DNA from: Clostridiales bacterium
Lineage (GTDB): Bacteria; Bacillota; Clostridia; Christensenellales; Pumilibacteraceae
Assembly: GCA_022508445.1 (NCBI GenBank)
Contig: JAFLVG010000004.1
Span: 55,712-119,711 of the forward strand
Length of the DNA stretch: 64,000 bases
Reading direction: 5' to 3'
The position numbers and the translations under genes are program-made. The first letter of the stretch is position 1. Each line of letters opens with the position of its first letter. Below are positions 1 to 64,000 of this stretch, piece after piece. The notes under the pieces are model-generated. The model was not told the DNA's origin. It searched no databases and was given only the letters and a program-made list of their open reading frames with translations.

Positions 1-34
1 GCGTGCCTCGGTAAATCAAAGCCCAAAAATAATA

Positions 35-117
35 GCGTTAAAGCAATTACACTTGCAGTGTAACTATTCGGGTGTAACGCAAAACCGTGTACCTCGGCAA
101 ACACACGACGGTTAAAA
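35..117 (+). repeat. Intergenic repeat, copy 1 (83 bp core)
   Basis: First of three copies of an intergenic sequence that also occurs at 8965-9047 and 16437-16518, all on the same strand and all just upstream of a gene. Shared blocks are a start like GCGTYAAAGYAATT, a central ATTCGGGTGTAA and an end ACACACGACGGTTAAAA. The core is 83, 83 and 82 bp in the three copies. This copy ends 56 bp before murA. Function is unknown. It could be a REP/MITE-like repeat or a conserved protein-binding or RNA element. Confidence 0.75.
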
Positions 118-173
118 GTAGGGGAACGCATGAGCATACCTTCACATATACTATCAAAGAAAGAGGAATGCTT

Positions 174-1430
174 ATGCAAAAACTGGTCATAGACGGTGGA
201 AAGCCTTTGCAAGGCGAAACTGTTATACAGACGGCAAAGAACGCAGCACTGCCTATTATTGCGGCGTGTATACTTACCGACGAAGCAGTAGTAATCGAAA
301 ATTGCCCGAAACTGAAAGACATCGACGCGATGCTCGATATCGTCAAGCATTTGGGCTGTAAAGCGGAGTTTAACGGTAACGACTTGACGGTATGTTGTCG
401 CGACATCGAGCTAAACGTCATAAATTCGGATCTGACGGGCAAACTGCGCTCGTCGATATTTATCATGGGCTCAATTCTTTCGCGGTGCAGAAAGGCGTAC
501 ATAAGCCATCCCGGTGGGTGCGAGATCGGACTTCGCCCAATAGACTTACACATCTCGGGGCTGAAAGGTCTGTCGGTAAAGATAATGGACGATTGCGGCG
601 TTATATGCTGCGACGGCTCGGAAATGAAGAGCAATATAATAAATCTCGATTTCGCATCGGTAGGCGCGACGGAAAACCTCATGATGGCGGGCGCGCTCCT
701 AGAAGGCGAAACAGTGATAGTCAATGCCGCACGCGAGCCGGAGATTGTCGATCTTGCCGAGTTCATCAACGCAATGGGCGGCAAGGTGTCGGGCGCAGGC
801 GGATCGGTCATAAGCGTTGTCGGTGTGAAAAAATTACACGGTTGCAGATACAGACCGATACCTGATAGAATCTGCGCCGGCACAGTGCTTGCAGCAGTTG
901 CGGCAACAGGCGGTGACGTAACAATCAAAAACGTGGTTCCGGAGCACATCTTCGGAGTTACCGAACGCCTGAAAAAAACGGGCTCGCGGCTTGCCGTGCA
1001 CGGCGACTCGATGCGGATAACAATGACGAATAGACCGAAGCCGCTACATAAGCTCGAAACTAATGTGTATCCTGCGTTCCCGACCGATATGCAGCCGCAG
1101 TTCTGCGCATTCCTGACGCGTGCGACAGGTAGCTCGGTGATTGTGGAAAACTTATTTGAAAGCCGATTCGGGTACACGTCCGAACTCGTAAAAATGGGCG
1201 CGAACATCACCGTCAAGGATAGGATAGCCGTAGTAAACGGCGTACCTAGCCTTCACGGCGCTTCGCTTCGCGCCAGCGACCTCCGCGGCGGCGCGGCGCT
1301 CGTCATTGCCGCGCTTGCGGCGGAAGGAAGATCGGCAGTGTTCGGAACCGAGCATATCGACAGGGGATACGAGAATATAGAGCGCACATTCGGTGAGCTT
1401 GCGGCTACTATACATAGAGTGCAAATATAA
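174..1430 (+). CDS. murA: UDP-N-acetylglucosamine 1-carboxyvinyltransferase MurA
   Basis: Cytoplasmic enzyme that transfers enolpyruvate from phosphoenolpyruvate to UDP-GlcNAc, the first committed step of peptidoglycan synthesis. The protein is 418 aa, the usual family length. Seen in the sequence: the N-terminal AKNAALPI motif, the active-site loop HPGGCEIGLRPIDLH with the PEP-reactive Cys at residue 116, and the C-terminal RGGAALVIAALAAEG followed by HIDRGYENI. I chose the ATG at 174 because AAGAGGA lies 6 nt upstream; an in-frame ATG at 168 is too close to that site. It is the first gene of the division cluster (next is ftsQ). Firmicutes often carry two MurA paralogues; a second copy is not in this window. 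The identification is firm. Confidence 0.96.
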   Translation: MQKLVIDGGKPLQGETVIQTAKNAALPIIAACILTDEAVVIENCPKLKDIDAMLDIVKHLGCKAEFNGNDLTVCCRDIELNVINSDLTGKLRSSIFIMGSILSRCRKAYISHPGGCEIGLRPIDLHISGLKGLSVKIMDDCGVICCDGSEMKSNIINLDFASVGATENLMMAGALLEGETVIVNAAREPEIVDLAEFINAMGGKVSGAGGSVISVVGVKKLHGCRYRPIPDRICAGTVLAAVAATGGDVTIKNVVPEHIFGVTERLKKTGSRLAVHGDSMRITMTNRPKPLHKLETNVYPAFPTDMQPQFCAFLTRATGSSVIVENLFESRFGYTSELVKMGANITVKDRIAVVNGVPSLHGASLRASDLRGGAALVIAALAAEGRSAVFGTEHIDRGYENIERTFGELAATIHRVQI

Positions 1431-1482
1431 ACGCGGAGGAAGTCCGACTCCGGGTATCGCGACAAATTTATTATATAAACAC

Positions 1483-1511
1483 TTGATTTTTAAGATAGTG
1501 TTTGATATAAT
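1483..1511 (+). promoter_or_regulatory. Promoter of ftsQ, predicted leaderless
   Basis: TTGATT at 1483-1488, a 17 bp spacer and a perfect TATAAT at 1506-1511. The ATG follows after exactly 6 nt, so the expected transcription start is the A of the start codon. No Shine-Dalgarno sequence lies in between. Confidence 0.75.
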
Positions 1512-1517
1512 TTATTT

Positions 1518-2387
1518 ATGCGGAACAAGAGGCTTATCGTTTTATTAAGTATCGTGGTGACGATCGTGCTTGTCATTGTGGCATGCGGCGCTACGTTTCT
1601 TGTTCGCGATATCGACGCGTACAGCTATTACGGCGACGTAGAATACAACGGCGTGAACTACGACGATTTAGTAGTCAAGGCGTCCGGAATAAAGAAGAAC
1701 AGCTCGATATTTTTTCTTGATGAAAAAGCGGTCAAGAACAGAGTGGAAAATGCGTTTGCCAATATTCGCGTAGTCAACGTCGAGCGCAAGTTCCCCGACA
1801 GAGTGTCTATAAACTACGTAATTTACGAAAACTCGTTCCAATACGAGCGCGGTGGAAAATATTATCAATGCTATTCGTCGGGCAGAATCGGCGGATCGAG
1901 CGAGCGCAAAATGAGCGGTTATTTTACGCTCAAACCCAAAAACGCTACGTCGACTCGCGAGGGCGAGTATTTTCAAGGCTCCGGCGGATACGACCGCAAA
2001 GCCGTTGTAGCGTTTATTAAGTTCATGTATTCAAAAGGTCTTAACGACAGGCAGATAAACGAACGCATAGACTTTGTGGATTTGACGCGCGACGGATACA
2101 TCTACATCCGCACAGCCGCCGGATGCTCTATCGAGCTTCACGGCGAGCTATCCGAGTTCAATAAGCTTATCGAGCGCGGGTGGAACATATTTGCCGATCC
2201 CAATCCCGATTCTCCGGTTACGTCGCGCACGTCCGGCTTGATACAGGTGTATATACTCAAACTTAACGGCAAGCTTCAAAGTACATACATCGGCGTCGGC
2301 AAGGAGTTCGGCAAGAACGAGGACGGTACGGTAAAGCATTATTCCGACGAAACCTATTACGCAGAGTATTACTCGCGCAATGCGTAA
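1518..2387 (+). CDS. ftsQ: Cell division protein FtsQ/DivIB
   Basis: Bitopic divisome protein that links FtsL/FtsB-type partners and septal wall synthesis. The 289 aa protein has a very short cytoplasmic tail (MRNKR), one membrane segment at about residues 6-29, then an extracytoplasmic POTRA-like region containing the recurrent pattern KNSSIFFLDEKAVKNRVEN...IRVVNVERKFPDRVSI typical of the family. The C-terminal beta domain is divergent. It sits between murA and ftsA. Its promoter ends 6 nt before the ATG with no ribosome-binding site, so translation from a leaderless mRNA is likely. The family call rests on domain pattern and neighbourhood; the exact FtsQ versus DivIB name is a matter of convention. 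Confidence 0.85.
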   Translation: MRNKRLIVLLSIVVTIVLVIVACGATFLVRDIDAYSYYGDVEYNGVNYDDLVVKASGIKKNSSIFFLDEKAVKNRVENAFANIRVVNVERKFPDRVSINYVIYENSFQYERGGKYYQCYSSGRIGGSSERKMSGYFTLKPKNATSTREGEYFQGSGGYDRKAVVAFIKFMYSKGLNDRQINERIDFVDLTRDGYIYIRTAAGCSIELHGELSEFNKLIERGWNIFADPNPDSPVTSRTSGLIQVYILKLNGKLQSTYIGVGKEFGKNEDGTVKHYSDETYYAEYYSRNA

Positions 2388-2407
2388 CCGATAGGTGGGA
2401 TGCGCGT

Positions 2408-2453
2408 GACTTCACGAAGTCTACTTGACAAACGTATATATGTAATGTATAAT
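2408..2453 (+). promoter_or_regulatory. ftsAZ promoter with upstream palindrome
   Basis: TTGACA at 2425-2430, 17 bp spacer and TATAAT at 2448-2453 form a near-consensus vegetative promoter. The perfect 14 bp palindrome GACTTCACGAAGTC (2408-2421) ends 3 bp upstream of the -35 box and may be an operator or a short attenuator of ftsQ. Confidence 0.75.
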
Positions 2454-2481
2454 CATTATTAGTATAAATAGAGGTTATGTT

Positions 2482-3681
2482 TTGAAACAAAGCGTTGCGA
2501 TATTTGATTTCGGCACGAGCAAGATAACCGTTTTGGTCGGTCGCCGAGGCATCAATGACTCGATATGTATAGACGGTATCGGCAGGTGTGAATACGCCGG
2601 ATATTCGGGTGGGAAGTGGCTTGACGCAGAACGGCTCGCTTCCGCCGTTTCTCATGCCATTTCGAGTGCGGAGAGCAGTGCGCGTGTGCAATTGGACAAG
2701 CTGTACATCGGCGTACCCAATGATTTTTCGTTATGCAGAATAAACGATGCCGCAATCTCGTTGAGCAAAAAGCGCAGAGTAACCGAGCAAGACGTAATCG
2801 CATTGCGCGACAGCGCAAATCTTTATGAAAACGATCCCGATTGGACGGTTATCAATATTCAACCCATATATTTTACGCTCGATGACGACCGTAAGCTCGT
2901 AGAGCCGGTCGGAATGACCTCCACCAAGCTCGGCGGCAGTTTGTCATACCTGCTCGCGAGAAAGGACTTTATAGAAATAGTGGACGCGGCGATAAACTCC
3001 GCAGGCATAGCCGAAACCGAATATGTGTCTTCGTCACTTGCCGAAATTCTGTTCTTGTTCGATGACTACAAGCGCGATAACTGCGTCATGTTAGCGGATG
3101 TCGGCGCAATCGGAACCTCGCTTTCGATAGGTCGCGGCGACGGCGTGTGTAGGCAGTATTATTTTTCGTGGGGCGGCGCGCGCATTACGAGCGCGATAGC
3201 CGAAAAGCTCGGAATATCTCCGAAAGAAGCAGAACTTTTAAAGCGTCAAGTAATTCTTTCATTGGAGCCGGATTACGTTCCGACCGAAGATACAGAGCCT
3301 ATCTTAATGCAGACCGAGTACGAAGTAGAGATAGACAACGAAATCAAAACGTTCGATGTTTCTCAAACAAATTTAATAGTTCGATTGGAAATAGAGCGGC
3401 TTGCGCGGTACATCGAAAAAGCGCTCAAAAACTGCGATTACGACTATCCGGAGTTTACGCCGCTTTCGATAACAGGCGGCGGACTAAATTATATTCGTGG
3501 CGCGGCGGAATATCTTTCCGAATGCCTTAACCGCGAAGTGAACAGGGTAGAATCGTCGCTTCCGATGCTTGACAGACCGCAATTGTCGTCTGCGCTCGGG
3601 CTCTTGGACATGGTGCTTTCGAGTGAACAGCCGCCGAGCGGACTTATTGACAGATTCAGACGTTGGCTTTCCAAACGATAA
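2482..3681 (+). CDS. ftsA: Cell division protein FtsA
   Basis: Actin-like ATPase that anchors FtsZ filaments to the membrane. The 399 aa protein begins with the phosphate-1 loop VAIFDFGTSKITVLVG, has the second nucleotide-binding region VMLADVGAIGTSLSIGRG and the adenosine-binding stretch SITGGGLNYIRG near residues 330-340. It ends in a basic amphipathic helix (GLIDRFRRWLSKR), the membrane-targeting sequence. The start is TTG, with GAGG 7 nt upstream; the ATG at 2478 is out of frame. The protein is diverged from Bacillus FtsA, but the order ftsA-ftsZ leaves little doubt. Confidence 0.9.
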   Translation: MKQSVAIFDFGTSKITVLVGRRGINDSICIDGIGRCEYAGYSGGKWLDAERLASAVSHAISSAESSARVQLDKLYIGVPNDFSLCRINDAAISLSKKRRVTEQDVIALRDSANLYENDPDWTVINIQPIYFTLDDDRKLVEPVGMTSTKLGGSLSYLLARKDFIEIVDAAINSAGIAETEYVSSSLAEILFLFDDYKRDNCVMLADVGAIGTSLSIGRGDGVCRQYYFSWGGARITSAIAEKLGISPKEAELLKRQVILSLEPDYVPTEDTEPILMQTEYEVEIDNEIKTFDVSQTNLIVRLEIERLARYIEKALKNCDYDYPEFTPLSITGGGLNYIRGAAEYLSECLNREVNRVESSLPMLDRPQLSSALGLLDMVLSSEQPPSGLIDRFRRWLSKR

Positions 3682-3707
3682 ACGAATTAAAGGAGTAAAA
3701 GACAATC

Positions 3708-4973
3708 ATGACATTCGAAAACGTGCGTAACAGCGGTAATTCCGCCGCATCGGAAGAAAATACCTCGCCCGTAAAGGTTGTAATTATAGGCGTAGGCGGC
3801 GGTGGCAGTAATGCCGTGGACAACATGATAGCCGCAGGCGTTAATGTCGATCAATTCATGGCAATCAATACAGACCGTCAAGCACTTCGCGTGTCAAAGG
3901 CTAAAAAGCGCGTGCAGATCGGTTCTAACATAACCAAGGGCTACGGTGCAGGCGCTAACCCCGAAAAAGGCCGTTTGGCGGCGGAGGAGTGCCGCGAAAC
4001 GCTCACTAACCTCATCAAAGATATGGACTTGGTGTTTATCACCGCAGGCATGGGCGGCGGCACCGGTACAGGCGCCGGACCTGTCATTGCCGAGATTGCG
4101 CACAACCTCGGCAAACTGACGATTGCTTTCGTGACAACGCCGTTCAAGTTCGAGGGCGAAACGCGCATGCGTAACGCGCAAATGGGCATTGCAAAATTGC
4201 GCGAATTCGTCGATTCGATAATAATCGTTCCAAACGAGCGGCTCGCGAGCGTCGCGAAGGACATGACCACGCAGGACGCTTTCAAGTATGCGGACGATAT
4301 CCTTCGCCAAGGCGTACAAGCAACGACCGACCTTATTGCAAACCCCGGCAGGATTAACGTCGACTTTGCGGATATACGCACCATCCTCGAACACGGCGGT
4401 GATTCCATTATGGGCATCGGTAGGGCGAGCGGTGCTAACCGTGCTATCGAGGCAGTCAAAAAAGCCGTCAATAACGCAGTTCTCGATACTTCCATTGAGG
4501 GCGCGACGCGCGCTATCGTAAATATCGAGGGCAGAGAAATCAAGATGGACGAAGTCTCGCAGGCCGCCGATCTCGTAAAGGACATCTGCGCGAAGGACGC
4601 CAATATAATATTCGGCCACGCGATTGTTCCGTCGCTCAAAGACGAAATGCAGGTCACGATTATTGCGACGGGCTTTAATAAATCCGCGCCTGCCGCGCCC
4701 GCGCAACAACAAGCTCAAAGAATGGCACAGCCGCAAATACAGCAGCAAAATTACGTCGCGAACAATATGTACGGACAACAGGGCGGATATCAGCAACAGC
4801 CGCAAAACGTATATGGCCAGCCGCAGAATGGTTACGCGCAGCGCAATGTGCAACAATCGTTTTTCAATCAGCAACCGCAGCAACAGCCGCGCAGAGTAGA
4901 GAATAACGGATATGTCAGTCTTGACGAAGATAACGATAATTCCTGGCTTCAAAAGCTCAACAACAGAAAATAG
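3708..4973 (+). CDS. ftsZ: Cell division protein FtsZ
   Basis: Tubulin-like GTPase that forms the Z ring. The 421 aa protein shows GVGGGGSNAVDNMI, the tubulin signature GGGTGTGAGP (about residues 115-124), the T7 loop GRINVDFADI and the catalytic neighbourhood of the family. AAGGAG sits 13 nt before the ATG. Residues from about 325 to 405 form a Gln/Asn/Pro-rich linker, and the C-terminal peptide ends WLQKLNNRK in place of the usual aliphatic-Pro-aliphatic FtsA-binding tail, so the contact with its equally diverged FtsA may differ. It is the last gene of the division operon and is followed by two hairpins. Confidence 0.97.
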   Translation: MTFENVRNSGNSAASEENTSPVKVVIIGVGGGGSNAVDNMIAAGVNVDQFMAINTDRQALRVSKAKKRVQIGSNITKGYGAGANPEKGRLAAEECRETLTNLIKDMDLVFITAGMGGGTGTGAGPVIAEIAHNLGKLTIAFVTTPFKFEGETRMRNAQMGIAKLREFVDSIIIVPNERLASVAKDMTTQDAFKYADDILRQGVQATTDLIANPGRINVDFADIRTILEHGGDSIMGIGRASGANRAIEAVKKAVNNAVLDTSIEGATRAIVNIEGREIKMDEVSQAADLVKDICAKDANIIFGHAIVPSLKDEMQVTIIATGFNKSAPAAPAQQQAQRMAQPQIQQQNYVANNMYGQQGGYQQQPQNVYGQPQNGYAQRNVQQSFFNQQPQQQPRRVENNGYVSLDEDNDNSWLQKLNNRK

Positions 4974-4996
4974 ACACAAATATTAACGCACAATGA

Positions 4997-5061
4997 CGCC
5001 CGTTCGGGCGAGGTGTAAAAATTTTAAGTAATAACCCGACTGCAACAGCGGTCGGGTTTCA
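4997..5061 (+). terminator. Tandem hairpins after ftsZ
   Basis: Two stem-loops follow ftsZ: CGCCCG-TT-CGGGCG at 4997-5010 and AACCCGAC / GTCGGGTT at 5033-5058 with a 10 nt loop, followed by TCACGTTT. The second looks like an intrinsic terminator of the division operon. Confidence 0.7.
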
Positions 5062-5091
5062 CGTTTAATAAGGGAAGTCGGTTTTATTATT

Positions 5092-5631
5092 TTAATTTAG
5101 CTTTGCTATTGCCATGTATTTTTTGACAAACTCGCCTTTGGCATTTGTATAACCGTCTCTGTCGTGCTCGAACTTTTTCCATAATCCGAGTTTAAGAGCT
5201 TCGTACTCTTTGGCAATTTCGTTGTGCGTATTCAAATAATCCCGAAAGTAAATTTCGTCGTTATCGCCATTGTGCCGCAAATGCAGGTGAAAAACCTTTT
5301 TGGCAAATCCGTTTTCGGTATAGCCTTTGTTTAATGAAATGCGATTTTCATCTTCACGCATTTTGATATAGCCGCTATTAATGAGATTTGCCGCAATATC
5401 CGTTAAATTACCGCTGACCTCTACAAGAATATCCACTATCGGCTTTGCCCAAATCCCTTTAACTGCGGTGCTTCCGATATGATTGATAACGGCGTTTTTT
5501 GGCAGTATCTTTTTGAGCTTGTCGGCTTCTTCCGCATAGTATTCTGCCCAGCAATCATCATGCTCTGTCAACACGATGGGGAAAAGCTCCCATAATTCTT
5601 CAAGCGTCATCTCACAAAGTTTCTTGCCCAT
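5092..5631 (-). CDS. GrpB/UPF0157 family nucleotidyltransferase-like protein
   Basis: A protein of about 179 aa of the GrpB (UPF0157) family, a branch of the nucleotidyltransferase superfamily whose substrate is not settled. The signature INHIGSTAVKGIWAKPIVDILVEV is present (about residues 48-70), as is VFHLHLRHNG and the C-terminal YTNAKGEFVKKYMA. I set the start at the ATG at 5631; in-frame ATGs at 5667 and 5700 lengthen it but none has a strong ribosome-binding site. It stands alone, antisense to the division and sporulation genes around it. The family is firm, the function unknown. Confidence 0.75.
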   Translation of the reverse strand: MGKKLCEMTLEELWELFPIVLTEHDDCWAEYYAEEADKLKKILPKNAVINHIGSTAVKGIWAKPIVDILVEVSGNLTDIAANLINSGYIKMREDENRISLNKGYTENGFAKKVFHLHLRHNGDNDEIYFRDYLNTHNEIAKEYEALKLGLWKKFEHDRDGYTNAKGEFVKKYMAIAKLN

Positions 5632-5849
5632 AACTAACTCGTTTAGTCGGATTTTTCGTACAAACATTTTACCATAAATCAGGCAGAAAGACAATAGCAT
5701 AAAGAATATTATTACGCACAGTTGTTTCCGTACAATTAGAAATCCATATCACAGCACATTTATATGAATGCCGCTTATGCATGAAGAGCGTAACGGCGCT
5801 TTGCGGTTTTGACAAAATCGGTGTTAAATTCGTAAAAACTCTTTACCGA

Positions 5850-5893
5850 TTCGACACAAACGGAAAGACAACGGCGAAAGCATTTGATACAAT
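5850..5893 (+). promoter_or_regulatory. spoIIGA promoter with Spo0A box
   Basis: A perfect 0A-box TTCGACA (5850-5856) lies 31 bp upstream of TACAAT (5888-5893), whose best -35 match at the normal 17 bp spacing is only AAGACA (5865-5870). A weak -35 with an adjacent 0A box is what a Spo0A-activated sigma-A promoter looks like, as known for the B. subtilis spoIIG operon. The -10 ends 6 nt before the ATG, with no ribosome-binding site. Confidence 0.6.
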
Positions 5894-5899
5894 ATCGTC

Positions 5900-6730
5900 A
5901 TGTACATAGAGTTTGTTATTGCCGATAATTTCTTGCTGACTTATCTTGCAGGCTCTTCGGCAACGCGTTTATGTCGAAATAAGGTCAACGTTTGGCGGCT
6001 TATAGCGGCGGCGACGGTCGGCACCGGCATAGCCGTGCTTTACCCGTTTTTGCGCGGCGGCATATTTGCGGAGCTCGCGGTAAAGATATCGCTATACCTT
6101 GTTCTGTGTGTGATAATGTTTTACAAGACAAACCGCGCGTTTGTAGCGAGCTTGATGTTTTTGGGCAGTACGTTCGCATTCGGCGGCGCGAGCTACGCAC
6201 TCGGGCTTATTCTGTATTCAAGTGCGGCACGTGCCGACGCGTTCACGCGCAAGTGTCCGTTGTTTCTCGTTCTCGGCACGGGCGGCGCGGTGTACGTGTG
6301 TATTCGGTATTGCATTAAGCGTATGCGCCTACCGCGTGCAAGGGCGCCGTATGAGTACAGCACTGACGTTGAAATATTCGGCATGCACATTAAGTTCGCC
6401 GCATTTTTAGACACCGGCAATTGCGTGTTCGATAGCCGCACCGGATTGCCGGTCGTGATAACCGATGTGGAAAGCTTTGCGGCAAAGCTTGACGGCGCGG
6501 CGGCGATTGAGTTTGCAAAGAGCCTGCCGACAATACGCAAGATAGCCGCAAAAACTCATGGCGGAAGCACAGAGGTTTACATATTAAAGCCTACAAAGAT
6601 AACGGTCTATTCGGACAGGCTCGGGCATAAAATAAATGCAATGATAGGACTTGTCGGCGGGCAGAGCAAAAGGTTTTCGGCGGAGCATGAAATGCTGCTC
6701 AATCCTGCGGCGCTATCGGAGGGAGTATGA
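5900..6730 (+). CDS. spoIIGA: Sporulation sigma-E processing peptidase SpoIIGA
   Basis: Membrane aspartic protease that cleaves pro-sigma-E in the mother cell after asymmetric division. The 276 aa protein has five hydrophobic segments in residues 1-140 and a soluble C-terminal protease domain with the active-site motif [19 protein letters not shown] (catalytic Asp at about residue 172). It ends with the family pattern [11 protein letters not shown]. Its stop overlaps the sigE start (ATGA), so protease and substrate are translationally coupled as in other endospore formers. It probably is read from a leaderless mRNA. Confidence 0.92.
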
Positions 6731-7443
6731 TTTTCGGAAGAATCTTACAAGCTATAAAGCGCGCGTTGTCGGTTTTGCCGGACGACGAATGCGATTTGGA
6801 GTACATAACTTCGGGCGACGGGCTTCCGCACCCGCTCGAACCGCAAGAGGAGGCGGCGGCGCTCGCACGGCTCAAAACCGATCCGGCGGTCAAGACATTG
6901 CTTATCGAGCACAATTTAAGACTCGTGGTGTACATCGCGCGAAAGTTCGACAACACGGGCGTAGATGTCGAGGATTTGATATCTATCGGCACTGTGGGGC
7001 TGATTAAAGCTGTCAATTCGTTCGATACCGACAAGAACATCAAGCTCGCCACATACGCTTCGCGCTGTATAGAAAACGAGATACTCATGCACCTTCGAAG
7101 GGTGGTGCGGCTTCGCGCCGAGGTGTCGCTTGACGAGCCGCTAAACGTCGATGTGGACGGAAACGAACTTGTCATGGCGGACATTCTCGGCACCGATCCG
7201 GATACGGTTGGAAAAGAACTCGAAAACGAAGCCGAATGCAGACTGCTGAACGATGCGCTCGAAAGACTGAATAAGCGCGAACGGTCGATAATGCAAATGC
7301 GGTTCGGACTCGGCGGCGCGAACGAAAAAACGCAAAAGGAGGTCGCGGACATTCTCGGCATTTCGCAGTCGTACATCTCGCGGCTGGAAAAGAAGATTAT
7401 ATACCGACTTAAAAAAGATATAAGTAAGGCATTGCAAGCATAA
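6727..7443 (+). CDS. sigE: RNA polymerase sporulation sigma factor SigE
   Basis: Early mother-cell sigma factor, made as a pro-protein. The 238 aa sequence has an N-terminal hydrophobic/basic pro-region ([20 protein letters not shown]), region 2 ([26 protein letters not shown], then [21 protein letters not shown]) and region 4 ([27 protein letters not shown]). GGAGGG precedes the ATG. It is coupled to spoIIGA by a 4 nt overlap. It ends at a bidirectional terminator shared with the convergent sigG. Confidence 0.95.
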
Positions 7444-7456
7444 TCGCGCTAAAATA

Positions 7457-7492
7457 AAAGGATTTTTTACCGACGGGCAAAAAATCCTTTTT
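7457..7492. terminator. Bidirectional terminator between sigE and sigG
   Basis: AAAGGATTTTTT (7457-7468) pairs with AAAAAATCCTTT (7479-7490) around a 10 nt loop. The arms supply a T-rich tail on either strand, so it can stop both sigE and sigG transcripts. Confidence 0.85.
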
Positions 7493-7517
7493 AATTGTGG
7501 TATTTGGGAGGTAAAAT

Positions 7518-8288
7518 TCATTCCGCGACTTTACTGTGAATGGTCGCTATTGCAGTTTTTTCGAGGCGGCTGACCTGCGCTTGTGAAATACCTATTTCCT
7601 TACTGACTTCCATTTGCGTCTTGCCGTCGTAAAAGCGCATCATCAAGATTTTGCGCTCGCGTTCTCCGAGCTTCGATACGGCGTCGTCGATATCGATTCT
7701 GCTCAACCGATTCTCGTCAACGTCATCCGCGAGCTGATCCATTACGAGTACAGTGTCGTCGCCGTCGTGGTATACCGGCTCGAACAGCGAAATCGGATCG
7801 GAAATCCCGTCGAGCGCATACACAACGTCGGATATGGGTAAGTTGAGCGCGGCGGCGATGTCTTCGAGCGAAGCCGCGTCGCCGGTATCGTGTTCTATTT
7901 GCTGACGCGCTTGTAGCGCGTGATAAGCAGTGTCGCGCACCGAGCGCGATACTCGAAGCGGTGAACAGTCACGCATGAATCTTCGTATTTCACCGATAAT
8001 CATCGGCACGGCGTATGTGGAAAAGCGCAGATTATAAGACACATTGAAGTTTTCCATAGCTTTAATGAGTCCGATACAGCCGACCTGAAATATGTCGTCC
8101 ACGCTCTGTTTCTTTTGGGCAAAGCGTTGTGTGACCGAAAGCACAAGGCGGAGGTTTGCCATAATAAACAGCTCGCGTGCCGCTTCGTCGCCGTTTTGCG
8201 CTTTTGCTATCAGTTCCATCATTTCCTCGTGAGTGAGCTTGGGTAGAGTGGAAGTGTCAAGACCGCAGATATCTACTCTTGTTTTCAT
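7518..8288 (-). CDS. sigG: RNA polymerase sporulation sigma factor SigG
   Basis: Late forespore sigma factor. The 256 aa protein starts with the sigma-G-specific KTRVDICGLDTSTLPKLT. It continues with region 2 (ANLRLVLSVTQRF, DDIFQVGCIGLIKAMENF, LRFSTYAVPMIIGEIRRFMRD), region 3 and region 4 (ERERKILMMRFYDGKTQMEVS, SQAQVSRLEK). GAGG lies 5-6 nt before the ATG. In most spore formers sigG follows sigE in the same direction; here it points the other way. A sigma-F-like promoter is visible upstream (8303-8333). Confidence 0.95.
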   Translation of the reverse strand: MKTRVDICGLDTSTLPKLTHEEMMELIAKAQNGDEAARELFIMANLRLVLSVTQRFAQKKQSVDDIFQVGCIGLIKAMENFNVSYNLRFSTYAVPMIIGEIRRFMRDCSPLRVSRSVRDTAYHALQARQQIEHDTGDAASLEDIAAALNLPISDVVYALDGISDPISLFEPVYHDGDDTVLVMDQLADDVDENRLSRIDIDDAVSKLGERERKILMMRFYDGKTQMEVSKEIGISQAQVSRLEKTAIATIHSKVAE

Positions 8289-8302
8289 AACGCCTCTTCT
8301 AA

Positions 8303-8333
8303 AAGTATTTCCGTCGTTTTTCGGGCGGTATGA
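8303..8333 (-). promoter_or_regulatory. Possible sigma-F promoter of sigG
   Basis: On the minus strand, TCATA (plus 8329-8333), 16 bp, then GGAAATACTT (plus 8303-8312). The -10 element agrees with the known sigma-F/G pattern GGNRANAHTR at all but the last position; the -35 is weaker. A sigma-F promoter is expected for sigG. Confidence 0.5.
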
Positions 8334-8437
8334 ATTAAGTTTGGGAAACTATCGGCGGCAATATTCGCCGTGCGCGCAATCGCGAGCGCGTTATAATGCA
8401 TAAAATGTCGAAATCGTCGGCTATTGCCAAAAAAGTA

Positions 8438-8467
8438 TTGTCAAAACCTGCGTGACGCGCATATACA
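8438..8467 (+). promoter_or_regulatory. Possible ylmC promoter, predicted leaderless
   Basis: TTGTCA (8438-8443), 18 bp, TATACA (8462-8467), then 6 nt to the ATG at 8474. A 0A-box-like TGTCGAA lies at 8406-8412 between the divergent sigG and ylmC genes. Matches are moderate. Confidence 0.4.
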
Positions 8468-8473
8468 AATGCT

Positions 8474-8878
8474 ATGGAAAGTGAAATGTCGTATTGCGAA
8501 CTAAAACGCCGAGAGGTCATCAACGGTAGCGACGGTCGGCGCATGGGGCATATTATCGACCTTATATTTACGGTCGACAGCGGAAAGATAAAAGGCATCA
8601 TATTGCCTTACGGCAAACGCGGTGTATTTTCCAAGTCGCAAGATCTTTTCGTGCCGTGGCAGTGCGTGCAAAAAATCGGCGAGGACGTCATTCTCGTCGA
8701 GATACACGATCTCCCGTCGGGAATGCCGACATGCGTTTCATCCGACAAGCGCGAGAGACTGCCGGAGCCGCCTCCGCCGCCTCCGCCGTCCAAAAAGAAC
8801 GGCGGACGCAATTGCGACGGCAAATGCGAAAAGTGTATGCTTTTTGATTGCGCTTCCCGTTGGGCAATTGCAGAGTGA
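8474..8878 (+). CDS. YlmC/YmxH family PRC-barrel protein with Cys-rich tail
   Basis: A 134 aa protein. Residues 5-80 match the YlmC/YmxH PRC-barrel family (CELKRREVINGSDGRRMGHIIDLIF, then GKIKGIILPYGK and VPWQCVQKIGEDVILVEI), whose members usually lie beside sigE/sigG in endospore formers; the function is not known. After the barrel comes a Pro8 stretch and a tail with four cysteines (NCDGKCEKCMLFDC) that the usual ~85 aa family members lack and that could bind a metal. A second ATG at 8486, preceded by GGAAAGTG, is an alternative start. Confidence 0.8.
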   Translation: MESEMSYCELKRREVINGSDGRRMGHIIDLIFTVDSGKIKGIILPYGKRGVFSKSQDLFVPWQCVQKIGEDVILVEIHDLPSGMPTCVSSDKRERLPEPPPPPPPSKKNGGRNCDGKCEKCMLFDCASRWAIAE

Positions 8879-8932
8879 TCTAAAAAGTCTTTATCCATTC
8901 ATACCGAGCACAGTTTAGGGATCTATGCGAAG

Positions 8933-9047
8933 CCGCATTATTCTTTATTCATGCGGATAAAACGGCGTCAAAGTAATTATTATTGAAGTACAATTACTCG
9001 GGTGCAATGCCAAACTACCCACCAAAGCAAACACACAACGGTTAAAA
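8933..9047 (+). repeat. Intergenic repeat, copy 2 (115 bp long form)
   Basis: Second copy of the murA-upstream repeat. The 83 bp core is 8965-9047. It is preceded by a 24 bp hairpin-like block CCGCA...TGCGG (8933-8956) that is also in copy 3. It occupies much of the 252 bp gap between ylmC and nrdR and ends 24 bp before the nrdR -35 box. Confidence 0.75.
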
Positions 9048-9071
9048 AACTTTTTCAAAAGAAGTATGGAG

Positions 9072-9100
9072 TAGACAAACAATAAAATATGTGATATAAT
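9072..9100 (+). promoter_or_regulatory. nrdR promoter
   Basis: TAGACA (9072-9077), 17 bp spacer, TATAAT (9095-9100), then a 30 nt leader that includes GAGAGGA. Confidence 0.75.
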
Positions 9101-9130
9101 CATTCATAATACCGAGAGGAAAAACGTATT

Positions 9131-9577
9131 ATGAAATGTATCTATTGCGGCAACGACGAAAGCAAGGTAGTGGACTCGCGCTCAACTGACGAGGGCAACA
9201 GCATTCGCCGTCGCAGGGAGTGCTTGCAGTGCGGCAAGCGGTTTACTACCTACGAGGTGATTGAATCGACGCCTGTGCTTGTGGTCAAGCATGACGGCAC
9301 GCGCCAGCAATTCGATCCGCTGAAAGTAAAAAGCGGAATCATAAAAGCGTGTGAAAAACGTCCTGTGTCCATGCACGACATCGACGCGTTGGTGGCATCG
9401 GTCGAGAAGCGCGTGTACAATTCGCTCGAACAAGAGATATCTTCCAAAAAGATAGGCGAGCTCGTCATGGAACAGCTCAAAGAACTCGATCAGATAGCGT
9501 ATGTGCGTTTTGCTTCGGTGTACCGCGACTTCCGCGACGTGACGTCGTTTATCGAGTTCATCAACGCGTTCAAGTAG
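9131..9577 (+). CDS. nrdR: Transcriptional repressor NrdR
   Basis: ATP/dATP-sensing repressor of ribonucleotide reductase genes. The 148 aa protein is typical in length and sequence: an N-terminal zinc ribbon (MKCIYCGN... and CLQCGKRFTTYE), then the ATP-cone (VVKHDGTRQQFDPLKVKSGIIKACEKRPVS) and the family ending VRFASVYRDFRDVTSFIEFI. It heads an apparent operon with feoA and feoB (5 nt gap), an unusual pairing of dNTP control and iron uptake. NrdR targets would be recognised by NrdR boxes, none of which I identified in this window. Confidence 0.96.
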   Translation: MKCIYCGNDESKVVDSRSTDEGNSIRRRRECLQCGKRFTTYEVIESTPVLVVKHDGTRQQFDPLKVKSGIIKACEKRPVSMHDIDALVASVEKRVYNSLEQEISSKKIGELVMEQLKELDQIAYVRFASVYRDFRDVTSFIEFINAFK

Positions 9578-9582
9578 GTGGT

Positions 9583-9807
9583 ATGACGCTTTTCGATTGC
9601 AATACCGAAAGTGCGGGCGTTGTCGGCGCAATACGCGGCGATCTCGAAACGCACAGACGTCTTGTCGATATGGGACTTCTCGGCGTGGAATATCTTGTTC
9701 GCGCCAAAAAGAAACAATCGCTACTGTCCGATTTCGGCTCGCAGTTTTCCGCAGTCGTGCAATCGTCAGTCGCCGAGCAAATCGAGGTGATCGAAAACCG
9801 TCCATGA
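9583..9807 (+). CDS. feoA: FeoA-like ferrous iron transport accessory protein
   Basis: A 74 aa protein with the SH3-like FeoA fold pattern: GVVGAIRGDLETHRRLVDMGLLGVEYL, then a beta-rich end. FeoA supports the FeoB transporter at the membrane. It starts 5 nt after nrdR, with AGGTGG next to the ATG, and its TGA overlaps the feoB ATG (ATGA). The sequence is diverged, so the call leans on the position directly before feoB. Confidence 0.8.
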   Translation: MTLFDCNTESAGVVGAIRGDLETHRRLVDMGLLGVEYLVRAKKKQSLLSDFGSQFSAVVQSSVAEQIEVIENRP

Positions 9808-11822
9808 AAATCGCGTTGTGCGGAAACCCTAACGTCGGCAAAACGACGCTGTATAACAGACTTACACATTCGGACGCGCCGGTCGGCAATTGGCACGGCG
9901 TCACCGTGGACGTTCGCACGAAAAGCATCGGAGCGGACATGCTCCTTTCCGATCTTCCGGGCGCATACTCATTGACCGCGCGAACGGCGGAGGAGCGAAT
10001 AACGCGCGACAAAATTCTTTTCGGCGGATACGACGTCATAGCGTATGTCGCAGAAGTAAACAATCTTCGTCGCAATCTGTATATGTTTATGCAGATATTG
10101 GAAGCCGGGAAGCGCGCCGTTCTCATTGTTAACATGATGGACGAGGCCAAGGGCAAAGTGGATTTGGAGCGGCTTTCAAAGCGGCTTGGCGTAAGGGTTA
10201 TAGGGACATCGAGTAAAAGCGAAAACCCAAAGAATAAGATAATCGAAGCTGCGATTGCGGCTGAAAAACATCAAGCGGTAAAACCCGAATACCTAAAAGA
10301 GCCGTGGCTCGTGTCGCAAGCGAACAGCATAAAAACAAAAGCCGAACGCGCGGGGCTTTCTCCCGAGTTTGCCGCGCTCAAAATTGCGGAGCGCGACGCA
10401 GAGATCATTCGCGCTTTGGGAGTCGATAGCGAAAGGCAGTGCGAGAGTGGATGTTCTTCTTGCTCCGATTGCGCTACCATAGACATAGATACGCCGGCAA
10501 GATTGCGGTATCGGTATATAGACATTTTACTCGACGGCGCTGTGGACAAGCCTAAAATAAGCGAAAGAACGCGTAAAATCGATAGGATAGTACTCGGCAA
10601 GCTCGCGCTCCCCATATTTTTGGCGGTAATGGCGGCGGTGTTTGTGATAACGTTCGAGGCAGGAAAGCCGCTGTCCGATTTGCTTGTCAGGCTTACCGAA
10701 ATGATAAGCGATTCGATACGCCAAGTAGACATGACGGAATGGGTTTCGTCATTGCTGTGCGACGGAATAATTTCGGGTGTGGGCGCCGCGCTTGCGTTCA
10801 TGCCGCAAGTTGTAATACTTTACCTTTTGACGGCGCTTCTTCAAGACAGCGGTTATATGAGCAGAGTAGCGTTCGTAACCGACGGATTTTTCAAAAAGTT
10901 CGGATTGAGCGGACGCGCGGCATTTTCGGTTATATTGGGGCTTGGCTGTTCGGCGACCGCGGTACTCACAACGCGCGGCATTGCCGGCGACAAGGCAAGG
11001 CGACGCGCGGCGTTCGCTACTCCGTTCTGCCCGTGCAGTGCAAGGCTCGCAGTATTCACAGCTTTATCGGCATATTTCGGTTTTACGGGGCTTGCCGTTG
11101 CGGCAATGTACATCTTGGGCTTTGCCGCCGCGCTCGTCGTACTCAAAGTCATGCAGGCGCTGTCAAAGAGGACGGGCGGAGAGGACGATTGCCTTATCAT
11201 GGAAATGCCGCCGTACCGCGTTCCGCAAATGAAGCGAGTACTCGGCGTAGTCATGCGCAACGTACTGTCGTTTATAGCAAGGATAGGCTCCGTCATTCTC
11301 GGCGTAAACGTAATAATGTGGGTGCTGTGCAATTTCTCGATAGCAAACGGATTTACCGGCGGAGAGCAAACGAGCATAATGCGCACATTTTCCGGCGTAA
11401 TAGCGCCCATATTCGCGCCGCTCGGCTTCGGCAATTGGCGCGCCGTCACAGCTTTGATTTCGGGCGTTGCGGCAAAAGAAACGGTTATATCGGTAATAGC
11501 GACACTCGGCGGCATGAACGCCGTTTTCGGATCGAGGCTTGCGGCATTGTCGTTTATGATATTCACATGCCTGTATGTGCCGTGCATAGCAACGCTTTCC
11601 GCGCTCGCAAAGGAGAGTGGGTTAAAGAGCGCGTTCGCATCGGCGGCAACGCATACGATGGTTGCATACGCGGCGTCGCTCGTGTTCTACCGCTCCGCGC
11701 TGCTGCTTATAACCGACGCGCGTGTATTTGCCGTCGTATACTCGTGCTTGACAGCTTTGATTATTTTGTGCGTTGTTTATCGCTTCGTGCGAAGGCACAG
11801 GGTAAAGCGCGGCGCAGTATAA
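9804..11822 (+). CDS. feoB: Ferrous iron transporter FeoB
   Basis: GTP-dependent Fe(II) permease of the inner membrane, 672 aa. The N-terminal G domain has G1 GNPNVGKTT (residues 7-15), G3 DLPGAYSL and G4 NMMDEAKG. A helical spacer with a Cys cluster (CESGCSSCSDC, about residues 213-223) is followed by two Gate regions in the membrane domain from about residue 270. The Gate motifs are variant: GLGCSATAVLTTRGI and PFCPCSARLAVF, where classical FeoB has GFGCNVPAI and SCGARLPVY-like sequences. I placed the start at 9804 because it overlaps the feoA stop; an upstream in-frame start at 9597 would only read through feoA. Metal specificity cannot be proved from sequence. Confidence 0.9.
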   Translation: MKIALCGNPNVGKTTLYNRLTHSDAPVGNWHGVTVDVRTKSIGADMLLSDLPGAYSLTARTAEERITRDKILFGGYDVIAYVAEVNNLRRNLYMFMQILEAGKRAVLIVNMMDEAKGKVDLERLSKRLGVRVIGTSSKSENPKNKIIEAAIAAEKHQAVKPEYLKEPWLVSQANSIKTKAERAGLSPEFAALKIAERDAEIIRALGVDSERQCESGCSSCSDCATIDIDTPARLRYRYIDILLDGAVDKPKISERTRKIDRIVLGKLALPIFLAVMAAVFVITFEAGKPLSDLLVRLTEMISDSIRQVDMTEWVSSLLCDGIISGVGAALAFMPQVVILYLLTALLQDSGYMSRVAFVTDGFFKKFGLSGRAAFSVILGLGCSATAVLTTRGIAGDKARRRAAFATPFCPCSARLAVFTALSAYFGFTGLAVAAMYILGFAAALVVLKVMQALSKRTGGEDDCLIMEMPPYRVPQMKRVLGVVMRNVLSFIARIGSVILGVNVIMWVLCNFSIANGFTGGEQTSIMRTFSGVIAPIFAPLGFGNWRAVTALISGVAAKETVISVIATLGGMNAVFGSRLAALSFMIFTCLYVPCIATLSALAKESGLKSAFASAATHTMVAYAASLVFYRSALLLITDARVFAVVYSCLTALIILCVVYRFVRRHRVKRGAV

Positions 11823-11854
11823 AGACATAAGATCAATTTCGGAGAGAAAAACCG

Positions 11855-12715
11855 ATGGGAAAAAGAATCGAAATTATTGCCGAAAAAGAAGGGCGCGCGG
11901 TGACGTTTTTATCTTCGTCCGTTGCGGGGCTTACACGCGCCAAGGCCGATATTTTAATCAAGAGCGGCGAAGTAAAGGTCAACGGCGCGAGAATCAAGAC
12001 TAACGCCGTCATTTCGAACGGGGACGTCGTCAGCGTATTTGTACCCGACGAGCTGCAAAAATCGGCGCCGAATATTAAAATCGTATACGAAGATAATAAT
12101 ATCGTGGTGTTTGATAAGCCAAAGCGCGTGGCATACGACGCTTTGCCCGAGCTTTACGGCGCACCGCTTTTTGCCGTGCATAGGCTCGATACGAACACAA
12201 CGGGCTTGATAGTTTTCGCAAAAACGGAAATAGCGCTCAAAGAGCTTTCGGACGCGTTCAAGGATCGAAGAGTGCAAAAGGTGTATGAGGCGGTAGTATA
12301 TCCGGCACCGCAAAAGGACAAAGACACGCTCACTGCATACACCAAGCTTTTGCACAATCAAAATCTCGCGCTCGTATCACTTCAACCGAAACCGGGTTAC
12401 AAGACGATGGTAACCGATTACGAGGTGAAGTGGCGAGGTAACGGCGCGGCGGTGCTTCGTGTGTTTCCGCACACGGGCAGAACGCATCAAATCCGCGCAC
12501 ATCTGGGCTTTGTAGGTTGCCCGATAATAGGCGAGCACAAGTACGGCGCGGTTGGTGTAAGAAAATTCGACGGCGCACCGGACTCTCAAATGCTCGCCGC
12601 AGTCGAGCTTACGTTTTTCGGGCTTAAAGGAAAAATGGTGTATTTGAACGGTCGCCAATTTAAAATCGAAAGCGGGTTCGACCTGGGATTTCTGCAAAGC
12701 GACGACGTCCGTTAG
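11855..12715 (+). CDS. RluA-family 23S rRNA pseudouridine synthase
   Basis: A 286 aa enzyme that isomerises uridine to pseudouridine in RNA. It has an N-terminal S4 RNA-binding domain (residues ~15-65) and a catalytic domain with the RluA motif HRLDTNTTGLIVFAK, whose Asp (about residue 111) is the nucleophile, and later PHTGRTHQIRAHL. GGAGAG lies before the ATG. It follows feoB by 32 nt. RluD-like or RluC-like target sites cannot be assigned from sequence alone. Confidence 0.9.
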   Translation: MGKRIEIIAEKEGRAVTFLSSSVAGLTRAKADILIKSGEVKVNGARIKTNAVISNGDVVSVFVPDELQKSAPNIKIVYEDNNIVVFDKPKRVAYDALPELYGAPLFAVHRLDTNTTGLIVFAKTEIALKELSDAFKDRRVQKVYEAVVYPAPQKDKDTLTAYTKLLHNQNLALVSLQPKPGYKTMVTDYEVKWRGNGAAVLRVFPHTGRTHQIRAHLGFVGCPIIGEHKYGAVGVRKFDGAPDSQMLAAVELTFFGLKGKMVYLNGRQFKIESGFDLGFLQSDDVR

Positions 12716-12765
12716 AATCGGGCATAATATTCTTGTGTAATATAAATAAGAGTTAGAAAAATTTA

Positions 12766-12794
12766 TTGACAAACCTCGTCAAATCTTGTAAAAT
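12766..12794 (+). promoter_or_regulatory. Promoter of the DUF975-like gene
   Basis: TTGACA (12766-12771), 17 bp, TAAAAT (12789-12794), then 8 nt to the ATG at 12803. No ribosome-binding site is visible, so the mRNA is leaderless or has at most a 2-3 nt leader. Confidence 0.6.
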
Positions 12795-12802
12795 ATAAGA
12801 TA

Positions 12803-14422
12803 ATGACTATCAAAGACATAAAAGCAGAAGCGCGCAAAAAACTCGCTTTGAACATACATCAGGCAATCGTGCTGTATACCGTCGAGTTTACGGTTCTTGT
12901 CACGCTTATTGCTTTGGTAGTTATGTCGTGTGTCAGCCTGGGTGCATATACGCCCGCGGCTATCGTTATGATATGCTACGGCATTGTGCTTTCGCTGATT
13001 GCGATTGTCGGCATCGGCATGATTAACTTTGCAATGTCAGATTTTTACCTCGCTACTTATAGGTGCATACCGTACAATGTGCGCAGGCTTGGCGATACTC
13101 TTGCGAGGAGCGGAACAACAAAAATACTTCTTATGAGCTTTAAGCGCACATTGTTTGGGTTTTTGTTATTGCTGTGCCTGATTGTTCCCGGCGTTATATA
13201 TCTAATCCGCACCTCGATGGCGAACTATCTTTTGATAGCAAATCCCAAAATGAAAGCGTCTACCGCGCTCTCCGCGTCCAACAAGGTAATGAGCGGCAAG
13301 ACGGGCGCATATTTCTCGTTGTGCATGTCGCTTTTTGGCTGGTATATTTTGTGCGTGCTTACGCTCGGACTCGGCTTTATTTTCATTATGCCGTACACCA
13401 ATCTCGTTAAGGTCGTTTACTATAAGCGCAACCTTCAAGGCGATAAGACTGTTTACAATACGATTGTACAGCCGGTAAGCGACTTTCCTATGCAGCAGCA
13501 AGGACAAGCGCCGCAAAACGTCGGTGCGAATGGTGCGCAGCAATCGCAAAATGCAATGCCTGTCCAAGACGGCGTTGCCCCGATAGACAGCCTTGCGGAT
13601 TACGACATGGTCGATATGAATGCGGCAATGCAGGATTTCGGTACTCCTATGCAATCGGCGGCGGACGTACGCGAAGTCCCGATTACGCCTGTAACGCAAT
13701 CGAGTGGCACGACTGTCACGCCGTTAGACCTCGCTGTTCCTCAGGCTTCGGCAAATGTCGCCGACGATTTTTCACCCGTAACGCCGCAACCGACACCCGT
13801 TGTTGACGAAACGTCCGGACATATGTTGGAAGGGACTAGCATTGTCGAAACCGAGCGCACGCTCACCACGCAAGAAATTGACGCGTCCGACGCGATAAGA
13901 CAGCACGCGATAGACGAGATGTATTCGCCCTCGGGCGGCAAAAAGCCCGTTAAGGATTATATTAACATTATAGGCAATCAAAGCCCCGACGACTTTTTCT
14001 CGGCGGACGACGATTTTGCGCCTGTGCAGCCACAAGCGACAAATCAGTTCGCTCCTGAGACACCGCAAATGGCAAACGCGCAAGAGAGCGCACCTCCGAT
14101 CAGCGATTCGGACTTCGACGATTTCTTGAAGATGTTCGATATGGAGAGCGCGCAAGGCAAAGACGTTCCGCTTAAAAAGCCGGAAAGAGAAGTGCCGCAT
14201 GCCGCAGAAAACATCACGCCCGAGCGTGCAAACGCGACAGAACGCCGCACTCCCAATCGTGCTACGGCAGAGCGCCGTACGCCCGACCGCGCCGCTACGG
14301 CTGCCAATTTACGCAGGGAAACGCCTAGGCGCGGCACAGAAGAAAGACAGCAAATATCCGATCGTGCGGAACGCATACGCCGTGAACGCGAAGAACGGTT
14401 AAATTTAAATAATAAGAAATAG
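12803..14422 (+). CDS. DUF975-like membrane protein with long disordered tail
   Basis: A 539 aa protein of unknown function. Residues 1-215 hold four to five membrane segments and match the DUF975 pattern, including TALSASNKVMSGKTGAYFSL followed by GWYILCVLTLGLGFIFIMPYTN. Residues ~230-539 are low-complexity, first Gln/Pro/Thr-rich, then acidic, and finally Arg/Ala/Thr-rich with repeated ERRTPNRAT / ERRTPDRAA units, ending in a charged helix REREERLNLNNKK. The tail probably lies in the cytoplasm. It is followed 9 nt later by a membrane cyclophilin-like gene, so the two may act together. Confidence 0.7.
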   Translation: MTIKDIKAEARKKLALNIHQAIVLYTVEFTVLVTLIALVVMSCVSLGAYTPAAIVMICYGIVLSLIAIVGIGMINFAMSDFYLATYRCIPYNVRRLGDTLARSGTTKILLMSFKRTLFGFLLLLCLIVPGVIYLIRTSMANYLLIANPKMKASTALSASNKVMSGKTGAYFSLCMSLFGWYILCVLTLGLGFIFIMPYTNLVKVVYYKRNLQGDKTVYNTIVQPVSDFPMQQQGQAPQNVGANGAQQSQNAMPVQDGVAPIDSLADYDMVDMNAAMQDFGTPMQSAADVREVPITPVTQSSGTTVTPLDLAVPQASANVADDFSPVTPQPTPVVDETSGHMLEGTSIVETERTLTTQEIDASDAIRQHAIDEMYSPSGGKKPVKDYINIIGNQSPDDFFSADDDFAPVQPQATNQFAPETPQMANAQESAPPISDSDFDDFLKMFDMESAQGKDVPLKKPEREVPHAAENITPERANATERRTPNRATAERRTPDRAATAANLRRETPRRGTEERQQISDRAERIRREREERLNLNNKK

Positions 14423-14431
14423 TAGGTCATC

Positions 14432-15451
14432 TTGAAACAAAAACGCACTTATTCTTTAACCGCAAAAGAGCGCAAAGCAAAGCGCATGGCGGAACAAAAC
14501 AAACGCAATTCAAAGGTAAATGCCGTAGAGAATAGCGAAACCGTGACGCGCGAATCGGCAGAACGTGCAATGATTTCTTCGCAAAAACGTTCGCGTAGGT
14601 CGGCGATTGTAATCGGAGCGGTGTGTCTTGTCGCGATTATTTTGATACTTGTCGCGCTTATTGCGCCCGTCATTTTGTATATCATAAATCCGTATCGCGG
14701 TTACAAATCGGTAATAGCGCGGTTTAACCTCTCTAACGACATGGTGCTCGAATTTGTCATCGAAGAAGATAAATACGATACGGCGGCGACCAATTTTATT
14801 TTCCTCGCAAAGAACGGCTTTTTCGACAACACGGTGTTTTACGATGCGCAGAACGGCTGGTTGAGATTCGGAGGGTACGAGGCACAGCCTTCAACTACGC
14901 TTGCATCATCCAATTCGTACGACCGCACACATCATCATAAAGACAACGTCAAATTCTGCGAAAGATTTGCAGCGTTACCAAACAAATCGTTTACGATGGC
15001 AACGCGCAAGTTCGGTTACCGTTTGACGCCCGATAAGGGCGGCACGGAGTCGCGGTTGTTGGAACAAGAAGGTATTTTGGCGTATTTGTATTCCGACACG
15101 GCAACTGAGTTCCAGTTCACATACCAAGAGCAAGCTACAAACCAAATCGTCAGTCTCGAAGCCAACGGTACGCAAAAAACTTACGAGCTCAACCCCACAA
15201 TGGTAGGGCATGCGCTCAACTCCAAAACTATCAAAAACATTAAAGCGATTGCTTCTGCCAATCCTCAGCGCAATCCAAGCATAACAACCGGATATTTATG
15301 GACTCCGCCTACGCCCGATATCAAGATCACGAGCGTTAAGGTTTACAACCTCAACAGCTCGAAGTGGCGCGACTTCGATTTCTTGAAATACATGAAAGGT
15401 AATAACAGTGAGGGAATCAGGCGCGTGTCGCAATGGATAGACGTCGTTTGA
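14432..15451 (+). CDS. Membrane-anchored cyclophilin-like protein
   Basis: A 339 aa protein: a basic cytoplasmic N-terminus, one strong membrane helix (residues ~58-86), then an external domain that resembles a peptidyl-prolyl isomerase of the cyclophilin type (YDTAATNFIFLAKNGFFDNTVFYDAQNGWLRFGGYE compares with TVxNFxxLxxxGFYdgtxFHRvixgFmiQGGD). The catalytic Arg of FHR and the Gln of QGG are not conserved, so enzymatic activity is doubtful. The start is TTG with TAGGT a few nt upstream. The gene follows the DUF975-like gene closely. The function is inferred only from this weak similarity. Confidence 0.6.
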   Translation: MKQKRTYSLTAKERKAKRMAEQNKRNSKVNAVENSETVTRESAERAMISSQKRSRRSAIVIGAVCLVAIILILVALIAPVILYIINPYRGYKSVIARFNLSNDMVLEFVIEEDKYDTAATNFIFLAKNGFFDNTVFYDAQNGWLRFGGYEAQPSTTLASSNSYDRTHHHKDNVKFCERFAALPNKSFTMATRKFGYRLTPDKGGTESRLLEQEGILAYLYSDTATEFQFTYQEQATNQIVSLEANGTQKTYELNPTMVGHALNSKTIKNIKAIASANPQRNPSITTGYLWTPPTPDIKITSVKVYNLNSSKWRDFDFLKYMKGNNSEGIRRVSQWIDVV

Positions 15452-15544
15452 GCGCGTATTCATAGGCATATACGGCGTCAGACTTTGCTCGGCGCTAGGT
15501 ATAAATCAAGTATAAAATAATTTAAACCGTCAACAATTCGTAGC

Positions 15545-16213
15545 ATGATTATAGGACTTGTACTTTGCGGATTGGTGGCGGTTTTACTGTTTTTCGGAAT
15601 AGCCGAACAGGTGTTCAAGAGCTTTGGCGTGGCGTATTGGCTCGCGTTCGTTATTGTGGGTGTTCTTATCGGCAGTGCATTTGTGCCGACGTTCACAATC
15701 GGCAGGGTGTCGTTCAATATCGCCGGATTTGTCGCGCCGCTACTATTTGCCGCCGTGTTTTTTTCGCTCGCTACAAAAACGCATGAAGCCGGACGTGCGA
15801 TAGTAACAACGTCCGTAGTTACCGCATTATTCATAGCGATATGGCTACTTATCGAGCCGATAACCAACGATACGGTCACAGTCATCATTATCGGATTCTT
15901 ATGCGGTGCGATCGGATTTCTTGTAGGCAAGACCAAAATTGCCGCACTTTCCGCGGTGTTTTTGGGCATTCCGATAGGCGAAGTGATTTCGTCTGCGGTC
16001 AATGTGTATGTTTACGGCACTCAAATGCGGTTTGGCTCGGCGGCTACATTCGACGCGGTCATCCTTTCCGCCGTATTTGCAGTCGTGCTGTTTGAGGCGA
16101 TTGCGGCTATCAAGCGAACGATGAACAACAAAGCTCGGGCAAAAGCCGCACTAAATGCCGAAACCGCCGAAGAATTTGACGCCGACGAATACAAAAAGTA
16201 TTTCGACGAATAG
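15545..16213 (+). CDS. Polytopic membrane protein, unknown function
   Basis: A 222 aa protein with about six membrane segments and an acidic/basic C-terminal tail (KARAKAALNAETAEEFDADEYKKYFDE). The middle part (GSAFVPTFTIGRVSFNIAGFVAPLLFAAVFFSL) is reminiscent of DUF1614 membrane proteins, but I would not assign it on that alone. No ribosome-binding site is visible before the ATG. Confidence 0.55.
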   Translation: MIIGLVLCGLVAVLLFFGIAEQVFKSFGVAYWLAFVIVGVLIGSAFVPTFTIGRVSFNIAGFVAPLLFAAVFFSLATKTHEAGRAIVTTSVVTALFIAIWLLIEPITNDTVTVIIIGFLCGAIGFLVGKTKIAALSAVFLGIPIGEVISSAVNVYVYGTQMRFGSAATFDAVILSAVFAVVLFEAIAAIKRTMNNKARAKAALNAETAEEFDADEYKKYFDE

Positions 16214-16290
16214 AGATAGTAAAGCCAATATCACGTTATTCCGTGCAAGCCAAACGGATACGTGTGCTACATGCACCGTATATTCTTTTT

Positions 16291-16386
16291 TGTCATTCCC
16301 GAACAAGCGCGAAGCACGCAGTGAAGAATCTTAACCTTATGAAAAGCTGAGATTTCTCGGAGGGCAAGAAATGCTCGGAATGACAA
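16291..16386. repeat. Inverted-repeat intergenic element
   Basis: The ends TGTCATTCCCGAACA (16291) and TGCTCGGAATGACA (to 16386) are near-perfect inverted repeats around ~70 bp containing GAAGAATCT. The same kind of TGTCATTCCGAGC...GAAGAATCT palindrome is a common dispersed intergenic repeat in many bacterial genomes (from memory). It carries no ORF, so it looks like a MITE or REP-type element. Confidence 0.6.
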
Positions 16387-16404
16387 ATTAATTATGCGTC
16401 ATCA

Positions 16405-16518
16405 CCGCACTAATTCCTGTTCGTGCGGAAAGAATGGTGTCAAAGCGATTGTTAAAGCAACGCATTTATTCGGGTGTATACCAAATAAATTCTCATAGTC
16501 AACACACGACGGTTAAAA
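16405..16518 (+). repeat. Intergenic repeat, copy 3 (114 bp long form)
   Basis: Third copy of the murA/nrdR repeat, core 16437-16518, with the same CCGCA...TGCGG hairpin block in front (16405-16428). It ends just 3 bp before the -35 box of the der promoter. Confidence 0.75.
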
Positions 16519-16521
16519 TTG

Positions 16522-16550
16522 TTTACAATAGGTTTGTTTTATGATATAAT
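16522..16550 (+). promoter_or_regulatory. der promoter, predicted leaderless
   Basis: TTTACA (16522-16527), 17 bp, TATAAT (16545-16550), then exactly 6 nt (CGCGGT) to the ATG. No Shine-Dalgarno sequence. Confidence 0.75.
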
Positions 16551-16556
16551 CGCGGT

Positions 16557-17867
16557 ATGAAACCGACTGTTGCGATTGTGGGCAGACCCAATGTGGGCAA
16601 GTCCACTCTTATAAACAGAATAAGCGGAAAGCGCGTTGCTATCGTGGACGACATGCCGGGCGTCACGCGCGATCGGCTGTACGCCGATTGCGAATGGTGC
16701 GGCAAGGAGTTTACGCTTATCGACACGGGCGGTATTGACGAAAAAGATGACGATATTTCAATATCGGTAAAGCGGCAGGCGCTTGACGCAGTCGAGCTTT
16801 GCTCTGTGGTCGTGTTTGTCACCGATGTGAAACAAGGTGTTCTTTCCGGTGACGATGACATTGCGGACGTACTTAGAAAAAGCAGTAAGCCCGTAGTTTT
16901 GGCTGTCAACAAAGCGGATTCGGCAAACCGCGACAACGTTTACGATTTTTACTCGCTTGGGCTCGGCGAGCCTATTCTCATTTCCGCCGAACACGGCTCG
17001 GGCGTAGGCGATCTTCTTGACGCAGTGTGTTCACATTTTCAAACCGAATCGGAAACCGACGGGGAAAAGCCGCTTGCAGTCGCGCTCGTCGGCAAGCCCA
17101 ATGTCGGCAAATCCTCGCTCGTGAACAGACTGCTCGGATACGAGCGCAGTATAGTGTCAGACATAGCCGGCACTACGCGCGACGCTATCGACACGCCTAT
17201 AACGGTAAACGGCCGCGATTACATGCTCATAGACACGGCAGGAATGCGAAGAAAACGCGACATAGAGCCCAACTCGATTGAGCGGTACTCAGTACTACGC
17301 GCAATTGCCGCAATAAAGCGTGCGGACGTAGTTTTGGTTGTTGTAGACGCCACACAGGAAATAACCGAGCAGGACGAGAAGATAGCAGGGCTTGTGCATG
17401 AATCAGGCAAGCCGTCGGTAGTTGTGCTGAATAAGTGGGATGCCGTTGAAAAGGACACGTTTACGCTTAAACAAAAGACGGACGAGCTGAAAGAACATCT
17501 CGCATTTATGAGTTATTTCAAAAGCATTGCTGTGTCGGCGCTCAGCGGTCAGCGCGTGGAAAAAATACTCGACGAGGCGACAGGCGTTTTCGAGAACGCA
17601 TCTCGCCGCATATCTACGGGCGTACTCAACGAGCTTATCGGACAGGCCGTCGCGGCCACCGAGCCTACTGCGCGAAAAGGGCGCAAAGCCAAGATTTTTT
17701 ACGTTTCGCAGCCCGACGTTTGTCCGCCGCTTTTCGTATTCAAGGTGAACGACGAAAACCTGATACATTTTTCATACGAGCGCTATCTCGAAAATTCGCT
17801 TCGGCGCGCGTTTGATTTTTCGGGCACCCCGATAAAACTCAAATTCATCGGCAGAGGAGAACAGTAA
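16557..17867 (+). CDS. der: Ribosome biogenesis GTPase Der (EngA)
   Basis: Essential GTPase with two tandem G domains that acts in 50S ribosomal subunit maturation. The 436 aa protein has G1 motifs GRPNVGKST (residues 8-16) and GKPNVGKSS (about 178-186), G3 motifs DTGGI and DTAGM, G4 motifs NKAD and NKWD, and a C-terminal KH-like domain ending SGTPIKLKFIGRGE. Length and order are canonical. plsY follows after 4 nt, an arrangement common in Clostridia. Confidence 0.97.
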   Translation: MKPTVAIVGRPNVGKSTLINRISGKRVAIVDDMPGVTRDRLYADCEWCGKEFTLIDTGGIDEKDDDISISVKRQALDAVELCSVVVFVTDVKQGVLSGDDDIADVLRKSSKPVVLAVNKADSANRDNVYDFYSLGLGEPILISAEHGSGVGDLLDAVCSHFQTESETDGEKPLAVALVGKPNVGKSSLVNRLLGYERSIVSDIAGTTRDAIDTPITVNGRDYMLIDTAGMRRKRDIEPNSIERYSVLRAIAAIKRADVVLVVVDATQEITEQDEKIAGLVHESGKPSVVVLNKWDAVEKDTFTLKQKTDELKEHLAFMSYFKSIAVSALSGQRVEKILDEATGVFENASRRISTGVLNELIGQAVAATEPTARKGRKAKIFYVSQPDVCPPLFVFKVNDENLIHFSYERYLENSLRRAFDFSGTPIKLKFIGRGEQ

Positions 17868-17871
17868 ACTT

Positions 17872-18585
17872 ATGATGATTTCAGTCCTGATGCAAGCGCT
17901 TGCCGGTACGCTTGTTGCGCTCGGCGCGTACTTTGTGGGCAATATGAATAACGCGATTTTAATAAGCAGATTAAAGGGCAAAGACATTCGCGAGTGCGGT
18001 AGCGGAAACCCCGGCACAATGAACATGCTTCGTACTTACGGCAAGCTACTCGGCGTTTTAACGCTCATTCTCGACGTTTTAAAGGGCGTTATACCTTGTA
18101 TGCTCGGTTGGCTGTTCATGGGCGGCGGGCAGTTTTTACGCCTCGGTTCGGACAGAATAGGCATGTATGTGGCAGGTATTTGCGCGGTACTCGGACATGT
18201 CTATCCTGTGACTATGAAGTTCCACGGCGGCAAGGGTGCGGCGACAATTATAGGCGTGTGCCTTACAATGCAACCGCTGTACACGCTTGCGACTTTTGCG
18301 TTCGGCGTGGCGTTCCTTTTGATAACCAAGGTCGGATCGCTCACTTCGTTTATCATTATAAGCGCGCCGCTCACGGTCGAGGGGTTGACGGCGGCGCAAA
18401 ATCCGCTCGGCATATATTGTTCTTTGATTCTGTTTTCCATGTACGCGTTTAGCTTGTTCGCGCACAGAAGCAATCTCGTAAAGCTGTTCTCGGGTAACGA
18501 GCGCCGAGTAATTCTGTTCAAGCAAAAACAAAAAGCCGAGATCGACCGTTCGATAGTTTTCGACGGCGTAACCGTAGCGGAATAG
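17872..18585 (+). CDS. plsY: Glycerol-3-phosphate acyltransferase PlsY
   Basis: Membrane enzyme that moves an acyl group from acyl-phosphate to glycerol-3-phosphate, the first step of phospholipid synthesis. The 237 aa protein has the PlsY motifs GSGNPGTMNMLRTYG, GHVYPVTMKFHGGKGAAT and AHRSNLVKLFSGNE within five to six membrane helices. It has a ~25 aa extension after the last motif. It starts 4 nt after der. Confidence 0.94.
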   Translation: MMISVLMQALAGTLVALGAYFVGNMNNAILISRLKGKDIRECGSGNPGTMNMLRTYGKLLGVLTLILDVLKGVIPCMLGWLFMGGGQFLRLGSDRIGMYVAGICAVLGHVYPVTMKFHGGKGAATIIGVCLTMQPLYTLATFAFGVAFLLITKVGSLTSFIIISAPLTVEGLTAAQNPLGIYCSLILFSMYAFSLFAHRSNLVKLFSGNERRVILFKQKQKAEIDRSIVFDGVTVAE

Positions 18586-18598
18586 GGAATGATCGCAA

Positions 18599-18763
18599 AT
18601 GACGGATATCAAAAAGCGTAAGCGTTACAGCAAACAGAAAAGACATCCGGATACGGTAAAATCCCAAAATGATAGGGACGAAGATAAAGATGTGCCTAAT
18701 GATGATGACGTCAGCGATTTAATAGTACAGCCGATTGACGCGCCGAAAGGGAAGGATATTTAA
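18599..18763 (+). CDS. Small charged protein
   Basis: A 54 aa ORF that starts 13 nt after plsY with GGGA upstream of the ATG. It is basic at the N-terminus (KKRKRYSKQKRH) and acidic in the middle (DRDEDKDVPNDDD). It has no recognisable domain. It lies before the operon terminator, so it would be co-transcribed with der-plsY. A chance ORF cannot be excluded. Confidence 0.4.
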   Translation: MTDIKKRKRYSKQKRHPDTVKSQNDRDEDKDVPNDDDVSDLIVQPIDAPKGKDI

Positions 18764-18804
18764 CTAGCTCTAAAAATCAAATGGATATTATGTACCTCAA
18801 CGAC

Positions 18805-18837
18805 AAAAAAGCCTTGCTTATAAGCAGGGCTTTTTTG
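18805..18837 (+). terminator. Intrinsic terminator of the der-plsY operon
   Basis: AAAAAAGCCTTGCTTA (18805-18820) pairs with TAAGCAGGGCTTTTTT (18821-18836), giving a long stem and a T run. Confidence 0.9.
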
Positions 18838-18906
18838 TTGAAAAATTTCGCGTAGCGGTATTTTGACGAGCGGTGGCGCATACATTAAAGCGTATTCAAT
18901 GTTGTC

Positions 18907-18936
18907 GGAATAATCGGTAATGCCTGCTCATATAAT
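18907..18936 (+). promoter_or_regulatory. Likely sigma-E promoter of spoIVA
   Basis: GGAATAAT (18907-18914), 14 bp spacer, CATATAAT (18929-18936). This fits the known sigma-E pattern (-35 like GnATATT, -10 CATACAnT) and is expected because spoIVA is a sigma-E gene in B. subtilis. Confidence 0.65.
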
Positions 18937-18967
18937 CAAGTAGGAACCGAGTCGGACGGGAGGTAAT

Positions 18968-20443
18968 ATGGAAGAGTACGACGTTTACAATGATATCACG
19001 GAGCGGACGGGCGGCGATATTTATATCGGTGTTGTTGGCCCCGTGCGTTCGGGCAAATCTACGTTCATAACTAATTTTATGAACACGTTTGTCATACCGT
19101 CCGCAAGCGGCTACGAGCTTGAACGCATGCGCGACGAACTGCCGCAGAGCGCGGAGGGCAAGGCCGTTATGACGACACAGCCCAAGTTCGTTCCGTCGGA
19201 AGCCGTGACGGTTACGCTCAACGACACCGCAAAGATATCTGTGCGGCTTGTCGATTGCGTAGGTTACATGGTGGACGGCGCGACCGGACATAAGGACGGC
19301 GACGGCGCGCGTATGGTTAAAACGCCGTGGAGTGATAATCCCATTCCGTTTGAACGTGCCGCCGAAATAGGCACTCGAAAGGTCATAGCCGATCACTCGA
19401 CGATAGGCGTTGTTATGACCTGCGACGGATCTATCAAGACCGAACTGCCGCGCGAAGCGTATGTTGCGGCAGAGGAACGCACGGTAAACGAGCTTAAAGA
19501 ATTGGGTAAGCCGTTTATTATCGTTCTCAACTCGTCGGTGCCGAGTTCGCAGGAAACCAAAAAGCTCGCCAAAGCGCTGTCCGATAAGTACGGCAATGCT
19601 GTCATTCCGCTCAATGTGGCAAGCCTCGGCAAAGCCGACGTCGTCAAACTGTTTGAAAGCGTGCTTTATGAATTTCCGCTTCGCGACGTGTACATCGAGT
19701 CGGCGAACTGGATTCGCGCACTCGATAGAAACAATCCGATCGTGGCGGACTTGGTGGAAAAGTCGGTTGCGCTTGCCGCAAGCAAGGCGAAAATGCGCGA
19801 TTGCAATGCCGCCGATACGCTCGGCGAGAGCGAGTTCTTTGAAAGCATCGAGCTCAAAAGCGTCGAGCTTGCAAAGGGCAGAGCGGTATACTGTGTAAAA
19901 GAAAAGGAAGGGTTATTCTACCGCGCACTCAAAGAAGAGTGCGGCGTGGAAATCAACGACGAGTTCGATCTCATGGCTTCGCTCGGCGATCTTGTAAAAG
20001 CAAAGCGTTCGTTCGACAAGCTGTCCACCGCGCTCAACGAAGTTGCGGAAACGGGCTACGGTGTAGTAACGCCCACCATGGACGAAATGACGCTTCAAGA
20101 GCCGCAGATATTCAAGCAAGGTTCGCGATTCGGCGTAAAGCTCAAAGCGTCCGCGCCCAGCCTCCACATCATGCGCGTTGATATAGAAACGGAGGTTTGT
20201 CCCGTCGTCGGCACGGAACAGCAAAGCGAGGATCTTGTGCACTATCTTCTGTCAGAGTTCGAGCAAAATCCCAAAGGCATATGGCAGACAAACATGTTCG
20301 GCAAATCTCTCGACAGTCTTGTAAACGAAAACCTCAACAGCAAGCTGTCGTCCATGCCTGCCGAAACGCAAAAGAAAATGCGAAAAACGCTTTCTCGCAT
20401 AATCAACGAGGGTAGAGGCGGAATAATCTGCATACTGCTGTGA
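18968..20443 (+). CDS. spoIVA: Spore coat morphogenetic ATPase SpoIVA
   Basis: Mother-cell ATPase that polymerises on the forespore surface as the base layer of the coat. The 491 aa length is normal for the family. The Walker A motif is GPVRSGKST (residues 23-31), the middle has DCVGYMVDGATGH and the C-terminus ends in the family's hydrophobic GGIICILL. GGGAGG precedes the ATG and a sigma-E promoter lies upstream. It is a single-gene unit with a terminator after it. Confidence 0.97.
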   Translation: MEEYDVYNDITERTGGDIYIGVVGPVRSGKSTFITNFMNTFVIPSASGYELERMRDELPQSAEGKAVMTTQPKFVPSEAVTVTLNDTAKISVRLVDCVGYMVDGATGHKDGDGARMVKTPWSDNPIPFERAAEIGTRKVIADHSTIGVVMTCDGSIKTELPREAYVAAEERTVNELKELGKPFIIVLNSSVPSSQETKKLAKALSDKYGNAVIPLNVASLGKADVVKLFESVLYEFPLRDVYIESANWIRALDRNNPIVADLVEKSVALAASKAKMRDCNAADTLGESEFFESIELKSVELAKGRAVYCVKEKEGLFYRALKEECGVEINDEFDLMASLGDLVKAKRSFDKLSTALNEVAETGYGVVTPTMDEMTLQEPQIFKQGSRFGVKLKASAPSLHIMRVDIETEVCPVVGTEQQSEDLVHYLLSEFEQNPKGIWQTNMFGKSLDSLVNENLNSKLSSMPAETQKKMRKTLSRIINEGRGGIICILL

Positions 20444-20473
20444 TAGGCTTTTATCGCAATATGGCTGTAAACA

Positions 20474-20504
20474 AAAAACGGAGTGACTTTTCACTCCGTT
20501 TTGT
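20474..20504. terminator. Terminator between spoIVA and a convergent gene
   Basis: AACGGAGTGA and TCACTCCGTT form a 10 bp stem around CTTT, flanked by A and T runs, so it can act on both strands. Confidence 0.85.
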
Positions 20505-20522
20505 ATGTAAGTAAATTACCGG

Positions 20523-21206
20523 TTACGCAACAGTGTCGTTATTGTTGTTATTAAGATCGGCAGTGTTTTCGGCGGTAGGCTGAACGGACTCGGTAGGCTG
20601 AGCAGGCGCCGCGGCAAGCTTGATGGGATTGAGTGCAGGGACTACCAGCATTACGCTTCCGATTACGGCAATGACGCCGCCTATAATCGCCATGACAGCG
20701 CCTGTTCCGACTTTAAAGCTAACCAGCAATTTAAGTGCCGCCATCAGCTGTTCATCGGTTACGTGGTTGCCCGAAGCTTCTGCCTCTGCCTTTGCCGAAG
20801 CCAGAATTATTTTTGACATGCTGTCTTCCACGTCGGATTTGGTGATGATAACCGAAACTATCAAAAGCACAAGTCCGACAACGGATATTGCAAGCGCGAC
20901 ATAGTTAAGCCCTTTTATGTTCTTCTTTTTCTTCTGTTTGACGGATGCGTCTACCGCCATTATTGCAAGGCCCACAAGCAATACCAATAAGGATATAATC
21001 ATAAACACAGGCGATGCGTCCATAGAATCCCAGTCGGCGTCAAACAAGCTGAGCGAAGCGCTGTATGTTCCGGTGCTTCCGGGTACGGGAATGCGCGAAG
21101 TGACATCTACAACGCTTATAAACATAGATACGGCAATAAAACCTATTCCGAATCCGACCATGCTCACAAAAATGTAGACCAGTTTCTTTAAAGTTTTGTT
21201 TTCCAA
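20523..21206 (-). CDS. Four-helix membrane protein, unknown function
   Basis: A 227 aa protein with four membrane segments (after residue 8, near 65-85, 100-120 and 165-190) and a Gln/Pro/Thr then Asn-rich cytoplasmic tail ending DLNNNNNDTVA. I chose the TTG at 21206 because AAGGAG sits 8-9 nt upstream; the longer reading from 21299 includes a region with no sign of being coded. No family recognised. It stands between spoIVA and a divergent ABC exporter. Confidence 0.6.
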   Translation of the reverse strand: MENKTLKKLVYIFVSMVGFGIGFIAVSMFISVVDVTSRIPVPGSTGTYSASLSLFDADWDSMDASPVFMIISLLVLLVGLAIMAVDASVKQKKKKNIKGLNYVALAISVVGLVLLIVSVIITKSDVEDSMSKIILASAKAEAEASGNHVTDEQLMAALKLLVSFKVGTGAVMAIIGGVIAVIGSVMLVVPALNPIKLAAAPAQPTESVQPTAENTADLNNNNNDTVA

Positions 21207-21308
21207 AGTAGTATTCTCCTTTGCAGTATGTTTATATATTATCGCACGAGAGCGATATGCTGTCAAGCAGTTTTCACAAAATCTTTGTTTTACGTACACA
21301 CTATTTTA

Positions 21309-21337
21309 TTGACAAAAATTTATATGGGTGATAGAAT
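21309..21337 (+). promoter_or_regulatory. Promoter of the ABC exporter operon
   Basis: TTGACA (21309-21314), 17 bp spacer, TAGAAT (21332-21337), with a second TATAAT-like box just after it (21341-21346). Confidence 0.65.
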
Positions 21338-21375
21338 TGATATAATATCGGATTTTGGTATAAGTGTAGAAAGTA

Positions 21376-23175
21376 ATGGTCAAAAAGCTTGCAAAAAGTG
21401 TAAGAGAATATAAGACGGCGGCAATACTGTCGCCCATATTTGTGTCGCTTGAAGTTGTGCTTGAATGCTTGATTCCGTTTGTGATAACGTTGCTGACCAA
21501 GGCAATCAAAAACGAACCGGATATTGTATTGGGAATGAACGTCATACTCGGCATGACCGGAGTTTTTACTTACGGCGGCATTCTCGTAGGGCTTGCGATA
21601 GCGTCGCTCGCGTGCGGCGCTCTTTCCGGTATGTTCTGTGCAAGGGCGTCATCCGGGTATGCAAAAAACCTTAGAAAGGATTTGTACTACAAGATACAGG
21701 AATTTTCGTTTAAAAACATAGACAAATTTTCAACGCCGTCGCTTGTCACGCGCATGACAACAGACACAAATAACGTGCAGTTTGCATTTATGATGATAAT
21801 CCGCATTGCGGTACGCGCGCCGCTCATGATGATATTTTCAATTGTCATGGCGTTTATAGTCGGCGGCAATCTCGGCTGGATATTCGTAGGCGTAATACCG
21901 CCTCTGTCGGTTGCGTTGCTCTTGATAATGAGAAAGGCAATGCCGGTATTTAAGCGCGTGTTCAAAAAGTACGACGCGCTCAACGAGTCCATACAGGAAA
22001 ACGTAAGAGGCATGCGCGTCGTAAAATCGTTTGTGCGCGAGGAATACGAAAAGCAAAAATTCGACCGTGCCGCGACCGACGTACAGGTTGACTTTACAAA
22101 GGCGGAACGCATACTCGCTTGGAACAATCCGGTCATGCAGTTTTTCTTTTACACCGTGCTTACGACCGTTCTTTTCCTTGGCTCATATCTCATAATGACG
22201 GTCAGTGGCGTAACTTATAATGTCGAGGATATTTCGCAGCTAATAGTATACGGCATGCAAGTGTTAATGTCGCTCATGATGCTGTCCATGGTTCTTGTCA
22301 TGATTGTAATGTCAATAGAGAGCGCCAGGCGTATCTGCGAGGTTCTCGACGAGGAGAGTACGCTGAAAAGTCCGGAAAACGCAGTATTTGATGTCGCAGA
22401 CGGTTCAATCGACTTCGACTCCGTCAGCTTTAAGTATTCGGCGGCTGCGGAGCGTAACGCTTTGGAAAACGTCAATATTCACATCAAGTCCGGTGAAACG
22501 ATAGGCATAATCGGCGGCACAGGGTCGAGTAAGACATCGCTCGTCAATCTTATTTCGCGGCTTTACGACGCTACCGACGGCTCTGTCAAGGTGGGCGGTA
22601 GGGACGTTAAGGAATACGACTTGACCGCACTCCGCAATCAAGTGGCGGTGGTGCTGCAAAAGAACGAGCTGTTTTCGGGAACCATAAAGGAGAATTTGCG
22701 TTGGGGCGATCCGAACGCCACAGACGAACAGCTTGTAGAAGCGTGTAAAATCGCGGCGGCAGACGACTTCGTATCATCTTTCCCCAACGGCTACGACACA
22801 TACATAGAGCAGGGCGGTACTAATGTTTCCGGCGGACAAAAGCAGAGGCTGTGCATCGCGAGAGCGCTTCTGAAAAAGCCTAAAATCCTCATTCTCGACG
22901 ATTCTACGAGTGCGGTTGATACGCGCACCGACAAAATGATTCGCGACGGGCTCAAAAAGTACGCGCCGGACACAACAAAGATTATCATTGCGCAGCGCAC
23001 GAGCTCGGTCGAGGACGCCGACCGCATAATAGTTATGGACGGCGGCAAAATAAATGCCGTGGGTACGCACAGCGAGCTTCTCGGCAAAAATCCTATCTAC
23101 ACCGAGGTTTATACTACACAAAATAAGGCGGATAGCGACAAAGTTTCAATCGGCGGAGGTGATGGCAATGAATAA
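21376..23175 (+). CDS. ABC exporter half, degenerate-site subunit
   Basis: A 599 aa fusion of a six-helix ABC exporter membrane domain (residues 1-310) and an ATPase domain. Walker A is GGTGSSKTS, the signature is VSGGQKQRL and Walker B is ILILDDSTSAVD, with Asp where the catalytic Glu normally is. This pattern is known for the degenerate subunit of heterodimeric multidrug-type exporters. It overlaps the next gene, whose product supplies the canonical site. Substrate unknown. Confidence 0.85.
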   Translation: MVKKLAKSVREYKTAAILSPIFVSLEVVLECLIPFVITLLTKAIKNEPDIVLGMNVILGMTGVFTYGGILVGLAIASLACGALSGMFCARASSGYAKNLRKDLYYKIQEFSFKNIDKFSTPSLVTRMTTDTNNVQFAFMMIIRIAVRAPLMMIFSIVMAFIVGGNLGWIFVGVIPPLSVALLLIMRKAMPVFKRVFKKYDALNESIQENVRGMRVVKSFVREEYEKQKFDRAATDVQVDFTKAERILAWNNPVMQFFFYTVLTTVLFLGSYLIMTVSGVTYNVEDISQLIVYGMQVLMSLMMLSMVLVMIVMSIESARRICEVLDEESTLKSPENAVFDVADGSIDFDSVSFKYSAAAERNALENVNIHIKSGETIGIIGGTGSSKTSLVNLISRLYDATDGSVKVGGRDVKEYDLTALRNQVAVVLQKNELFSGTIKENLRWGDPNATDEQLVEACKIAAADDFVSSFPNGYDTYIEQGGTNVSGGQKQRLCIARALLKKPKILILDDSTSAVDTRTDKMIRDGLKKYAPDTTKIIIAQRTSSVEDADRIIVMDGGKINAVGTHSELLGKNPIYTEVYTTQNKADSDKVSIGGGDGNE

Positions 23176-25087
23176 CAGACCTCCCAAGAGAAAAATGCAA
23201 AAGGGCGTTATCAAGCGTACTATAAAGCTGATGTTCGCGTACTATCCGCACATGATGGTGGTGGCGCTACTCTGTATTCTGTTTAACGCAGTGGTGAGTT
23301 CGCTTCCGTCCATCTTTATGTATAACGTGTTTACAATTGTGGGCATAGCGGCAAAAAACGGCGGATGGGCAGTGTACGGCGGCGAAGTGACGAAGTACAT
23401 GCTCATCTTGATAGGGCTGTACGTCCTGTCGTTGATTTCGGGTGCCGTCAATAAGCAGTTGCTTGCGATAATGACGCAAGGCTTTTTGAAGAAAATGCGC
23501 GAGCGTATGTTCAATGGAATGCAAAATCTTCCGATTAAGTATTTCGACACGAACAACAACGGCGACATAATGAGCTATTATACAAACGACATCGACACGT
23601 TGAGACAGATGATTTCGGAATCTCTGCCGCAACTCTTGACGTCGGGAATAATGGTGCTCACGTTGTTTTTCATAATGCTGTGGTACAGTATTTGGCTTAC
23701 GCTAATCGTCCTTGCAGGCGTTGTCAGCATTGTGTTGGTCACAAAAAAGGTAGGCGGTGGTGCCGGCAAATACTTCATTTCGCAGCAACGCGCCGTAGGT
23801 AAGCTCGAAGGCTTTATAGAAGAAATGATGAACGGGCAAAAGGTAGTCAAGGTCTTTTGCCACGAAGAGCAAGCGAAACAGGACTTCGATAAAGTTAACG
23901 ATTTTTTGTGCAATGAGTCGACAAGAGCGCACAGCTACGCTAATATGCTTATGCCGATACTCGGCAATATCGGACACGTGCTGTACGTACTTGTCGCTAT
24001 AATCGGCGGCGTGTTTATCCTACAAAGCGTTTCAAACGTGTCGATAGGCGCCGTCTCCGACAAAGATCTTTTGGTGTTCAATATATCGCTCGTCCTCTCG
24101 TTTTTGCAGATGACGCGGCAGTTTTGCAATAACATCAATCAAGTTTCCAACCAAATCAATGCGGTTGTAATGGGTGTGGCAGGCGCAAAGCGCGTGTTCG
24201 ACCTTATTGACGAAAAACCCGAAGTGGATGACGGTTACGTCATGCTCGTCAATGCAAAAGAGGTTGACGGACAGCTTGTCGAATGCGAGGAGCGCACAAA
24301 CCTCTGGGCGTGGAAGCATCCGCACGGCGACGGCACGGTCACATACACCAAGCTCGAAGGCGACGTCGTTTTGACCGATGTGGATTTCGAGTACGAAAAG
24401 GGCAAGCCCGTGTTGCACGACGTGTCAATTTTCGCCAAGCCCGGGCAAAAGGTCGCGTTCGTCGGCGCGACGGGCGCTGGCAAAACGACGATAACAAATC
24501 TTTTAAACAGGTTTTACGATATCGCCGACGGTAAGATTCGCTATGACGGAATCAATATCAATAAGATCAAAAAAGCGGATTTAAGGCGTTCGCTCGGTAT
24601 TGTTTTGCAGGATACAAACCTCTTTACAGGCACGGTCATGGACAATATTCGTTACGGCAAGCTGGACGCTACCGACGAAGAATGCATTGCCGCCGCCAAG
24701 CTTGCAGGCGCAGACGACTTTATCACGCGGCTTCCCGACGGATACAACACCTTGCTTTCCGGTAACGGCGCAAATCTTTCGCAAGGGCAACGACAGCTCC
24801 TTTCGATTGCGCGAGCGGCGGTAGCCGATCCTCCTGTAATGATTTTGGACGAAGCGACTTCGTCTATCGACACAAGAACGGAGGCTATCGTTTCGCGCGG
24901 CATGGACGCACTTATGCAAGGGCGCACTGTGTTTGTAATTGCACACAGATTGTCTACCGTCAAAAATTCGGATGTTATCATAGTCCTGGATCACGGCCGA
25001 ATAATAGAGCGCGGAAATCACGAAAAACTTATAGAAGAGAAGGGACAGTATTACCAATTGTACACCGGCGCGTTCGAAATGGAATAG
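23168..25087 (+). CDS. ABC exporter half, catalytic-site subunit
   Basis: A 639 aa partner of the preceding ABC half-transporter. The membrane domain covers residues ~20-360, followed by an ATPase domain with Walker A GATGAGKTT, signature LSQGQRQLL and a complete Walker B with Glu, MILDEATSSID. An insertion of about 50 aa (ECEERTNLWAWKHPHGDGTVTY region) separates the two domains. I chose the ATG at 23168 (GGAGGT 7 nt upstream), which overlaps the previous stop by 8 nt; a longer in-frame reading would run back through the first gene. Confidence 0.87.
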   Translation: MNNRPPKRKMQKGVIKRTIKLMFAYYPHMMVVALLCILFNAVVSSLPSIFMYNVFTIVGIAAKNGGWAVYGGEVTKYMLILIGLYVLSLISGAVNKQLLAIMTQGFLKKMRERMFNGMQNLPIKYFDTNNNGDIMSYYTNDIDTLRQMISESLPQLLTSGIMVLTLFFIMLWYSIWLTLIVLAGVVSIVLVTKKVGGGAGKYFISQQRAVGKLEGFIEEMMNGQKVVKVFCHEEQAKQDFDKVNDFLCNESTRAHSYANMLMPILGNIGHVLYVLVAIIGGVFILQSVSNVSIGAVSDKDLLVFNISLVLSFLQMTRQFCNNINQVSNQINAVVMGVAGAKRVFDLIDEKPEVDDGYVMLVNAKEVDGQLVECEERTNLWAWKHPHGDGTVTYTKLEGDVVLTDVDFEYEKGKPVLHDVSIFAKPGQKVAFVGATGAGKTTITNLLNRFYDIADGKIRYDGININKIKKADLRRSLGIVLQDTNLFTGTVMDNIRYGKLDATDEECIAAAKLAGADDFITRLPDGYNTLLSGNGANLSQGQRQLLSIARAAVADPPVMILDEATSSIDTRTEAIVSRGMDALMQGRTVFVIAHRLSTVKNSDVIIVLDHGRIIERGNHEKLIEEKGQYYQLYTGAFEME

Positions 25088-25121
25088 ATATAAATGCGCC
25101 AAATAAGTATGTCAAAATTTG

Positions 25122-25150
25122 TTGATTTTATGATTATATTGTGATAGAAT
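25122..25150 (+). promoter_or_regulatory. Promoter of the lipoprotein gene
   Basis: TTGATT (25122-25127), 17 bp, TAGAAT (25145-25150), then a 36 nt leader containing AAGGA. Confidence 0.65.
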
Positions 25151-25186
25151 AAAATTGCAAATCTTATTAAGGAAATAAAAAAGAAT

Positions 25187-26269
25187 ATGAAAAAAAGACC
25201 GGTTTTAGCCATTATTTTGGCGCTTGTAATGTCGCTCGCGGCAGTGTTTTCGTTTGTGGGTTGCGGCAATGACGGAAAGGGTGAAAGTCATCCTGCGGAT
25301 GACTCGTTCGTTGGTTGCTTGTCTGCGGAGTCTTACGACTCACAGGACAGTGCCGTTCGCGCTTTCTTGACAGAAGAGCTTGACGGCGCGGCAACGCAGA
25401 CCACATTCGTCAAGGCCGAAGAGGGTGAAGCGCTTTCCGAAGAAGAAATTGCACAGCTCGCGCTCGGCGACGCTATTGACGTAAACGACATCGAAAGCGC
25501 AGTGCATTGCACAGTTACATATACGGAAGAAAAGATCACAAAAGTACAAACGAGCGCAGATAACGATAATAAGACTTATGATCTTATCATCATAAAGATC
25601 GGTTCGCTTTATTTCTACTACATTCCCGTCATGCCCAAGGGCGGCTCGATAACAAACAGCTATATCGCTATGATCTGCGATTCGAGCAAGTACATGAACG
25701 TAACAGAAACGACGGTTAGCACGACGACGTCTACCGTTAAAGGTATATCTGTCAAGGTAGTGCTCACGGCGACGACCAAGCTTGCAGGGGATAAAGCGTA
25801 TCTCAAAATGGTTTTGTCCATTCCGATTATGCAACAAACAGAGACCGAAGAGTATTATCTCGTCACAGAAAATGATCATCTTGTAACTTATGCGTACAGC
25901 GAATATACGAACTCGTGGCAGCGTATGGGCGAGTCTAATTACACCAGCTTGGAGCAGCTTATGCGTGAAGAGATGTTTAAGTTCGACCACAGCTACTTCG
26001 AGCGCATAGACAGCGGATTCAAGATGATTGACGGAAAACTCGAACAGTTCGTCAGCGACGTCATGAGCGGTCAAATCAATTCGGCCGCCGCCAATTTGAC
26101 TGTCACAAAGGGTAGCGCGTACTACTACGTCAAAGACGCTCGTCTTGACGAGGTTGTCGTTAAATTGACAATGAAAGGCAAGGCCGACGGCGAGAATGTG
26201 ACTGTCAGTGCGACGGCGCGCACGAGATATTCCAACTTCGGCACGACCGAAATCGACCTTCCGTTCTAA
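25187..26269 (+). CDS. Predicted surface lipoprotein, unknown function
   Basis: A 360 aa protein with a lipoprotein signal peptide: basic MKKR, a hydrophobic stretch and a lipobox SFVGC (Cys at residue 26). The mature part has no motif I know. It is rich in Thr/Val beta-strand-like segments and could be a substrate-binding or wall-associated protein. Monocistronic: own promoter before it and terminator after it. Confidence 0.7.
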   Translation: MKKRPVLAIILALVMSLAAVFSFVGCGNDGKGESHPADDSFVGCLSAESYDSQDSAVRAFLTEELDGAATQTTFVKAEEGEALSEEEIAQLALGDAIDVNDIESAVHCTVTYTEEKITKVQTSADNDNKTYDLIIIKIGSLYFYYIPVMPKGGSITNSYIAMICDSSKYMNVTETTVSTTTSTVKGISVKVVLTATTKLAGDKAYLKMVLSIPIMQQTETEEYYLVTENDHLVTYAYSEYTNSWQRMGESNYTSLEQLMREEMFKFDHSYFERIDSGFKMIDGKLEQFVSDVMSGQINSAAANLTVTKGSAYYYVKDARLDEVVVKLTMKGKADGENVTVSATARTRYSNFGTTEIDLPF

Positions 26270-26302
26270 ACTCAATGCGGATAAATTGAATCAAACGATA
26301 TC

Positions 26303-26334
26303 AAAAAGACAGACCTTTCGGCCTGTCTTTTTTT
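26303..26334 (+). terminator. Terminator of the lipoprotein gene
   Basis: AAAAAGACAG (26303-26312) and CTGTCTTTTT pair around ACCTTTCGGC, with a T run. Confidence 0.85.
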
Positions 26335-26422
26335 GTGCGCAAATTGAGTAGCAGTGGCGACAGCGCGCGGCGCGGCATATACCGATAAAGACCGCAATAG
26401 CTTTTGATGTATTGCGGTATCA

Positions 26423-27019
26423 ATGGAAAAACGTATGCGCGTAAACTATCTGTTCTTTGTTAATAGTATACTTTTTGCAGTGGGACTTGCAGTCGATGCG
26501 TTCTTGGTCGCCATATCAAACGGACTGACAAGACCGAAGACCAAAACGGCGAAAACGCTTGGCGTTGCCGCTACTTTTGCGGCTTTTCACATGGCCGCAC
26601 CCATGCTCGGTTTTATTATTGCTCGTGCCGCGTTCAAGCGGTTTGAATGGATCGAGCTGTGCTTTGCATGGGTTGCCGTTGTCGTAATATCGGTCCTCGG
26701 CATAAAAATGATAGTCGAGTCTGTGCGCACGAGCGGAGACAGCGTAAAGCCGACAAAACAGGGCGTGCTTGCGCTCGTAGCACAATGCGCGGCAACGTCC
26801 GTCGATGCGCTTACGGTCGGGTTTACGATAGAGGAATACTCGGTAGGCGCGGCGCTTTTGTGCTCGGCTATAATTTCGTTCGTGACATTCGTAGTGTACA
26901 CAATCGGATTTGCAGTCGGAAAAAAATTCGGCATGCGCTTCGGTAAGGCCGCGTCGGTAATAGGCGGGATAGTATTCATAGCAATCGCATTGGAAATAAT
27001 AGTCACTACATACATATAA
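26423..27019 (+). CDS. MntP-like manganese efflux pump
   Basis: A 198 aa membrane protein with six helices in two repeats. Each repeat carries the MntP-type Asp motif: GLAVDAFLVAISNGL in the first and ATSVDALTVGFTI in the second. The family exports Mn(II). The start may be 26423 or the ATG at 26435, which has GGAAAA ahead of it. Convergent with tRNA-Leu. Confidence 0.8.
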   Translation: MEKRMRVNYLFFVNSILFAVGLAVDAFLVAISNGLTRPKTKTAKTLGVAATFAAFHMAAPMLGFIIARAAFKRFEWIELCFAWVAVVVISVLGIKMIVESVRTSGDSVKPTKQGVLALVAQCAATSVDALTVGFTIEEYSVGAALLCSAIISFVTFVVYTIGFAVGKKFGMRFGKAASVIGGIVFIAIALEIIVTTYI

Positions 27020-27026
27020 TTCGCTC

Positions 27027-27086
27027 GCGCCCAAGGGTTCAAGTCCTTTCTTGTTTATCAAACAAATAAAGGGCGCAAGGCCCTTT
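27027..27086. terminator. Nested hairpins between mntP-like gene and tRNA-Leu
   Basis: GCGCCC (27027-27032) pairs with GGGCGC (27071-27076), enclosing TTGTTT-ATC-AAACAA; a second stem AAAGGGC / GCCCTTT lies at 27068-27086. They can terminate both convergent units. A 12 nt copy of the tRNA-Leu T-arm (GGTTCAAGTCCT, 27036-27047) sits inside on the plus strand. Confidence 0.6.
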
Positions 27087-27093
27087 CTTTGTT

Positions 27094-27175
27094 TGGTGCG
27101 AGCGACAGGACTTGAACCTGCACGGTTGCCCACCGGATCCTAAGTCCGGCGCGTCTGCCATTTCGCCACGCTCGC
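27094..27175 (-). tRNA. tRNA-Leu (anticodon TAG)
   Basis: Read on the minus strand the gene starts GCGAGCG and ends CGCTCGC-A-CCA, so the acceptor stem pairs 7/7 and the CCA end is encoded. The anticodon stem is CCGGA/TCCGG around the loop CTTAGGA, giving anticodon TAG. A type-II variable arm (GTGGGCAACCGTGC) and the T arm GGTTCAAGTCC are present. It is a Leu tRNA reading CUN codons. Confidence 0.95.
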
Positions 27176-27267
27176 ATAGCTATTTACTACGAATATAGTT
27201 TAGCATTTACATTTTTATTTTGCAAGTAAATGTATAGCACATTTTATTTAAAAAACCGCATAAACGC

Positions 27268-27296
27268 TTGAAATAATTATCGCTTTGCGGTATGAT
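27268..27296 (+). promoter_or_regulatory. rdgB promoter, predicted leaderless
   Basis: TTGAAA (27268-27273), 17 bp, TATGAT (27291-27296), then exactly 6 nt to the ATG at 27303. No ribosome-binding site. Confidence 0.7.
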
Positions 27297-27302
27297 TAAA
27301 GT

Positions 27303-27878
27303 ATGAAAAAACAGATTGTATTGGCAACAGGAAACAAGGGCAAGCTCAACGAATTTCGCGCAATTCTGAAAGACTACGAAATTTTGACTCCGCGCGAGCT
27401 GAACGTCGATTTTGACGTTGAGGAAACGGGCGAGACATTTTATGACAACGCGCTAATCAAGGCGCGAGCGTTGTACGAGATTTGCAAGCTCCCGACGTTA
27501 GCGGACGACAGCGGACTGTGCGTCGACGCGCTCGGCGGTGCGCCCGGGGTGTTTTCGGCGCGTTACAGCGGCGGCAACGATAAAGATAATATCGATAAAT
27601 TGTTGAACGAATTAAGTACAGCAAAAGGCCGTAAGGCGCATTTCTCTTGCTGTATAGTGTACTATGACGGCGCGTCTGTTGTTTCGGCGACAGGCGAAAC
27701 GCACGGCATTATAACGAGGGAAGTGATAGGAAACGGCGGATTCGGATACGATCCGGTGTTTTTAAGCGACGATCTCGGTAAGACGTTCGGCGAGGCGAGC
27801 GAGGATGAAAAGAACAAGATCAGCCACCGCGCACGCGCGCTCGCACAGCTTGCCGATATTTTGCACGGCAAGGCATAA
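27303..27878 (+). CDS. rdgB: XTP/dITP diphosphatase RdgB
   Basis: House-cleaning enzyme that hydrolyses non-canonical purine nucleotides such as dITP and XTP. The 191 aa protein starts with ATGNKGKLNEFRAIL, the diagnostic motif, and has NALIKARALYEI, ADDSGLCVDALGGAPGVFSARY and GNGGFGYDPVF. Typical length. It probably forms an operon with the phosphodiesterase gene 2 nt downstream, a pairing common in Firmicutes. Confidence 0.95.
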   Translation: MKKQIVLATGNKGKLNEFRAILKDYEILTPRELNVDFDVEETGETFYDNALIKARALYEICKLPTLADDSGLCVDALGGAPGVFSARYSGGNDKDNIDKLLNELSTAKGRKAHFSCCIVYYDGASVVSATGETHGIITREVIGNGGFGYDPVFLSDDLGKTFGEASEDEKNKISHRARALAQLADILHGKA

Positions 27879-27880
27879 TA

Positions 27881-28342
27881 ATGAAATACAGGCTTATTGT
27901 TTTGTCCGATGTGCATTACGACATAGACAGAGTGCGTAGCATTATGCCGATAATCAATTCGTCGGACTATCTCGTGTTTTGCGGCGACGGGCTCAACGGA
28001 CTATTGAGCATTCGCGGCGAAATCACCGTGCCCACCGTATGCGTAAGAGGAAACAACGATTGGAATACAGTTGTGGACGATGTGGCGACTTTTACTGTCG
28101 GCGACACGCGCGCACTCGTTACGCACGGGCATAGGCAAGACGTCAGGCGCGGTATAAGCGGTCTGATTGAGCTTGCTACGCTCAACAACTGCAAGCTCGT
28201 ATTCTTCGGGCATACGCATTCGCCGTATGACGCCGTTAACAACGGCATACACATTATCAATCCGGGCGCGGTATGTAACGGAACTTACGCACTTGTAACT
28301 GGCGACGGGCAAACATTTGCGAGCAAATTGTGCTTTGTTTAA
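27881..28342 (+). CDS. YfcE/MJ0936-type metallophosphoesterase
   Basis: A 153 aa calcineurin-like phosphoesterase. Metal-ligand motifs are SDVHYD, CGDGLNG, RGNNDW, VTHGHRQDV and FGHTHSP, in the order of the YfcE family. The physiological substrate of this family is not known. AAGG lies 7 nt before the ATG. It follows rdgB directly. Confidence 0.88.
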   Translation: MKYRLIVLSDVHYDIDRVRSIMPIINSSDYLVFCGDGLNGLLSIRGEITVPTVCVRGNNDWNTVVDDVATFTVGDTRALVTHGHRQDVRRGISGLIELATLNNCKLVFFGHTHSPYDAVNNGIHIINPGAVCNGTYALVTGDGQTFASKLCFV

Positions 28343-28377
28343 TGCCTCATATCGACGAAATATAATGTGATATACAT

Positions 28378-29241
28378 TTAATTTGATTGTTTTTTAATTG
28401 GAAGCAACATACGTGTGGCGGCTTTGTAATCGGCAAAGCCGTCTTTTCGTGACTGCCGCTTGTCTGCAAGCGGAATGCTGATGAATAAAAACAGTAGTGT
28501 GTTTGCAAACGCGCCTGCAATCAAATACCAGTATTCCGGCATAATGCAAACAAAGGCGAGTGCAACACCCCACCACATTGTAATTTCGCCTAGATAGTTA
28601 GGGTGACGCGAATACTTCCACAGCCCATTGCGTATAAATCCGCCGGTCTTGCGTTTGCGAAAAGCGTGCATCTGACAGTCCGCAGTGCCTTGTAAAATTA
28701 CCGCGCATATCGACAGTGCGAAAAACACCGCGCTTCCTGCATTGAACGACGGAGTGTAAACGAGGGTAAAGACAGCGGGAAGAGTACAGCCGTAAACTAT
28801 CAGCGTCGGAACGAGGTGAATACCTAAAAAGTTGACAAGCGGATAGAATTTGCCCGTAGTTTGGTGAAGCATAGTGTATCGCCAATCCTGGTGTTCAAGT
28901 CCGTGAAAGGTGTACGCCCAGTTCGCGGTCAGCCGCACGCCCCAAATAAAAATCGCAATCATCGGCAGGATTTGCGCCGCACCGAGTATAGGCGCTTCAA
29001 TAGCATAGGCGATTACTATGACAATCGGCTGCACGCTCCAATAAGGATCGTAAACCGACGCGTTGCGGAATAATACGCTGAATATAAAAGTAATTACCGT
29101 TGCTATAATGTCGGCAATCAACAAGTTAAGCCGGAAATCAAGTGGCAGATATAAATAACATATTACGCCGCATGCGGTTGCCATTGTATAAACAATCATA
29201 ATAACGATAAAACCGAATGTGCGACTTTTCAAAATTTCCAC
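28378..29241 (-). CDS. DUF1295 family membrane protein (steroid reductase-like fold)
   Basis: A 287 aa protein with about seven membrane helices and the DUF1295/isoprenylcysteine methyltransferase-like C-terminal motif SRHPNYLGEITMWWG (residues ~211-225). Family members are thought to be membrane oxidoreductases; the substrate is unknown. The start is GTG with GAGG 6 nt upstream. The promoter lies at plus 29259-29287. Confidence 0.8.
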   Translation of the reverse strand: MEILKSRTFGFIVIMIVYTMATACGVICYLYLPLDFRLNLLIADIIATVITFIFSVLFRNASVYDPYWSVQPIVIVIAYAIEAPILGAAQILPMIAIFIWGVRLTANWAYTFHGLEHQDWRYTMLHQTTGKFYPLVNFLGIHLVPTLIVYGCTLPAVFTLVYTPSFNAGSAVFFALSICAVILQGTADCQMHAFRKRKTGGFIRNGLWKYSRHPNYLGEITMWWGVALAFVCIMPEYWYLIAGAFANTLLFLFISIPLADKRQSRKDGFADYKAATRMLLPIKKQSN

Positions 29242-29258
29242 GCTATACCTCGAAAATA

Positions 29259-29287
29259 ATTATAACAACAAAAATGTACTGCGTCAA
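29259..29287 (-). promoter_or_regulatory. Promoter of the DUF1295 gene
   Basis: On the minus strand TTGACG (plus 29282-29287), 17 bp, TATAAT (plus 29259-29264). Confidence 0.7.
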
Positions 29288-29333
29288 GTATAATGAAAAA
29301 TCCATGCATTGTTGCCGTAAAAGATTGAGTGTG

Positions 29334-29362
29334 TTGCAATCATAGGATTTTTGTGCTATACT
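29334..29362 (+). promoter_or_regulatory. nadE promoter
   Basis: TTGCAA (29334-29339), 17 bp, TATACT (29357-29362). The 53 nt leader contains AAAGGA before the ATG. Confidence 0.65.
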
Positions 29363-29415
29363 GATTGCGTATTGTCACAATGCGAAATTCGAAATATACG
29401 TAAAGGAACATAAAT

Positions 29416-30141
29416 ATGAAAGAAAGAATTATCAAGTGGATCAGAGACTACTTCGAGCAAAACGGCAATGGCTGCAATGCCGTGATCGGAATATCGGGCG
29501 GCAAGGACAGCTCGGTCTGTGCGGCGCTCTTGGTAGAGGCACTCGGGAAGGACAGGGTTATAGGCGTACTTATGCCACAAGGTAAGCAACACGACATAGA
29601 CGTTTCGCACGAGCTCGTCGAGTACCTCGGTATACGGCACTTCGTAGTGAACATCGGTGAAACGTGTGAAAAATTAGCCGCGGCAATCAGCGAGGGTGGA
29701 ATCCCACAGAATGATTTGCGCACAAATAAGGTTTATTATTCTAACACGCCGGCAAGGGTGAGAATGACCGTGCTTTACGGCATATCGGCACTCTTTAACG
29801 GCAGGGTAGCAAACACTTGCAATAAATCGGAAGACTACGTTGGGTATTCCACAAAGTTCGGTGACAGTGCGGGCGATTTCAGCCCGTTGAGCGACCTTTT
29901 GGTAAAGGAAGTCAAGGCACTCGGTTATGAGCTCGGACTACCCAAAAAGTTTATCGAAAAAGCCCCCGAGGACGGGCTTTCCGGCAAAACCGACGAGGAC
30001 AATATGGGCTTTACCTATGCCGTCCTCGATCGCTATATAGAAACAGGCGAAATCGACGACGTCGCCGTCAAGCAAAAAATCGACAGAATGCATAGGTTCA
30101 ATCTTCACAAAATTGCCCATATGCCAATGTTCAAGAAATAG
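29416..30141 (+). CDS. nadE: NH3-dependent NAD+ synthetase NadE
   Basis: Makes NAD+ from deamido-NAD+, ATP and ammonia. The 241 aa protein has the PP-loop SGGKDSSVCAA (residues ~25-35), ANTCNKSEDYVGYSTKFGD and KAPEDGLSGKTDEDNMGFTY. It lacks a glutaminase domain, so it uses free ammonia. It is the last clearly core gene; the AT-rich accessory region begins right after it. Confidence 0.95.
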   Translation: MKERIIKWIRDYFEQNGNGCNAVIGISGGKDSSVCAALLVEALGKDRVIGVLMPQGKQHDIDVSHELVEYLGIRHFVVNIGETCEKLAAAISEGGIPQNDLRTNKVYYSNTPARVRMTVLYGISALFNGRVANTCNKSEDYVGYSTKFGDSAGDFSPLSDLLVKEVKALGYELGLPKKFIEKAPEDGLSGKTDEDNMGFTYAVLDRYIETGEIDDVAVKQKIDRMHRFNLHKIAHMPMFKK

Positions 30142-30316
30142 TATTAGGTATATCGCATATATTTGTTTTCAAATCTATCAATTATAATAATGTAAAATTC
30201 AACGTGACAATTATTGAAATGGTGAAAATTCAAATCTTCTAATAACTTAGTCAGAGGAGCAGCGGAAACACAAAATACAGTGTAGGCATTAGGATTAACT
30301 CTACCATATGATGTAA

Positions 30317-30436
30317 ATTTCGACGATTTTTGACCTTTTACTCCCAAATTCTACCAAATGAAATTACGGACTATTTAGTCGGTTTTTATCCGTCATTAGC
30401 CCGTAATGTTTTGCAGTTTTATCTCAAGTCACTCCC
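30317..30436 (+). repeat. Recombination-site-like direct repeat A
   Basis: ATTTCGACGATTTT-TGA-CCTTTTACTCCCAAA (30317-30348) recurs at 44244-44275 with only the central three bases changed. Both copies have a second ACTCCC about 90 bp downstream (30431 here; 44346 and 44356 there). The repeats are in the same direction and enclose Module 1. The gap 30,142-30,678 holds no other gene that I can support; an inverted ATTACGG...CCCGTAAT pair lies between the two ACTCCC boxes. Confidence 0.6.
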
Positions 30437-30622
30437 TATTTTATATAAACCATTTTTATATTATTTATGGTATAAAATATAATATTAATCCTAAATTTAA
30501 TTGAAGATTAGTCTCAGGTATAAGATACAATTAATTTTAATCTTTTCTGGTAGTTTTGATATAAAAAATGTGTGTTGGCACTAAATATTTTTACAAAAAT
30601 GTAAAAATTTATGTAAAAATAC

Positions 30623-30651
30623 TTGACAGAATCGTAAACTTGTGTTATTGT
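30623..30651 (+). promoter_or_regulatory. Promoter of the Module 1 operon
   Basis: TTGACA (30623-30628), 17 bp spacer, TATTGT (30646-30651), then a 27 nt leader with GGAGC before the ATG at 30679. It is the only clear promoter before eight closely spaced genes. Confidence 0.65.
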
Positions 30652-30678
30652 GTATATATTAAACAATGGAGCAAAGCT

Positions 30679-31359
30679 ATGGAGATTAAAAGACAGCTAA
30701 AAAATCTTGATATCAAAATATCTCGTCTTGCGCAGGGCTTGGGAGTTTCTCGTCCCACGCTAGACTCATATATAGAGTGTTACGAAAGTGGGCAACACAT
30801 TCCGAATGAGAGATACCGAAAAATATTCGAGTATCTATTTGCGGAAGATGTGCAATCAACTATTGAATTTGCAAAAAGATTTGATTATGTTAAAAGAGTT
30901 TTTTTGCAGTCTGACAACACGGATACATCTATATCAAAAGAACAAACGATTAGAGATAATATTTCGAATTTTGCTTATGAAGCTGAATTTGGGGAAGGAA
31001 TACTTGAGTTTATTAATTTACTTATCAGCAATAGCAATGTTGATTTGGTAAAAGCAATTTCTGATTATTTCAATTTCGTTAACGGTTTTAGACAGTATAA
31101 CGAAGATATTGAATCCGATAAACATAAAGCACTTTTCTCTAAACTATTCATTTTGTTTGCGGAGTATAATGCTGATAAAATCGGAATGGACGATAACGGC
31201 TATTCTGGATTTGTAGAAAAATGCGATAAGATATTTAGAAAGAAAACGTCTACTTCAACCAGTGCAGAGCTTTTGGAGTATTTACAAAGAAACCTTCCTG
31301 AAGGCTCAAGTATTGACATGGAATACATTAAAAAACTTTTAGATAAAAAGGAGAACTAA
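30679..31359 (+). CDS. HTH protein heading the TerY-like operon
   Basis: A 226 aa protein. Residues 1-55 look like a helix-turn-helix (IKISRLAQGLGVSRPTLDSYIECYESGQ); the rest is helical with no known domain and ends in a charged helix (MEYIKKLLDKKEN). It probably regulates the operon or senses its trigger. I chose the ATG at 30679 because the promoter and GGAGC fit it; a longer reading from 30568 would begin upstream of the promoter. It is 1 nt from the vWA gene. Confidence 0.65.
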   Translation: MEIKRQLKNLDIKISRLAQGLGVSRPTLDSYIECYESGQHIPNERYRKIFEYLFAEDVQSTIEFAKRFDYVKRVFLQSDNTDTSISKEQTIRDNISNFAYEAEFGEGILEFINLLISNSNVDLVKAISDYFNFVNGFRQYNEDIESDKHKALFSKLFILFAEYNADKIGMDDNGYSGFVEKCDKIFRKKTSTSTSAELLEYLQRNLPEGSSIDMEYIKKLLDKKEN

Positions 31360-31360
31360 A

Positions 31361-32065
31361 ATGGATCTTGCAAACTACATGCGAAAAGAAGGGCGTGCTT
31401 TGCCTGTTTTTCTACTCGTCGATATTAGCGGCAGCATGCGTGGAGAAAAAATCGAAACTGTAAATGTTGCTTTGAAAGAGATGATAAATTCTTTTAAGAA
31501 GATAGAAAATCCAATAGGGGTTATTGAACTTTGTATCATTACTTTTGGAGATCAAAAAGCGCAGGTGGTTAAGCCCCTTTCAAAAATCCTTGATACTGAC
31601 CAATTCGAATTTTCTGCAGGCGGAAGCACTCCTATGGGAAAAGCTTTCGATGTCGTATCGGACATGATAGAAGATTACGAGATTGTTTCTCGAAGAGCTT
31701 ATACTCCGACAATTGTGCTTATTAGCGATGGTAACCCTACCGATTTTGACGGATATAGTTCCACGATGAAAGATGATGATATTTATGAATGGGAAGCTTT
31801 AAAGCGCCTTCAATATGGCATAAGAAGCTCAAAGGCCACACGTCTTGCTATGGGCATTGGTGCGGATATGGATAGCCGCATATTAAGAGCTTTTATTAAT
31901 AACGAATCTATTCCGGCAATAAAAGCGCGTGATAACGACACGATTAGCAAATTTTTCAAATGGGTTACAATGTCAATCAGTGTGCGTTCTATAAGCGTTA
32001 ATCCGGATGTTCCTGTTATCGGCGATACAGAAGATCTCTTTGATAAAGGAGAAATAGAGTTTTAA
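31361..32065 (+). CDS. TerY-like von Willebrand factor A (vWA) protein
   Basis: A 234 aa single-domain vWA protein. The metal-ion-dependent adhesion site is complete: DISGS at residues 21-25, the Thr in GGSTPMG and the Asp in VLISDGNPTDF. This is the TerY type of stand-alone cytoplasmic vWA proteins that occur with a kinase and a PP2C phosphatase (the TerY-P triad described by Aravind and colleagues, from memory). AAGGAG precedes the ATG. Its TAA overlaps the kinase ATG (TAATG). Confidence 0.85.
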   Translation: MDLANYMRKEGRALPVFLLVDISGSMRGEKIETVNVALKEMINSFKKIENPIGVIELCIITFGDQKAQVVKPLSKILDTDQFEFSAGGSTPMGKAFDVVSDMIEDYEIVSRRAYTPTIVLISDGNPTDFDGYSSTMKDDDIYEWEALKRLQYGIRSSKATRLAMGIGADMDSRILRAFINNESIPAIKARDNDTISKFFKWVTMSISVRSISVNPDVPVIGDTEDLFDKGEIEF

Positions 32066-33582
32066 TGAAGCGTACCGGAGATAAAGTAATCATTAATGGA
32101 CATGAGTACGAACTTGGTGAGAAATTAGGTGGAGGCATGGAGGGATCGGTCTTTGTCTCTAAAGATAGACCTGAATTTGTGATTAAGCTCATCAATACAG
32201 CTCACATGGGTAACCGAGCGAAGCTGGAATTGCGTGAACACTTAATGTGGCTAAAAAATACAATCGGTGCAAATAATGATTTAAAAAATAAACTTGCCGT
32301 ACCTAAAGCATTAGTTGAGGGCGATGATATTGGATATATTATGTACAGAGCAACTGAACATGATAGTCTTAAATCATACATTACTTTTCCTTCCGATATC
32401 CAACAATTTGAACAATGGTATAAGTTAAATTACAAGCTTAAAAAGCGGTTACAGATTGCATCTTATCTTTTTAACTCACTTGAGCTGATTCATATTTCGG
32501 GATTGCTCTTTACGGATTTATCGCCAAACAATATTATGGTACATAAAAATAAGAATAATCTTGTATTTATTGATACCGATAATATGAGGCGCAAACGAGA
32601 TTCATATTTAAGTGTAGTAGGTACAGACGGATATATGGCTCCCGAAATATATATTGGATTAAACGAGATGAATAAAAAAATCAACTCGGTTGAGTTTGAT
32701 AAATCTGAGTTGCCTAAAAGTGGAAGACTGTCAATCGAAAGTGATGTTTTTTCGGCCGCAGTTATTGTATTTCAGTTACTCACTTTGCAACATCCTTTTA
32801 TTGGTGATGCGGTGGAAGACGGGACTGCAGAAGATGAGACAGCTGCTTTGCGTTGTGAGACAGATTATATTCTTCATAAAAATAAGAGCAATATATCGTC
32901 TACTCCTTTTGTGCAATTATTTGATAAATGTCAAATCGTTACTCCGAAAATAAGAGATTTGTTCTATAGAACTTTTGTGGATGGAAAAAACAATCCTTAT
33001 TTGCGCCCGACAGCTATAGAATTTGCAGAAGCATTTGATGAAGCGCAAGATTTGTTGGCGAGTTGTGAAAAATGCGGTTCGGATTTTATGTATTTGCCGG
33101 AAACAGAAAATCTTTGCTGGGATTGTGAAAATAGAACCGAAAGACGCGTTGTTTTACAAATATTTACAGGATATGAAGAGGCTGACAGAGAAAAGCTTAT
33201 TGCTGACATACTGCGCGACAATCCACTATGTGGTACAAATCAGAGATACCGATTTGTAGAAGCTTGTTCGGTTATTCTTGAAGAGAATAAAGATAAATAT
33301 CTTTACTTAAGACACTTTGAAAAAACGACTAAAAGAAGTCATCCATTTGCAAAAATCGCTTTGGTTGATACTATATCGGGGACTATAAGGTTGCAAGTTG
33401 TAGATACGTCCATCATACCGGCATGCTACTTAATTGATCGTCGTTCGCCTCAAACGAGAAAAAGAATCGATGATTTACGAAGAGCTAATGAGTTTTCAAT
33501 GGAGCAATTTGCTATACTTTTTGACGTTGTTCAATCACGTGTCGGGAAGATTGAAACTATAGGGATGTTGTCAAGAAAATAG
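32065..33582 (+). CDS. Ser/Thr protein kinase-like protein with zinc ribbon
   Basis: A 505 aa protein. Residues ~15-330 form a protein-kinase fold: glycine loop LGGGMEGSVF (21-30), Lys41 in FVIKLI, catalytic-loop equivalent FTDLSPNNIMV with Asp151 and Asn156, metal-loop equivalent FIDTDN in place of DFG, and GTDGYMAPEIY. The HRD and DFG motifs are thus altered but the key Asp/Asn residues remain, so activity is plausible. A zinc ribbon (CEKC...CWDC) follows, then an unassigned C-terminal domain. It is coupled to the vWA gene and lies 2 nt before the phosphatase. Confidence 0.85.
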   Translation: MKRTGDKVIINGHEYELGEKLGGGMEGSVFVSKDRPEFVIKLINTAHMGNRAKLELREHLMWLKNTIGANNDLKNKLAVPKALVEGDDIGYIMYRATEHDSLKSYITFPSDIQQFEQWYKLNYKLKKRLQIASYLFNSLELIHISGLLFTDLSPNNIMVHKNKNNLVFIDTDNMRRKRDSYLSVVGTDGYMAPEIYIGLNEMNKKINSVEFDKSELPKSGRLSIESDVFSAAVIVFQLLTLQHPFIGDAVEDGTAEDETAALRCETDYILHKNKSNISSTPFVQLFDKCQIVTPKIRDLFYRTFVDGKNNPYLRPTAIEFAEAFDEAQDLLASCEKCGSDFMYLPETENLCWDCENRTERRVVLQIFTGYEEADREKLIADILRDNPLCGTNQRYRFVEACSVILEENKDKYLYLRHFEKTTKRSHPFAKIALVDTISGTIRLQVVDTSIIPACYLIDRRSPQTRKRIDDLRRANEFSMEQFAILFDVVQSRVGKIETIGMLSRK

Positions 33583-33584
33583 CT

Positions 33585-34283
33585 ATGAAAAAAATTCTGC
33601 AATCAAAATTGAATAATGTAGATTACACTCTGTTAGGTTGTTCAGTAAAAGGCGCGGAAAAAGAGCTCAATCAAGATGCGTTTATAATTTATGGTGATGA
33701 TTCCCATATTATATGTCTTGTCGCCGATGGATTGGGTTCCGCGATTAATGCTGAGATAGGCTCCAAAGCTATTTGTAAAGTTGCGAAAGAACTAATCCTT
33801 GATGATGGGATTACCGATAATTTTCCAAATGTGCTTAAAAGAAAGTGGGCAGAGGAGCTTGATGTTAATCCGAATTCGTGTGATACAACTTTTAAATTCA
33901 TCGTTGTAGATAAAGATGAAATTGTATTTGGTGGTATCGGTGACGGCTGGATAATCGGCATTGTAGACGGTCGTTTTTTTGAACATAGGAATGCAAACAA
34001 TTTCTCAAATCAAACCGAAAGCATCTTGTCTGTAGGATACGAAGATAGATTTCAAGTCGTTAAGCTTCCGTACAAACAAATACAAATCTTGTCGCTCGCG
34101 ACGGATGGATTTTCGGAAGATATCGAGAGCGCTAAAGTGGAAGAGTTTATCACACAATGTTTGTCTGAGCTCAATAACGGAGAAGAAACTTTTTTAAATC
34201 ATCTTGGGACAATGATGGCAAATTGGCCGATAAAAACAAATCAAGATGATAAGACGATAATAATATGTGGGAGGAACAAATGA
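33585..34283 (+). CDS. PP2C-family protein phosphatase
   Basis: A 232 aa phosphatase, probably cytoplasmic. PP2C motifs in order: NQDAF (residues ~29-33), VADGLGS, GGIGDGWIIG, LATDGFSEDI and the terminal NQDDKTII. All metal-binding aspartates of the minimal PP2C fold appear to be present. It likely reverses the action of the upstream kinase, completing the vWA-kinase-phosphatase triad. Its TGA overlaps the helicase ATG. Confidence 0.88.
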   Translation: MKKILQSKLNNVDYTLLGCSVKGAEKELNQDAFIIYGDDSHIICLVADGLGSAINAEIGSKAICKVAKELILDDGITDNFPNVLKRKWAEELDVNPNSCDTTFKFIVVDKDEIVFGGIGDGWIIGIVDGRFFEHRNANNFSNQTESILSVGYEDRFQVVKLPYKQIQILSLATDGFSEDIESAKVEEFITQCLSELNNGEETFLNHLGTMMANWPIKTNQDDKTIIICGRNK

Positions 34284-37200
34284 ATAAAGCTTTTAATGAA
34301 ATATGTCAGGTTGGAAACTTTTCAATATATGAGAATGTTGATATTGCAAAAATAGAAAAACTGCATAAAAGAGATGGCAGATTATTTGCTGTATTAAATA
34401 CTAAAGAATATGAACTGCACAGTTTAAATGACGATGCCGAGTTGGTGATACGCAATTTCAGCGATTATCCGGATGGGGAGAATGAATCTATTTACGAGTG
34501 CAAGGTAATCAATAATCACCTTGTAGTTCTTTTGTACGTTTTCTCTAATGTCAGACGTATTGAGCTTGAAAGTGAGACAATGCACTTTTATTTAGAAAGA
34601 CTGTTGAAGAATCAATTTGAAAGCGATGGAAAGATTGTAAATGGAGACGAAGTACAATTTCTTCAAGATGAATTTCTGATTAATAAAAGCGTTTTTATAG
34701 TGGAATATCAGGGCGGTAGCGCAATCAGAACATTCCAAATGTATGGAAATGAGTATCGCGCTGATGTAGAAAAAGAACGTCCTGGCATTTTCAGAATAAA
34801 GAAGCTAGTCCACTATAAAGCCAATAACCGTGTAGATCGTATGGTACAAATATATGGTAATGTAAAATTTGTGACATTTGATGATACATTTACGATAAAA
34901 GGGCATGACGCGCCGGTAAGTACAGTAAAGACAAATGAGATATTTAGAGCGTGGCAAGAATTTATAGATTTTGAGGGAAAAATTTTTCATGACGAAGTCG
35001 TCGAGCTTGGATATATTAAATACAAATCGTTCATCGATGATGGTGAGGAAATTGTTTTTGAGTTTGATAATAATGTCGAGAATGAACCGCTGTTCAATGA
35101 CAGGATAAAAGCAGTGAATCAAGAATACGATATAGTGTTCTCGCAAACAGGCCTTAATTTTAATAATATAGAAGAGATAATTAAGCAAAGAGATGAAACT
35201 CGTGGATCATGTATATATTTAGGGCGTGTTCTTAACGAATCATTTGATACTAATAAGTTAGTTTTTCAAAGTCCTTATATTCCTTTTGATATTCCTAATA
35301 CGGGGTATATAATCTTATCAAACAGAAGTATTATGACTGAGGAAAGACGGCGCAAGAGCGTTATGAAGGTCATTGATGGAAAAAGCAATAGTACATCAAA
35401 CATGTTGATGCGCCTAAGCGCGGGCGAAAAAGATGAGCAAACTGGATCGGATATTGAACCTATTACCACAAAAGTGCTTTTGAAAATGTTTGGCCGTACC
35501 AATATTGAATTAACAGGAACATTTCGAGAAGCGATGTCGATTGCTATTAATACGCCGGATATAGCTCTAATACAAGGGCCTCCCGGAACCGGAAAAACAA
35601 CTCTTATAAACGGTATTGTTGCCCGGCTCAGCTCTATGGGTAACAGAAATTATAAAATACTTGTCAGCAGTGAACAACATGAAGCACTGTATAACGTGGT
35701 AGATAAGCTTTCGGGTAATTCGATTCCTCCGTTTGTAACTAGCGACAGATATACTGCGGATGCTAAGTCTGAAAATGAAGAAAAAATGATGAAAAACATC
35801 GAAGAATTTCAGGATCGATTTCTTGAACTATGTAATTCGATATTAAACGAGAACACGCAAAAAGATAGATTTTCCGATGCGTTAACCAAATTGATATTCG
35901 AGATTCAAACTATAAAAGATAGCAATTATTCCCAAATGGTAATATCTGAAAAAATCAAGCAAATATCACAGTCAGCAATGACGATTGGGATATGGAGTGA
36001 AGTAAAAGATTGTATTGAGCAAATTAATGACAAATTGTATACAAGCGGAATAACCGCTGAAGACGAACGCGACGGCATGGAATTAATTAAACGCAAGCTT
36101 GATGCCCAGCGTTTAGATATAGTGACCTTTTATGATGATGACGGAATCTATCAATTAAGCGAACTGCAAAGACTAATTGCATATTACGGTTATAATTATC
36201 TATTGATAGACGATGTGCTTAAAGAAGAGCTTATAAATAAAAGAGACGAAGCAACTTTTTGTAAATTCATTGACTATATAAAAGAAATCACTAATGAAAT
36301 TGTACCACAGCACAATGAGTTTGAACTTGCGATTACAACATATAAAGATTTATTTGATAAATTGTTGAATAATATCCATGCTGCGGCTAAATCCCGCAAA
36401 AAGGACTTTCTCGATATAGTTGAAGCGCTTGCATATAAGATGAACGATGTAGATAATGTTAAAGCGATTATAATGAAATACACCAATGTTATAGGAAGCA
36501 CGTGTGCGCAGGCTGATCGCAGTAAAAATATAGCCGAACTAAACGGTAATAAATATGATTATGTAATAATTGATGAGGCAGCGCGCGCTAATCCGCTCGA
36601 TTTGATGATACCGGTATTAATGGGAATTAAGGTTATTATGGTCGGCGACCAGATGCAGCTACCGCATTATGTAGAAACCGATTATGTCCGTAGATTTAAA
36701 AAAGAGAAAGAAAAATATAGCGCATATGATGAGACATTGCTTACAAAATCCTTGTTTCAAGTACTTTACGATAGCTTGGAAAAATCGTGGAAAGAAGGAA
36801 AACTTAAGTTTCGTCGGCATATACGTATCCAAGAGCAACACCGTATGCATCCTGTGATAGGTAAATTCATAAGTGAACAATTTTACGAGCAGAAAGTTAT
36901 CAAAGCAGATGGGAATGAGATTATAGAGGGTAGAATAGAAAACGGGGCAAAAACAAGAGTAAATATTAACGATTATAACGTTTTTGACGGAAAAAATGTT
37001 GTTTGGGTAGATGTTCCAATAACTGCCGGAATGGAAGAGCGCGTCTCGTCAAAAATAAGTCGTCATGCCGAGGCGGACAAAGTTATCGACATTATACAGG
37101 AAATCGTGCGAAAAAATCCGCAAAAGTCGTACAAGATTGGTGTTATGTCTTTTTATAAAGGCCAAGTAGAACTAATAAAAGCTCTTCTCTCTGATAAATT

Positions 37201-37465
37201 TCCGGACGATATATTAAAAAAGATAGAATGTAATACGGTAGACTCTTATCAGGGTAAAGAATTTGATATAGTGCTTCTTTCCACTACAAGAAGTAATAGG
37301 GAAGTGGAAATAGAAAAAAGTCTTGGTTTTATTCATTATTCAAAAAGTAGAATTAATGTTGCATTGTCCAGAGCAAAAAAACTACTTATTGTTATAGGTG
37401 ATTCTGAGACCATCGGTCGCAACAGTATTTTCGACAACTTTATTAAGTACACGAAAAAAAATTAA
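34280..37465 (+). CDS. Superfamily 1 (Dna2/Upf1-like) helicase
   Basis: A 1061 aa protein. The N-terminal ~400 residues are unassigned. Helicase motifs follow: Walker A GPPGTGKTTLING (about 434-446), Walker B VIIDEAARANP (about 765), motif III VGDQMQLPH, motif IV QEQHRMHP, motif V DSYQGKEFDIVLLSTTRS and motif VI NVALSRAKKLLIVIGD. A long insertion (about residues 490-740), largely helical, separates motifs I and II. The ATG at 34280 has GGGAGG 6 nt upstream and overlaps the phosphatase stop; a GTG-free longer reading from 34265 has no such site. It is probably the DNA- or RNA-remodelling engine of the module. Confidence 0.88.
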   Translation: MNKAFNEICQVGNFSIYENVDIAKIEKLHKRDGRLFAVLNTKEYELHSLNDDAELVIRNFSDYPDGENESIYECKVINNHLVVLLYVFSNVRRIELESETMHFYLERLLKNQFESDGKIVNGDEVQFLQDEFLINKSVFIVEYQGGSAIRTFQMYGNEYRADVEKERPGIFRIKKLVHYKANNRVDRMVQIYGNVKFVTFDDTFTIKGHDAPVSTVKTNEIFRAWQEFIDFEGKIFHDEVVELGYIKYKSFIDDGEEIVFEFDNNVENEPLFNDRIKAVNQEYDIVFSQTGLNFNNIEEIIKQRDETRGSCIYLGRVLNESFDTNKLVFQSPYIPFDIPNTGYIILSNRSIMTEERRRKSVMKVIDGKSNSTSNMLMRLSAGEKDEQTGSDIEPITTKVLLKMFGRTNIELTGTFREAMSIAINTPDIALIQGPPGTGKTTLINGIVARLSSMGNRNYKILVSSEQHEALYNVVDKLSGNSIPPFVTSDRYTADAKSENEEKMMKNIEEFQDRFLELCNSILNENTQKDRFSDALTKLIFEIQTIKDSNYSQMVISEKIKQISQSAMTIGIWSEVKDCIEQINDKLYTSGITAEDERDGMELIKRKLDAQRLDIVTFYDDDGIYQLSELQRLIAYYGYNYLLIDDVLKEELINKRDEATFCKFIDYIKEITNEIVPQHNEFELAITTYKDLFDKLLNNIHAAAKSRKKDFLDIVEALAYKMNDVDNVKAIIMKYTNVIGSTCAQADRSKNIAELNGNKYDYVIIDEAARANPLDLMIPVLMGIKVIMVGDQMQLPHYVETDYVRRFKKEKEKYSAYDETLLTKSLFQVLYDSLEKSWKEGKLKFRRHIRIQEQHRMHPVIGKFISEQFYEQKVIKADGNEIIEGRIENGAKTRVNINDYNVFDGKNVVWVDVPITAGMEERVSSKISRHAEADKVIDIIQEIVRKNPQKSYKIGVMSFYKGQVELIKALLSDKFPDDILKKIECNTVDSYQGKEFDIVLLSTTRSNREVEIEKSLGFIHYSKSRINVALSRAKKLLIVIGDSETIGRNSIFDNFIKYTKKN

Positions 37466-37480
37466 ACTAAGGAGATTATT

Positions 37481-38950
37481 ATGCAAGGTAAAAGAAATTA
37501 TATAGGCAGCATAATTTGGCCGTTCATAAGATACGATGTGTTGATGCCGAAACAGGTTAAAACTGATTTGTTTGAATGGTTATATTTGTCTTTGGTAGTG
37601 CATCAAAACGAGCAACGTGGTTTGGATAAAAAAAGCTACACTAAAGAAGTAAAAGATGATGTTCGTCACATTATCAAGCAAAGATTTTATTCTTTATTGG
37701 ATGACACTATTATTGATAACATTATATCAACGGCAGAAAAAGATTTTACCGTCAGAGATGAATCGCAAAGCAGCAATTGTGAATGGTTGGTAGATGAAAC
37801 ATTCGGATTCCTCGATACATATGAGGACCTATTTAGTTCGCAAGTCGGGGTTCAGAAAGTTTTTCAAGACGGAATTTGTGGCGATGTGGTGCCTTACTTT
37901 GATGACGATTTGTTTGTTCAAGATGCCAAAAAGAGCGGAGATTGTGAATTACAATCTCTTGTTCGCGATAGGCCAAGTCAAGAGCAAATAAAAAATGCTT
38001 ATTTATTATATAGCCGATTAAATATGGTAGCAAGCAATCAAGACGATACATTAGCTGAGCCGGATGAGTTTTATGATGAAGATGCTGAGGTTGATTTTGT
38101 ACCGGAGATGTCAAATCCCACAGACATGGTTACAAAAGTTGGCAACAAAGACATGACCAACTACAGTACGCACTTTATAGATAATTCCAGATGTGAATTT
38201 AGACTTGAAATCGCTGTGTATACAGATGGTGAAACATTGTACATTGATACGCCGTTCAATCCGGATGTAACATTTAAATGGATAAATAAACGTCTTCCAA
38301 AGGCTAGAAGTGTTTGCGCGGAGTTAGATGAGTATCTAAAAAGTCTCGAAGCAACACACATTGTTACAACTACTGTAGATCCAAGTGCAGCATTGCAGTT
38401 TGTTTATCGCAAGGGCGTAGCTGACCAAATGACAAAGTGTGGCGATATTTATAGGCTGATAGAACATCTTCCCGACCAATATAATGATTTAAAAAAATTG
38501 TTGATTGATATTGATAAACAATTTACGTCGAAACATAAGAGTTATTTCAACGCTTTAGGTACATATCTGGAATGTTTGATATCTCCATTTGTGGACCGTA
38601 CGGATATTGCTACAAGACAGTATTATGACTATAATCAGTATTGTACAACTATCAGCTATATTTGCAAGCAATTAGGAGTAAATGATAGGCCTTTTCTCAG
38701 CGAAAATGTTTTTAAAAATTGGCGAAAGGGATGGGGACATCTAAAAGCTGATTTAGCAAGCATATTCCTCGCAAACGCTAAAATGAAAAGCAATACTAAA
38801 TTATACCCGTCTTTTGTACAGGATATATTTAGTTTATATGACAGGCGAAACGAAGGAAGTCACTATAATCCGGGTATGACATACAACTACGATGAAAATG
38901 ACATCATCAAATTATTCAATGTAACCAGAGTTCTTATTGAACTTATATAA
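37481..38950 (+). CDS. Unknown protein with C-terminal HEPN-like RNxxxH motif
   Basis: A 489 aa protein with no recognised N-terminal domain; residues ~90-230 are acidic. The last ~40 residues read LYDRRNEGSHYNPGMTYNYDENDIIKLFNVTRVLIELI, where RNEGSH (about 455-460) fits the R-N-x3-H signature near the C-terminal helix of HEPN ribonucleases. The preceding ~150 residues are helical, which suits a HEPN bundle. If real, it is a candidate RNase effector. The gene sits between the helicase and the McrB-like NTPase, 15 and 17 nt from its neighbours, with AAGGAG sites. Alternative: a structural subunit with a chance motif. Confidence 0.55.
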   Translation: MQGKRNYIGSIIWPFIRYDVLMPKQVKTDLFEWLYLSLVVHQNEQRGLDKKSYTKEVKDDVRHIIKQRFYSLLDDTIIDNIISTAEKDFTVRDESQSSNCEWLVDETFGFLDTYEDLFSSQVGVQKVFQDGICGDVVPYFDDDLFVQDAKKSGDCELQSLVRDRPSQEQIKNAYLLYSRLNMVASNQDDTLAEPDEFYDEDAEVDFVPEMSNPTDMVTKVGNKDMTNYSTHFIDNSRCEFRLEIAVYTDGETLYIDTPFNPDVTFKWINKRLPKARSVCAELDEYLKSLEATHIVTTTVDPSAALQFVYRKGVADQMTKCGDIYRLIEHLPDQYNDLKKLLIDIDKQFTSKHKSYFNALGTYLECLISPFVDRTDIATRQYYDYNQYCTTISYICKQLGVNDRPFLSENVFKNWRKGWGHLKADLASIFLANAKMKSNTKLYPSFVQDIFSLYDRRNEGSHYNPGMTYNYDENDIIKLFNVTRVLIELI

Positions 38951-38967
38951 ACTAAGGAGATATACAA

Positions 38968-41181
38968 ATGGCAAAGAATAAGAATAAAGCACGTAACAAT
39001 AATCGTTCTCAGCCTCAGCCGCAACCTAAACCGCAACCTTCGCTTGTAATAAAGCCGGCTGAAGAGTTATCATCTGAAGAAAGAGAGGAGTTAAGGGCTA
39101 AAGGCGAAGAAGAAAGGGCTCAACTTATTAAAGAAGGAGAATCCGAAAAAGCACGTCTCATTCAAGAAGGCGAAGACGAAAAAGAGAAGATTATTAAGCG
39201 TGCTGAAAAAGAAGCGCAAAAGTCGGTTGACGAAGTTCAACGGCAATATATAGAAGAAATTCGTGAAGAGGCAATCGAAGAAGCCGAAGAAGAAAAAGAA
39301 CGTATTCTTGCAGAGGCAACAGCAATTAGAGAAGAGGTTGAGACCAAGCAGGAAGAATTAGAGTCCAAATTAGGCGATTTAGATAAGCAATATGAAGATT
39401 TGGCTATCAAAATCGAGCAGTACACTAAAGATTTGGCAGAACTTGAAAGCAAAAAGAGATCTTACAAGGTCGATGCGTTGCAAGAAGTTGCAGAGCAGAT
39501 AGGAGCATTTAATGCTACTATCGTTTTGCTTGAAGAGGAAAAAAACAATCTCGAAAAAAAGTTAAAATGTAAAGAGCAGGAACTTGCTGCATGTAATGAT
39601 GATAAAGAGCTGTATTTAAGTGAGCTTGGAAAAAGTGATGTCCGAAGACAAAAACTAATGGAGCTCGAACACCAAATTATTTTGCTGAAAGCCAATAATG
39701 ATACATTGGACAAGTTATATAAAGGGTGTCTAGCTGAAAATACAAAGTACAAAACTCAAATATTAAGCTTTGGCGATAATCCCACGGGTCTTCTTGCCGA
39801 ACGGAATCAACTTGAAGAGCAGAATCAGTTGCTTCAAGACCGGCTTGCTAATGTACCTGGAGCGGACGAAATTAAGAGATTGAGGAAAGTCGATGAGGCA
39901 TATGAAAAGGTCATAGCTGAATTGGCTCGATTAAAAACCGAAAAAATCGAGTCAGATAAAAAGTTGGCTGAGCTGGATATATATAGTAATGATCTTGAAA
40001 ATTCAAGACGATTTATCAGAGTGCTTGAATTACAACGATTAGAATTGCAAAGAGAATTGGATAGGATTCAAGAGAACTATAATAATCGTCAAGATAGAGT
40101 TTTTGCATCATTAAGTGCTATTGATGACGAAGAAATAGTGGGCAATTATTCGCGTACGGGGAGAACATTGTGGCAAATTTGTGAAGATTTTAGAAATTAT
40201 TTAGCATCGCGCACAAACAATCCTCTATATTATTCTCGTGAAAGCATTAGAACATTTTTTGCCGGACTTGCCGCATCGAGAATTATAATATTGCAAGGTA
40301 TGAGCGGAACCGGTAAATCAAGCCTCCCCAAAGCGTTTGAGGATTACATGAAGTCTGTCACTGAAAGGATTGAGGTGCAATCGTCGTGGAAAGATAGAAA
40401 CGATTTACTTGGATTTTATAATGATTTTGAAAAGCGCTATAAAGAGACGAAATTTTTGGAAGCATTATATAGAGCAACGAGGGATAGTAATAATATTCAC
40501 CTTATTATGCTTGACGAAATGAATCTTTCGCGTATTGAATATTACTTTGCCGATTTCTTATCTGTTTTAGAGGAAGAAAAACAGGAGAAATGGAAAATCA
40601 GCTTAGTGTCGCGTGATGTTCGAGGTGTGATGCCGGAATATATTGTCGATGGAGAATTACGTATCGGAGAAAACACTTGGTTTATAGGTACGGCAAACAA
40701 AGACGATTCAACATTTACAATAACCGATAAGGTGTATGATAGGGCAATAGTTCTCAATTTTGAAGAACGAGCAGAAGAATTTGATGGAAGATATACCGAG
40801 CCGCGTGGGGTGAGTTATGCTGAGCTTAAAGTGCTCTTGTCCGATGCTGTGCAACTAACTCCTGATATAAAAAATCAAATCAAACATCTTGTGGGTTGGT
40901 TGGATGAGAGAATGAAAACATACTTTGAAATAAGTTTCGGCAACCGTATAAGCAAGCAAATCAATATGTTTGTGCCGGCATACGTAAAATGTGGTGGAAA
41001 CGTTGAGGAAGCTGTTGATATTATATTTTCAACTAAAGTACTAAGAAAGCTTCAAGGTATGTATGATGAATCAACTAAGAACGGATTAAATGAATTCTTA
41101 TCCGAGTTAAGAAAAGACAATAAAGGTATTAAGCTGCAAAATACGCAGTCCACTATTCGAAAAATGATCGACCGGATTTAA
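38968..41181 (+). CDS. Coiled-coil McrB-like AAA+ NTPase
   Basis: A 737 aa protein. After a basic, Gln/Pro-rich start (residues 1-25) comes a very long charged coiled coil (about 35-395), then a AAA+ domain: Walker A LQGMSGTGKSS (about 443-453), Walker B LIMLDEMNLSRIEYYFADF, sensor-1 GTANKDDSTF and KVYDRAIVLNFEERAE. This order is that of the McrB GTPase/NTPase group, whose members drive a McrC-type partner. The coiled coil replaces the DNA-binding N-terminal domain of classical McrB. The partner gene starts 1 nt downstream. Confidence 0.8.
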   Translation: MAKNKNKARNNNRSQPQPQPKPQPSLVIKPAEELSSEEREELRAKGEEERAQLIKEGESEKARLIQEGEDEKEKIIKRAEKEAQKSVDEVQRQYIEEIREEAIEEAEEEKERILAEATAIREEVETKQEELESKLGDLDKQYEDLAIKIEQYTKDLAELESKKRSYKVDALQEVAEQIGAFNATIVLLEEEKNNLEKKLKCKEQELAACNDDKELYLSELGKSDVRRQKLMELEHQIILLKANNDTLDKLYKGCLAENTKYKTQILSFGDNPTGLLAERNQLEEQNQLLQDRLANVPGADEIKRLRKVDEAYEKVIAELARLKTEKIESDKKLAELDIYSNDLENSRRFIRVLELQRLELQRELDRIQENYNNRQDRVFASLSAIDDEEIVGNYSRTGRTLWQICEDFRNYLASRTNNPLYYSRESIRTFFAGLAASRIIILQGMSGTGKSSLPKAFEDYMKSVTERIEVQSSWKDRNDLLGFYNDFEKRYKETKFLEALYRATRDSNNIHLIMLDEMNLSRIEYYFADFLSVLEEEKQEKWKISLVSRDVRGVMPEYIVDGELRIGENTWFIGTANKDDSTFTITDKVYDRAIVLNFEERAEEFDGRYTEPRGVSYAELKVLLSDAVQLTPDIKNQIKHLVGWLDERMKTYFEISFGNRISKQINMFVPAYVKCGGNVEEAVDIIFSTKVLRKLQGMYDESTKNGLNEFLSELRKDNKGIKLQNTQSTIRKMIDRI

Positions 41182-41182
41182 T

Positions 41183-42973
41183 ATGCGATTAGAAGAAGAG
41201 AAGTTTTTGTTTAATAGAATATTTGATGATTTTTATGCCCACTTTCCTAATGGGGCAAGCGTTAGCGATCTTATAAACGCATTTACTGATAAAAAGATTA
41301 TTTTACAGTTTGGTGAAAAAGAGGGAACAAAAGTTATAGATGAAGAGTGCGTGGAAGAGATTAAAAAAGTTGTACCATTTATTCAGCGGATTGTTGAAAA
41401 ACCGCGATCATTTATAAAGTCTATTGAGGAAAAGGTGCTGGTAGCGACGGCAAAACGTATTAATAGTAATGCTATTATGCATCTTGGCCGCGATAGTAAT
41501 GATTGGTATGCACGCACTTTCTTAACTGTAAAGCCTAAAAATATAGTTTCGGATATTAATGAAGAGACGATTGATTTATACGAGAATCGATTTGTCAAAA
41601 CATTGATAGATAGAATTATTCAGTATGTAGTTGCTCGGCGTATTAAGCTTGAAAATTTATTTGGACGCGTGGAAGATGAGAATATTCGTGCTGTCTTAGA
41701 TAGTACAAGAAATAGTTTTGTTCGTATACAAGCAAATAGCGATATTCTCATCAAAGCTCTATCAAAAGATGGAAATGTTGGAGCATCTGAAGGATATTTA
41801 TCGCATATACGCGAGGATCTAGAAGAGGTTAGGCAACTTGAAAGAAAAATAATTAATTTACGTTATTCTGATTTTTACAATAAACTGAGAAAATGTCGCA
41901 AGGTGAGCAACCCTATAGCTAAAACAAATATTATTATGTTCGATTCAAATTACAACCGATGCTATAAATTATGGGAATATTTAAACTCGGAACATCAAGA
42001 AGAGGATTACTCGCTGGAAGAATACGAGGAAAAGCAGTACGCTTCTTATTACTATGCTTATGTCGTATTTAATGTAGTTGCTTCTTTGCATAACAGTGGA
42101 TACAATGAGCAAAACAATCCTACAATTGATTATGACAGCAAAGATATGCTTACCATTTCCAACGATATGGTTTGGTCAAAAAAAGACACAATAGTTAATA
42201 TGCGTCTTGAGCCGAGTAAGAGTAAAATAGTATTTTCATTATTGCTAGACGAAAGAAAAAACAAATGGGATGTGTTTGAGATTTACACCGATTATACAAA
42301 CTTTGAAGGCAAGAGTAGATCACAAATAGAGGATATAACCACGGAGATTGTCAATAACCTTGTTAAAAGAGAAAAAAGAGATATCGTGTCAAGTAAATAT
42401 TGTTTTGTTTCTCTTGATATTAACGCTTGTAGTGCGTCAAATGATTTCGGTGAGACGTTATATAGACGATTATTCAATATCGGGGATAATTATTCTAAAG
42501 AAGAAGTGGATTTGGCAAGTAAGGCCTATTATAAAACAGGAATACAAATTTTATCTCCTTTAGATATAAGATATAATTTTTTACATATTCAACGTATTAT
42601 CAATTCGCATATCTTACGCAATAAAGATTTTACCACTATGCCTTCGGTTTGTCCGCTATGTGGTTCAGATAAAGTGCGCTCGTTTCTGGATCACATTGAT
42701 TGTTATGAATGTGGGCATAGGATATCTACAACAAAATGCTCGAATTGTGGCGAGCAACGCTTGTTGTGGGTAAAATATACAGACGACGCTGCGTTAAAGA
42801 AAAAGGAAATCACGGATATCGTCAAGGAGCGTCCGTATTATTATCAATTAATGAAATATGAAACGATTATGGGACAGTATGCCATATCATCATTTAGGCT
42901 GGAAGAAGAAATTACCGGTTGGAAATTGAAAAGTATATGTCCTAAATGTGGAGTGCTGTTAGGCGACACATAA
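41183..42973 (+). CDS. DUF2357/McrC-like protein with C-terminal zinc ribbons
   Basis: A 596 aa protein directly after the McrB-like gene. Its middle part has the DUF2357-type pattern ENRFVKTLIDRIIQYVV, as seen in McrC-like partners. I see no clear PD-(D/E)XK signature. Instead the C-terminus has CxxC zinc ribbons: CPLCGSDK...CYECGHR, TKCSNCGEQ and ICPKCGVLL. It could be a McrC relative whose nuclease role was lost or moved to another subunit. It is the last gene of the operon. Confidence 0.65.
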   Translation: MRLEEEKFLFNRIFDDFYAHFPNGASVSDLINAFTDKKIILQFGEKEGTKVIDEECVEEIKKVVPFIQRIVEKPRSFIKSIEEKVLVATAKRINSNAIMHLGRDSNDWYARTFLTVKPKNIVSDINEETIDLYENRFVKTLIDRIIQYVVARRIKLENLFGRVEDENIRAVLDSTRNSFVRIQANSDILIKALSKDGNVGASEGYLSHIREDLEEVRQLERKIINLRYSDFYNKLRKCRKVSNPIAKTNIIMFDSNYNRCYKLWEYLNSEHQEEDYSLEEYEEKQYASYYYAYVVFNVVASLHNSGYNEQNNPTIDYDSKDMLTISNDMVWSKKDTIVNMRLEPSKSKIVFSLLLDERKNKWDVFEIYTDYTNFEGKSRSQIEDITTEIVNNLVKREKRDIVSSKYCFVSLDINACSASNDFGETLYRRLFNIGDNYSKEEVDLASKAYYKTGIQILSPLDIRYNFLHIQRIINSHILRNKDFTTMPSVCPLCGSDKVRSFLDHIDCYECGHRISTTKCSNCGEQRLLWVKYTDDAALKKKEITDIVKERPYYYQLMKYETIMGQYAISSFRLEEEITGWKLKSICPKCGVLLGDT

Positions 42974-43179
42974 ATATTAGTCGAAACTATGATTCATCGA
43001 GAAATAGCAAAATAACTATTAAGATAGAACAATCAACAATTGATTTGCTATGCTGTGCTAAAACACTATATCGAAATACTATGTTTTTTTTAAAAAGTAT
43101 GGTATAATGATTCTGTAGATTTGACAAAAATGGCGAGGAATCAATTATTGCGTCTATTATAGATAATCGAAATAAAACA
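42974..43179 (+). other. Gap after Module 1
   Basis: No gene. An A/T-rich stretch holds a TATAAT-like box (about 43102-43107) that may have served the decayed helicase gene that follows. No terminator hairpin is evident. Confidence 0.4.
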
Positions 43180-44221
43180 ATGTTGGAGTCTTTGAAAAAT
43201 GCATTAAGACAGGCGGAAAGTATTGATATACTTACTGCATTTTTCTATTTTTCCGGGTTCAATGCTCTTGCAGAAGAACTTAAAGATAAAAAAATAAGAA
43301 TTCTGGTAGGAAACACAATTGATCCATCTGCGATTGCGAATCTGTGCGTTGCTGTAAAAAAACAATCCGGATGAAGAATTAAACTCATATTCTGTGCGTG
43401 GTTATAATAATCTAAATAATTCTCAAAAAACGAATCACTATAAAAGCAGTTTTATTGATATGTTCAATAAATCATATTTATCGGAAGAATTTGATTCTAC
43501 TGAAAATCAAGAGATTTTCAAAATGTTTTTATCAAAAATTAAAGATGTGTCTTTAGAAATTCGTTTAACGGCCAGGCAAGATCATAGCAAGTTTTATCTA
43601 ATAAGAAACAAGTATGAATATTCTTGTTTTGGCGATCAAAAAGGTGTCGTGTTCATGGTGTCATCTAATTTTACATATAATGGACTTCTTGGACAGGGCG
43701 AAATGAATGAGCGATTTAGCGATAATACTAAATTTGAAGAATATGAGGTTAAGTTTGAAAGTCTTTGGAACGACAGCAAGTCTATTGATATTAGTGTAAA
43801 AGACGGAAACAACGATTTTGAAACGGAAATGAAAAAGAAACTTTGGATTTTTGCCAAGCCCTCGCCGTATCATATTTACGTGCGGATTTTATACGAGCTT
43901 TATAATTCAATCGATCAAGGTAATGTTACTACACCATCAGAAATTACAAGTGGTAAATTTGCAAACTTTAAATATCAAATTGATGCTATAAAGTATGGCG
44001 TGGATTGTATTAATAAGAACAATGGCGTTATTATTGCCGATGTAGTTGGTCTTGGTAAATCCATAATTGCTTCTGCAATAGCATATAATTTAGATTTGCG
44101 TAAGACCGTTGTTATTTCGCCGCCTCATTTGGTAGATCAATGGAATGACTATCAGCAAGATTTCGGACTCCGCGGAGTCAGAGTAAGTAATTTAACACAA
44201 TATATAGTGTTTCTACACTAA
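43180..44221 (+). pseudogene. Decayed PLD-nuclease/SNF2-type helicase
   Basis: Two consecutive reading frames form the N-terminal third of a helicase with a phospholipase-D-like nuclease domain. Frame 1 (43180-43374) reads SLKNALRQAESIDILTAFFYFSGFNALAEELKDKK. Frame 2 (from about 43366; first Met at 43394) has LTARQDHSKFYLI (HxK motif of PLD nucleases), then VVGLGKSIIASAIA (Walker A) and SPPHLVDQWNDY (motif Ia). The shift is in a run of seven A at about 43362. The protein stops at 44221, just after motif Ia; the rest of the helicase is missing. It is not functional as an ATPase. Confidence 0.8.
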
Positions 44222-44243
44222 AACAATCACAATATAAGCCAAT

Positions 44244-44361
44244 ATTTCGACGATTTTCAGCCTTTTACTCCCAAAACGCTCCCAAATTTGAGAGCGTTTT
44301 GTTGTCCGTAAAAATCCGCGGACTGATTTGTATTAGTAAGTCATCACTCCCCATTACTCCC
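44244..44361 (+). repeat. Recombination-site-like direct repeat B
   Basis: Partner of the repeat at 30317; the 32 bp core is 44244-44275. It starts 23 bp after the broken helicase frame. A hairpin AAAACGCTC / GAGCGTTTT (44273-44300) and ACTCCCC boxes at 44346 and 44356 follow. On the minus strand the boxes read GGGAGT, resembling the GGGAGT-rich 3' ends I associate with integrase genes of gut Firmicutes; this last point is from memory. Confidence 0.6.
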
Positions 44362-44618
44362 CAATGTCCGTAAAAAACCTTGTCCTCACTTAGTCCGTCA
44401 TTCAAAATCAATGTCGAATTTTACAATTAATACAATAACCAATTTAACTGTTTGGTGAAAGATGGTTGACAAAGAATGTGGCAGATGTTATATTAATACT
44501 AACTCTACTATTACTTAATCATTATAATTTTAATTAAGTAAAAATATAATTTTTGGGGAGATTGTTTGTAAAGTTACATGGTAAAATGGTATTACAAATA
44601 ACAATTCAGGAGTATGAA

Positions 44619-45017
44619 ATGTTTTATAAAGTAAAAGCCAAATGTGGCCATGTGGGCAGAAATAATTACATAGAAAAGACTTTTTATGTGACAGCACATT
44701 CAGGAAAGGAGGCAGCACGAAAGGTGCGCTACTTGCCAAGAGTCAAACACGATCGTAAAGATGCGATTCTCAGTGTTGAACAGATATCGCGAACTGAGTT
44801 TGTTGAGGGTAATGCAGCGAACAGTATTGATACATATTTCAAGGTAACAAATTCGAGCGAACAACGCTTGTTAAAGGCTGTAGATCCGGGAGAAATACGT
44901 CCGGAGCCTCATAGTAAAAAATATAAAAAGAAGAGAGATGTAAGTTATATCATGAAACGAATGAAAATTCTACAAAAACAGTACGATAAAATGATGTCGG
45001 AGATTGTTTATGGATAA
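44619..45017 (+). CDS. Small basic protein, unknown function
   Basis: A 132 aa basic protein (MFYKVKAKCGHVGRNNYIEKTFYVTAHS...). It has Cys/His pairs near the N-terminus that could bind a metal and a Lys-rich C-terminal third (HSKKYKKKRDVSYIMKRMKIL). I chose the ATG at 44619 because AGGAG lies 6 nt upstream. It overlaps the next XRE gene. Unrecognised; it may bind nucleic acid. Confidence 0.6.
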   Translation: MFYKVKAKCGHVGRNNYIEKTFYVTAHSGKEAARKVRYLPRVKHDRKDAILSVEQISRTEFVEGNAANSIDTYFKVTNSSEQRLLKAVDPGEIRPEPHSKKYKKKRDVSYIMKRMKILQKQYDKMMSEIVYG

Positions 45018-46524
45018 GCGCAGAGTGGGGCAATTTTTAAAAACTCTAAGGCTACAAAAAGGGAAAAAGCAATTTCAGGTAGCAATGGATTTATCCGCAT
45101 ACGGTATAGATGTTTCGGATAAGACTGTAGCTAAGTGGGAGAAAGGTAATTTTCCTGATATGGATAAGTTGGCTATTATAGCCGATTATTACGGAGTAAA
45201 AGTTTCCGCTATTTTGAACGGTGAGCCTTATACTCCGCAAAAATTCGATGAAAAATATTTTATAGTAAATGACGAATGGATGCAACATTTTCCGGCGGAC
45301 GCATTGTATCAAACTCGTGTTGAACAAGAAAGGTTAGTTAAGACAAGAGTAAAAGATTTGTTATTGGAGCTTATAGAAAAGAAATCGTTGACAGAAACGC
45401 AAAACGATGAACTGAATTTTTTGCTTGCCAACTTTTACAGTGTAAGTGACTATGCGAAAGAAATAAATAATGAACTCGATTGCACAGGTAGTAAACAAGT
45501 AAAATTATTGCGGCAAGAGATATATCGGGAAATTTGCTCTATGCACGATTGCTCAGTTGATGAAATTTATTGGGAAATAAAAAAGCTTTATAATTATAAT
45601 AAACGAGCTACTTTTAGAAAAAATGTATGTGGGTATGAGGCAAATGTATCAGCTACAGAAAATATATTACTAGATTTGGAGAATTGGGAAAAGGATTTAT
45701 TGCTCGCTCAAATCCAAACTCAAAATATTGCCGGTTTCTACGATAAACTTACATACTTTCGACAATACGGTGTTGATTATGATGAGGAGCGTATAACCAA
45801 AGAGGGCATAAAGCTGTTAATTAAATGCGGCGCTCAATTAAATCCGGCGTTATTGGGTTATAAGTTATTTCAATATGATTACTTTTCCATTATGGATAGA
45901 ATGGAAACGTTGCATGCTGCTGTAGAAGCTAAATTGCTCGTTTCGGCGTACAATGAAGAAAAACAAGCTGTTGAGTTATATTGGGTAGAAAATAATACAA
46001 AGAATAGACTGATTGATTTATATTACATGATAAACTGTAGTCGAAATAAGGATAAGAAAATATCGTTTGATGAACTATACAATCTTTTTATTTCCAACGA
46101 CACCTTACCTGAAAGTTTACTATTAGAAAGATATAATGAAGGTGAACGGTCAACTTTGAGTCGGAAGGAGCAATTACTGCAAGCAGAATGGATGTTTGTT
46201 GGGGAGATTGCAAAGTGGAATGAATGTAAAGAGCGTGAAAGTAAATATAAAGATTATGAGCGTGAGCTACATGAATTAGAAAAACGGTGGATTGCCGGTG
46301 AAGCGATTGGTGAAATTGAGTACACAGAGTGGATTGGAGAAGAAGACGGTGTTCTAACTGAAAGTGATATTATGATGAGATTATGCGAAATGTCGTATGA
46401 CGAATATCTTGAAAGTAGAAATGCAGAGTTAACAACAGAATTGCTTGCAGAAATAGATACACTCTCGTTAAATGAAATACGGCAAAAATATTTTCCTGTG
46501 GAGGAAAGATATGAAGAATTATAA
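45010..46524 (+). CDS. Large XRE-type HTH protein 1
   Basis: A 504 aa protein. Residues 3-65 are an XRE/Cro helix-turn-helix (VGQFLKTLRLQKGKKQFQVAMDLSAYGIDVSDKTVAKWEKGNFPDMDKLAIIADYYGVKVSAILNGE). The remaining ~435 residues are helical and of unknown fold, with charged stretches near the end (KERESKYKDYERELHELEKRW). GGAG precedes the ATG, which overlaps the previous gene. The next gene encodes a second protein of the same plan, so they may act as a pair. Confidence 0.7.
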   Translation: MDKRRVGQFLKTLRLQKGKKQFQVAMDLSAYGIDVSDKTVAKWEKGNFPDMDKLAIIADYYGVKVSAILNGEPYTPQKFDEKYFIVNDEWMQHFPADALYQTRVEQERLVKTRVKDLLLELIEKKSLTETQNDELNFLLANFYSVSDYAKEINNELDCTGSKQVKLLRQEIYREICSMHDCSVDEIYWEIKKLYNYNKRATFRKNVCGYEANVSATENILLDLENWEKDLLLAQIQTQNIAGFYDKLTYFRQYGVDYDEERITKEGIKLLIKCGAQLNPALLGYKLFQYDYFSIMDRMETLHAAVEAKLLVSAYNEEKQAVELYWVENNTKNRLIDLYYMINCSRNKDKKISFDELYNLFISNDTLPESLLLERYNEGERSTLSRKEQLLQAEWMFVGEIAKWNECKERESKYKDYERELHELEKRWIAGEAIGEIEYTEWIGEEDGVLTESDIMMRLCEMSYDEYLESRNAELTTELLAEIDTLSLNEIRQKYFPVEERYEEL

Positions 46525-47602
46525 GTTGGGTAACTTTATTTGCGAATTACGTGAAGCTGCCGGAATGGACCAGAAGACATTAGCGTCATTATTGGGCGTT
46601 TCAGCATCGGCGATTAGTCAATGTGAAAACGGCGGCGGAATTAAAACAGAAAAACTGTTTCAATTATCGGAATTGTTTGGTGTCACATTAGATGAATTGT
46701 TAAGTGGTAAGCGTGCCGAGCAGCCTATTGCAGAGCGACTCGATGATTTGTATAACATAAATAAAAATGAACTGCAAAAAGCCGTTGATAACGGTGATTA
46801 TGAGCTAATAGTGAAAATATTTCGACGCATAAAAATAGTGCGCGAACGATTTGAGGAGCTGATTTATAAACGTATTTTTGCCAAAATAACGGCAGATGAA
46901 AATATAGAGTTGGACTACCTTAAACGCTATTATAATTTAAATCTTTACTCTAGCCAATGCTTTACTACTACTGTTGTGTTTTTTAACGATAATCAGAGAT
47001 ATGATTATATTCAAGAAACATTATTAAATGCCTTTAGTAGTGATAGGCGAAATTTAATAGAGTGGGAATTGCATAAAATATTCTCGTTAAACATTAATTT
47101 ACATCTACAGGAAATATTGGATATAATCGAGAGTGATGAAAGAATTGAAACAGAGCAAGATAGATTATACTGTTTTACTACTGTGTTTCGTGCATTGCCG
47201 ACATTGTCGAAAGATCTATTCTTTTCGGAAATTGTATATGTAAGTGGCAGTTTCAATATGAAGCTACCGGTTATAAATGTCTTGTTGGAGCATGGAGCCA
47301 AACTTCTGTATCCTATAGTTGTTAAGAATATGACACATATCGATAAAGATATTGTGGCTTCATTTGAAGGAAATGTGGAATACGATCGAAAGCTGTTCGA
47401 CATTGCAGCGATTTATCAAAATAATTATATAAACAGTTTTAGTTTTAACGATTTTGTAAGGCTTACGTATGACGAATATCAAGCATGTATCTATGAAGAG
47501 GGAATGCAAGAGTTAGTACGATTGGCAAAATTATGGCGTAGCGATAAAATCGCATACTGGGACACATTCAAAACGGTCAAATTATACCGCAAACAATTTT
47601 AA
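46511..47602 (+). CDS. Large XRE-type HTH protein 2
   Basis: A 363 aa protein. Residues 5-65 are an XRE domain (LGNFICELREAAGMDQKTLASLLGVSASAISQCENGGGIKTEKLFQLSELFGVTLDELLSGK); the rest is a helical domain of unknown function. GAGGA precedes the ATG at 46511, which overlaps the stop of the previous XRE gene by 14 nt. The tight coupling of two large HTH proteins is unusual for simple repressors. Confidence 0.7.
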   Translation: MKNYKLGNFICELREAAGMDQKTLASLLGVSASAISQCENGGGIKTEKLFQLSELFGVTLDELLSGKRAEQPIAERLDDLYNINKNELQKAVDNGDYELIVKIFRRIKIVRERFEELIYKRIFAKITADENIELDYLKRYYNLNLYSSQCFTTTVVFFNDNQRYDYIQETLLNAFSSDRRNLIEWELHKIFSLNINLHLQEILDIIESDERIETEQDRLYCFTTVFRALPTLSKDLFFSEIVYVSGSFNMKLPVINVLLEHGAKLLYPIVVKNMTHIDKDIVASFEGNVEYDRKLFDIAAIYQNNYINSFSFNDFVRLTYDEYQACIYEEGMQELVRLAKLWRSDKIAYWDTFKTVKLYRKQF

Positions 47603-47615
47603 AGGAGGTAGAAAT

Positions 47616-47801
47616 ATGAGTAAAAACCGCGGAGTATCTAGTTATACCCATACGCAGAAACAGCTGGATAATTATGCTAATCAACACAATCCAAACAATC
47701 CTGCGTATTGGGCGAATTTGAATAACCACGCAAATCAGTGCAACCCAAATAATGAATTGTTTTATTGTGGTAGAAAAAATAAGGCTATAACTAAAAAATG
47801 A
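47616..47801 (+). CDS. Small Asn-rich protein with internal repeat
   Basis: A 61 aa protein whose middle repeats the unit NxANQxNPNN twice (NYANQHNPNN and NHANQCNPNN). A strong AAAGGAGG lies before the ATG, 13 nt after the preceding HTH gene, so it is expressed with it. Function unknown. Confidence 0.6.
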   Translation: MSKNRGVSSYTHTQKQLDNYANQHNPNNPAYWANLNNHANQCNPNNELFYCGRKNKAITKK

Positions 47802-47897
47802 TTTACAGTGACTTGCAACAGTTAGACAAATCACTGAACAATACTTCAATTAACATTGCTTTAATATCGACAAAAAATTCTTTTTTAGGGAGTAACG

Positions 47898-47926
47898 TTG
47901 ACTTTTTTGTTAGCAACTGTTATAAT
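47898..47926 (+). promoter_or_regulatory. Promoter of the restriction-like operon
   Basis: TTGACT (47898-47903), 17 bp, TATAAT (47921-47926), upstream of the small XRE regulator. Confidence 0.7.
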
Positions 47927-47952
47927 AGTTTATAATAATGAGGTTAAATACT

Positions 47953-48150
47953 ATGTTAATGAAAGATAAGCTATTATATATTAGAGCAAAGAAAAATATG
48001 AGCCAGGAAGCACTTGCGCGTGAATTGGGTGTATCGTTTGCAACCATTAACCGGTGGGAAAAAGGGCATACGACACCGTCTAAGAGACATGAGATGCTGA
48101 TTTATACTTATTGCAGTGAACACGATATAGTTATACCCAAATCGGAATAG
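47953..48150 (+). CDS. Small XRE/Cro-family regulator (controller-like)
   Basis: A 65 aa helix-turn-helix protein (LYIRAKKNMSQEALARELGVSFATINRWEKGHTTPSKRH). GAGG is 9 nt upstream of this ATG; an in-frame ATG at 47938 is an alternative. It lies directly before the methylase gene and probably controls the restriction-like operon in the manner of C proteins (inference). Confidence 0.75.
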   Translation: MLMKDKLLYIRAKKNMSQEALARELGVSFATINRWEKGHTTPSKRHEMLIYTYCSEHDIVIPKSE

Positions 48151-48167
48151 TGTAACGGAGCCTTACC

Positions 48168-49301
48168 ATGAAAGATAAAAAAAAATTAAGGGTTTTTGAG
48201 GCGTTCGCCGGTATCGGCGCACAAGCGTCTGCGCTTGATAGACTTCATATTAATTATGAAGTTGTAGGCATAAGCGATTGGTTTATTGATGCTATTGAGT
48301 GTTACGCAGCAATTCATAAACACGATATTTCAGTTGAAGTACCTAAAACCAGAGAAGAAGTTTTAGATTATTTAGGAAAATTTACATTCAGCGGCGACTC
48401 TGTACATAAATCGAATTTGAAAAACTTGAGCGAAGATCAATTACGAGATTTGTGTCGAGCTAATATTAAATGCAAAAATTTTGGAAGTATTGTTGATTTG
48501 CAGCCTGAAAATTTTCCGGAAACGGATTTGCTAGTTTACAGTTTTCCTTGCCAAGATCTTTCTACCGGCGGGTTGGGTAAAGGCATGAAAAAGGGTTCTG
48601 GTACGCGATCCGGTCTTTTGTGGGAAATTGAGCGGATTTTGATTGGACTAAAAGAACTTGGCAAATTGCCTGAATATTTATTAATGGAAAATGTGCGAGC
48701 AATTCAAGCGAGTTCAAATAAGCCGGATTTACAACAATGGCTCGAATTTTTGGAATCAATAGGTTATAAAAATGATAATTGTATGCTGTTAAATGCGCTA
48801 GATTTCGGTGTGCCACAAGACCGAGAGCGCGCATTTATAGTAAGCCATCTTGGTACAAAGTTAGAAGTATCCACTAATATCAAATTAAAGGAACGAAAAT
48901 ACGTTTTTAATAATTTCTTCCGTAACGATTATAATAATCCAATTTTCAGAGCAGAAGCTGACATTGCTCAATTAAATCCTACGCCGTCTAGGTTGAAAAT
49001 GTGGGAAATTAACGGTCGTAATTTAGATGAAAACACAACTGTCAGGACTATAACATGTAATATGGATAGAACTCATTGCGCTGCATTATTCCCGTATGAA
49101 GGAGCAAAAGGTAAGTCGTTTAGAAGACCTACAATTAGGGAGGCTTTTTTGCTAATGGGATTTACTGAGGAAGAATACGAGAGAACGCTGTCTTTGGAAT
49201 TCAGTTATAGAAAGATGAACAAACTTATTGGAAATTCAATTGTTGTAAATGTTTTAGAAGCTATATTTTATGTGATGTTCAAAGGTAAATACGGGTTGTA
49301 A
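48168..49301 (+). CDS. DNA (cytosine-5) methyltransferase
   Basis: A 377 aa C5 cytosine methylase. Motif I is VFEAFAGIGAQASAL (about residues 6-20), motif IV SFPCQDLSTGG with the catalytic Cys (about 127), motif VI LMENVRAI (about 171-178), motif VIII/QDRERAFIVS and the C-terminal motif X (NKLIGNSIVVNVLEAIF). A target-recognition region lies between VIII and IX. It would protect host DNA from the nucleases of this operon. Vsr at the end of the operon repairs T:G mismatches, which fits methylcytosine deamination. Confidence 0.93.
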   Translation: MKDKKKLRVFEAFAGIGAQASALDRLHINYEVVGISDWFIDAIECYAAIHKHDISVEVPKTREEVLDYLGKFTFSGDSVHKSNLKNLSEDQLRDLCRANIKCKNFGSIVDLQPENFPETDLLVYSFPCQDLSTGGLGKGMKKGSGTRSGLLWEIERILIGLKELGKLPEYLLMENVRAIQASSNKPDLQQWLEFLESIGYKNDNCMLLNALDFGVPQDRERAFIVSHLGTKLEVSTNIKLKERKYVFNNFFRNDYNNPIFRAEADIAQLNPTPSRLKMWEINGRNLDENTTVRTITCNMDRTHCAALFPYEGAKGKSFRRPTIREAFLLMGFTEEEYERTLSLEFSYRKMNKLIGNSIVVNVLEAIFYVMFKGKYGL

Positions 49302-49331
49302 CGATAGTTTTGAGTTGCATAGGAGAGTATA

Positions 49332-50792
49332 ATGAGTGAACTAGTAGAAAAACAATTCCCAGTTAAATCATTGTTAACCGGACTGAGATCGATAGGATAC
49401 AATTTTTCTACCGCAGTTGCGGATATAATTGATAACAGTATTTCTGCTGAAGCAACTGAAATAAATATTTTTTCAGACCCGCTGGCGGATGTGCCGTATT
49501 TTTGTATTTTAGATAACGGCTACGGTATGAACAGTAAGGAACTAGATAATGCAATGTTGCCAGGCTCTGATCGGACAGGCAAAGAGGACTCGGAGCTTGA
49601 ACTTGGTCGATTCGGGCTAGGTTTAAAATCTGCCTCATTGTCACAGTGCAAAGAGTTTATTGTAGCAAGTAAGAAGTTCGGAAAGATCCGTGCTATGTCT
49701 TTTGATTTGGATGTTATAGCAGAGAAGAATAAGTTGTTTCTAAAACAGTTGACTGAGAGTGAAATAGCTGAACTTCCTAAAATAAGTGAACTAAAAAAAT
49801 ATGAATCTGGAACTTTGGTCATTTGGACGAAGTTTGATAAAATAGAAGAACTAGCCAAAAATTTTGAGGAAAGCTTTAGAACGGCGGTTGCTGAATCAAA
49901 GAAACATGTAGAGCTTGTATTCCATAGATTCTATAATCAAATTGAGATTTTTTACAACAACCGTCGTATTGAAAAACGTGATCCATTTTTGCTGGACTCT
50001 GTTGGTAGACAGCAAACAGGGCGTACTTCCACAATTGATGTAGATAATTCCGTCATTACGGTTATCCCGTATACGCTCCCGTTTGCAAACACATTAACAG
50101 CAGAAGAAAAAGCATTGTTAGGGCATCCGAAAAGCATTTACGATGAGCAGGGGTTTTATTTATACAGAAACAAGAGACTCATTTCATGGGGTAGTTGGAT
50201 GCGGATGGGTATACGGAGTGAATTAAACAAACTGGCTAGAATTCAAGTCGATATACCGTCCACATTGGATTCGGTTTGGACATTGGATGTCAAGAAATCA
50301 TCAGCAAAAATACCGGATAAAATTAAAGAACGAATTCGGATGTCAATTGAAGATTCTATTTCAAGAAGTAAACGCACAACTAAATTCCCTGGAGCCAAAG
50401 AACAGTCGGTGGAATGTAAAGTTTGGCAAAGAATTAACGAGCACGAGGGTAAGATAAAGTATCAAATTAACAGAGAAATTCCGGCGTTGATTGCTCTTAA
50501 TGAAGCTTTAGGCGAAAATGAAAAAAGACTTTTAGAAATAGCGTTGTCGCAGATAGAGTGTTATTTGCCAAAATATTCCATAACTAACGATAATATGGAT
50601 GCTTTAAATATCATTAACAGCGGGGATGGGGTAGACGAAGAAAGGCTCATCGAGGAAATTCGACAAATCCTTCTTATGTGCTCTCCTGACGACAGAGATC
50701 GAATGTTTGACAGTATTTTTATGGCAGAAGGGTATCAAAAATTGTTTTCCAAAAAAGAAATTATACATAGGCGGTTATTTGAAAATGAATGA
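49332..50792 (+). CDS. GHKL ATPase (Hsp90/MutL/MORC-like)
   Basis: A 486 aa protein. The N-terminal ATP-binding fold shows motif N1 AVADIIDNSI, N2 LDNGYGMNSKEL and N3 LGRFGLGLKSAS. The rest is unassigned. ATPases of this type with Z1, DUF4420 and AIPR proteins next to a C5 methylase were described as restriction-modification-associated relatives of MORC (Iyer, Abhiman and Aravind, from memory). GGAGAG lies before the ATG. It overlaps the Z1 gene. Confidence 0.85.
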   Translation: MSELVEKQFPVKSLLTGLRSIGYNFSTAVADIIDNSISAEATEINIFSDPLADVPYFCILDNGYGMNSKELDNAMLPGSDRTGKEDSELELGRFGLGLKSASLSQCKEFIVASKKFGKIRAMSFDLDVIAEKNKLFLKQLTESEIAELPKISELKKYESGTLVIWTKFDKIEELAKNFEESFRTAVAESKKHVELVFHRFYNQIEIFYNNRRIEKRDPFLLDSVGRQQTGRTSTIDVDNSVITVIPYTLPFANTLTAEEKALLGHPKSIYDEQGFYLYRNKRLISWGSWMRMGIRSELNKLARIQVDIPSTLDSVWTLDVKKSSAKIPDKIKERIRMSIEDSISRSKRTTKFPGAKEQSVECKVWQRINEHEGKIKYQINREIPALIALNEALGENEKRLLEIALSQIECYLPKYSITNDNMDALNIINSGDGVDEERLIEEIRQILLMCSPDDRDRMFDSIFMAEGYQKLFSKKEIIHRRLFENE

Positions 50793-53634
50793 ATCATTAA
50801 AAAAATACTCGGAAAAGATTAAAACTGCATCCGATATTCTCTATAAATTGTTAAACGGCAAGAAGTGTACTCATTCTGAAGTTGTTGAACAGGCGAAGCA
50901 ACTCATGCCAATAGTATTTGACTCTTCGGTAAGTAGATTGCCGGAGTACGGTGTAATTCTTAAAGAAATAATCGATTACTATGAAATAGAAGTAGGCATT
51001 ATAACATATGCTCCAGATGTTATTGCTAAAGATAAGCAGTCTAGGTATTGGTTGACTAAAATCAAACCTACTATTCCGCACGCCTATTTTGATAGATACA
51101 AATTATATTTAAGAGCAGAAAATTTTGCTAATAAAACGATTGACAATATTGAATACACTTGTGAGGAGATTTTGTCTTACTGTGCTAATCCCAAGAACAC
51201 AAGTGGTATAGACAAAAAAAGAGGTTTAGTCGTTGGTGACGTTCAGTCCGGAAAAACTGCAAATTATCTTGGACTAATAAACATGGCATTTGATTACGGA
51301 TATAAAATAGTTGTCCTATTAGCCGGTATGACGAATTCTCTTCGTTTGCAAACACAAAAAAGAACTGATAAAGGTGTGATAGGAGCTAAAAGCGATTCAA
51401 TTGGAAACACAATAGAGTACATAGGAGTTGGGTTTAATCCGCAAGACCATTTTGCAGTCCCGTTTACTAATCAGGCGAATGATTTCGCTAAATTTATTCA
51501 AAGAAATTTAAATGCGGCGATTAGTGATTTTAACAAGCCTGTAGTATTGGTTGTGAAAAAAGTTAAAAGCATTTTGGAAAGTGTTAGCGAAAGATTACAA
51601 TCCGAATTGACTGAAAAGGGTGTGCTTGATTCTAAAAGTATATTAATTATTGACGACGAGGCAGATAATGCGTCAATTAATACCAGATCAGCAGATTCTC
51701 CTACATCAATTAACAGAAGTATTAGGGCCATTTTTAATAAATTCCCAATAGCGTCCTATGTGGGGTACACCGCAACGCCGTTTGCCAATATTTTTATAAA
51801 TCCGCATGACGAAGAAGATAATCTGGATCTTTTCCCGTCCGATTTTATTGTTCAGCTGAACTCGCCGGACAATTACTTTGGGGGCAGAAGAGTATTCCCT
51901 AAAGACGATGACAAACTTCCTAGATGTTTACGGCTATTAAATGAAGAGGAGTCTTATTTTTTGCCGGTTATTCACGATAAGACAAGCGAGTATCCGATAT
52001 TGCCTCACAGCTTGGAAGAAGCGATTCATGAATTTCTTATTAATAATGTTATAAGGACTATTCGTGGCCAAAAAACTAAGCATCGCTCTATGATGATTAA
52101 TATTACGCGCTATAATGACGTTCAACAGAGAATCGAATATAGCGTGTTACAGTATATTGAAAAGTTAAAAAATGCAATCGAGCAGTTGAGTTTATTTCCA
52201 GTAGAAGAGTTTATTAAAAATAAGCAGTGTCGGAATATTTACGACTTGTTTTTCACTCCGTTTTACGATGTGATTCGTAATGGTAATCAAGAAACAGGAG
52301 AAGCGCCTGTAAGTTGGTCTGCAATTCAAAGTGGGTTATATGATGAGATTAATCAAATGCAAGTTGCTGTAATCAACTCAAGAAACGGAAAGATGAGTAA
52401 ACGGAGCGGCGACAATGTGAATGTGCGCTTTGATTACGAAAATTATGAGGACGAAGGCGCCAGAGTAATAGCTATCGGCGGTATGGTCTTGTCTCGTGGA
52501 CTTACTCTTGAAGGCTTAATGACAAGTTATTATAGTCGAAATGCAGGAACATACGATACATTATTACAAATGTGTCGTTGGTTTGGATACAGACCGAAAT
52601 ACGAGGACCTTTGTCGTATCTATTTGACACAGGATAGCATTGATAGGTTTGATGCCGTTTTAGACGCTGTTGAAGATATGAAAACGCAGTTCTCTGAAAT
52701 GAAACGTCAGGATAAAAGGCCTAGGGATTTCGGATTAATGATTAAGGAATCGCCGGAAACCTTAAATACTACAATGCTCATAACAAGTAGAAATAAAATG
52801 CGTGGGACAGATATAGTAGAGTATAGGCTGAATTACGGTGGTGTATATGCGGATACTTCCAAATTGTCTCGCGATATTGCTGTCAATAACCATAACATTT
52901 TACAAGCTGAAGAGTTTCTGAAAAAAGTAGAAATAAAGAGAGTCCGTGATAGATGGATGGCATCGGATGTTTCAAAATTTGATGTAGCAGCGTTGATACG
53001 TGAACTAAAAATTCCGTATGTGAATAAGAAATTTGACACGGACGGACTCTCTGAATATATAGAAAACAGTGATATATTCCCGTATTGGGATATAGCTATC
53101 GCAACAGGTGATGCGAAAAGTTTGCATAATTGTTTTGGAATTAACGGAGCAAATGCTGCTTTGCGTAGTTTCCATGTGAACGGATTAAATGACAGCTATA
53201 TTAGAATTGGCGGAACAAATAACCGTGTCTTGGACCCCGGTGTTTTTGATTACGGGCTATGGCTTACAGAAGCTCAGCGCGAGTTGATTCTGCGTGAAAA
53301 ACAAAATAACAAAGGGGATACGCTTTCTGCTATTGATTATCTTAAAATGAGAAAGAACCCTATTTTAATTATTTATCCAATTGAGCTAAAAACTGAAGTA
53401 TCCGATGCTGAGTGTAAAGATGTTGAAAAAAGTGTTGTTGAGGATCTTAAGAAAAGTATTCGTGAAGAGGTCGGTAATACAACAACGCCTCTAGTTGCTT
53501 TTGCTTTTGGTTTTCCTAAAAAAGAATCGCCATTAAGGTTAAGATATAGGGCAAATATTGTTAAACTTGATAAATTGAACGAAAACTTGGAAGTCGACGA
53601 CGACGGTGAAGGTGAGGAGGACATTGATGATTAA
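50785..53634 (+). CDS. Z1 domain superfamily 2-like ATPase
   Basis: A 949 aa protein with a P-loop GDVQSGKTANYLGLI (about residues 150-164), a Walker B IIDDEADNASINT (about 288-300), GYTATPFANIF, and the Z1 core GGMVLSRGLTLEGLMTSYYSRN followed by QMCRWFGYR. It is probably a DNA translocase or motor of the system. I chose the ATG at 50785, overlapping the GHKL gene end by 8 nt; a GTG/ATG start upstream at 50707 would overlap further without gain. Confidence 0.87.
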   Translation: MNESLKKYSEKIKTASDILYKLLNGKKCTHSEVVEQAKQLMPIVFDSSVSRLPEYGVILKEIIDYYEIEVGIITYAPDVIAKDKQSRYWLTKIKPTIPHAYFDRYKLYLRAENFANKTIDNIEYTCEEILSYCANPKNTSGIDKKRGLVVGDVQSGKTANYLGLINMAFDYGYKIVVLLAGMTNSLRLQTQKRTDKGVIGAKSDSIGNTIEYIGVGFNPQDHFAVPFTNQANDFAKFIQRNLNAAISDFNKPVVLVVKKVKSILESVSERLQSELTEKGVLDSKSILIIDDEADNASINTRSADSPTSINRSIRAIFNKFPIASYVGYTATPFANIFINPHDEEDNLDLFPSDFIVQLNSPDNYFGGRRVFPKDDDKLPRCLRLLNEEESYFLPVIHDKTSEYPILPHSLEEAIHEFLINNVIRTIRGQKTKHRSMMINITRYNDVQQRIEYSVLQYIEKLKNAIEQLSLFPVEEFIKNKQCRNIYDLFFTPFYDVIRNGNQETGEAPVSWSAIQSGLYDEINQMQVAVINSRNGKMSKRSGDNVNVRFDYENYEDEGARVIAIGGMVLSRGLTLEGLMTSYYSRNAGTYDTLLQMCRWFGYRPKYEDLCRIYLTQDSIDRFDAVLDAVEDMKTQFSEMKRQDKRPRDFGLMIKESPETLNTTMLITSRNKMRGTDIVEYRLNYGGVYADTSKLSRDIAVNNHNILQAEEFLKKVEIKRVRDRWMASDVSKFDVAALIRELKIPYVNKKFDTDGLSEYIENSDIFPYWDIAIATGDAKSLHNCFGINGANAALRSFHVNGLNDSYIRIGGTNNRVLDPGVFDYGLWLTEAQRELILREKQNNKGDTLSAIDYLKMRKNPILIIYPIELKTEVSDAECKDVEKSVVEDLKKSIREEVGNTTTPLVAFAFGFPKKESPLRLRYRANIVKLDKLNENLEVDDDGEGEEDIDD

Positions 53635-54556
53635 CTTTCAAGAGCTATTTAATGCTCTATCTCAACCGAATGCAAATCATAAAAGAATTCCTGTGGAATC
53701 CGCATTAGGAGTGTTTTACGGATTAAGTAATGACGGATACCTTCGGTTGTCTTTTTTATCAAAGTTGACTGCCCCTAAACTTGAGTCGACGAAATTATTA
53801 AGAGTCACTCAGGGTGAAGAAAGTAAAGGCGTATATTGGACGTGTTTTGATTTATTGCAGAATGATGCAAAATCGGTCTTCTATACATTCTGTGAAAATA
53901 TGGTGTTGGCTGTTGCAGATATTAATATTGAATCGAACGCATTAAGTGCTTTAAAGAAAAGATTTGTTATTTGGAAGACGATGTTTAAACAGATTCAGGC
54001 TTCAGAGGTGTCTAGAGAAGTTATACAAGGGCTTTTCGGTGAACTGTATTTCTTAAAGAATTTCATGTTAGAAAAATATTCGCCTAATGAGTCGGTGAAC
54101 GGATGGTCGGGCGCAGATTCAAAAAGTAAAGATTATACGATTAATAATGAATGGTATGAAATTAAAACGATAGGGGCAAACACAAATAAAATTCAAATAT
54201 CTTCGCTAAGCCAACTATCGTCTCCTGTTATCGGGCATTTAGTTGTAATAAAGGTTGAGTCTGTGTCAGAAGAGTTTAGCGGCCAAGATTCATCGATAAA
54301 CATATTATTGAGCAATATTTTAGCAAAAATACAAGACGAAATTACGGAAGAGCATTTGTTAAAGAAGATAAAATCGGTTGTTGGAAACATATCCGATAAG
54401 GTTTTGAATTCTAAATTTGTTGTTAAAAGTGTTGATTTTTATTTAGTGGACGATAATTTCCCGCGTTTGCAAGAAAAAGATATCCCGTATACTGAAATTG
54501 AAGAGGTAACATATTCAATTAATGTAAATGCAATTAAGAAATATAAGGAGAGCTAA
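53627..54556 (+). CDS. DUF4420 PD-(D/E)XK nuclease-like protein
   Basis: A 309 aa protein. The nuclease core is visible as GLFGELYFLKNFM, then VNGWSGADSKSKDYTI and NEWYEIKTIG, giving the D...ExK catalytic pattern (about residues 165-195). It is probably the nuclease of this operon. GAGGAGG precedes the ATG, which overlaps the end of the Z1 gene by 8 nt. Confidence 0.85.
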   Translation: MINFQELFNALSQPNANHKRIPVESALGVFYGLSNDGYLRLSFLSKLTAPKLESTKLLRVTQGEESKGVYWTCFDLLQNDAKSVFYTFCENMVLAVADINIESNALSALKKRFVIWKTMFKQIQASEVSREVIQGLFGELYFLKNFMLEKYSPNESVNGWSGADSKSKDYTINNEWYEIKTIGANTNKIQISSLSQLSSPVIGHLVVIKVESVSEEFSGQDSSINILLSNILAKIQDEITEEHLLKKIKSVVGNISDKVLNSKFVVKSVDFYLVDDNFPRLQEKDIPYTEIEEVTYSINVNAIKKYKES

Positions 54557-56649
54557 TGATGACTCTTGAAGAATTTAGAGAAAGCTATATTAACGAAGAT
54601 ATAAACGCTGAAGCAATCAATACTTCGCGTTATCCGACAGATGTTTTTATTGACAGCGCAGTAGATATTCTCATGAACGATTATTCGCTAATTAGCGATA
54701 TGTCGCAATGTTTTTATGAGTTTACAAAAGGAACTCGCGCTTTTAAAAATATGCGGTTGGATGCGGCTTATTTAGATCTGCCGGCAAGCACATTAAATTT
54801 ATTATACGCTGATTTTAATGGTGGGGAAATTAAAAATATAACAAATGAGTTTTTAAGTAATAAAAGTCAATTGTTAATTAATTATTTTGAAAATTGCCTT
54901 AAAGGTTTTTTTGTTGACGGTGAGCGAGCGAATCCGGCCGTGCAGCTTTCTTATGATATAAGAGAGCATATTGGAGAAATTTATAAATTGCACTTATTTA
55001 TTATAAGCACTGACAAGCTTAGTAAAGCTGTAAAAAAGCTTGAGTTGGCTGATTATGTCTATAACGGTAAGAAGTTTAAAATTGATTTGGATGTACTTGA
55101 TATAGAGGGTATTTATAGATCAAGATTAGCCGATTTTCAAAAAGAAGATGTCGTCATCAATTGTAAAGACTTTGGGATTGAAGGTATTCCTTGTATAAAA
55201 GCTGATATTGAAACTGATCAATACGAATCATATTTAGCTATTGTGCCGGGCAGTTTTCTTGCGGAAATATATAAAAAACATGATACATCGTTACTGGAAT
55301 CTAATGTTCGCTCATTTTTGAAATTTAACGGAGGGGTGAACAAGGGAATAAGAGGTACAATACTTAACGAAAAATCGCGGTTTTTTACATATAATAACGG
55401 CATCTCCACTACTGCGAAGAGTATTCAAACCGAGCCGCATTCGAAATACGGTTTAATAATAACATCTTTTACTGATTTACAGATCATTAACGGCGGACAA
55501 ACAACAGCTACGCTGGCGGCTACGAATATTAAAAATAATGCTGATCTATCAGGTATTTATGTCCAGATGAAGCTCACAGTCTTGAAAGAGCCTAATCCGG
55601 ATTTAATTCGTAACATAGCTACTTATGCTAACAGCCAAAATAAAGTTAAAACAGCGGACTTAAATTCAAGTCATCCGTTCTATGTGCGCATTGAAGAATG
55701 GTCACGAAAAGTTTATGCGCCTCTCGAAAGCGGACAACTTGTTCAGCAGCAATGGTTTTTTGAACGTGCAAGAGGACAATATGAACAGCCTTTAATGAAG
55801 ATGACTAAAAAGCAAAAGGACGACTATAAATTAGTGCATCCGAAAAATAAAAAATTCACTCTTACTGATTTGGCGAAGTATATGAATGCGGCTAATATGT
55901 TACCTCATTACGTTTCGTGGGGTGGCGAAGTTAATGCAGCTCATTTTCATAATGACATGTTAGAACAATGGGAGAAGGATAATTCAGTATACAATGAGTT
56001 GTTCTATAAAGAGCTAATTGGAAAGAAAATATTATTTGCTTACATAGAAAATGTCATATCCGATCAAGAATGGTATCAAGAACGTAGGGCTTACAGACCG
56101 CAATTAGTTGCGTATACATTCTCAAAACTCATATACGAGATAACAAAAATTAAAAAGTGTGTTAATTACCGTCAAATATGGGACCAGCAGAAGGTACAGG
56201 ACATATTTTATAATGACATTGCGGCTATCGGAAAGCTAGTATTTGACTGCATATATGCAGAGGATCGATCCACTGCCAATATAGAAACCTACTGTAAAAA
56301 GGCGGAATGTTGGACGATTGTCTCAAAAAAGGATTATAATCTATCTGAAGAATTAACTGAAACTCTTATTTCTCAATACGAGCAGGAAGAAGAAAAAACG
56401 AGAGCTAAGAAAGATCAGAGATTTGATAACGCTATAGAAAATGAAATTGGAATATTTAATAAAGGTTATGAGTATTGGGAAGACCTTATTAAAAGAGGCC
56501 TCGAACAGCAAGTCATAAACGCAGGGGAAGTCAAAATATTAACCGATGCTGTAAAATACTGTAAAATGATTTATACGCAGTTAAGCAAAAAACAAATCAA
56601 TGATATTAATCGCGTTGTTCGTATTTTAAGAGAAAACGGTATTAAATAA
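54556..56649 (+). CDS. AIPR family protein
   Basis: A 697 aa protein with the AIPR (abortive phage infection) signature FFTYNNGISTTAKSI...ITSFTDLQIINGGQTTATLAA (about residues 275-330). Its molecular role is unknown; members are seen in phage-defence operons. It overlaps its neighbours on both sides (TAATG junctions), so the whole operon is translationally coupled. Confidence 0.85.
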   Translation: MMTLEEFRESYINEDINAEAINTSRYPTDVFIDSAVDILMNDYSLISDMSQCFYEFTKGTRAFKNMRLDAAYLDLPASTLNLLYADFNGGEIKNITNEFLSNKSQLLINYFENCLKGFFVDGERANPAVQLSYDIREHIGEIYKLHLFIISTDKLSKAVKKLELADYVYNGKKFKIDLDVLDIEGIYRSRLADFQKEDVVINCKDFGIEGIPCIKADIETDQYESYLAIVPGSFLAEIYKKHDTSLLESNVRSFLKFNGGVNKGIRGTILNEKSRFFTYNNGISTTAKSIQTEPHSKYGLIITSFTDLQIINGGQTTATLAATNIKNNADLSGIYVQMKLTVLKEPNPDLIRNIATYANSQNKVKTADLNSSHPFYVRIEEWSRKVYAPLESGQLVQQQWFFERARGQYEQPLMKMTKKQKDDYKLVHPKNKKFTLTDLAKYMNAANMLPHYVSWGGEVNAAHFHNDMLEQWEKDNSVYNELFYKELIGKKILFAYIENVISDQEWYQERRAYRPQLVAYTFSKLIYEITKIKKCVNYRQIWDQQKVQDIFYNDIAAIGKLVFDCIYAEDRSTANIETYCKKAECWTIVSKKDYNLSEELTETLISQYEQEEEKTRAKKDQRFDNAIENEIGIFNKGYEYWEDLIKRGLEQQVINAGEVKILTDAVKYCKMIYTQLSKKQINDINRVVRILRENGIK

Positions 56650-57083
56650 TGGATACAAGAACAGTAGAACAGCGCAGTAAAAACATGTCTGTTATCCCCC
56701 ATGAGAACACGAAACTTGAAATCTTAGTTGCAAAATATTTATTTGCACACGGGTTTCGGTATCGTAAGAATGTGAAGACGCTACCCGGTAAACCGGATAT
56801 AGTGTTAAAAAAATACAGAACGGTAATTTTTATTAACGGGTGTTTTTGGCATGGACATGAAGGCTGTTCGAAGGCCCATTTGCCTAAAAGTAATATAGAA
56901 TTTTGGGCAAATAAGATCGATTACAACAGACGTAGAGATGCCGAAGAGTATGATAAACTTTGTGAGATGGGTTGGAATGTTATTACTGTATGGGGATGTG
57001 AGCTAAGTAAGAATTTATTTAACGAAACTATGGACACAGTAGTTTCAAGGATCAACAACAATCTGAAACAGTCAGATAAATAA
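56649..57083 (+). CDS. vsr: Very-short-patch repair endonuclease Vsr
   Basis: A 144 aa mismatch endonuclease that nicks at T:G mismatches arising from deaminated 5-methylcytosine. Family motifs are RSKNMSVI, KTLPGKPDIVLKKYRTVIFINGCFWHGHEGC and WANKIDYNRRRDAEEYDKLCEMGWNVITVWGCEL. Its place in a Dcm-type operon is the classical one. Confidence 0.95.
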   Translation: MDTRTVEQRSKNMSVIPHENTKLEILVAKYLFAHGFRYRKNVKTLPGKPDIVLKKYRTVIFINGCFWHGHEGCSKAHLPKSNIEFWANKIDYNRRRDAEEYDKLCEMGWNVITVWGCELSKNLFNETMDTVVSRINNNLKQSDK

Positions 57084-57136
57084 TGTAGTATTTTTTTATA
57101 AAGCAGCAATTATATAATATGCTTAATGGAGGAATT

Positions 57137-57376
57137 ATGGCAAAAATTGATGTTAAAAAAATAACCAAATTAGACAAAGAGCGCAACACAGTTCAAGAAG
57201 AAGTTGCCGCCACTTATACTGTCTTTGAAAAAAACGGGGAAAGGTATTTTCAGATTGATACATACGGCCGGAGTGATCGTATTGAAACTGAAAAGGCAAG
57301 CCAAATCATACAAATAGATAAGGACTCGGCAAAAGAATTAATAAAGCTTTTGTTGAATGAGTTCAAAATACTTTAG
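57137..57376 (+). CDS. Small conserved protein of the restriction-like operon
   Basis: A 79 aa protein (AKIDVKKITKLDKERNTVQEE...GERYFQIDTYGRSDR...SAKELIKLLLNEF). I recall similar small proteins beside restriction-modification genes but cannot name a function. GGAGGA precedes the ATG. It lies 53 nt after vsr and is likely part of the same operon. Confidence 0.6.
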   Translation: MAKIDVKKITKLDKERNTVQEEVAATYTVFEKNGERYFQIDTYGRSDRIETEKASQIIQIDKDSAKELIKLLLNEFKIL

Positions 57377-57479
57377 CAAACGTTTTTTATCTTTTACGCA
57401 ATGCTATAACTTATATGTTAGGAATAGATTTACCTGTCAAAATAGTAGTCAATATATTTCAACTATCAAATTATACGCA

Positions 57480-58016
57480 TTATTTTTTAATCTTAAGTTT
57501 TGAAAACGATTCTTTTATATAGGAATCGATTTGTTCTTTTGTCTTGCCGAAGAATGGTTGATCTTCGTCGCGCCAGAGGTTGATTATTTTTAGTCCGCAT
57601 TTTTTGGCGTAGTTCAAAGCGATTTTTGCACCGCTGCGGTATGCCTTTTCATTGACATAGCAAATAAGCGTATCGCAAGAATCAATCATCAGCTGATTAC
57701 TTAATGTAATCTTTCGCTTAAAGTGAGTGTCTTCAATATCATACATTACAGTTTTGACATCGGAGTAGGGTATGCAATCCCATTCTCCGTTTTTGTCTAT
57801 GGCGTGTAGGCTCGTTAGGACTACTTCAATATCTAAATCTTCATATTTCTTTCGTAGTTGCCGGCAAGCCCAAAGAGAAAGCTTGTCAAACTGCCCGTGC
57901 GTTCCCATCGTGAACGACCGGCAGCCGTTTTGTATTTCAGCTTCAACTGCTTTGAGTAGCCGCTCCTCAATATCATTGGTAAATATTTCTCTGTGTCCTA
58001 TAAATGCTGTTTTCAT
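57480..58016 (-). CDS. SLOG-superfamily (DUF1273-like) protein
   Basis: A 178 aa protein with the start MKTAFIGHRE and the Rossmann-like pattern MGTHGQFDKLSLWACRQL, DTLICYVNEKAYRSGAKIALNYAKKCGLKIINLW. This is the DPRA/LOG-like SLOG group, thought to bind nucleotide-derived ligands. AAAGG lies before the ATG at 58016; a longer reading would cross the operator region. It is divergent from the small HTH gene and probably co-regulated with it. Confidence 0.75.
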   Translation of the reverse strand: MKTAFIGHREIFTNDIEERLLKAVEAEIQNGCRSFTMGTHGQFDKLSLWACRQLRKKYEDLDIEVVLTSLHAIDKNGEWDCIPYSDVKTVMYDIEDTHFKRKITLSNQLMIDSCDTLICYVNEKAYRSGAKIALNYAKKCGLKIINLWRDEDQPFFGKTKEQIDSYIKESFSKLKIKK

Positions 58017-58030
58017 ATTAAGCCTTTTAT

Positions 58031-58146
58031 GGTTGTATTTGCAACCATAGTCTAACACAAATGATAAAAATATCAAAGTGTTTAGGGTTGTATTTGCGTC
58101 CTTATGTTTACAATTATATTTGCTAAAATATAGTTGTAAAAACAAC
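58031..58146. promoter_or_regulatory. Palindromic operator cluster between SLOG and HTH genes
   Basis: GGTTGTATTTGCAACC (58031-58046) is an inverted repeat with 5 bp arms. A related GGTTGTATTTGCGTCC lies at 58086-58101 and GTTGTAAAAACAAC at 58133-58146. The shared half-site is GGTTGT. They flank the divergent promoters and are plausible binding sites for the HTH protein at 58160. Confidence 0.55.
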
Positions 58147-58159
58147 CGTAGGAGGACGT

Positions 58160-58402
58160 ATGAAATTAAGCACGGCAGTTGCATTACGAATAAGTAATAT
58201 TCTACGGGAAAAGAATATGTCGCAGTATAGATTAGAGAAGAACATAGCTATGCCGCATAATACGATGAAAACTCTCATGAGCGAGAGAAATAGCGGTGTT
58301 AATTTGAAAACTGTAATGCAAATTATACGCGGTCTTGAAATGACTACAGCACAGTTCTTTGATGATCCGCTGTTTGAAAATCCAGATTTAGAAATAGATT
58401 AA
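58160..58402 (+). CDS. Small Cro/C1-type HTH regulator
   Basis: An 80 aa protein that is almost entirely a helix-turn-helix domain (ALRISNILREKNMSQYRLEKNIAMPHNTMKTLMSERNSGVNLKTVMQIIRGL). AGGAGG precedes the ATG. It is divergent from the SLOG gene across the GGTTGT sites, which it may bind. Confidence 0.8.
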   Translation: MKLSTAVALRISNILREKNMSQYRLEKNIAMPHNTMKTLMSERNSGVNLKTVMQIIRGLEMTTAQFFDDPLFENPDLEID

Positions 58403-58423
58403 ATCAATATAAATGTTTCAAAG

Positions 58424-58453
58424 AAGGAAGTTCGATTGGGCTTCCTTTTTTTG
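58424..58453 (+). terminator. Terminator of the small HTH gene
   Basis: AAGGAAG (58424-58430) pairs with CTTCCTT (58441-58447) and is followed by T residues. A near-copy with the same loop start is at 63578-63606. Confidence 0.75.
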
Positions 58454-58623
58454 TTGTTAAAAGCTCATGATTTGATTGTGTTTTGCTTTTGAAAAAGAGA
58501 AAATTTTTTAGAAGTAAATACGCTTGTTAAAGACTGTGCTGATTTTGGTACACCTTGCTCTTTACAATTATTTATAGATGTGGTATAGTGTATATGTAAA
58601 AATCTATAAAGGAGGTACTCTGT

Positions 58624-58896
58624 ATGTTAGGAAAAAGAAAACATAGGTCGTATTATACTAAAGAGGGATATAAGCAAATATATACGCCTAGTAGTCCTGA
58701 AGCGCGTGCTAATGGATATGCTCCCGAACACCGTGTTGTGGCAAGCGAGAAGCTTGGTAGGCCGTTGTATGACCATGAAGTCGTGCATCATCGCGACGGA
58801 AATAAGCGAAATAATAGACCTAGTAATTTGCAAGTGATGTCGCGCTCGCAACACGCTCGAATACACAAATATAAACGGAGAAGAAATGGTAGGTAA
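58624..58896 (+). CDS. HNH endonuclease-like protein
   Basis: A 90 aa protein whose centre is an HNH motif of the HNH_3 type: EVVHHRDGNKRNNRPSNLQVMSRSQHARIH. AAAGGAGG lies before the ATG, and a promoter TTTACA-17-TATAGT is visible in front. It overlaps the WYL gene by 11 nt. Confidence 0.8.
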   Translation: MLGKRKHRSYYTKEGYKQIYTPSSPEARANGYAPEHRVVASEKLGRPLYDHEVVHHRDGNKRNNRPSNLQVMSRSQHARIHKYKRRRNGR

Positions 58897-59869
58897 AGAT
58901 AAAAAACTGCGCGCATTAAAAATATGGGAAATTTTACATCAGGAAACAGATGAAGATCATCCAATGGGAACTGAGGAGCTACGCGCTAAATTAAGAGAGT
59001 CTGGGTTTGAGTGTGGACGTCGTGTAATATATGATGACATAGCATTATTAAATGCAAATGGGTATGAGATTAAATGTAATCGTAAGATTAGCAACGAATA
59101 TTTTGTGGTTGATCGAGCGTTTGATATAGCAGAGCTACAAATTCTTATGGATGCTGTGCAAGCTGCTAGTTTTATTACGTCTAAAAAAACCAAACAATTC
59201 ATTGGCAAGATAGCTCAACTTGCCGGGGATAGAAAGGCAGAAGTCTTAGAAAAGAATACGGTGGAATTTCATGCACCTAAGAGCGATAATGAGATGATAT
59301 ATTATTCTGTAGATAAAATAGGTAGAGCAATCGAACAAAAAAAGAAAATCTCATTTCTATATTTTGATTATGATGTTCGCCACCAACGTGTTTACCGAAA
59401 AGAAAAACATCGATATGTAGTTAATCCGCTTGCAACAGTATTCTCCAACGACAACTACTACTTAATGTGTTTTGATGATAAACACAAAGGCATAGGTAAT
59501 TACCGTATTGATAGAATGGACGATGTGCAAATAGCCGATATGTCGATAACCGAAAGTGAAGAATCCAAACAATTCGATTTATCGCGCTACAAAAGGCGAT
59601 TGTTTGGTATGTTTAATGGCGACGATGCACGAGTGACATTTCAAGCCGATAAATCACTTATTGACCATATCTTTGACAGGTTCGGTGACGATGTGAGTAT
59701 TGCCGATGGTGATGGCAACAAAGTAATATTTTCAGCCGATGTGCAAGTCAGCAAGCCATTCCTTGGTTGGTGTTGCTCATTTGGTAATATGTTAAAAGTT
59801 ACAGCACCGCGATCGGTGATTAGCCGGATTAATGACTTTTTATCCGAAACAGCTAATCAATACAAATGA
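58886..59869 (+). CDS. WYL-domain transcriptional regulator
   Basis: A 327 aa protein: N-terminal winged-helix region (LRALKIWEILHQETDEDHPMGTEELRAKL), then a WYL domain (ISFLYFDYDVRHQRVYRKEKHRYVVNPLATVFSNDNYYLMCFDDKHKGIGNYRIDRM) and a C-terminal WCX-type extension (VTFQADKSLI). WYL proteins sense ligands and often regulate defence genes. The start overlaps the HNH gene. Confidence 0.87.
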   Translation: MVGKDKKLRALKIWEILHQETDEDHPMGTEELRAKLRESGFECGRRVIYDDIALLNANGYEIKCNRKISNEYFVVDRAFDIAELQILMDAVQAASFITSKKTKQFIGKIAQLAGDRKAEVLEKNTVEFHAPKSDNEMIYYSVDKIGRAIEQKKKISFLYFDYDVRHQRVYRKEKHRYVVNPLATVFSNDNYYLMCFDDKHKGIGNYRIDRMDDVQIADMSITESEESKQFDLSRYKRRLFGMFNGDDARVTFQADKSLIDHIFDRFGDDVSIADGDGNKVIFSADVQVSKPFLGWCCSFGNMLKVTAPRSVISRINDFLSETANQYK

Positions 59870-59924
59870 TATTAAAAAGTGTTTTGGATTTTAACATTAA
59901 GATATAAAAAATAGGTTAATAGAA

Positions 59925-60548
59925 ATGAAAACAATGACATTTAAATTTGTTGACGGGACAAGCTCAACAGTAGAGATTAGCGACGAGCTTGCAGATGTTT
60001 ACGAAAAGATAATCAAATACGAAAAGAAAGTACATCGCAAAGATACCCGTCGGCACACTTCGATAGATGCTATGAAAGAGTATGGGTATGAAGTAGTAGA
60101 TCCTGATGCTGATATAGATGAGATAATTGAACGTGAAGAGCTTTTGCAACTTGAACAAGAACGAAACGATAGAGAACTGCGTAAAGAAGAAAAGAAACAA
60201 GCACGTCAACTTAAATATCTTACTGAACGTTTAACGCATAGACAAGCACAAGCATATTTTGAGTTTACATACTTGAAATTAAAGAAAGTTGAAATAGCAA
60301 AGAACATGCATATCACCGAAGGTGCAGTAAGAAAGCTAATTCTAAAAGCGGAGGAAAATCTCGAGAAGTTGCGTCAAAAAGAAATTGAAGAAGATGAAGC
60401 TGAGCTTGCAAGAATACAAGAGAAGATTAAAGATAATGTTACATTATTATCCGCTCAAGAGAAGGTGAGAACGCATAAAAAGTTGACAAAAGAGGAGAAT
60501 GATGCGCTCAATCTTCATATGTTACAAGTGCTTTTTGGCGAAATATAG
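59925..60548 (+). CDS. Sigma-70-like HTH protein
   Basis: A 207 aa charged protein. Residues ~95-150 resemble a sigma-factor region-4 helix-turn-helix (LTHRQAQAYFEFTYLKLKKVEIAKNMHITEGAVRKLILKAEENLEKL). The flanks are coiled-coil-like. No region 2 is visible, so it is probably not a full sigma factor. Confidence 0.65.
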   Translation: MKTMTFKFVDGTSSTVEISDELADVYEKIIKYEKKVHRKDTRRHTSIDAMKEYGYEVVDPDADIDEIIEREELLQLEQERNDRELRKEEKKQARQLKYLTERLTHRQAQAYFEFTYLKLKKVEIAKNMHITEGAVRKLILKAEENLEKLRQKEIEEDEAELARIQEKIKDNVTLLSAQEKVRTHKKLTKEENDALNLHMLQVLFGEI

Positions 60549-60627
60549 GCTACATAAGGATTCTTTATCGCGTTACAAATAGAAAATGTTAAATTATGTT
60601 ACCTTAATTATAAAGTCACAACATAAG

Positions 60628-63339
60628 TTAATCTACTTGATTTAGTAGTTTTAATCCAAATTTTCCGGAAATTACACATGCGTCACGTTTATTTGAAATT
60701 GGTTTGATGCCATCTAAAACGGTTTGCTGCGTTTCTGGAGTCCAATATATTTTCAATAACTTCCTCGCGCGCGTAATGGCTGTATAGAAAACATTATGTG
60801 AAATTAATTCATCTACTTGATTAGAGATAACAATTTTTACAGAATTATATTCTAATCCTTGTGCTTTGTGAATTGAAATTGCATAAGCTACTTGAAATGG
60901 AACAATTTCAGTTTCATTTTTTTCTTTTTCGTCGTCATCTACAAAATGATTAACAGAAAAACGAATAAGAGAATGGCCTTTCGCCGCACAGTCCAATAAT
61001 GTGAGGTCTGGACTTAAAATATCAAGTTCATTCAAGGCTATTGGTATTTCTATATTAAAAGTAATTTTATCCGGCTCTCGCTCTATCTTTCTTATCCATC
61101 CTTTTAAGTTGTTATAAATTGTAGGATAAAATCTATTATGTTCGCTGAATATAATCGGATCGCCAACTTTGTAAATTCGGTTTTCCCAGTGAAATGGGGG
61201 ATTAGTATTATCATTTTGTAAAAAGCGGTTTAAATTATTAATTCCATAAAGTCCATCATAATTTAGGCATAACATTATTTCATCTTCTTCTTCACGCGAA
61301 AACAATGTCTCATCAAAACCAGATGAGTAGCCATGATGATATAAGCATTCAGCAATTTTATCGTCAAGCGAACGAACTTTATTCCATAAATTTATTAAAT
61401 CTGGATTCTCTGTTCGGTATGGTGTTGTCAATTCATACAAAACATCTGAAGGCATAAAATATCTTGCTAAAGAAAACCAGTTTCCAAATTGAACGGATTG
61501 GATTTGATAAACATCTCCCACTAAGATTAACAATTTATATGAAATAGATTGCAAAAGGTTATCCATCGTTCGATTGTCAACCGTACTGCATTCATCGATT
61601 ATAACAACATCATATTCATATTTTTCTATATATTTTTTTGAGCTTGCTATTGTACTGAAATCGCTGTTGCCTACATGAATTTGGCGTTGCAAATTATCTT
61701 TTGCTGGGTTGGTATTAGCAAGAAAAAGTTTCTTTGCGTTGGCAAAATAGTTAGAAATGTGCTTTATTAGCGTAGTTTTTCCTGTTCCTGCAGCGCCATA
61801 TATAAGAGCAAGGTTTGATTTTGCAAATAGGCTATTTAGAATAACTTTCTTTTCGTCTGAATCTACATTGGCTGTCTCAAGCCAAGTTTCCATAGAGTTT
61901 TTATATCCGTGTATACCGGTTCCTATTTTACTTAATAATGTTGTGATAATATTTAGGCAATGATCTACATACCCATTTATATAGATATGCTTATTGTCTA
62001 TGACAAGTTTCCTCTCAATAATGTGTTTTTGTGGCAACATAGAATTGTATGTAGCAACCATAGCGGGGACATTTCCCAGAGCCTCAAACTCAGATATAGG
62101 GTTAAACAGTTGAACATTTTGATCAGAATTGACTCGTATTTTTCTTGCCAGTAATTCGTGTTCGCGTCCGGTGCTTTTTATGCATGCAAATATATCATAA
62201 AGAGAAGGATTGTGTTTAGTTAATGAAGCATAGAAGGGCATTTTTTCAAAAGCTATGCAGCTGTTTTTTAATGATAAGTCTGACAACCAGTTATTAGGGA
62301 CGTCATTTATTTGTTCTTTGAGTATCTTATGTCTTAGGCGCAATAAAAGATATCGTAAAGTAATATATCCATCGAGTTTTTGTCCTGAAATTTTTCTACA
62401 GATATCTAAAGTTTTAACAACATTGTTAGAGCGTGAATCCTGCTTTAGCTTTATTTTTAACTGTTCATAATAAGGTTTAGCCATATCAATTATGTTAATC
62501 AAATTAAATCCGCTACTTGTTAGAAAATCCATTAAGGCATAATATTCTTTTGTCCCCGCACCGATTTTTTGAGTATTTAAAATAGCAGCCAAATCCGATA
62601 GCTCTATTGGTCGAATTGCTACACGATAACTATCTACTATAATAATAGGCATTTTTCGATTGAGAACGTTGATATACGACGAGATAAATTCCAATTTGAT
62701 TGCATAATAGTCTGGAATCTCTTTTTTTGAAAATACTGTAAAACGATCAAATTTTCCTGAAAAGTCATCAGCTGAGGTTACAGTGAGTTCATAATATATT
62801 CGTCCATCTACAAAAAATGGCTTACTTTTTTGGATGTAGAAGCGATTAACAGGATCACGGTGAGTATAACGACAGTTATCTACAGCGTATGCTATTTTTT
62901 CATAATATTCTATAAGAGAATCATCTTGATCCCACGGATAATCTTCTAAATTTCCAAGAATCGAAAGTCCCAGTACACGCTGAGCATATTCTTTTATTCT
63001 TATCAACCATTCATGATATTTCAACATCAAACGAATTGAGTTGTCTTCATCTGGTGTAAAGTGAGAAACGGATGATTGCAACATATCATGAAATTGCACA
63101 AGAAAATGCAAATCTCCACGTGTAGCAATATACTCTAAAGATTTTACTATATCGTCGTATTTATTAAGACTTATCGACTCAATATCACTAAAGATTCTTT
63201 GAGCGATTGCTTCTACCAAATTGCGCAAATTATTCAAAATATTTTGAGAAAGCAATCCTCGATCTTGAACATCAGCCATAGCAATATTTTTACTTATATT
63301 TTCGCTGTATAATAAAATATTTTGATTAAATTGATTCAT
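60628..63339 (-). CDS. RecD/UvrD-like superfamily 1 helicase
   Basis: A 903 aa protein. The first ~500 residues are unassigned. Motifs: Walker A GAAGTGKTTLIKH (about 514-526), Walker B VVIIDECSTVD, motif III LVGDVYQIQS, then SIHKAQGLEYNSVKIVIS and the last motif FYTAITRARKLLKI. The order and the late HKAQG motif are those of RecD-type helicases. The ATG at 63339 has GGAG 6 nt upstream; an ATG at 63351 is less likely. It is convergent with the sigma-like gene. Confidence 0.83.
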   Translation of the reverse strand: MNQFNQNILLYSENISKNIAMADVQDRGLLSQNILNNLRNLVEAIAQRIFSDIESISLNKYDDIVKSLEYIATRGDLHFLVQFHDMLQSSVSHFTPDEDNSIRLMLKYHEWLIRIKEYAQRVLGLSILGNLEDYPWDQDDSLIEYYEKIAYAVDNCRYTHRDPVNRFYIQKSKPFFVDGRIYYELTVTSADDFSGKFDRFTVFSKKEIPDYYAIKLEFISSYINVLNRKMPIIIVDSYRVAIRPIELSDLAAILNTQKIGAGTKEYYALMDFLTSSGFNLINIIDMAKPYYEQLKIKLKQDSRSNNVVKTLDICRKISGQKLDGYITLRYLLLRLRHKILKEQINDVPNNWLSDLSLKNSCIAFEKMPFYASLTKHNPSLYDIFACIKSTGREHELLARKIRVNSDQNVQLFNPISEFEALGNVPAMVATYNSMLPQKHIIERKLVIDNKHIYINGYVDHCLNIITTLLSKIGTGIHGYKNSMETWLETANVDSDEKKVILNSLFAKSNLALIYGAAGTGKTTLIKHISNYFANAKKLFLANTNPAKDNLQRQIHVGNSDFSTIASSKKYIEKYEYDVVIIDECSTVDNRTMDNLLQSISYKLLILVGDVYQIQSVQFGNWFSLARYFMPSDVLYELTTPYRTENPDLINLWNKVRSLDDKIAECLYHHGYSSGFDETLFSREEEDEIMLCLNYDGLYGINNLNRFLQNDNTNPPFHWENRIYKVGDPIIFSEHNRFYPTIYNNLKGWIRKIEREPDKITFNIEIPIALNELDILSPDLTLLDCAAKGHSLIRFSVNHFVDDDEKEKNETEIVPFQVAYAISIHKAQGLEYNSVKIVISNQVDELISHNVFYTAITRARKLLKIYWTPETQQTVLDGIKPISNKRDACVISGKFGLKLLNQVD

Positions 63340-63520
63340 TAGTATCTCCACATGTTTAAATTTATTGTAAAACTAGCTATTAAGATAACTTTTGTTTATT
63401 TAATATTATTTTAATCTAAAACAAAAATTGTGTCAACTTCTTGTTATGTAATATTAATTGTAGTGAATTGTGTGTAATTTTTTTTTGGGGTGGGGGGGGG
63501 TACGATTTTTTAAGGCCGTT

Positions 63521-63884
63521 ATGGCTTTTATATAGAGGGACTTTTATTTATTCCTCAACAACTTCATAATAAGTAGCAAGGAAGTTCGAACTGAGCTTCT
63601 TTTTTCGTGCGCAAATATAAAGGTTAGACTAGATTTTATTCTAGACCGTCACAGTTTGAAAACTCATGTCCTTGTTTATATAGAGGTTAATAGAAATTTT
63701 TTATGAGAAATTTTGTATTTAACCGCCACGTTTTTGAGATAAATGTCTTTGGTTAAGTAGAGGGAGAAGATTAGAATTGGATTGGATTTTTGCTGAAACC
63801 CGATTTTTTGCCCTTTCCTACGGCTTTATAGTGATGGGGTATAAATATTTTTCACTCTCGTGTCCTTGTTAAGATAGAGGGAGA
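63521..63884 (+). repeat. Four degenerate TAGAGG boxes
   Basis: Boxes: GGCTTTTATATAGAGGGA (63523-63540), ATGTCCTTGTTTATATAGAGG (63666-63686), ATGTCTTTGGTTAAGTAGAG (63743-63762) and GTGTCCTTGTTAAGATAGAG (63860-63879). Each is preceded at 15-40 bp by a CCG/ACG-containing stretch (for example ACCGTCACAGTTT and ACCGCCACGTTTT). Spacing is irregular, so this is not a CRISPR array. Possible regulator- or relaxosome-binding sites. Confidence 0.6.
63578..63606 (+). terminator. Terminator-like hairpin
   Basis: AAGGAAG (63578-63584) and CTTCTTTTTT (63596-63605) around TTCGAACTGAG, resembling the hairpin at 58424. Confidence 0.5.
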
Positions 63885-63905
63885 TATTAAAGGAGGTGAT
63901 GTCTT

Positions 63906-63939
63906 ATGGACTAATATGAGACTTGCAAGCCGTCTTTAA
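63906..63939 (+). CDS. Two leader-like mini-ORFs
   Basis: AGGAGGTGAT (63891-63900), a perfect match to the anti-Shine-Dalgarno, precedes an ATG-GAC-TAA (63906-63914). A second mini-ORF starts 1 nt after its stop: ATG AGA CTT GCA AGC CGT CTT TAA (63916-63939), encoding MRLASRL. A GCAAGC / GCTTGC stem overlaps its end. A strong ribosome-binding site on such short frames suggests a leader peptide that controls the next gene. Confidence 0.4.
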
Positions 63940-63983
63940 ATGCTTGCGACGATTTAACAAACAAAAATAAACATGGAGGGATA

Positions 63984-64000
63984 ATGGAACAAAAACAACT
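63984..64000 (+). CDS. Start of a further gene (cut by the window end)
   Basis: GGAGGG lies 3-4 nt before an ATG at 63984; the five complete codons read MEQKQ and the window ends in the sixth. Its product cannot be told. It follows the leader-like mini-ORFs. Confidence 0.5.

Follow-up and report, generated by a model that had tools for sequence, protein, structure and literature searches.

Described systems

Type II CoCoNuT (coiled-coil nuclease tandem) systems with a TerY-P triad were catalogued by Bell et al. 2024 in eLife (PMC11090510) as a full seven-gene set, and were classified by GTPase phylogeny and gene context. The N-terminus of Type II CnuH was described as an SmpB-like OB fold, a RelE-like domain and a stalked OB fold, and Type II CnuC as retaining an inactivated PD-(D/E)xK fold. 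An Ig-like N-terminal domain is said to occur in Type II CnuCs, as a trait rather than a classification criterion. In Type III-A systems CnuC carries Hsp70-like and HEAT domains as a fusion, and CnuE has two HEPN domains (PMC11090510). Experiments on Type II CoCoNuT were absent from the literature covered.

Gene content and organization of the operon

The window analysed here is a 64,000-nt stretch of a Clostridiales contig. Its region 30679-42973 (+ strand, as for all features below) contains eight co-directional genes that are intact in the ORF listing, each with a start, a stop and zero internal stops, and that carry the expected catalytic motifs, as the first-pass annotation had described. 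The identities given there to the genes were also borne out by Pfam matches, motifs and relatives. Three assignments (HTH, HEPN and McrB-like) were based on motifs, models and relatives, the Pfam matches being below cut-off (HTH_3 E 0.006, HEPN_Apea E 0.004 and AAA_5 E 0.003, respectively). Gaps of 1 nt (HTH-VWA), 2 nt (kinase-PP2C), 15 nt (helicase-HEPN), 17 nt (HEPN-McrB) and 1 nt (McrB-McrC) separate the genes, with overlaps of 1 nt between VWA and kinase and 19 nt between PP2C and helicase; the previously reported range of 1-17 nt therefore applied to six of the seven junctions and failed for the PP2C-helicase overlap. The same eight genes were present in the same order at two loci from other Clostridia (L052 and L053), an agreement beyond chance. 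Between the window and L052, pN was 0.13-0.23 and pS 0.77-0.92 across all eight genes, where pS is saturated and no ratio is given.

The second to fourth genes form the phosphorylation triad. The TerY-like VWA protein (31361..32065; Pfam VWA E 6e-10; PADLOC TerY E 8e-4) has the motifs DISGS and GGSTPM, and is followed by a Ser/Thr kinase with a C-terminal zinc ribbon (32065..33582; Pfam Pkinase E 4e-16) featuring DLSPNN (D151), DTDN and CEKC/CWDC, and by a PP2C phosphatase (33585..34283; Pfam PP2C_2 E 2e-24) with DG 48, GDG 119, TDG 173 and DD 221. The kinase precedes the phosphatase in the window and in the two other Clostridia. A TerY-P triad with a zinc-ribbon kinase, frequent in Type II CoCoNuT and not core to it, is thus present, and no Ter family (TerC/D etc.) was among the Pfam matches of the scanned genes. 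A Spirochaetaceae locus (L054) has the core genes and lacks both the triad and gene 1, which indicates that neither is indispensable. The first-pass annotation was right to tie a phosphorylation triad to an McrBC-like machine, such a switch being proposed in PMC11090510, where Anantharaman et al. 2012 is cited.

Together these features make it likely that the operon is a Type II CoCoNuT with a TerY-P triad, belonging to a deep-branching Clostridia/Spirochaetota lineage and placed under a probable operon-specific HTH autorepressor.

Gene 1 and the upstream region

Gene 1 (30679..31359) encodes a 226-aa protein, a probable repressor of the operon, to which the HTH_3 match, the structural model and the orthologues assign an N-terminal HTH and a helical C-terminal region. 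The first-pass annotation had not singled this gene out. Its start was set at the ATG at 30679 (a longer frame from 30568 exists) because the promoter-like site at 30623-30651 falls within the extension and the L052 orthologue starts at the same residue. In the model, helices at residues 3-54 occur in blocks of pLDDT 71-86, the remainder is poor and the mean is 56.

Gene 1 is narrowly distributed. Orthologues were found in two of the 80 loci kept, L052 (61%) and L053 (45%), and a search at E 1e-6 of 398 genomes from the phylum and 391 from the class found it in its own genome only. The 74 family genomes gave four weak partial matches besides gene 1 itself (E 7e-7 to 3e-4), two of which cover the HTH and two residues 97-167 and 113-167. 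No full-length relatives beyond the window and these two Clostridia were found in the sets searched, and viral contigs contained zero relatives of gene 1 or CnuH.

Upstream of gene 1 are an operator-like palindrome, TTTACAAAAATGTAAA (30590..30605), and a second operator-like site, TTGACAGAATCGTAAA (30623..30638), which overlaps the -35 hexamer of a promoter-like element, TTGACA-17-TATTGT with TG ahead of the -10 (30623..30651). Comparable sites lie on the -35 in L052 (6368) and L053 (6245), making three loci in which the hexamer is covered. The single promoter claimed in the first-pass annotation gained no support from the pattern scan, which returned 49 promoter-like sites in the region against 54 expected in shuffles and so was not above chance. 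Reading 30623 as a promoter draws entirely on its position and on the elements common to L052 and L053.

The pattern TTTACA-N4-TGTAAA, taken from the window, was compared with the 150 bp that precede gene 1, where its best match scored 11/12 in L052 and 12/12 in L053. These scores were reached by 9/2000 and 0/2000 shuffles and by 0/304 and 0/303 other tiles of the same loci, respectively. Ahead of the first core gene at the 64 loci without gene 1, no match to the pattern exceeded 9/12. A wider pattern, TTNACANNNNYGTAAA, defined after all three loci had been viewed, occurred at 7 places in the window's own genome versus 3 for the pattern read backwards.

These sites suggest that gene 1 is a probable operon-specific HTH autorepressor occupying the slot in which many relatives have RtcR-like activators. 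HTH proteins can activate as well as repress, and in a Type II CoCoNuT gene 1 could instead be an activator or an antidote-like regulator, with both sites, the one on the -35 box and the one before it, serving activation. The RtcR-like regulators of other CoCoNuTs do activate (PMC11090510), and sigma-54 regulators were identified upstream in the Polaromonas and Rhodoferax plasmids and in 13 of the 78 upstream ORFs scanned (76 of the 98 listed plus two of L054). We nevertheless regard activation as unlikely, since with a site lying over the -35 hexamer in the window, L052 and L053 occlusion fits better. A repressor in this position would mean that Type II CoCoNuTs are controlled in at least two unrelated ways, and would give the TerY-P target a concrete candidate. 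The text covered of Bell et al. 2024 (PMC11090510) does not mention an HTH gene at the operon head.

The core machine and its probable target

CnuH (34265..37465) is a UPF1-like SF1 helicase with beta-rich N-terminal domains (Pfam AAA_11 E 4e-27 and AAA_12 E 6e-41; PADLOC MkoA E 3e-103). Its Walker A motif, GPPGTGKT at 438, is followed by a long insertion, with DEAA at 770, the arrangement characteristic of the Type II helicase. A profile search against the PDB returned UPF1 as the best solved relative (E 1e-44). The N-terminal model (mean pLDDT 82) consists of a beta barrel-like region at 14-110, a helix-helix-beta region at 112-203 and a helix-beta-helix region at 223-371.

CnuE (37481..38950) is the putative effector, assigned from its motif and relatives, and ends in a HEPN domain with RNEGSH at 456-461. 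The motif reads RNNGSH in L052 and RNDVSH in L053 and is the single conserved HEPN motif, in agreement with the one-HEPN trait of Type II; an RxxxxH match was absent from CnuE of L054.

CnuB (38968..41181) joins a coiled coil, resembling SMC_prok_B over residues 101-376 (E 0.0014), to a McrB-like GTPase with GMSGTGKS, LDEMN and the NxD motif TANKDD (in GTANKDDSTF), a combination typical of Type II. It matched PADLOC PDC-M26A (1e-40) and had no TM-like helix; its profile found no match in the PDB at E 0.001.

CnuC (41183..42973; 596 aa) combines DUF2357 (Pfam E 3e-10) and zinc ribbons with four CxxC, as in Type II, and has a putative degenerate nuclease region. It gave no Hsp70 match, and the matches of its profile were all weak ones to zinc ribbons of ribosomal or RNA-polymerase origin, the best being L37Ae (E 2.5e-4). 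It has 74 residues ahead of the KPR anchor; of 59 CnuC proteins, nine have fewer than 100 (four of these being the window clade) and the other 50 have at least 114, so the CnuCs of the window clade have no room for an Ig-like N-terminal domain.

McrB/McrC ancestry would also be compatible with a McrBC-like Type IV restriction system that targets DNA instead of RNA, and the CnuH family also acts on ssDNA. Against this, no conserved D...(D/E)xK was seen by eye in the CnuC nuclease region within the four-member clade, HEPN is the only recognizable nuclease motif and UPF1 is the closest solved relative of CnuH, and we consider DNA targeting quite unlikely.

Phylogenetic placement and distribution

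CnuB and CnuH are kin to those of other TerY-P/CnuHEBC operons. The window, L052, L053 and L054 formed one clade in the CnuB tree (100/99) and grouped in the CnuH tree (100). A reduced CnuB tree, from which 24 of the 96 rows were left out (19 that lacked a CnuC match, one of them long-branched, and five more long branches), split 48 Type II rows from 24 CoCoPALM-like rows by one branch (100/99). In the 96-row tree Type II was not one clade: L055, L056 and L111 were placed with CoCoPALM-like rows (86/68), and support for joining the window clade to the main Type II clade was no higher than 87/81. The Type II label of the rows comes from CnuC and context, the paper's reference proteins not being among them. 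CnuB, CnuH and gene context place the window with Type II CoCoNuT, and the two Clostridia, the Spirochaetaceae locus and the window probably constitute a deep branch with short CnuC.

The 80 loci were kept from 360 confirmed relatives and picked by helicase similarity, so that the counts are biased to this gene context. All seven genes other than gene 1 were present in 36 of the 63 loci with both flanks, and six more lacked CnuC only. The three triad genes were found in 48 of 66 loci with at least 4.5 kb upstream, and HEPN, McrB and McrC in 68, 73 and 55, respectively, of 73 loci with at least 6.5 kb downstream; the possibility raised earlier that the last genes are usually absent where the triad is present did not hold. 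A TM1812-like gene was tested in L066 only. Five plasmids were examined, spanning Cyanobacteria, Deinococcus and Betaproteobacteria. The seven genes occurred together on four of them (Pseudanabaena, Deinococcus, Polaromonas and Rhodoferax), and the fifth (Nostoc) had no separate PP2C match. A tblastn search of CnuE against plasmids gave no match.

Within the genus, CnuH was present in one of 20 genomes (its own), and the DNA upstream of the operon was found at least partly in 16 of the 20. No empty insertion site was recovered among these genomes: the NAD synthetase gene adjoining the operon was present in 10 of 20, but other queried window genes were not near it in the six examined.

The first-pass annotation had proposed a possible new defence system unless a catalogue already listed the full set; one does, as Type II CoCoNuT with TerY-P, and the proposal falls on its own terms. 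An independent meeting of triad, helicase/HEPN pair and McrBC pair in this lineage would suit a clade that, in the CnuB tree, branches deeply and apart from the main Type II group, with kinase and phosphatase swapped, gene 1 extra and CnuC short. It is very improbable and was rejected, because the full set is published and its seven genes co-occur across many phyla; in addition, the window kinase and CnuH group in trees with those of the Bacillota CoCoNuT operons L055, L056 and L111, so that the module looks inherited whole. Type III-A, where TerY-P and CnuH/CnuE also occur (PMC11090510), is extremely improbable and was rejected on a CnuC of DUF2357 and zinc ribbons with no Hsp70 match, a CnuE with one conserved RxxxxH and a CnuB that in the 96-row tree lies well away from the 18 rows lacking a CnuC match (taken for III-A).

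Proposed working of the operon

As a Type II CoCoNuT under a repressor, the operon would likely be held low by gene 1 bound to the TTTACA-N4-TGTAAA sites, one of them over the -35 box. Infection, or RNA or translation stress arising from it, would lift repression and/or tip the VWA-kinase-PP2C switch, leading to phosphorylation of some component of the machine. There is a little better than an even chance that rings of the CnuB GTPase, working with CnuC and the UPF1-like CnuH, then recognize aberrant, viral or translated RNA and travel along it. CnuE, whose activity is predicted from its HEPN motif, would cut RNA and thereby stop the phage and, under a lasting attack, the cell as well.

A long shot is that the TerY-P triad acts on transcription here, the kinase phosphorylating the helical C-terminal region of gene 1 and PP2C resetting it, so that the switch found ahead of many CoCoNuT operons would control derepression of the RNA-cutting machine. 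If so, a small protein and a pair of DNA sites would be enough to check the target of TerY-P directly.

Comparison with known systems

The eight-gene set makes up a putative anti-virus operon already known in kind, and what is locally unusual is the gene order, the HTH gene with its sites and the short CnuC. Type II CoCoNuT with TerY-P (PMC11090510) shares with the window the VWA protein, zinc-ribbon kinase, PP2C, CnuH with a Walker A insertion, CnuE with RxxxxH, NxD CnuB, DUF2357/zinc-ribbon CnuC and the same module order. The window differs from it in having the kinase before the phosphatase, in beginning the operon with an HTH gene that has promoter sites of its own and in a CnuC that leaves no space for the Ig-like N-terminal domain.

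The match of CnuH to MkoA is a likeness to Mokosh, but no gene known as a Mokosh partner was found in the operon. TerY-P islands, as given in PMC4978471 (Helicobacter pylori NCGC-3), likewise combine TerY, kinase and PP2C with helicase, SMC-McrB and DUF2357 genes, but have WXG100/FtsK and an LHH nuclease where the window has a lone HEPN effector.

McrB/McrC relatives without the triad exist in the same class. CoCoPALM (PMC11090510) resembles the window in an NxD GTPase about 43-47% identical and a DUF2357-type partner. The class-wide McrB relatives were considered as Type I CoCoNuT, which was dropped as an N-terminal membrane helix was present on the GTPase in 25 of 25 ORFs, against 0 of 82 CoCoNuT CnuB, making them CoCoPALM-like. 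In the 20 such stretches examined, a subset of the same-class McrB relatives matched, the triad, helicase and HEPN gene were all absent.

The RtcR-regulated CoCoNuT superoperons of Polaromonas and Rhodoferax plasmids (PMC11090510) also have a regulator gene immediately ahead of the triad, there a sigma-54 activator with CARF and in the window a small HTH protein. With its compact operon, simple promoter, one small regulator and defined candidate sites, the system described here could prove simpler to turn on and off in a laboratory host than those large RtcR-controlled superoperons.

Gene content of the operon

Type II CoCoNuT (coiled-coil nuclease tandem) systems have been described in a census of McrBC systems from 2024 (Bell et al. 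2024, PMC11090510). Briefly, its text gives a TerY-P triad (VWA, zinc-ribbon kinase and PP2C), a UPF1-like helicase (CnuH), a HEPN effector (CnuE), a coiled-coil NxD GTPase (CnuB) and CnuC, which combines DUF2357 with a zinc ribbon. The eight genes at 30679-42973 (plus strand) were all intact and tightly packed. The overlaps or gaps of 1-17 nt reported in the first-pass annotation held except for one overlap of 19 nt, and its single promoter is plausible, although pattern counts gave no proof of it. Catalytic motifs were present for the VWA, kinase, phosphatase, helicase, HEPN, GTPase and zinc ribbons of the window proteins; Pfam assigned VWA, Pkinase, PP2C, the SF1 helicase and DUF2357 firmly, and its matches to HTH, HEPN and McrB-like domains were weak.

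Recurrence of the gene set

A tblastn search with CnuH and CnuB led to five annotated plasmid regions, four of which contained all seven genes from VWA to CnuC (tblastn-found and profile-checked), while a Nostoc region was without a separate PP2C match. A genome collection was scanned with a CnuH alignment, 360 relatives were confirmed and 80 kept, and the ORFs of the kept loci were searched with profiles from the window and plasmid proteins. Because loci were chosen through helicase similarity, the following rates are valid for this context only: with 4.5 kb or more of upstream sequence available (66 loci), 56 had VWA, 63 the kinase, 55 PP2C and 48 the complete triad; with 6.5 kb or more downstream (73 loci), 68 had CnuE, 73 CnuB and 55 CnuC; and with both flanks available (63 loci), 36 had all seven genes and a further 6 all except CnuC. 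Twelve loci from Nostocales, Actinomycetota and some others (including L048, L062, L082, L084, L090, L107, L109, L127 and L130) showed the order VWA-kinase-CnuH with no PP2C profile match, and this gene may be lost there or too diverged for the profile.

CnuB relatives also occurred in 37 of 391 genomes of the class. Twenty stretches fetched around them, one from the same genome as the operon, contained the GTPase, in most cases accompanied by a DUF2357-like partner, and none of the triad, helicase or HEPN genes. A membrane helix near the N-terminus was present in 25/25 GTPases of these stretches vs 0/82 CoCoNuT CnuB proteins, which fits the CoCoPALM group (PMC11090510). The stretch from the own genome (L027) encodes a second, CoCoPALM-like NxD GTPase that has a membrane helix at its N-terminus (G000:C1:60613-61656) and had no CnuC match by blastp. 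In five loci (L035, L039, L042, L043 and L046) a single DUF2357-type gene had a membrane-anchored NxD GTPase on either side, a tandem arrangement.

Phylogenetic placement

The window grouped with L052 (Clostridiales MAG), L053 (Clostridia MAG) and L054 (Spirochaetaceae MAG) in one clade in the CnuB trees (100/99) and likewise in the CnuH tree (support 100). The full CnuB tree attached this clade to the main Type II group with support of 87/81, and three Bacillota loci (L055, L056 and L111), for which Type II is our own label, were placed with CoCoPALM-like rows (86/68), so Type II was not a single clade there. The kinase tree grouped the window, L052 and L053 with these three loci. When III-A-like rows and long branches were excluded and CoCoPALM-like rows served as the root of the CnuB tree, 48 Type II rows fell on one side (100/99) with the window clade as one of three deep lines. 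We conclude from these sequence trees, made without the reference proteins of PMC11090510, that the operon is best placed as a deep-branching Type II system.

Gene order, CnuC and gene 1

The order HTH-VWA-kinase-PP2C was shared by the window, L052 and L053, while in other loci holding VWA, PP2C and kinase the PP2C gene precedes the kinase. Window CnuC has 74 residues ahead of its KPR anchor, leaving no space for the Ig-like domain reported for Type II CnuC (PMC11090510); among 59 CnuC N-termini, nine were shorter than 100 residues, four of them from the window clade, and the other 50 had at least 114.

In the model of gene 1, an HTH at the N-terminus is followed by a C-terminal region that is helical and poorly modelled. 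Orthologues were found only in L052 and L053 (2 of 80 loci); no further one turned up among 398 phylum and 391 class genomes (E 1e-6) or in viral contigs, and 74 family genomes gave four weak partial matches. No comparable upstream HTH regulator appears in the main text of PMC11090510, which does not contain "transcriptional regulator", "helix-turn-helix" or "repressor"; "HTH" appears there in three passages, on CnuB fusions and RtcR. Upstream ORFs of the CoCoNuT loci (n=78) included 13 with matches to sigma-54 activators, nine to DUF4258 and four to Card1 endonuclease, as reported in that paper. Other possible regulators are a TM1812-like (CARF-type) protein in the slot of Treponema locus L066 (4974-6521; NCBIfam E 3e-10, under its cut-off) and sigma-70-like matches upstream of the operons of L066 (weak) and L054 (6098-7441; Sigma70_r2, 6.6e-6). 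Gene 1 seems to be a further solution for this regulatory slot.

A candidate repressor site

A perfect TTTACA-N4-TGTAAA palindrome lies in the window promoter, and a second copy extends across the -35 box. This pattern, derived from the window alone, was searched in the 150 bp ahead of gene 1, where its best match was at 11/12 positions in L052 and 12/12 in L053; shuffles did as well in 9 of 2000 and 0 of 2000 cases, respectively, and no other tile of either locus did. The best upstream match in 64 loci without gene 1, many of them less AT-rich, was at most 9/12. A looser pattern, TTNACANNNNYGTAAA, defined after all three loci had been seen, occurred twice each in the window and L052 and once in L053, every time at the promoter, and at seven places in the own genome vs three for a backward control. 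A site on the -35 box in all three loci suggests repression, and gene 1 is predicted, with moderate confidence, to act as a repressor.

Genomic setting

CnuH was present in 1 of 20 genomes of the genus while the DNA directly upstream of the operon was found, at least partly, in 16, and the operon is therefore accessory. Downstream are a Mza-type operon and further defence-like genes, with which it forms a defence island. A 275-aa ORF (43394-44221) combines a PLD domain with no more than the beginning of an SNF2/ResIII helicase; it resembles PbeA models of about 680 residues and seems cut short. The small protein at 44553-45017 resembles, by eye, one encoded upstream of the CoCoNuT in Treponema (L066, 4443-4964). 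The DNA from the CoCoNuT to the Mza-type operon also encodes two adjoining HTH_3 proteins (506 and 376 aa; 45004-47602). A 907-aa protein (60628-63351, minus strand) was matched along its full length by PDC-S53, a candidate defence model, and was found in two of the 20 genus genomes, including its own. Some 3.4 kb ahead of the operon there is a tRNA-Leu (27094-27175, minus strand), a possible old integration site.

Comparison with known systems

UPF1 was the best solved relative of CnuH and HEPN the sole intact nuclease motif seen in the operon. These features are consistent with an action of Type II systems on RNA, as published (PMC11090510), and an RNA-targeting mechanism is proposed with moderate confidence. 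The predicted CnuH N-terminus contained elements of a kind that would suit the OB/RelE-like/OB arrangement described there, and the CnuC zinc region weakly resembled ribosomal zinc ribbons.

An older paper also reported helicase, SMC-McrB and DUF2357 genes alongside TerY-P in Helicobacter pylori islands (PMC4978471), so with the 2024 census the set had been published long before it was noticed in the window. The suggestion of a new defence system was thus overtaken, since the Type II CoCoNuT set as given in PMC11090510 corresponds to genes 2 to 8 and the operon is ordinary on that count. Its kinship to Type II CoCoNuT is held with high confidence, and what sets it apart is real: it is a deep variant with a specific, testable predicted repressor.
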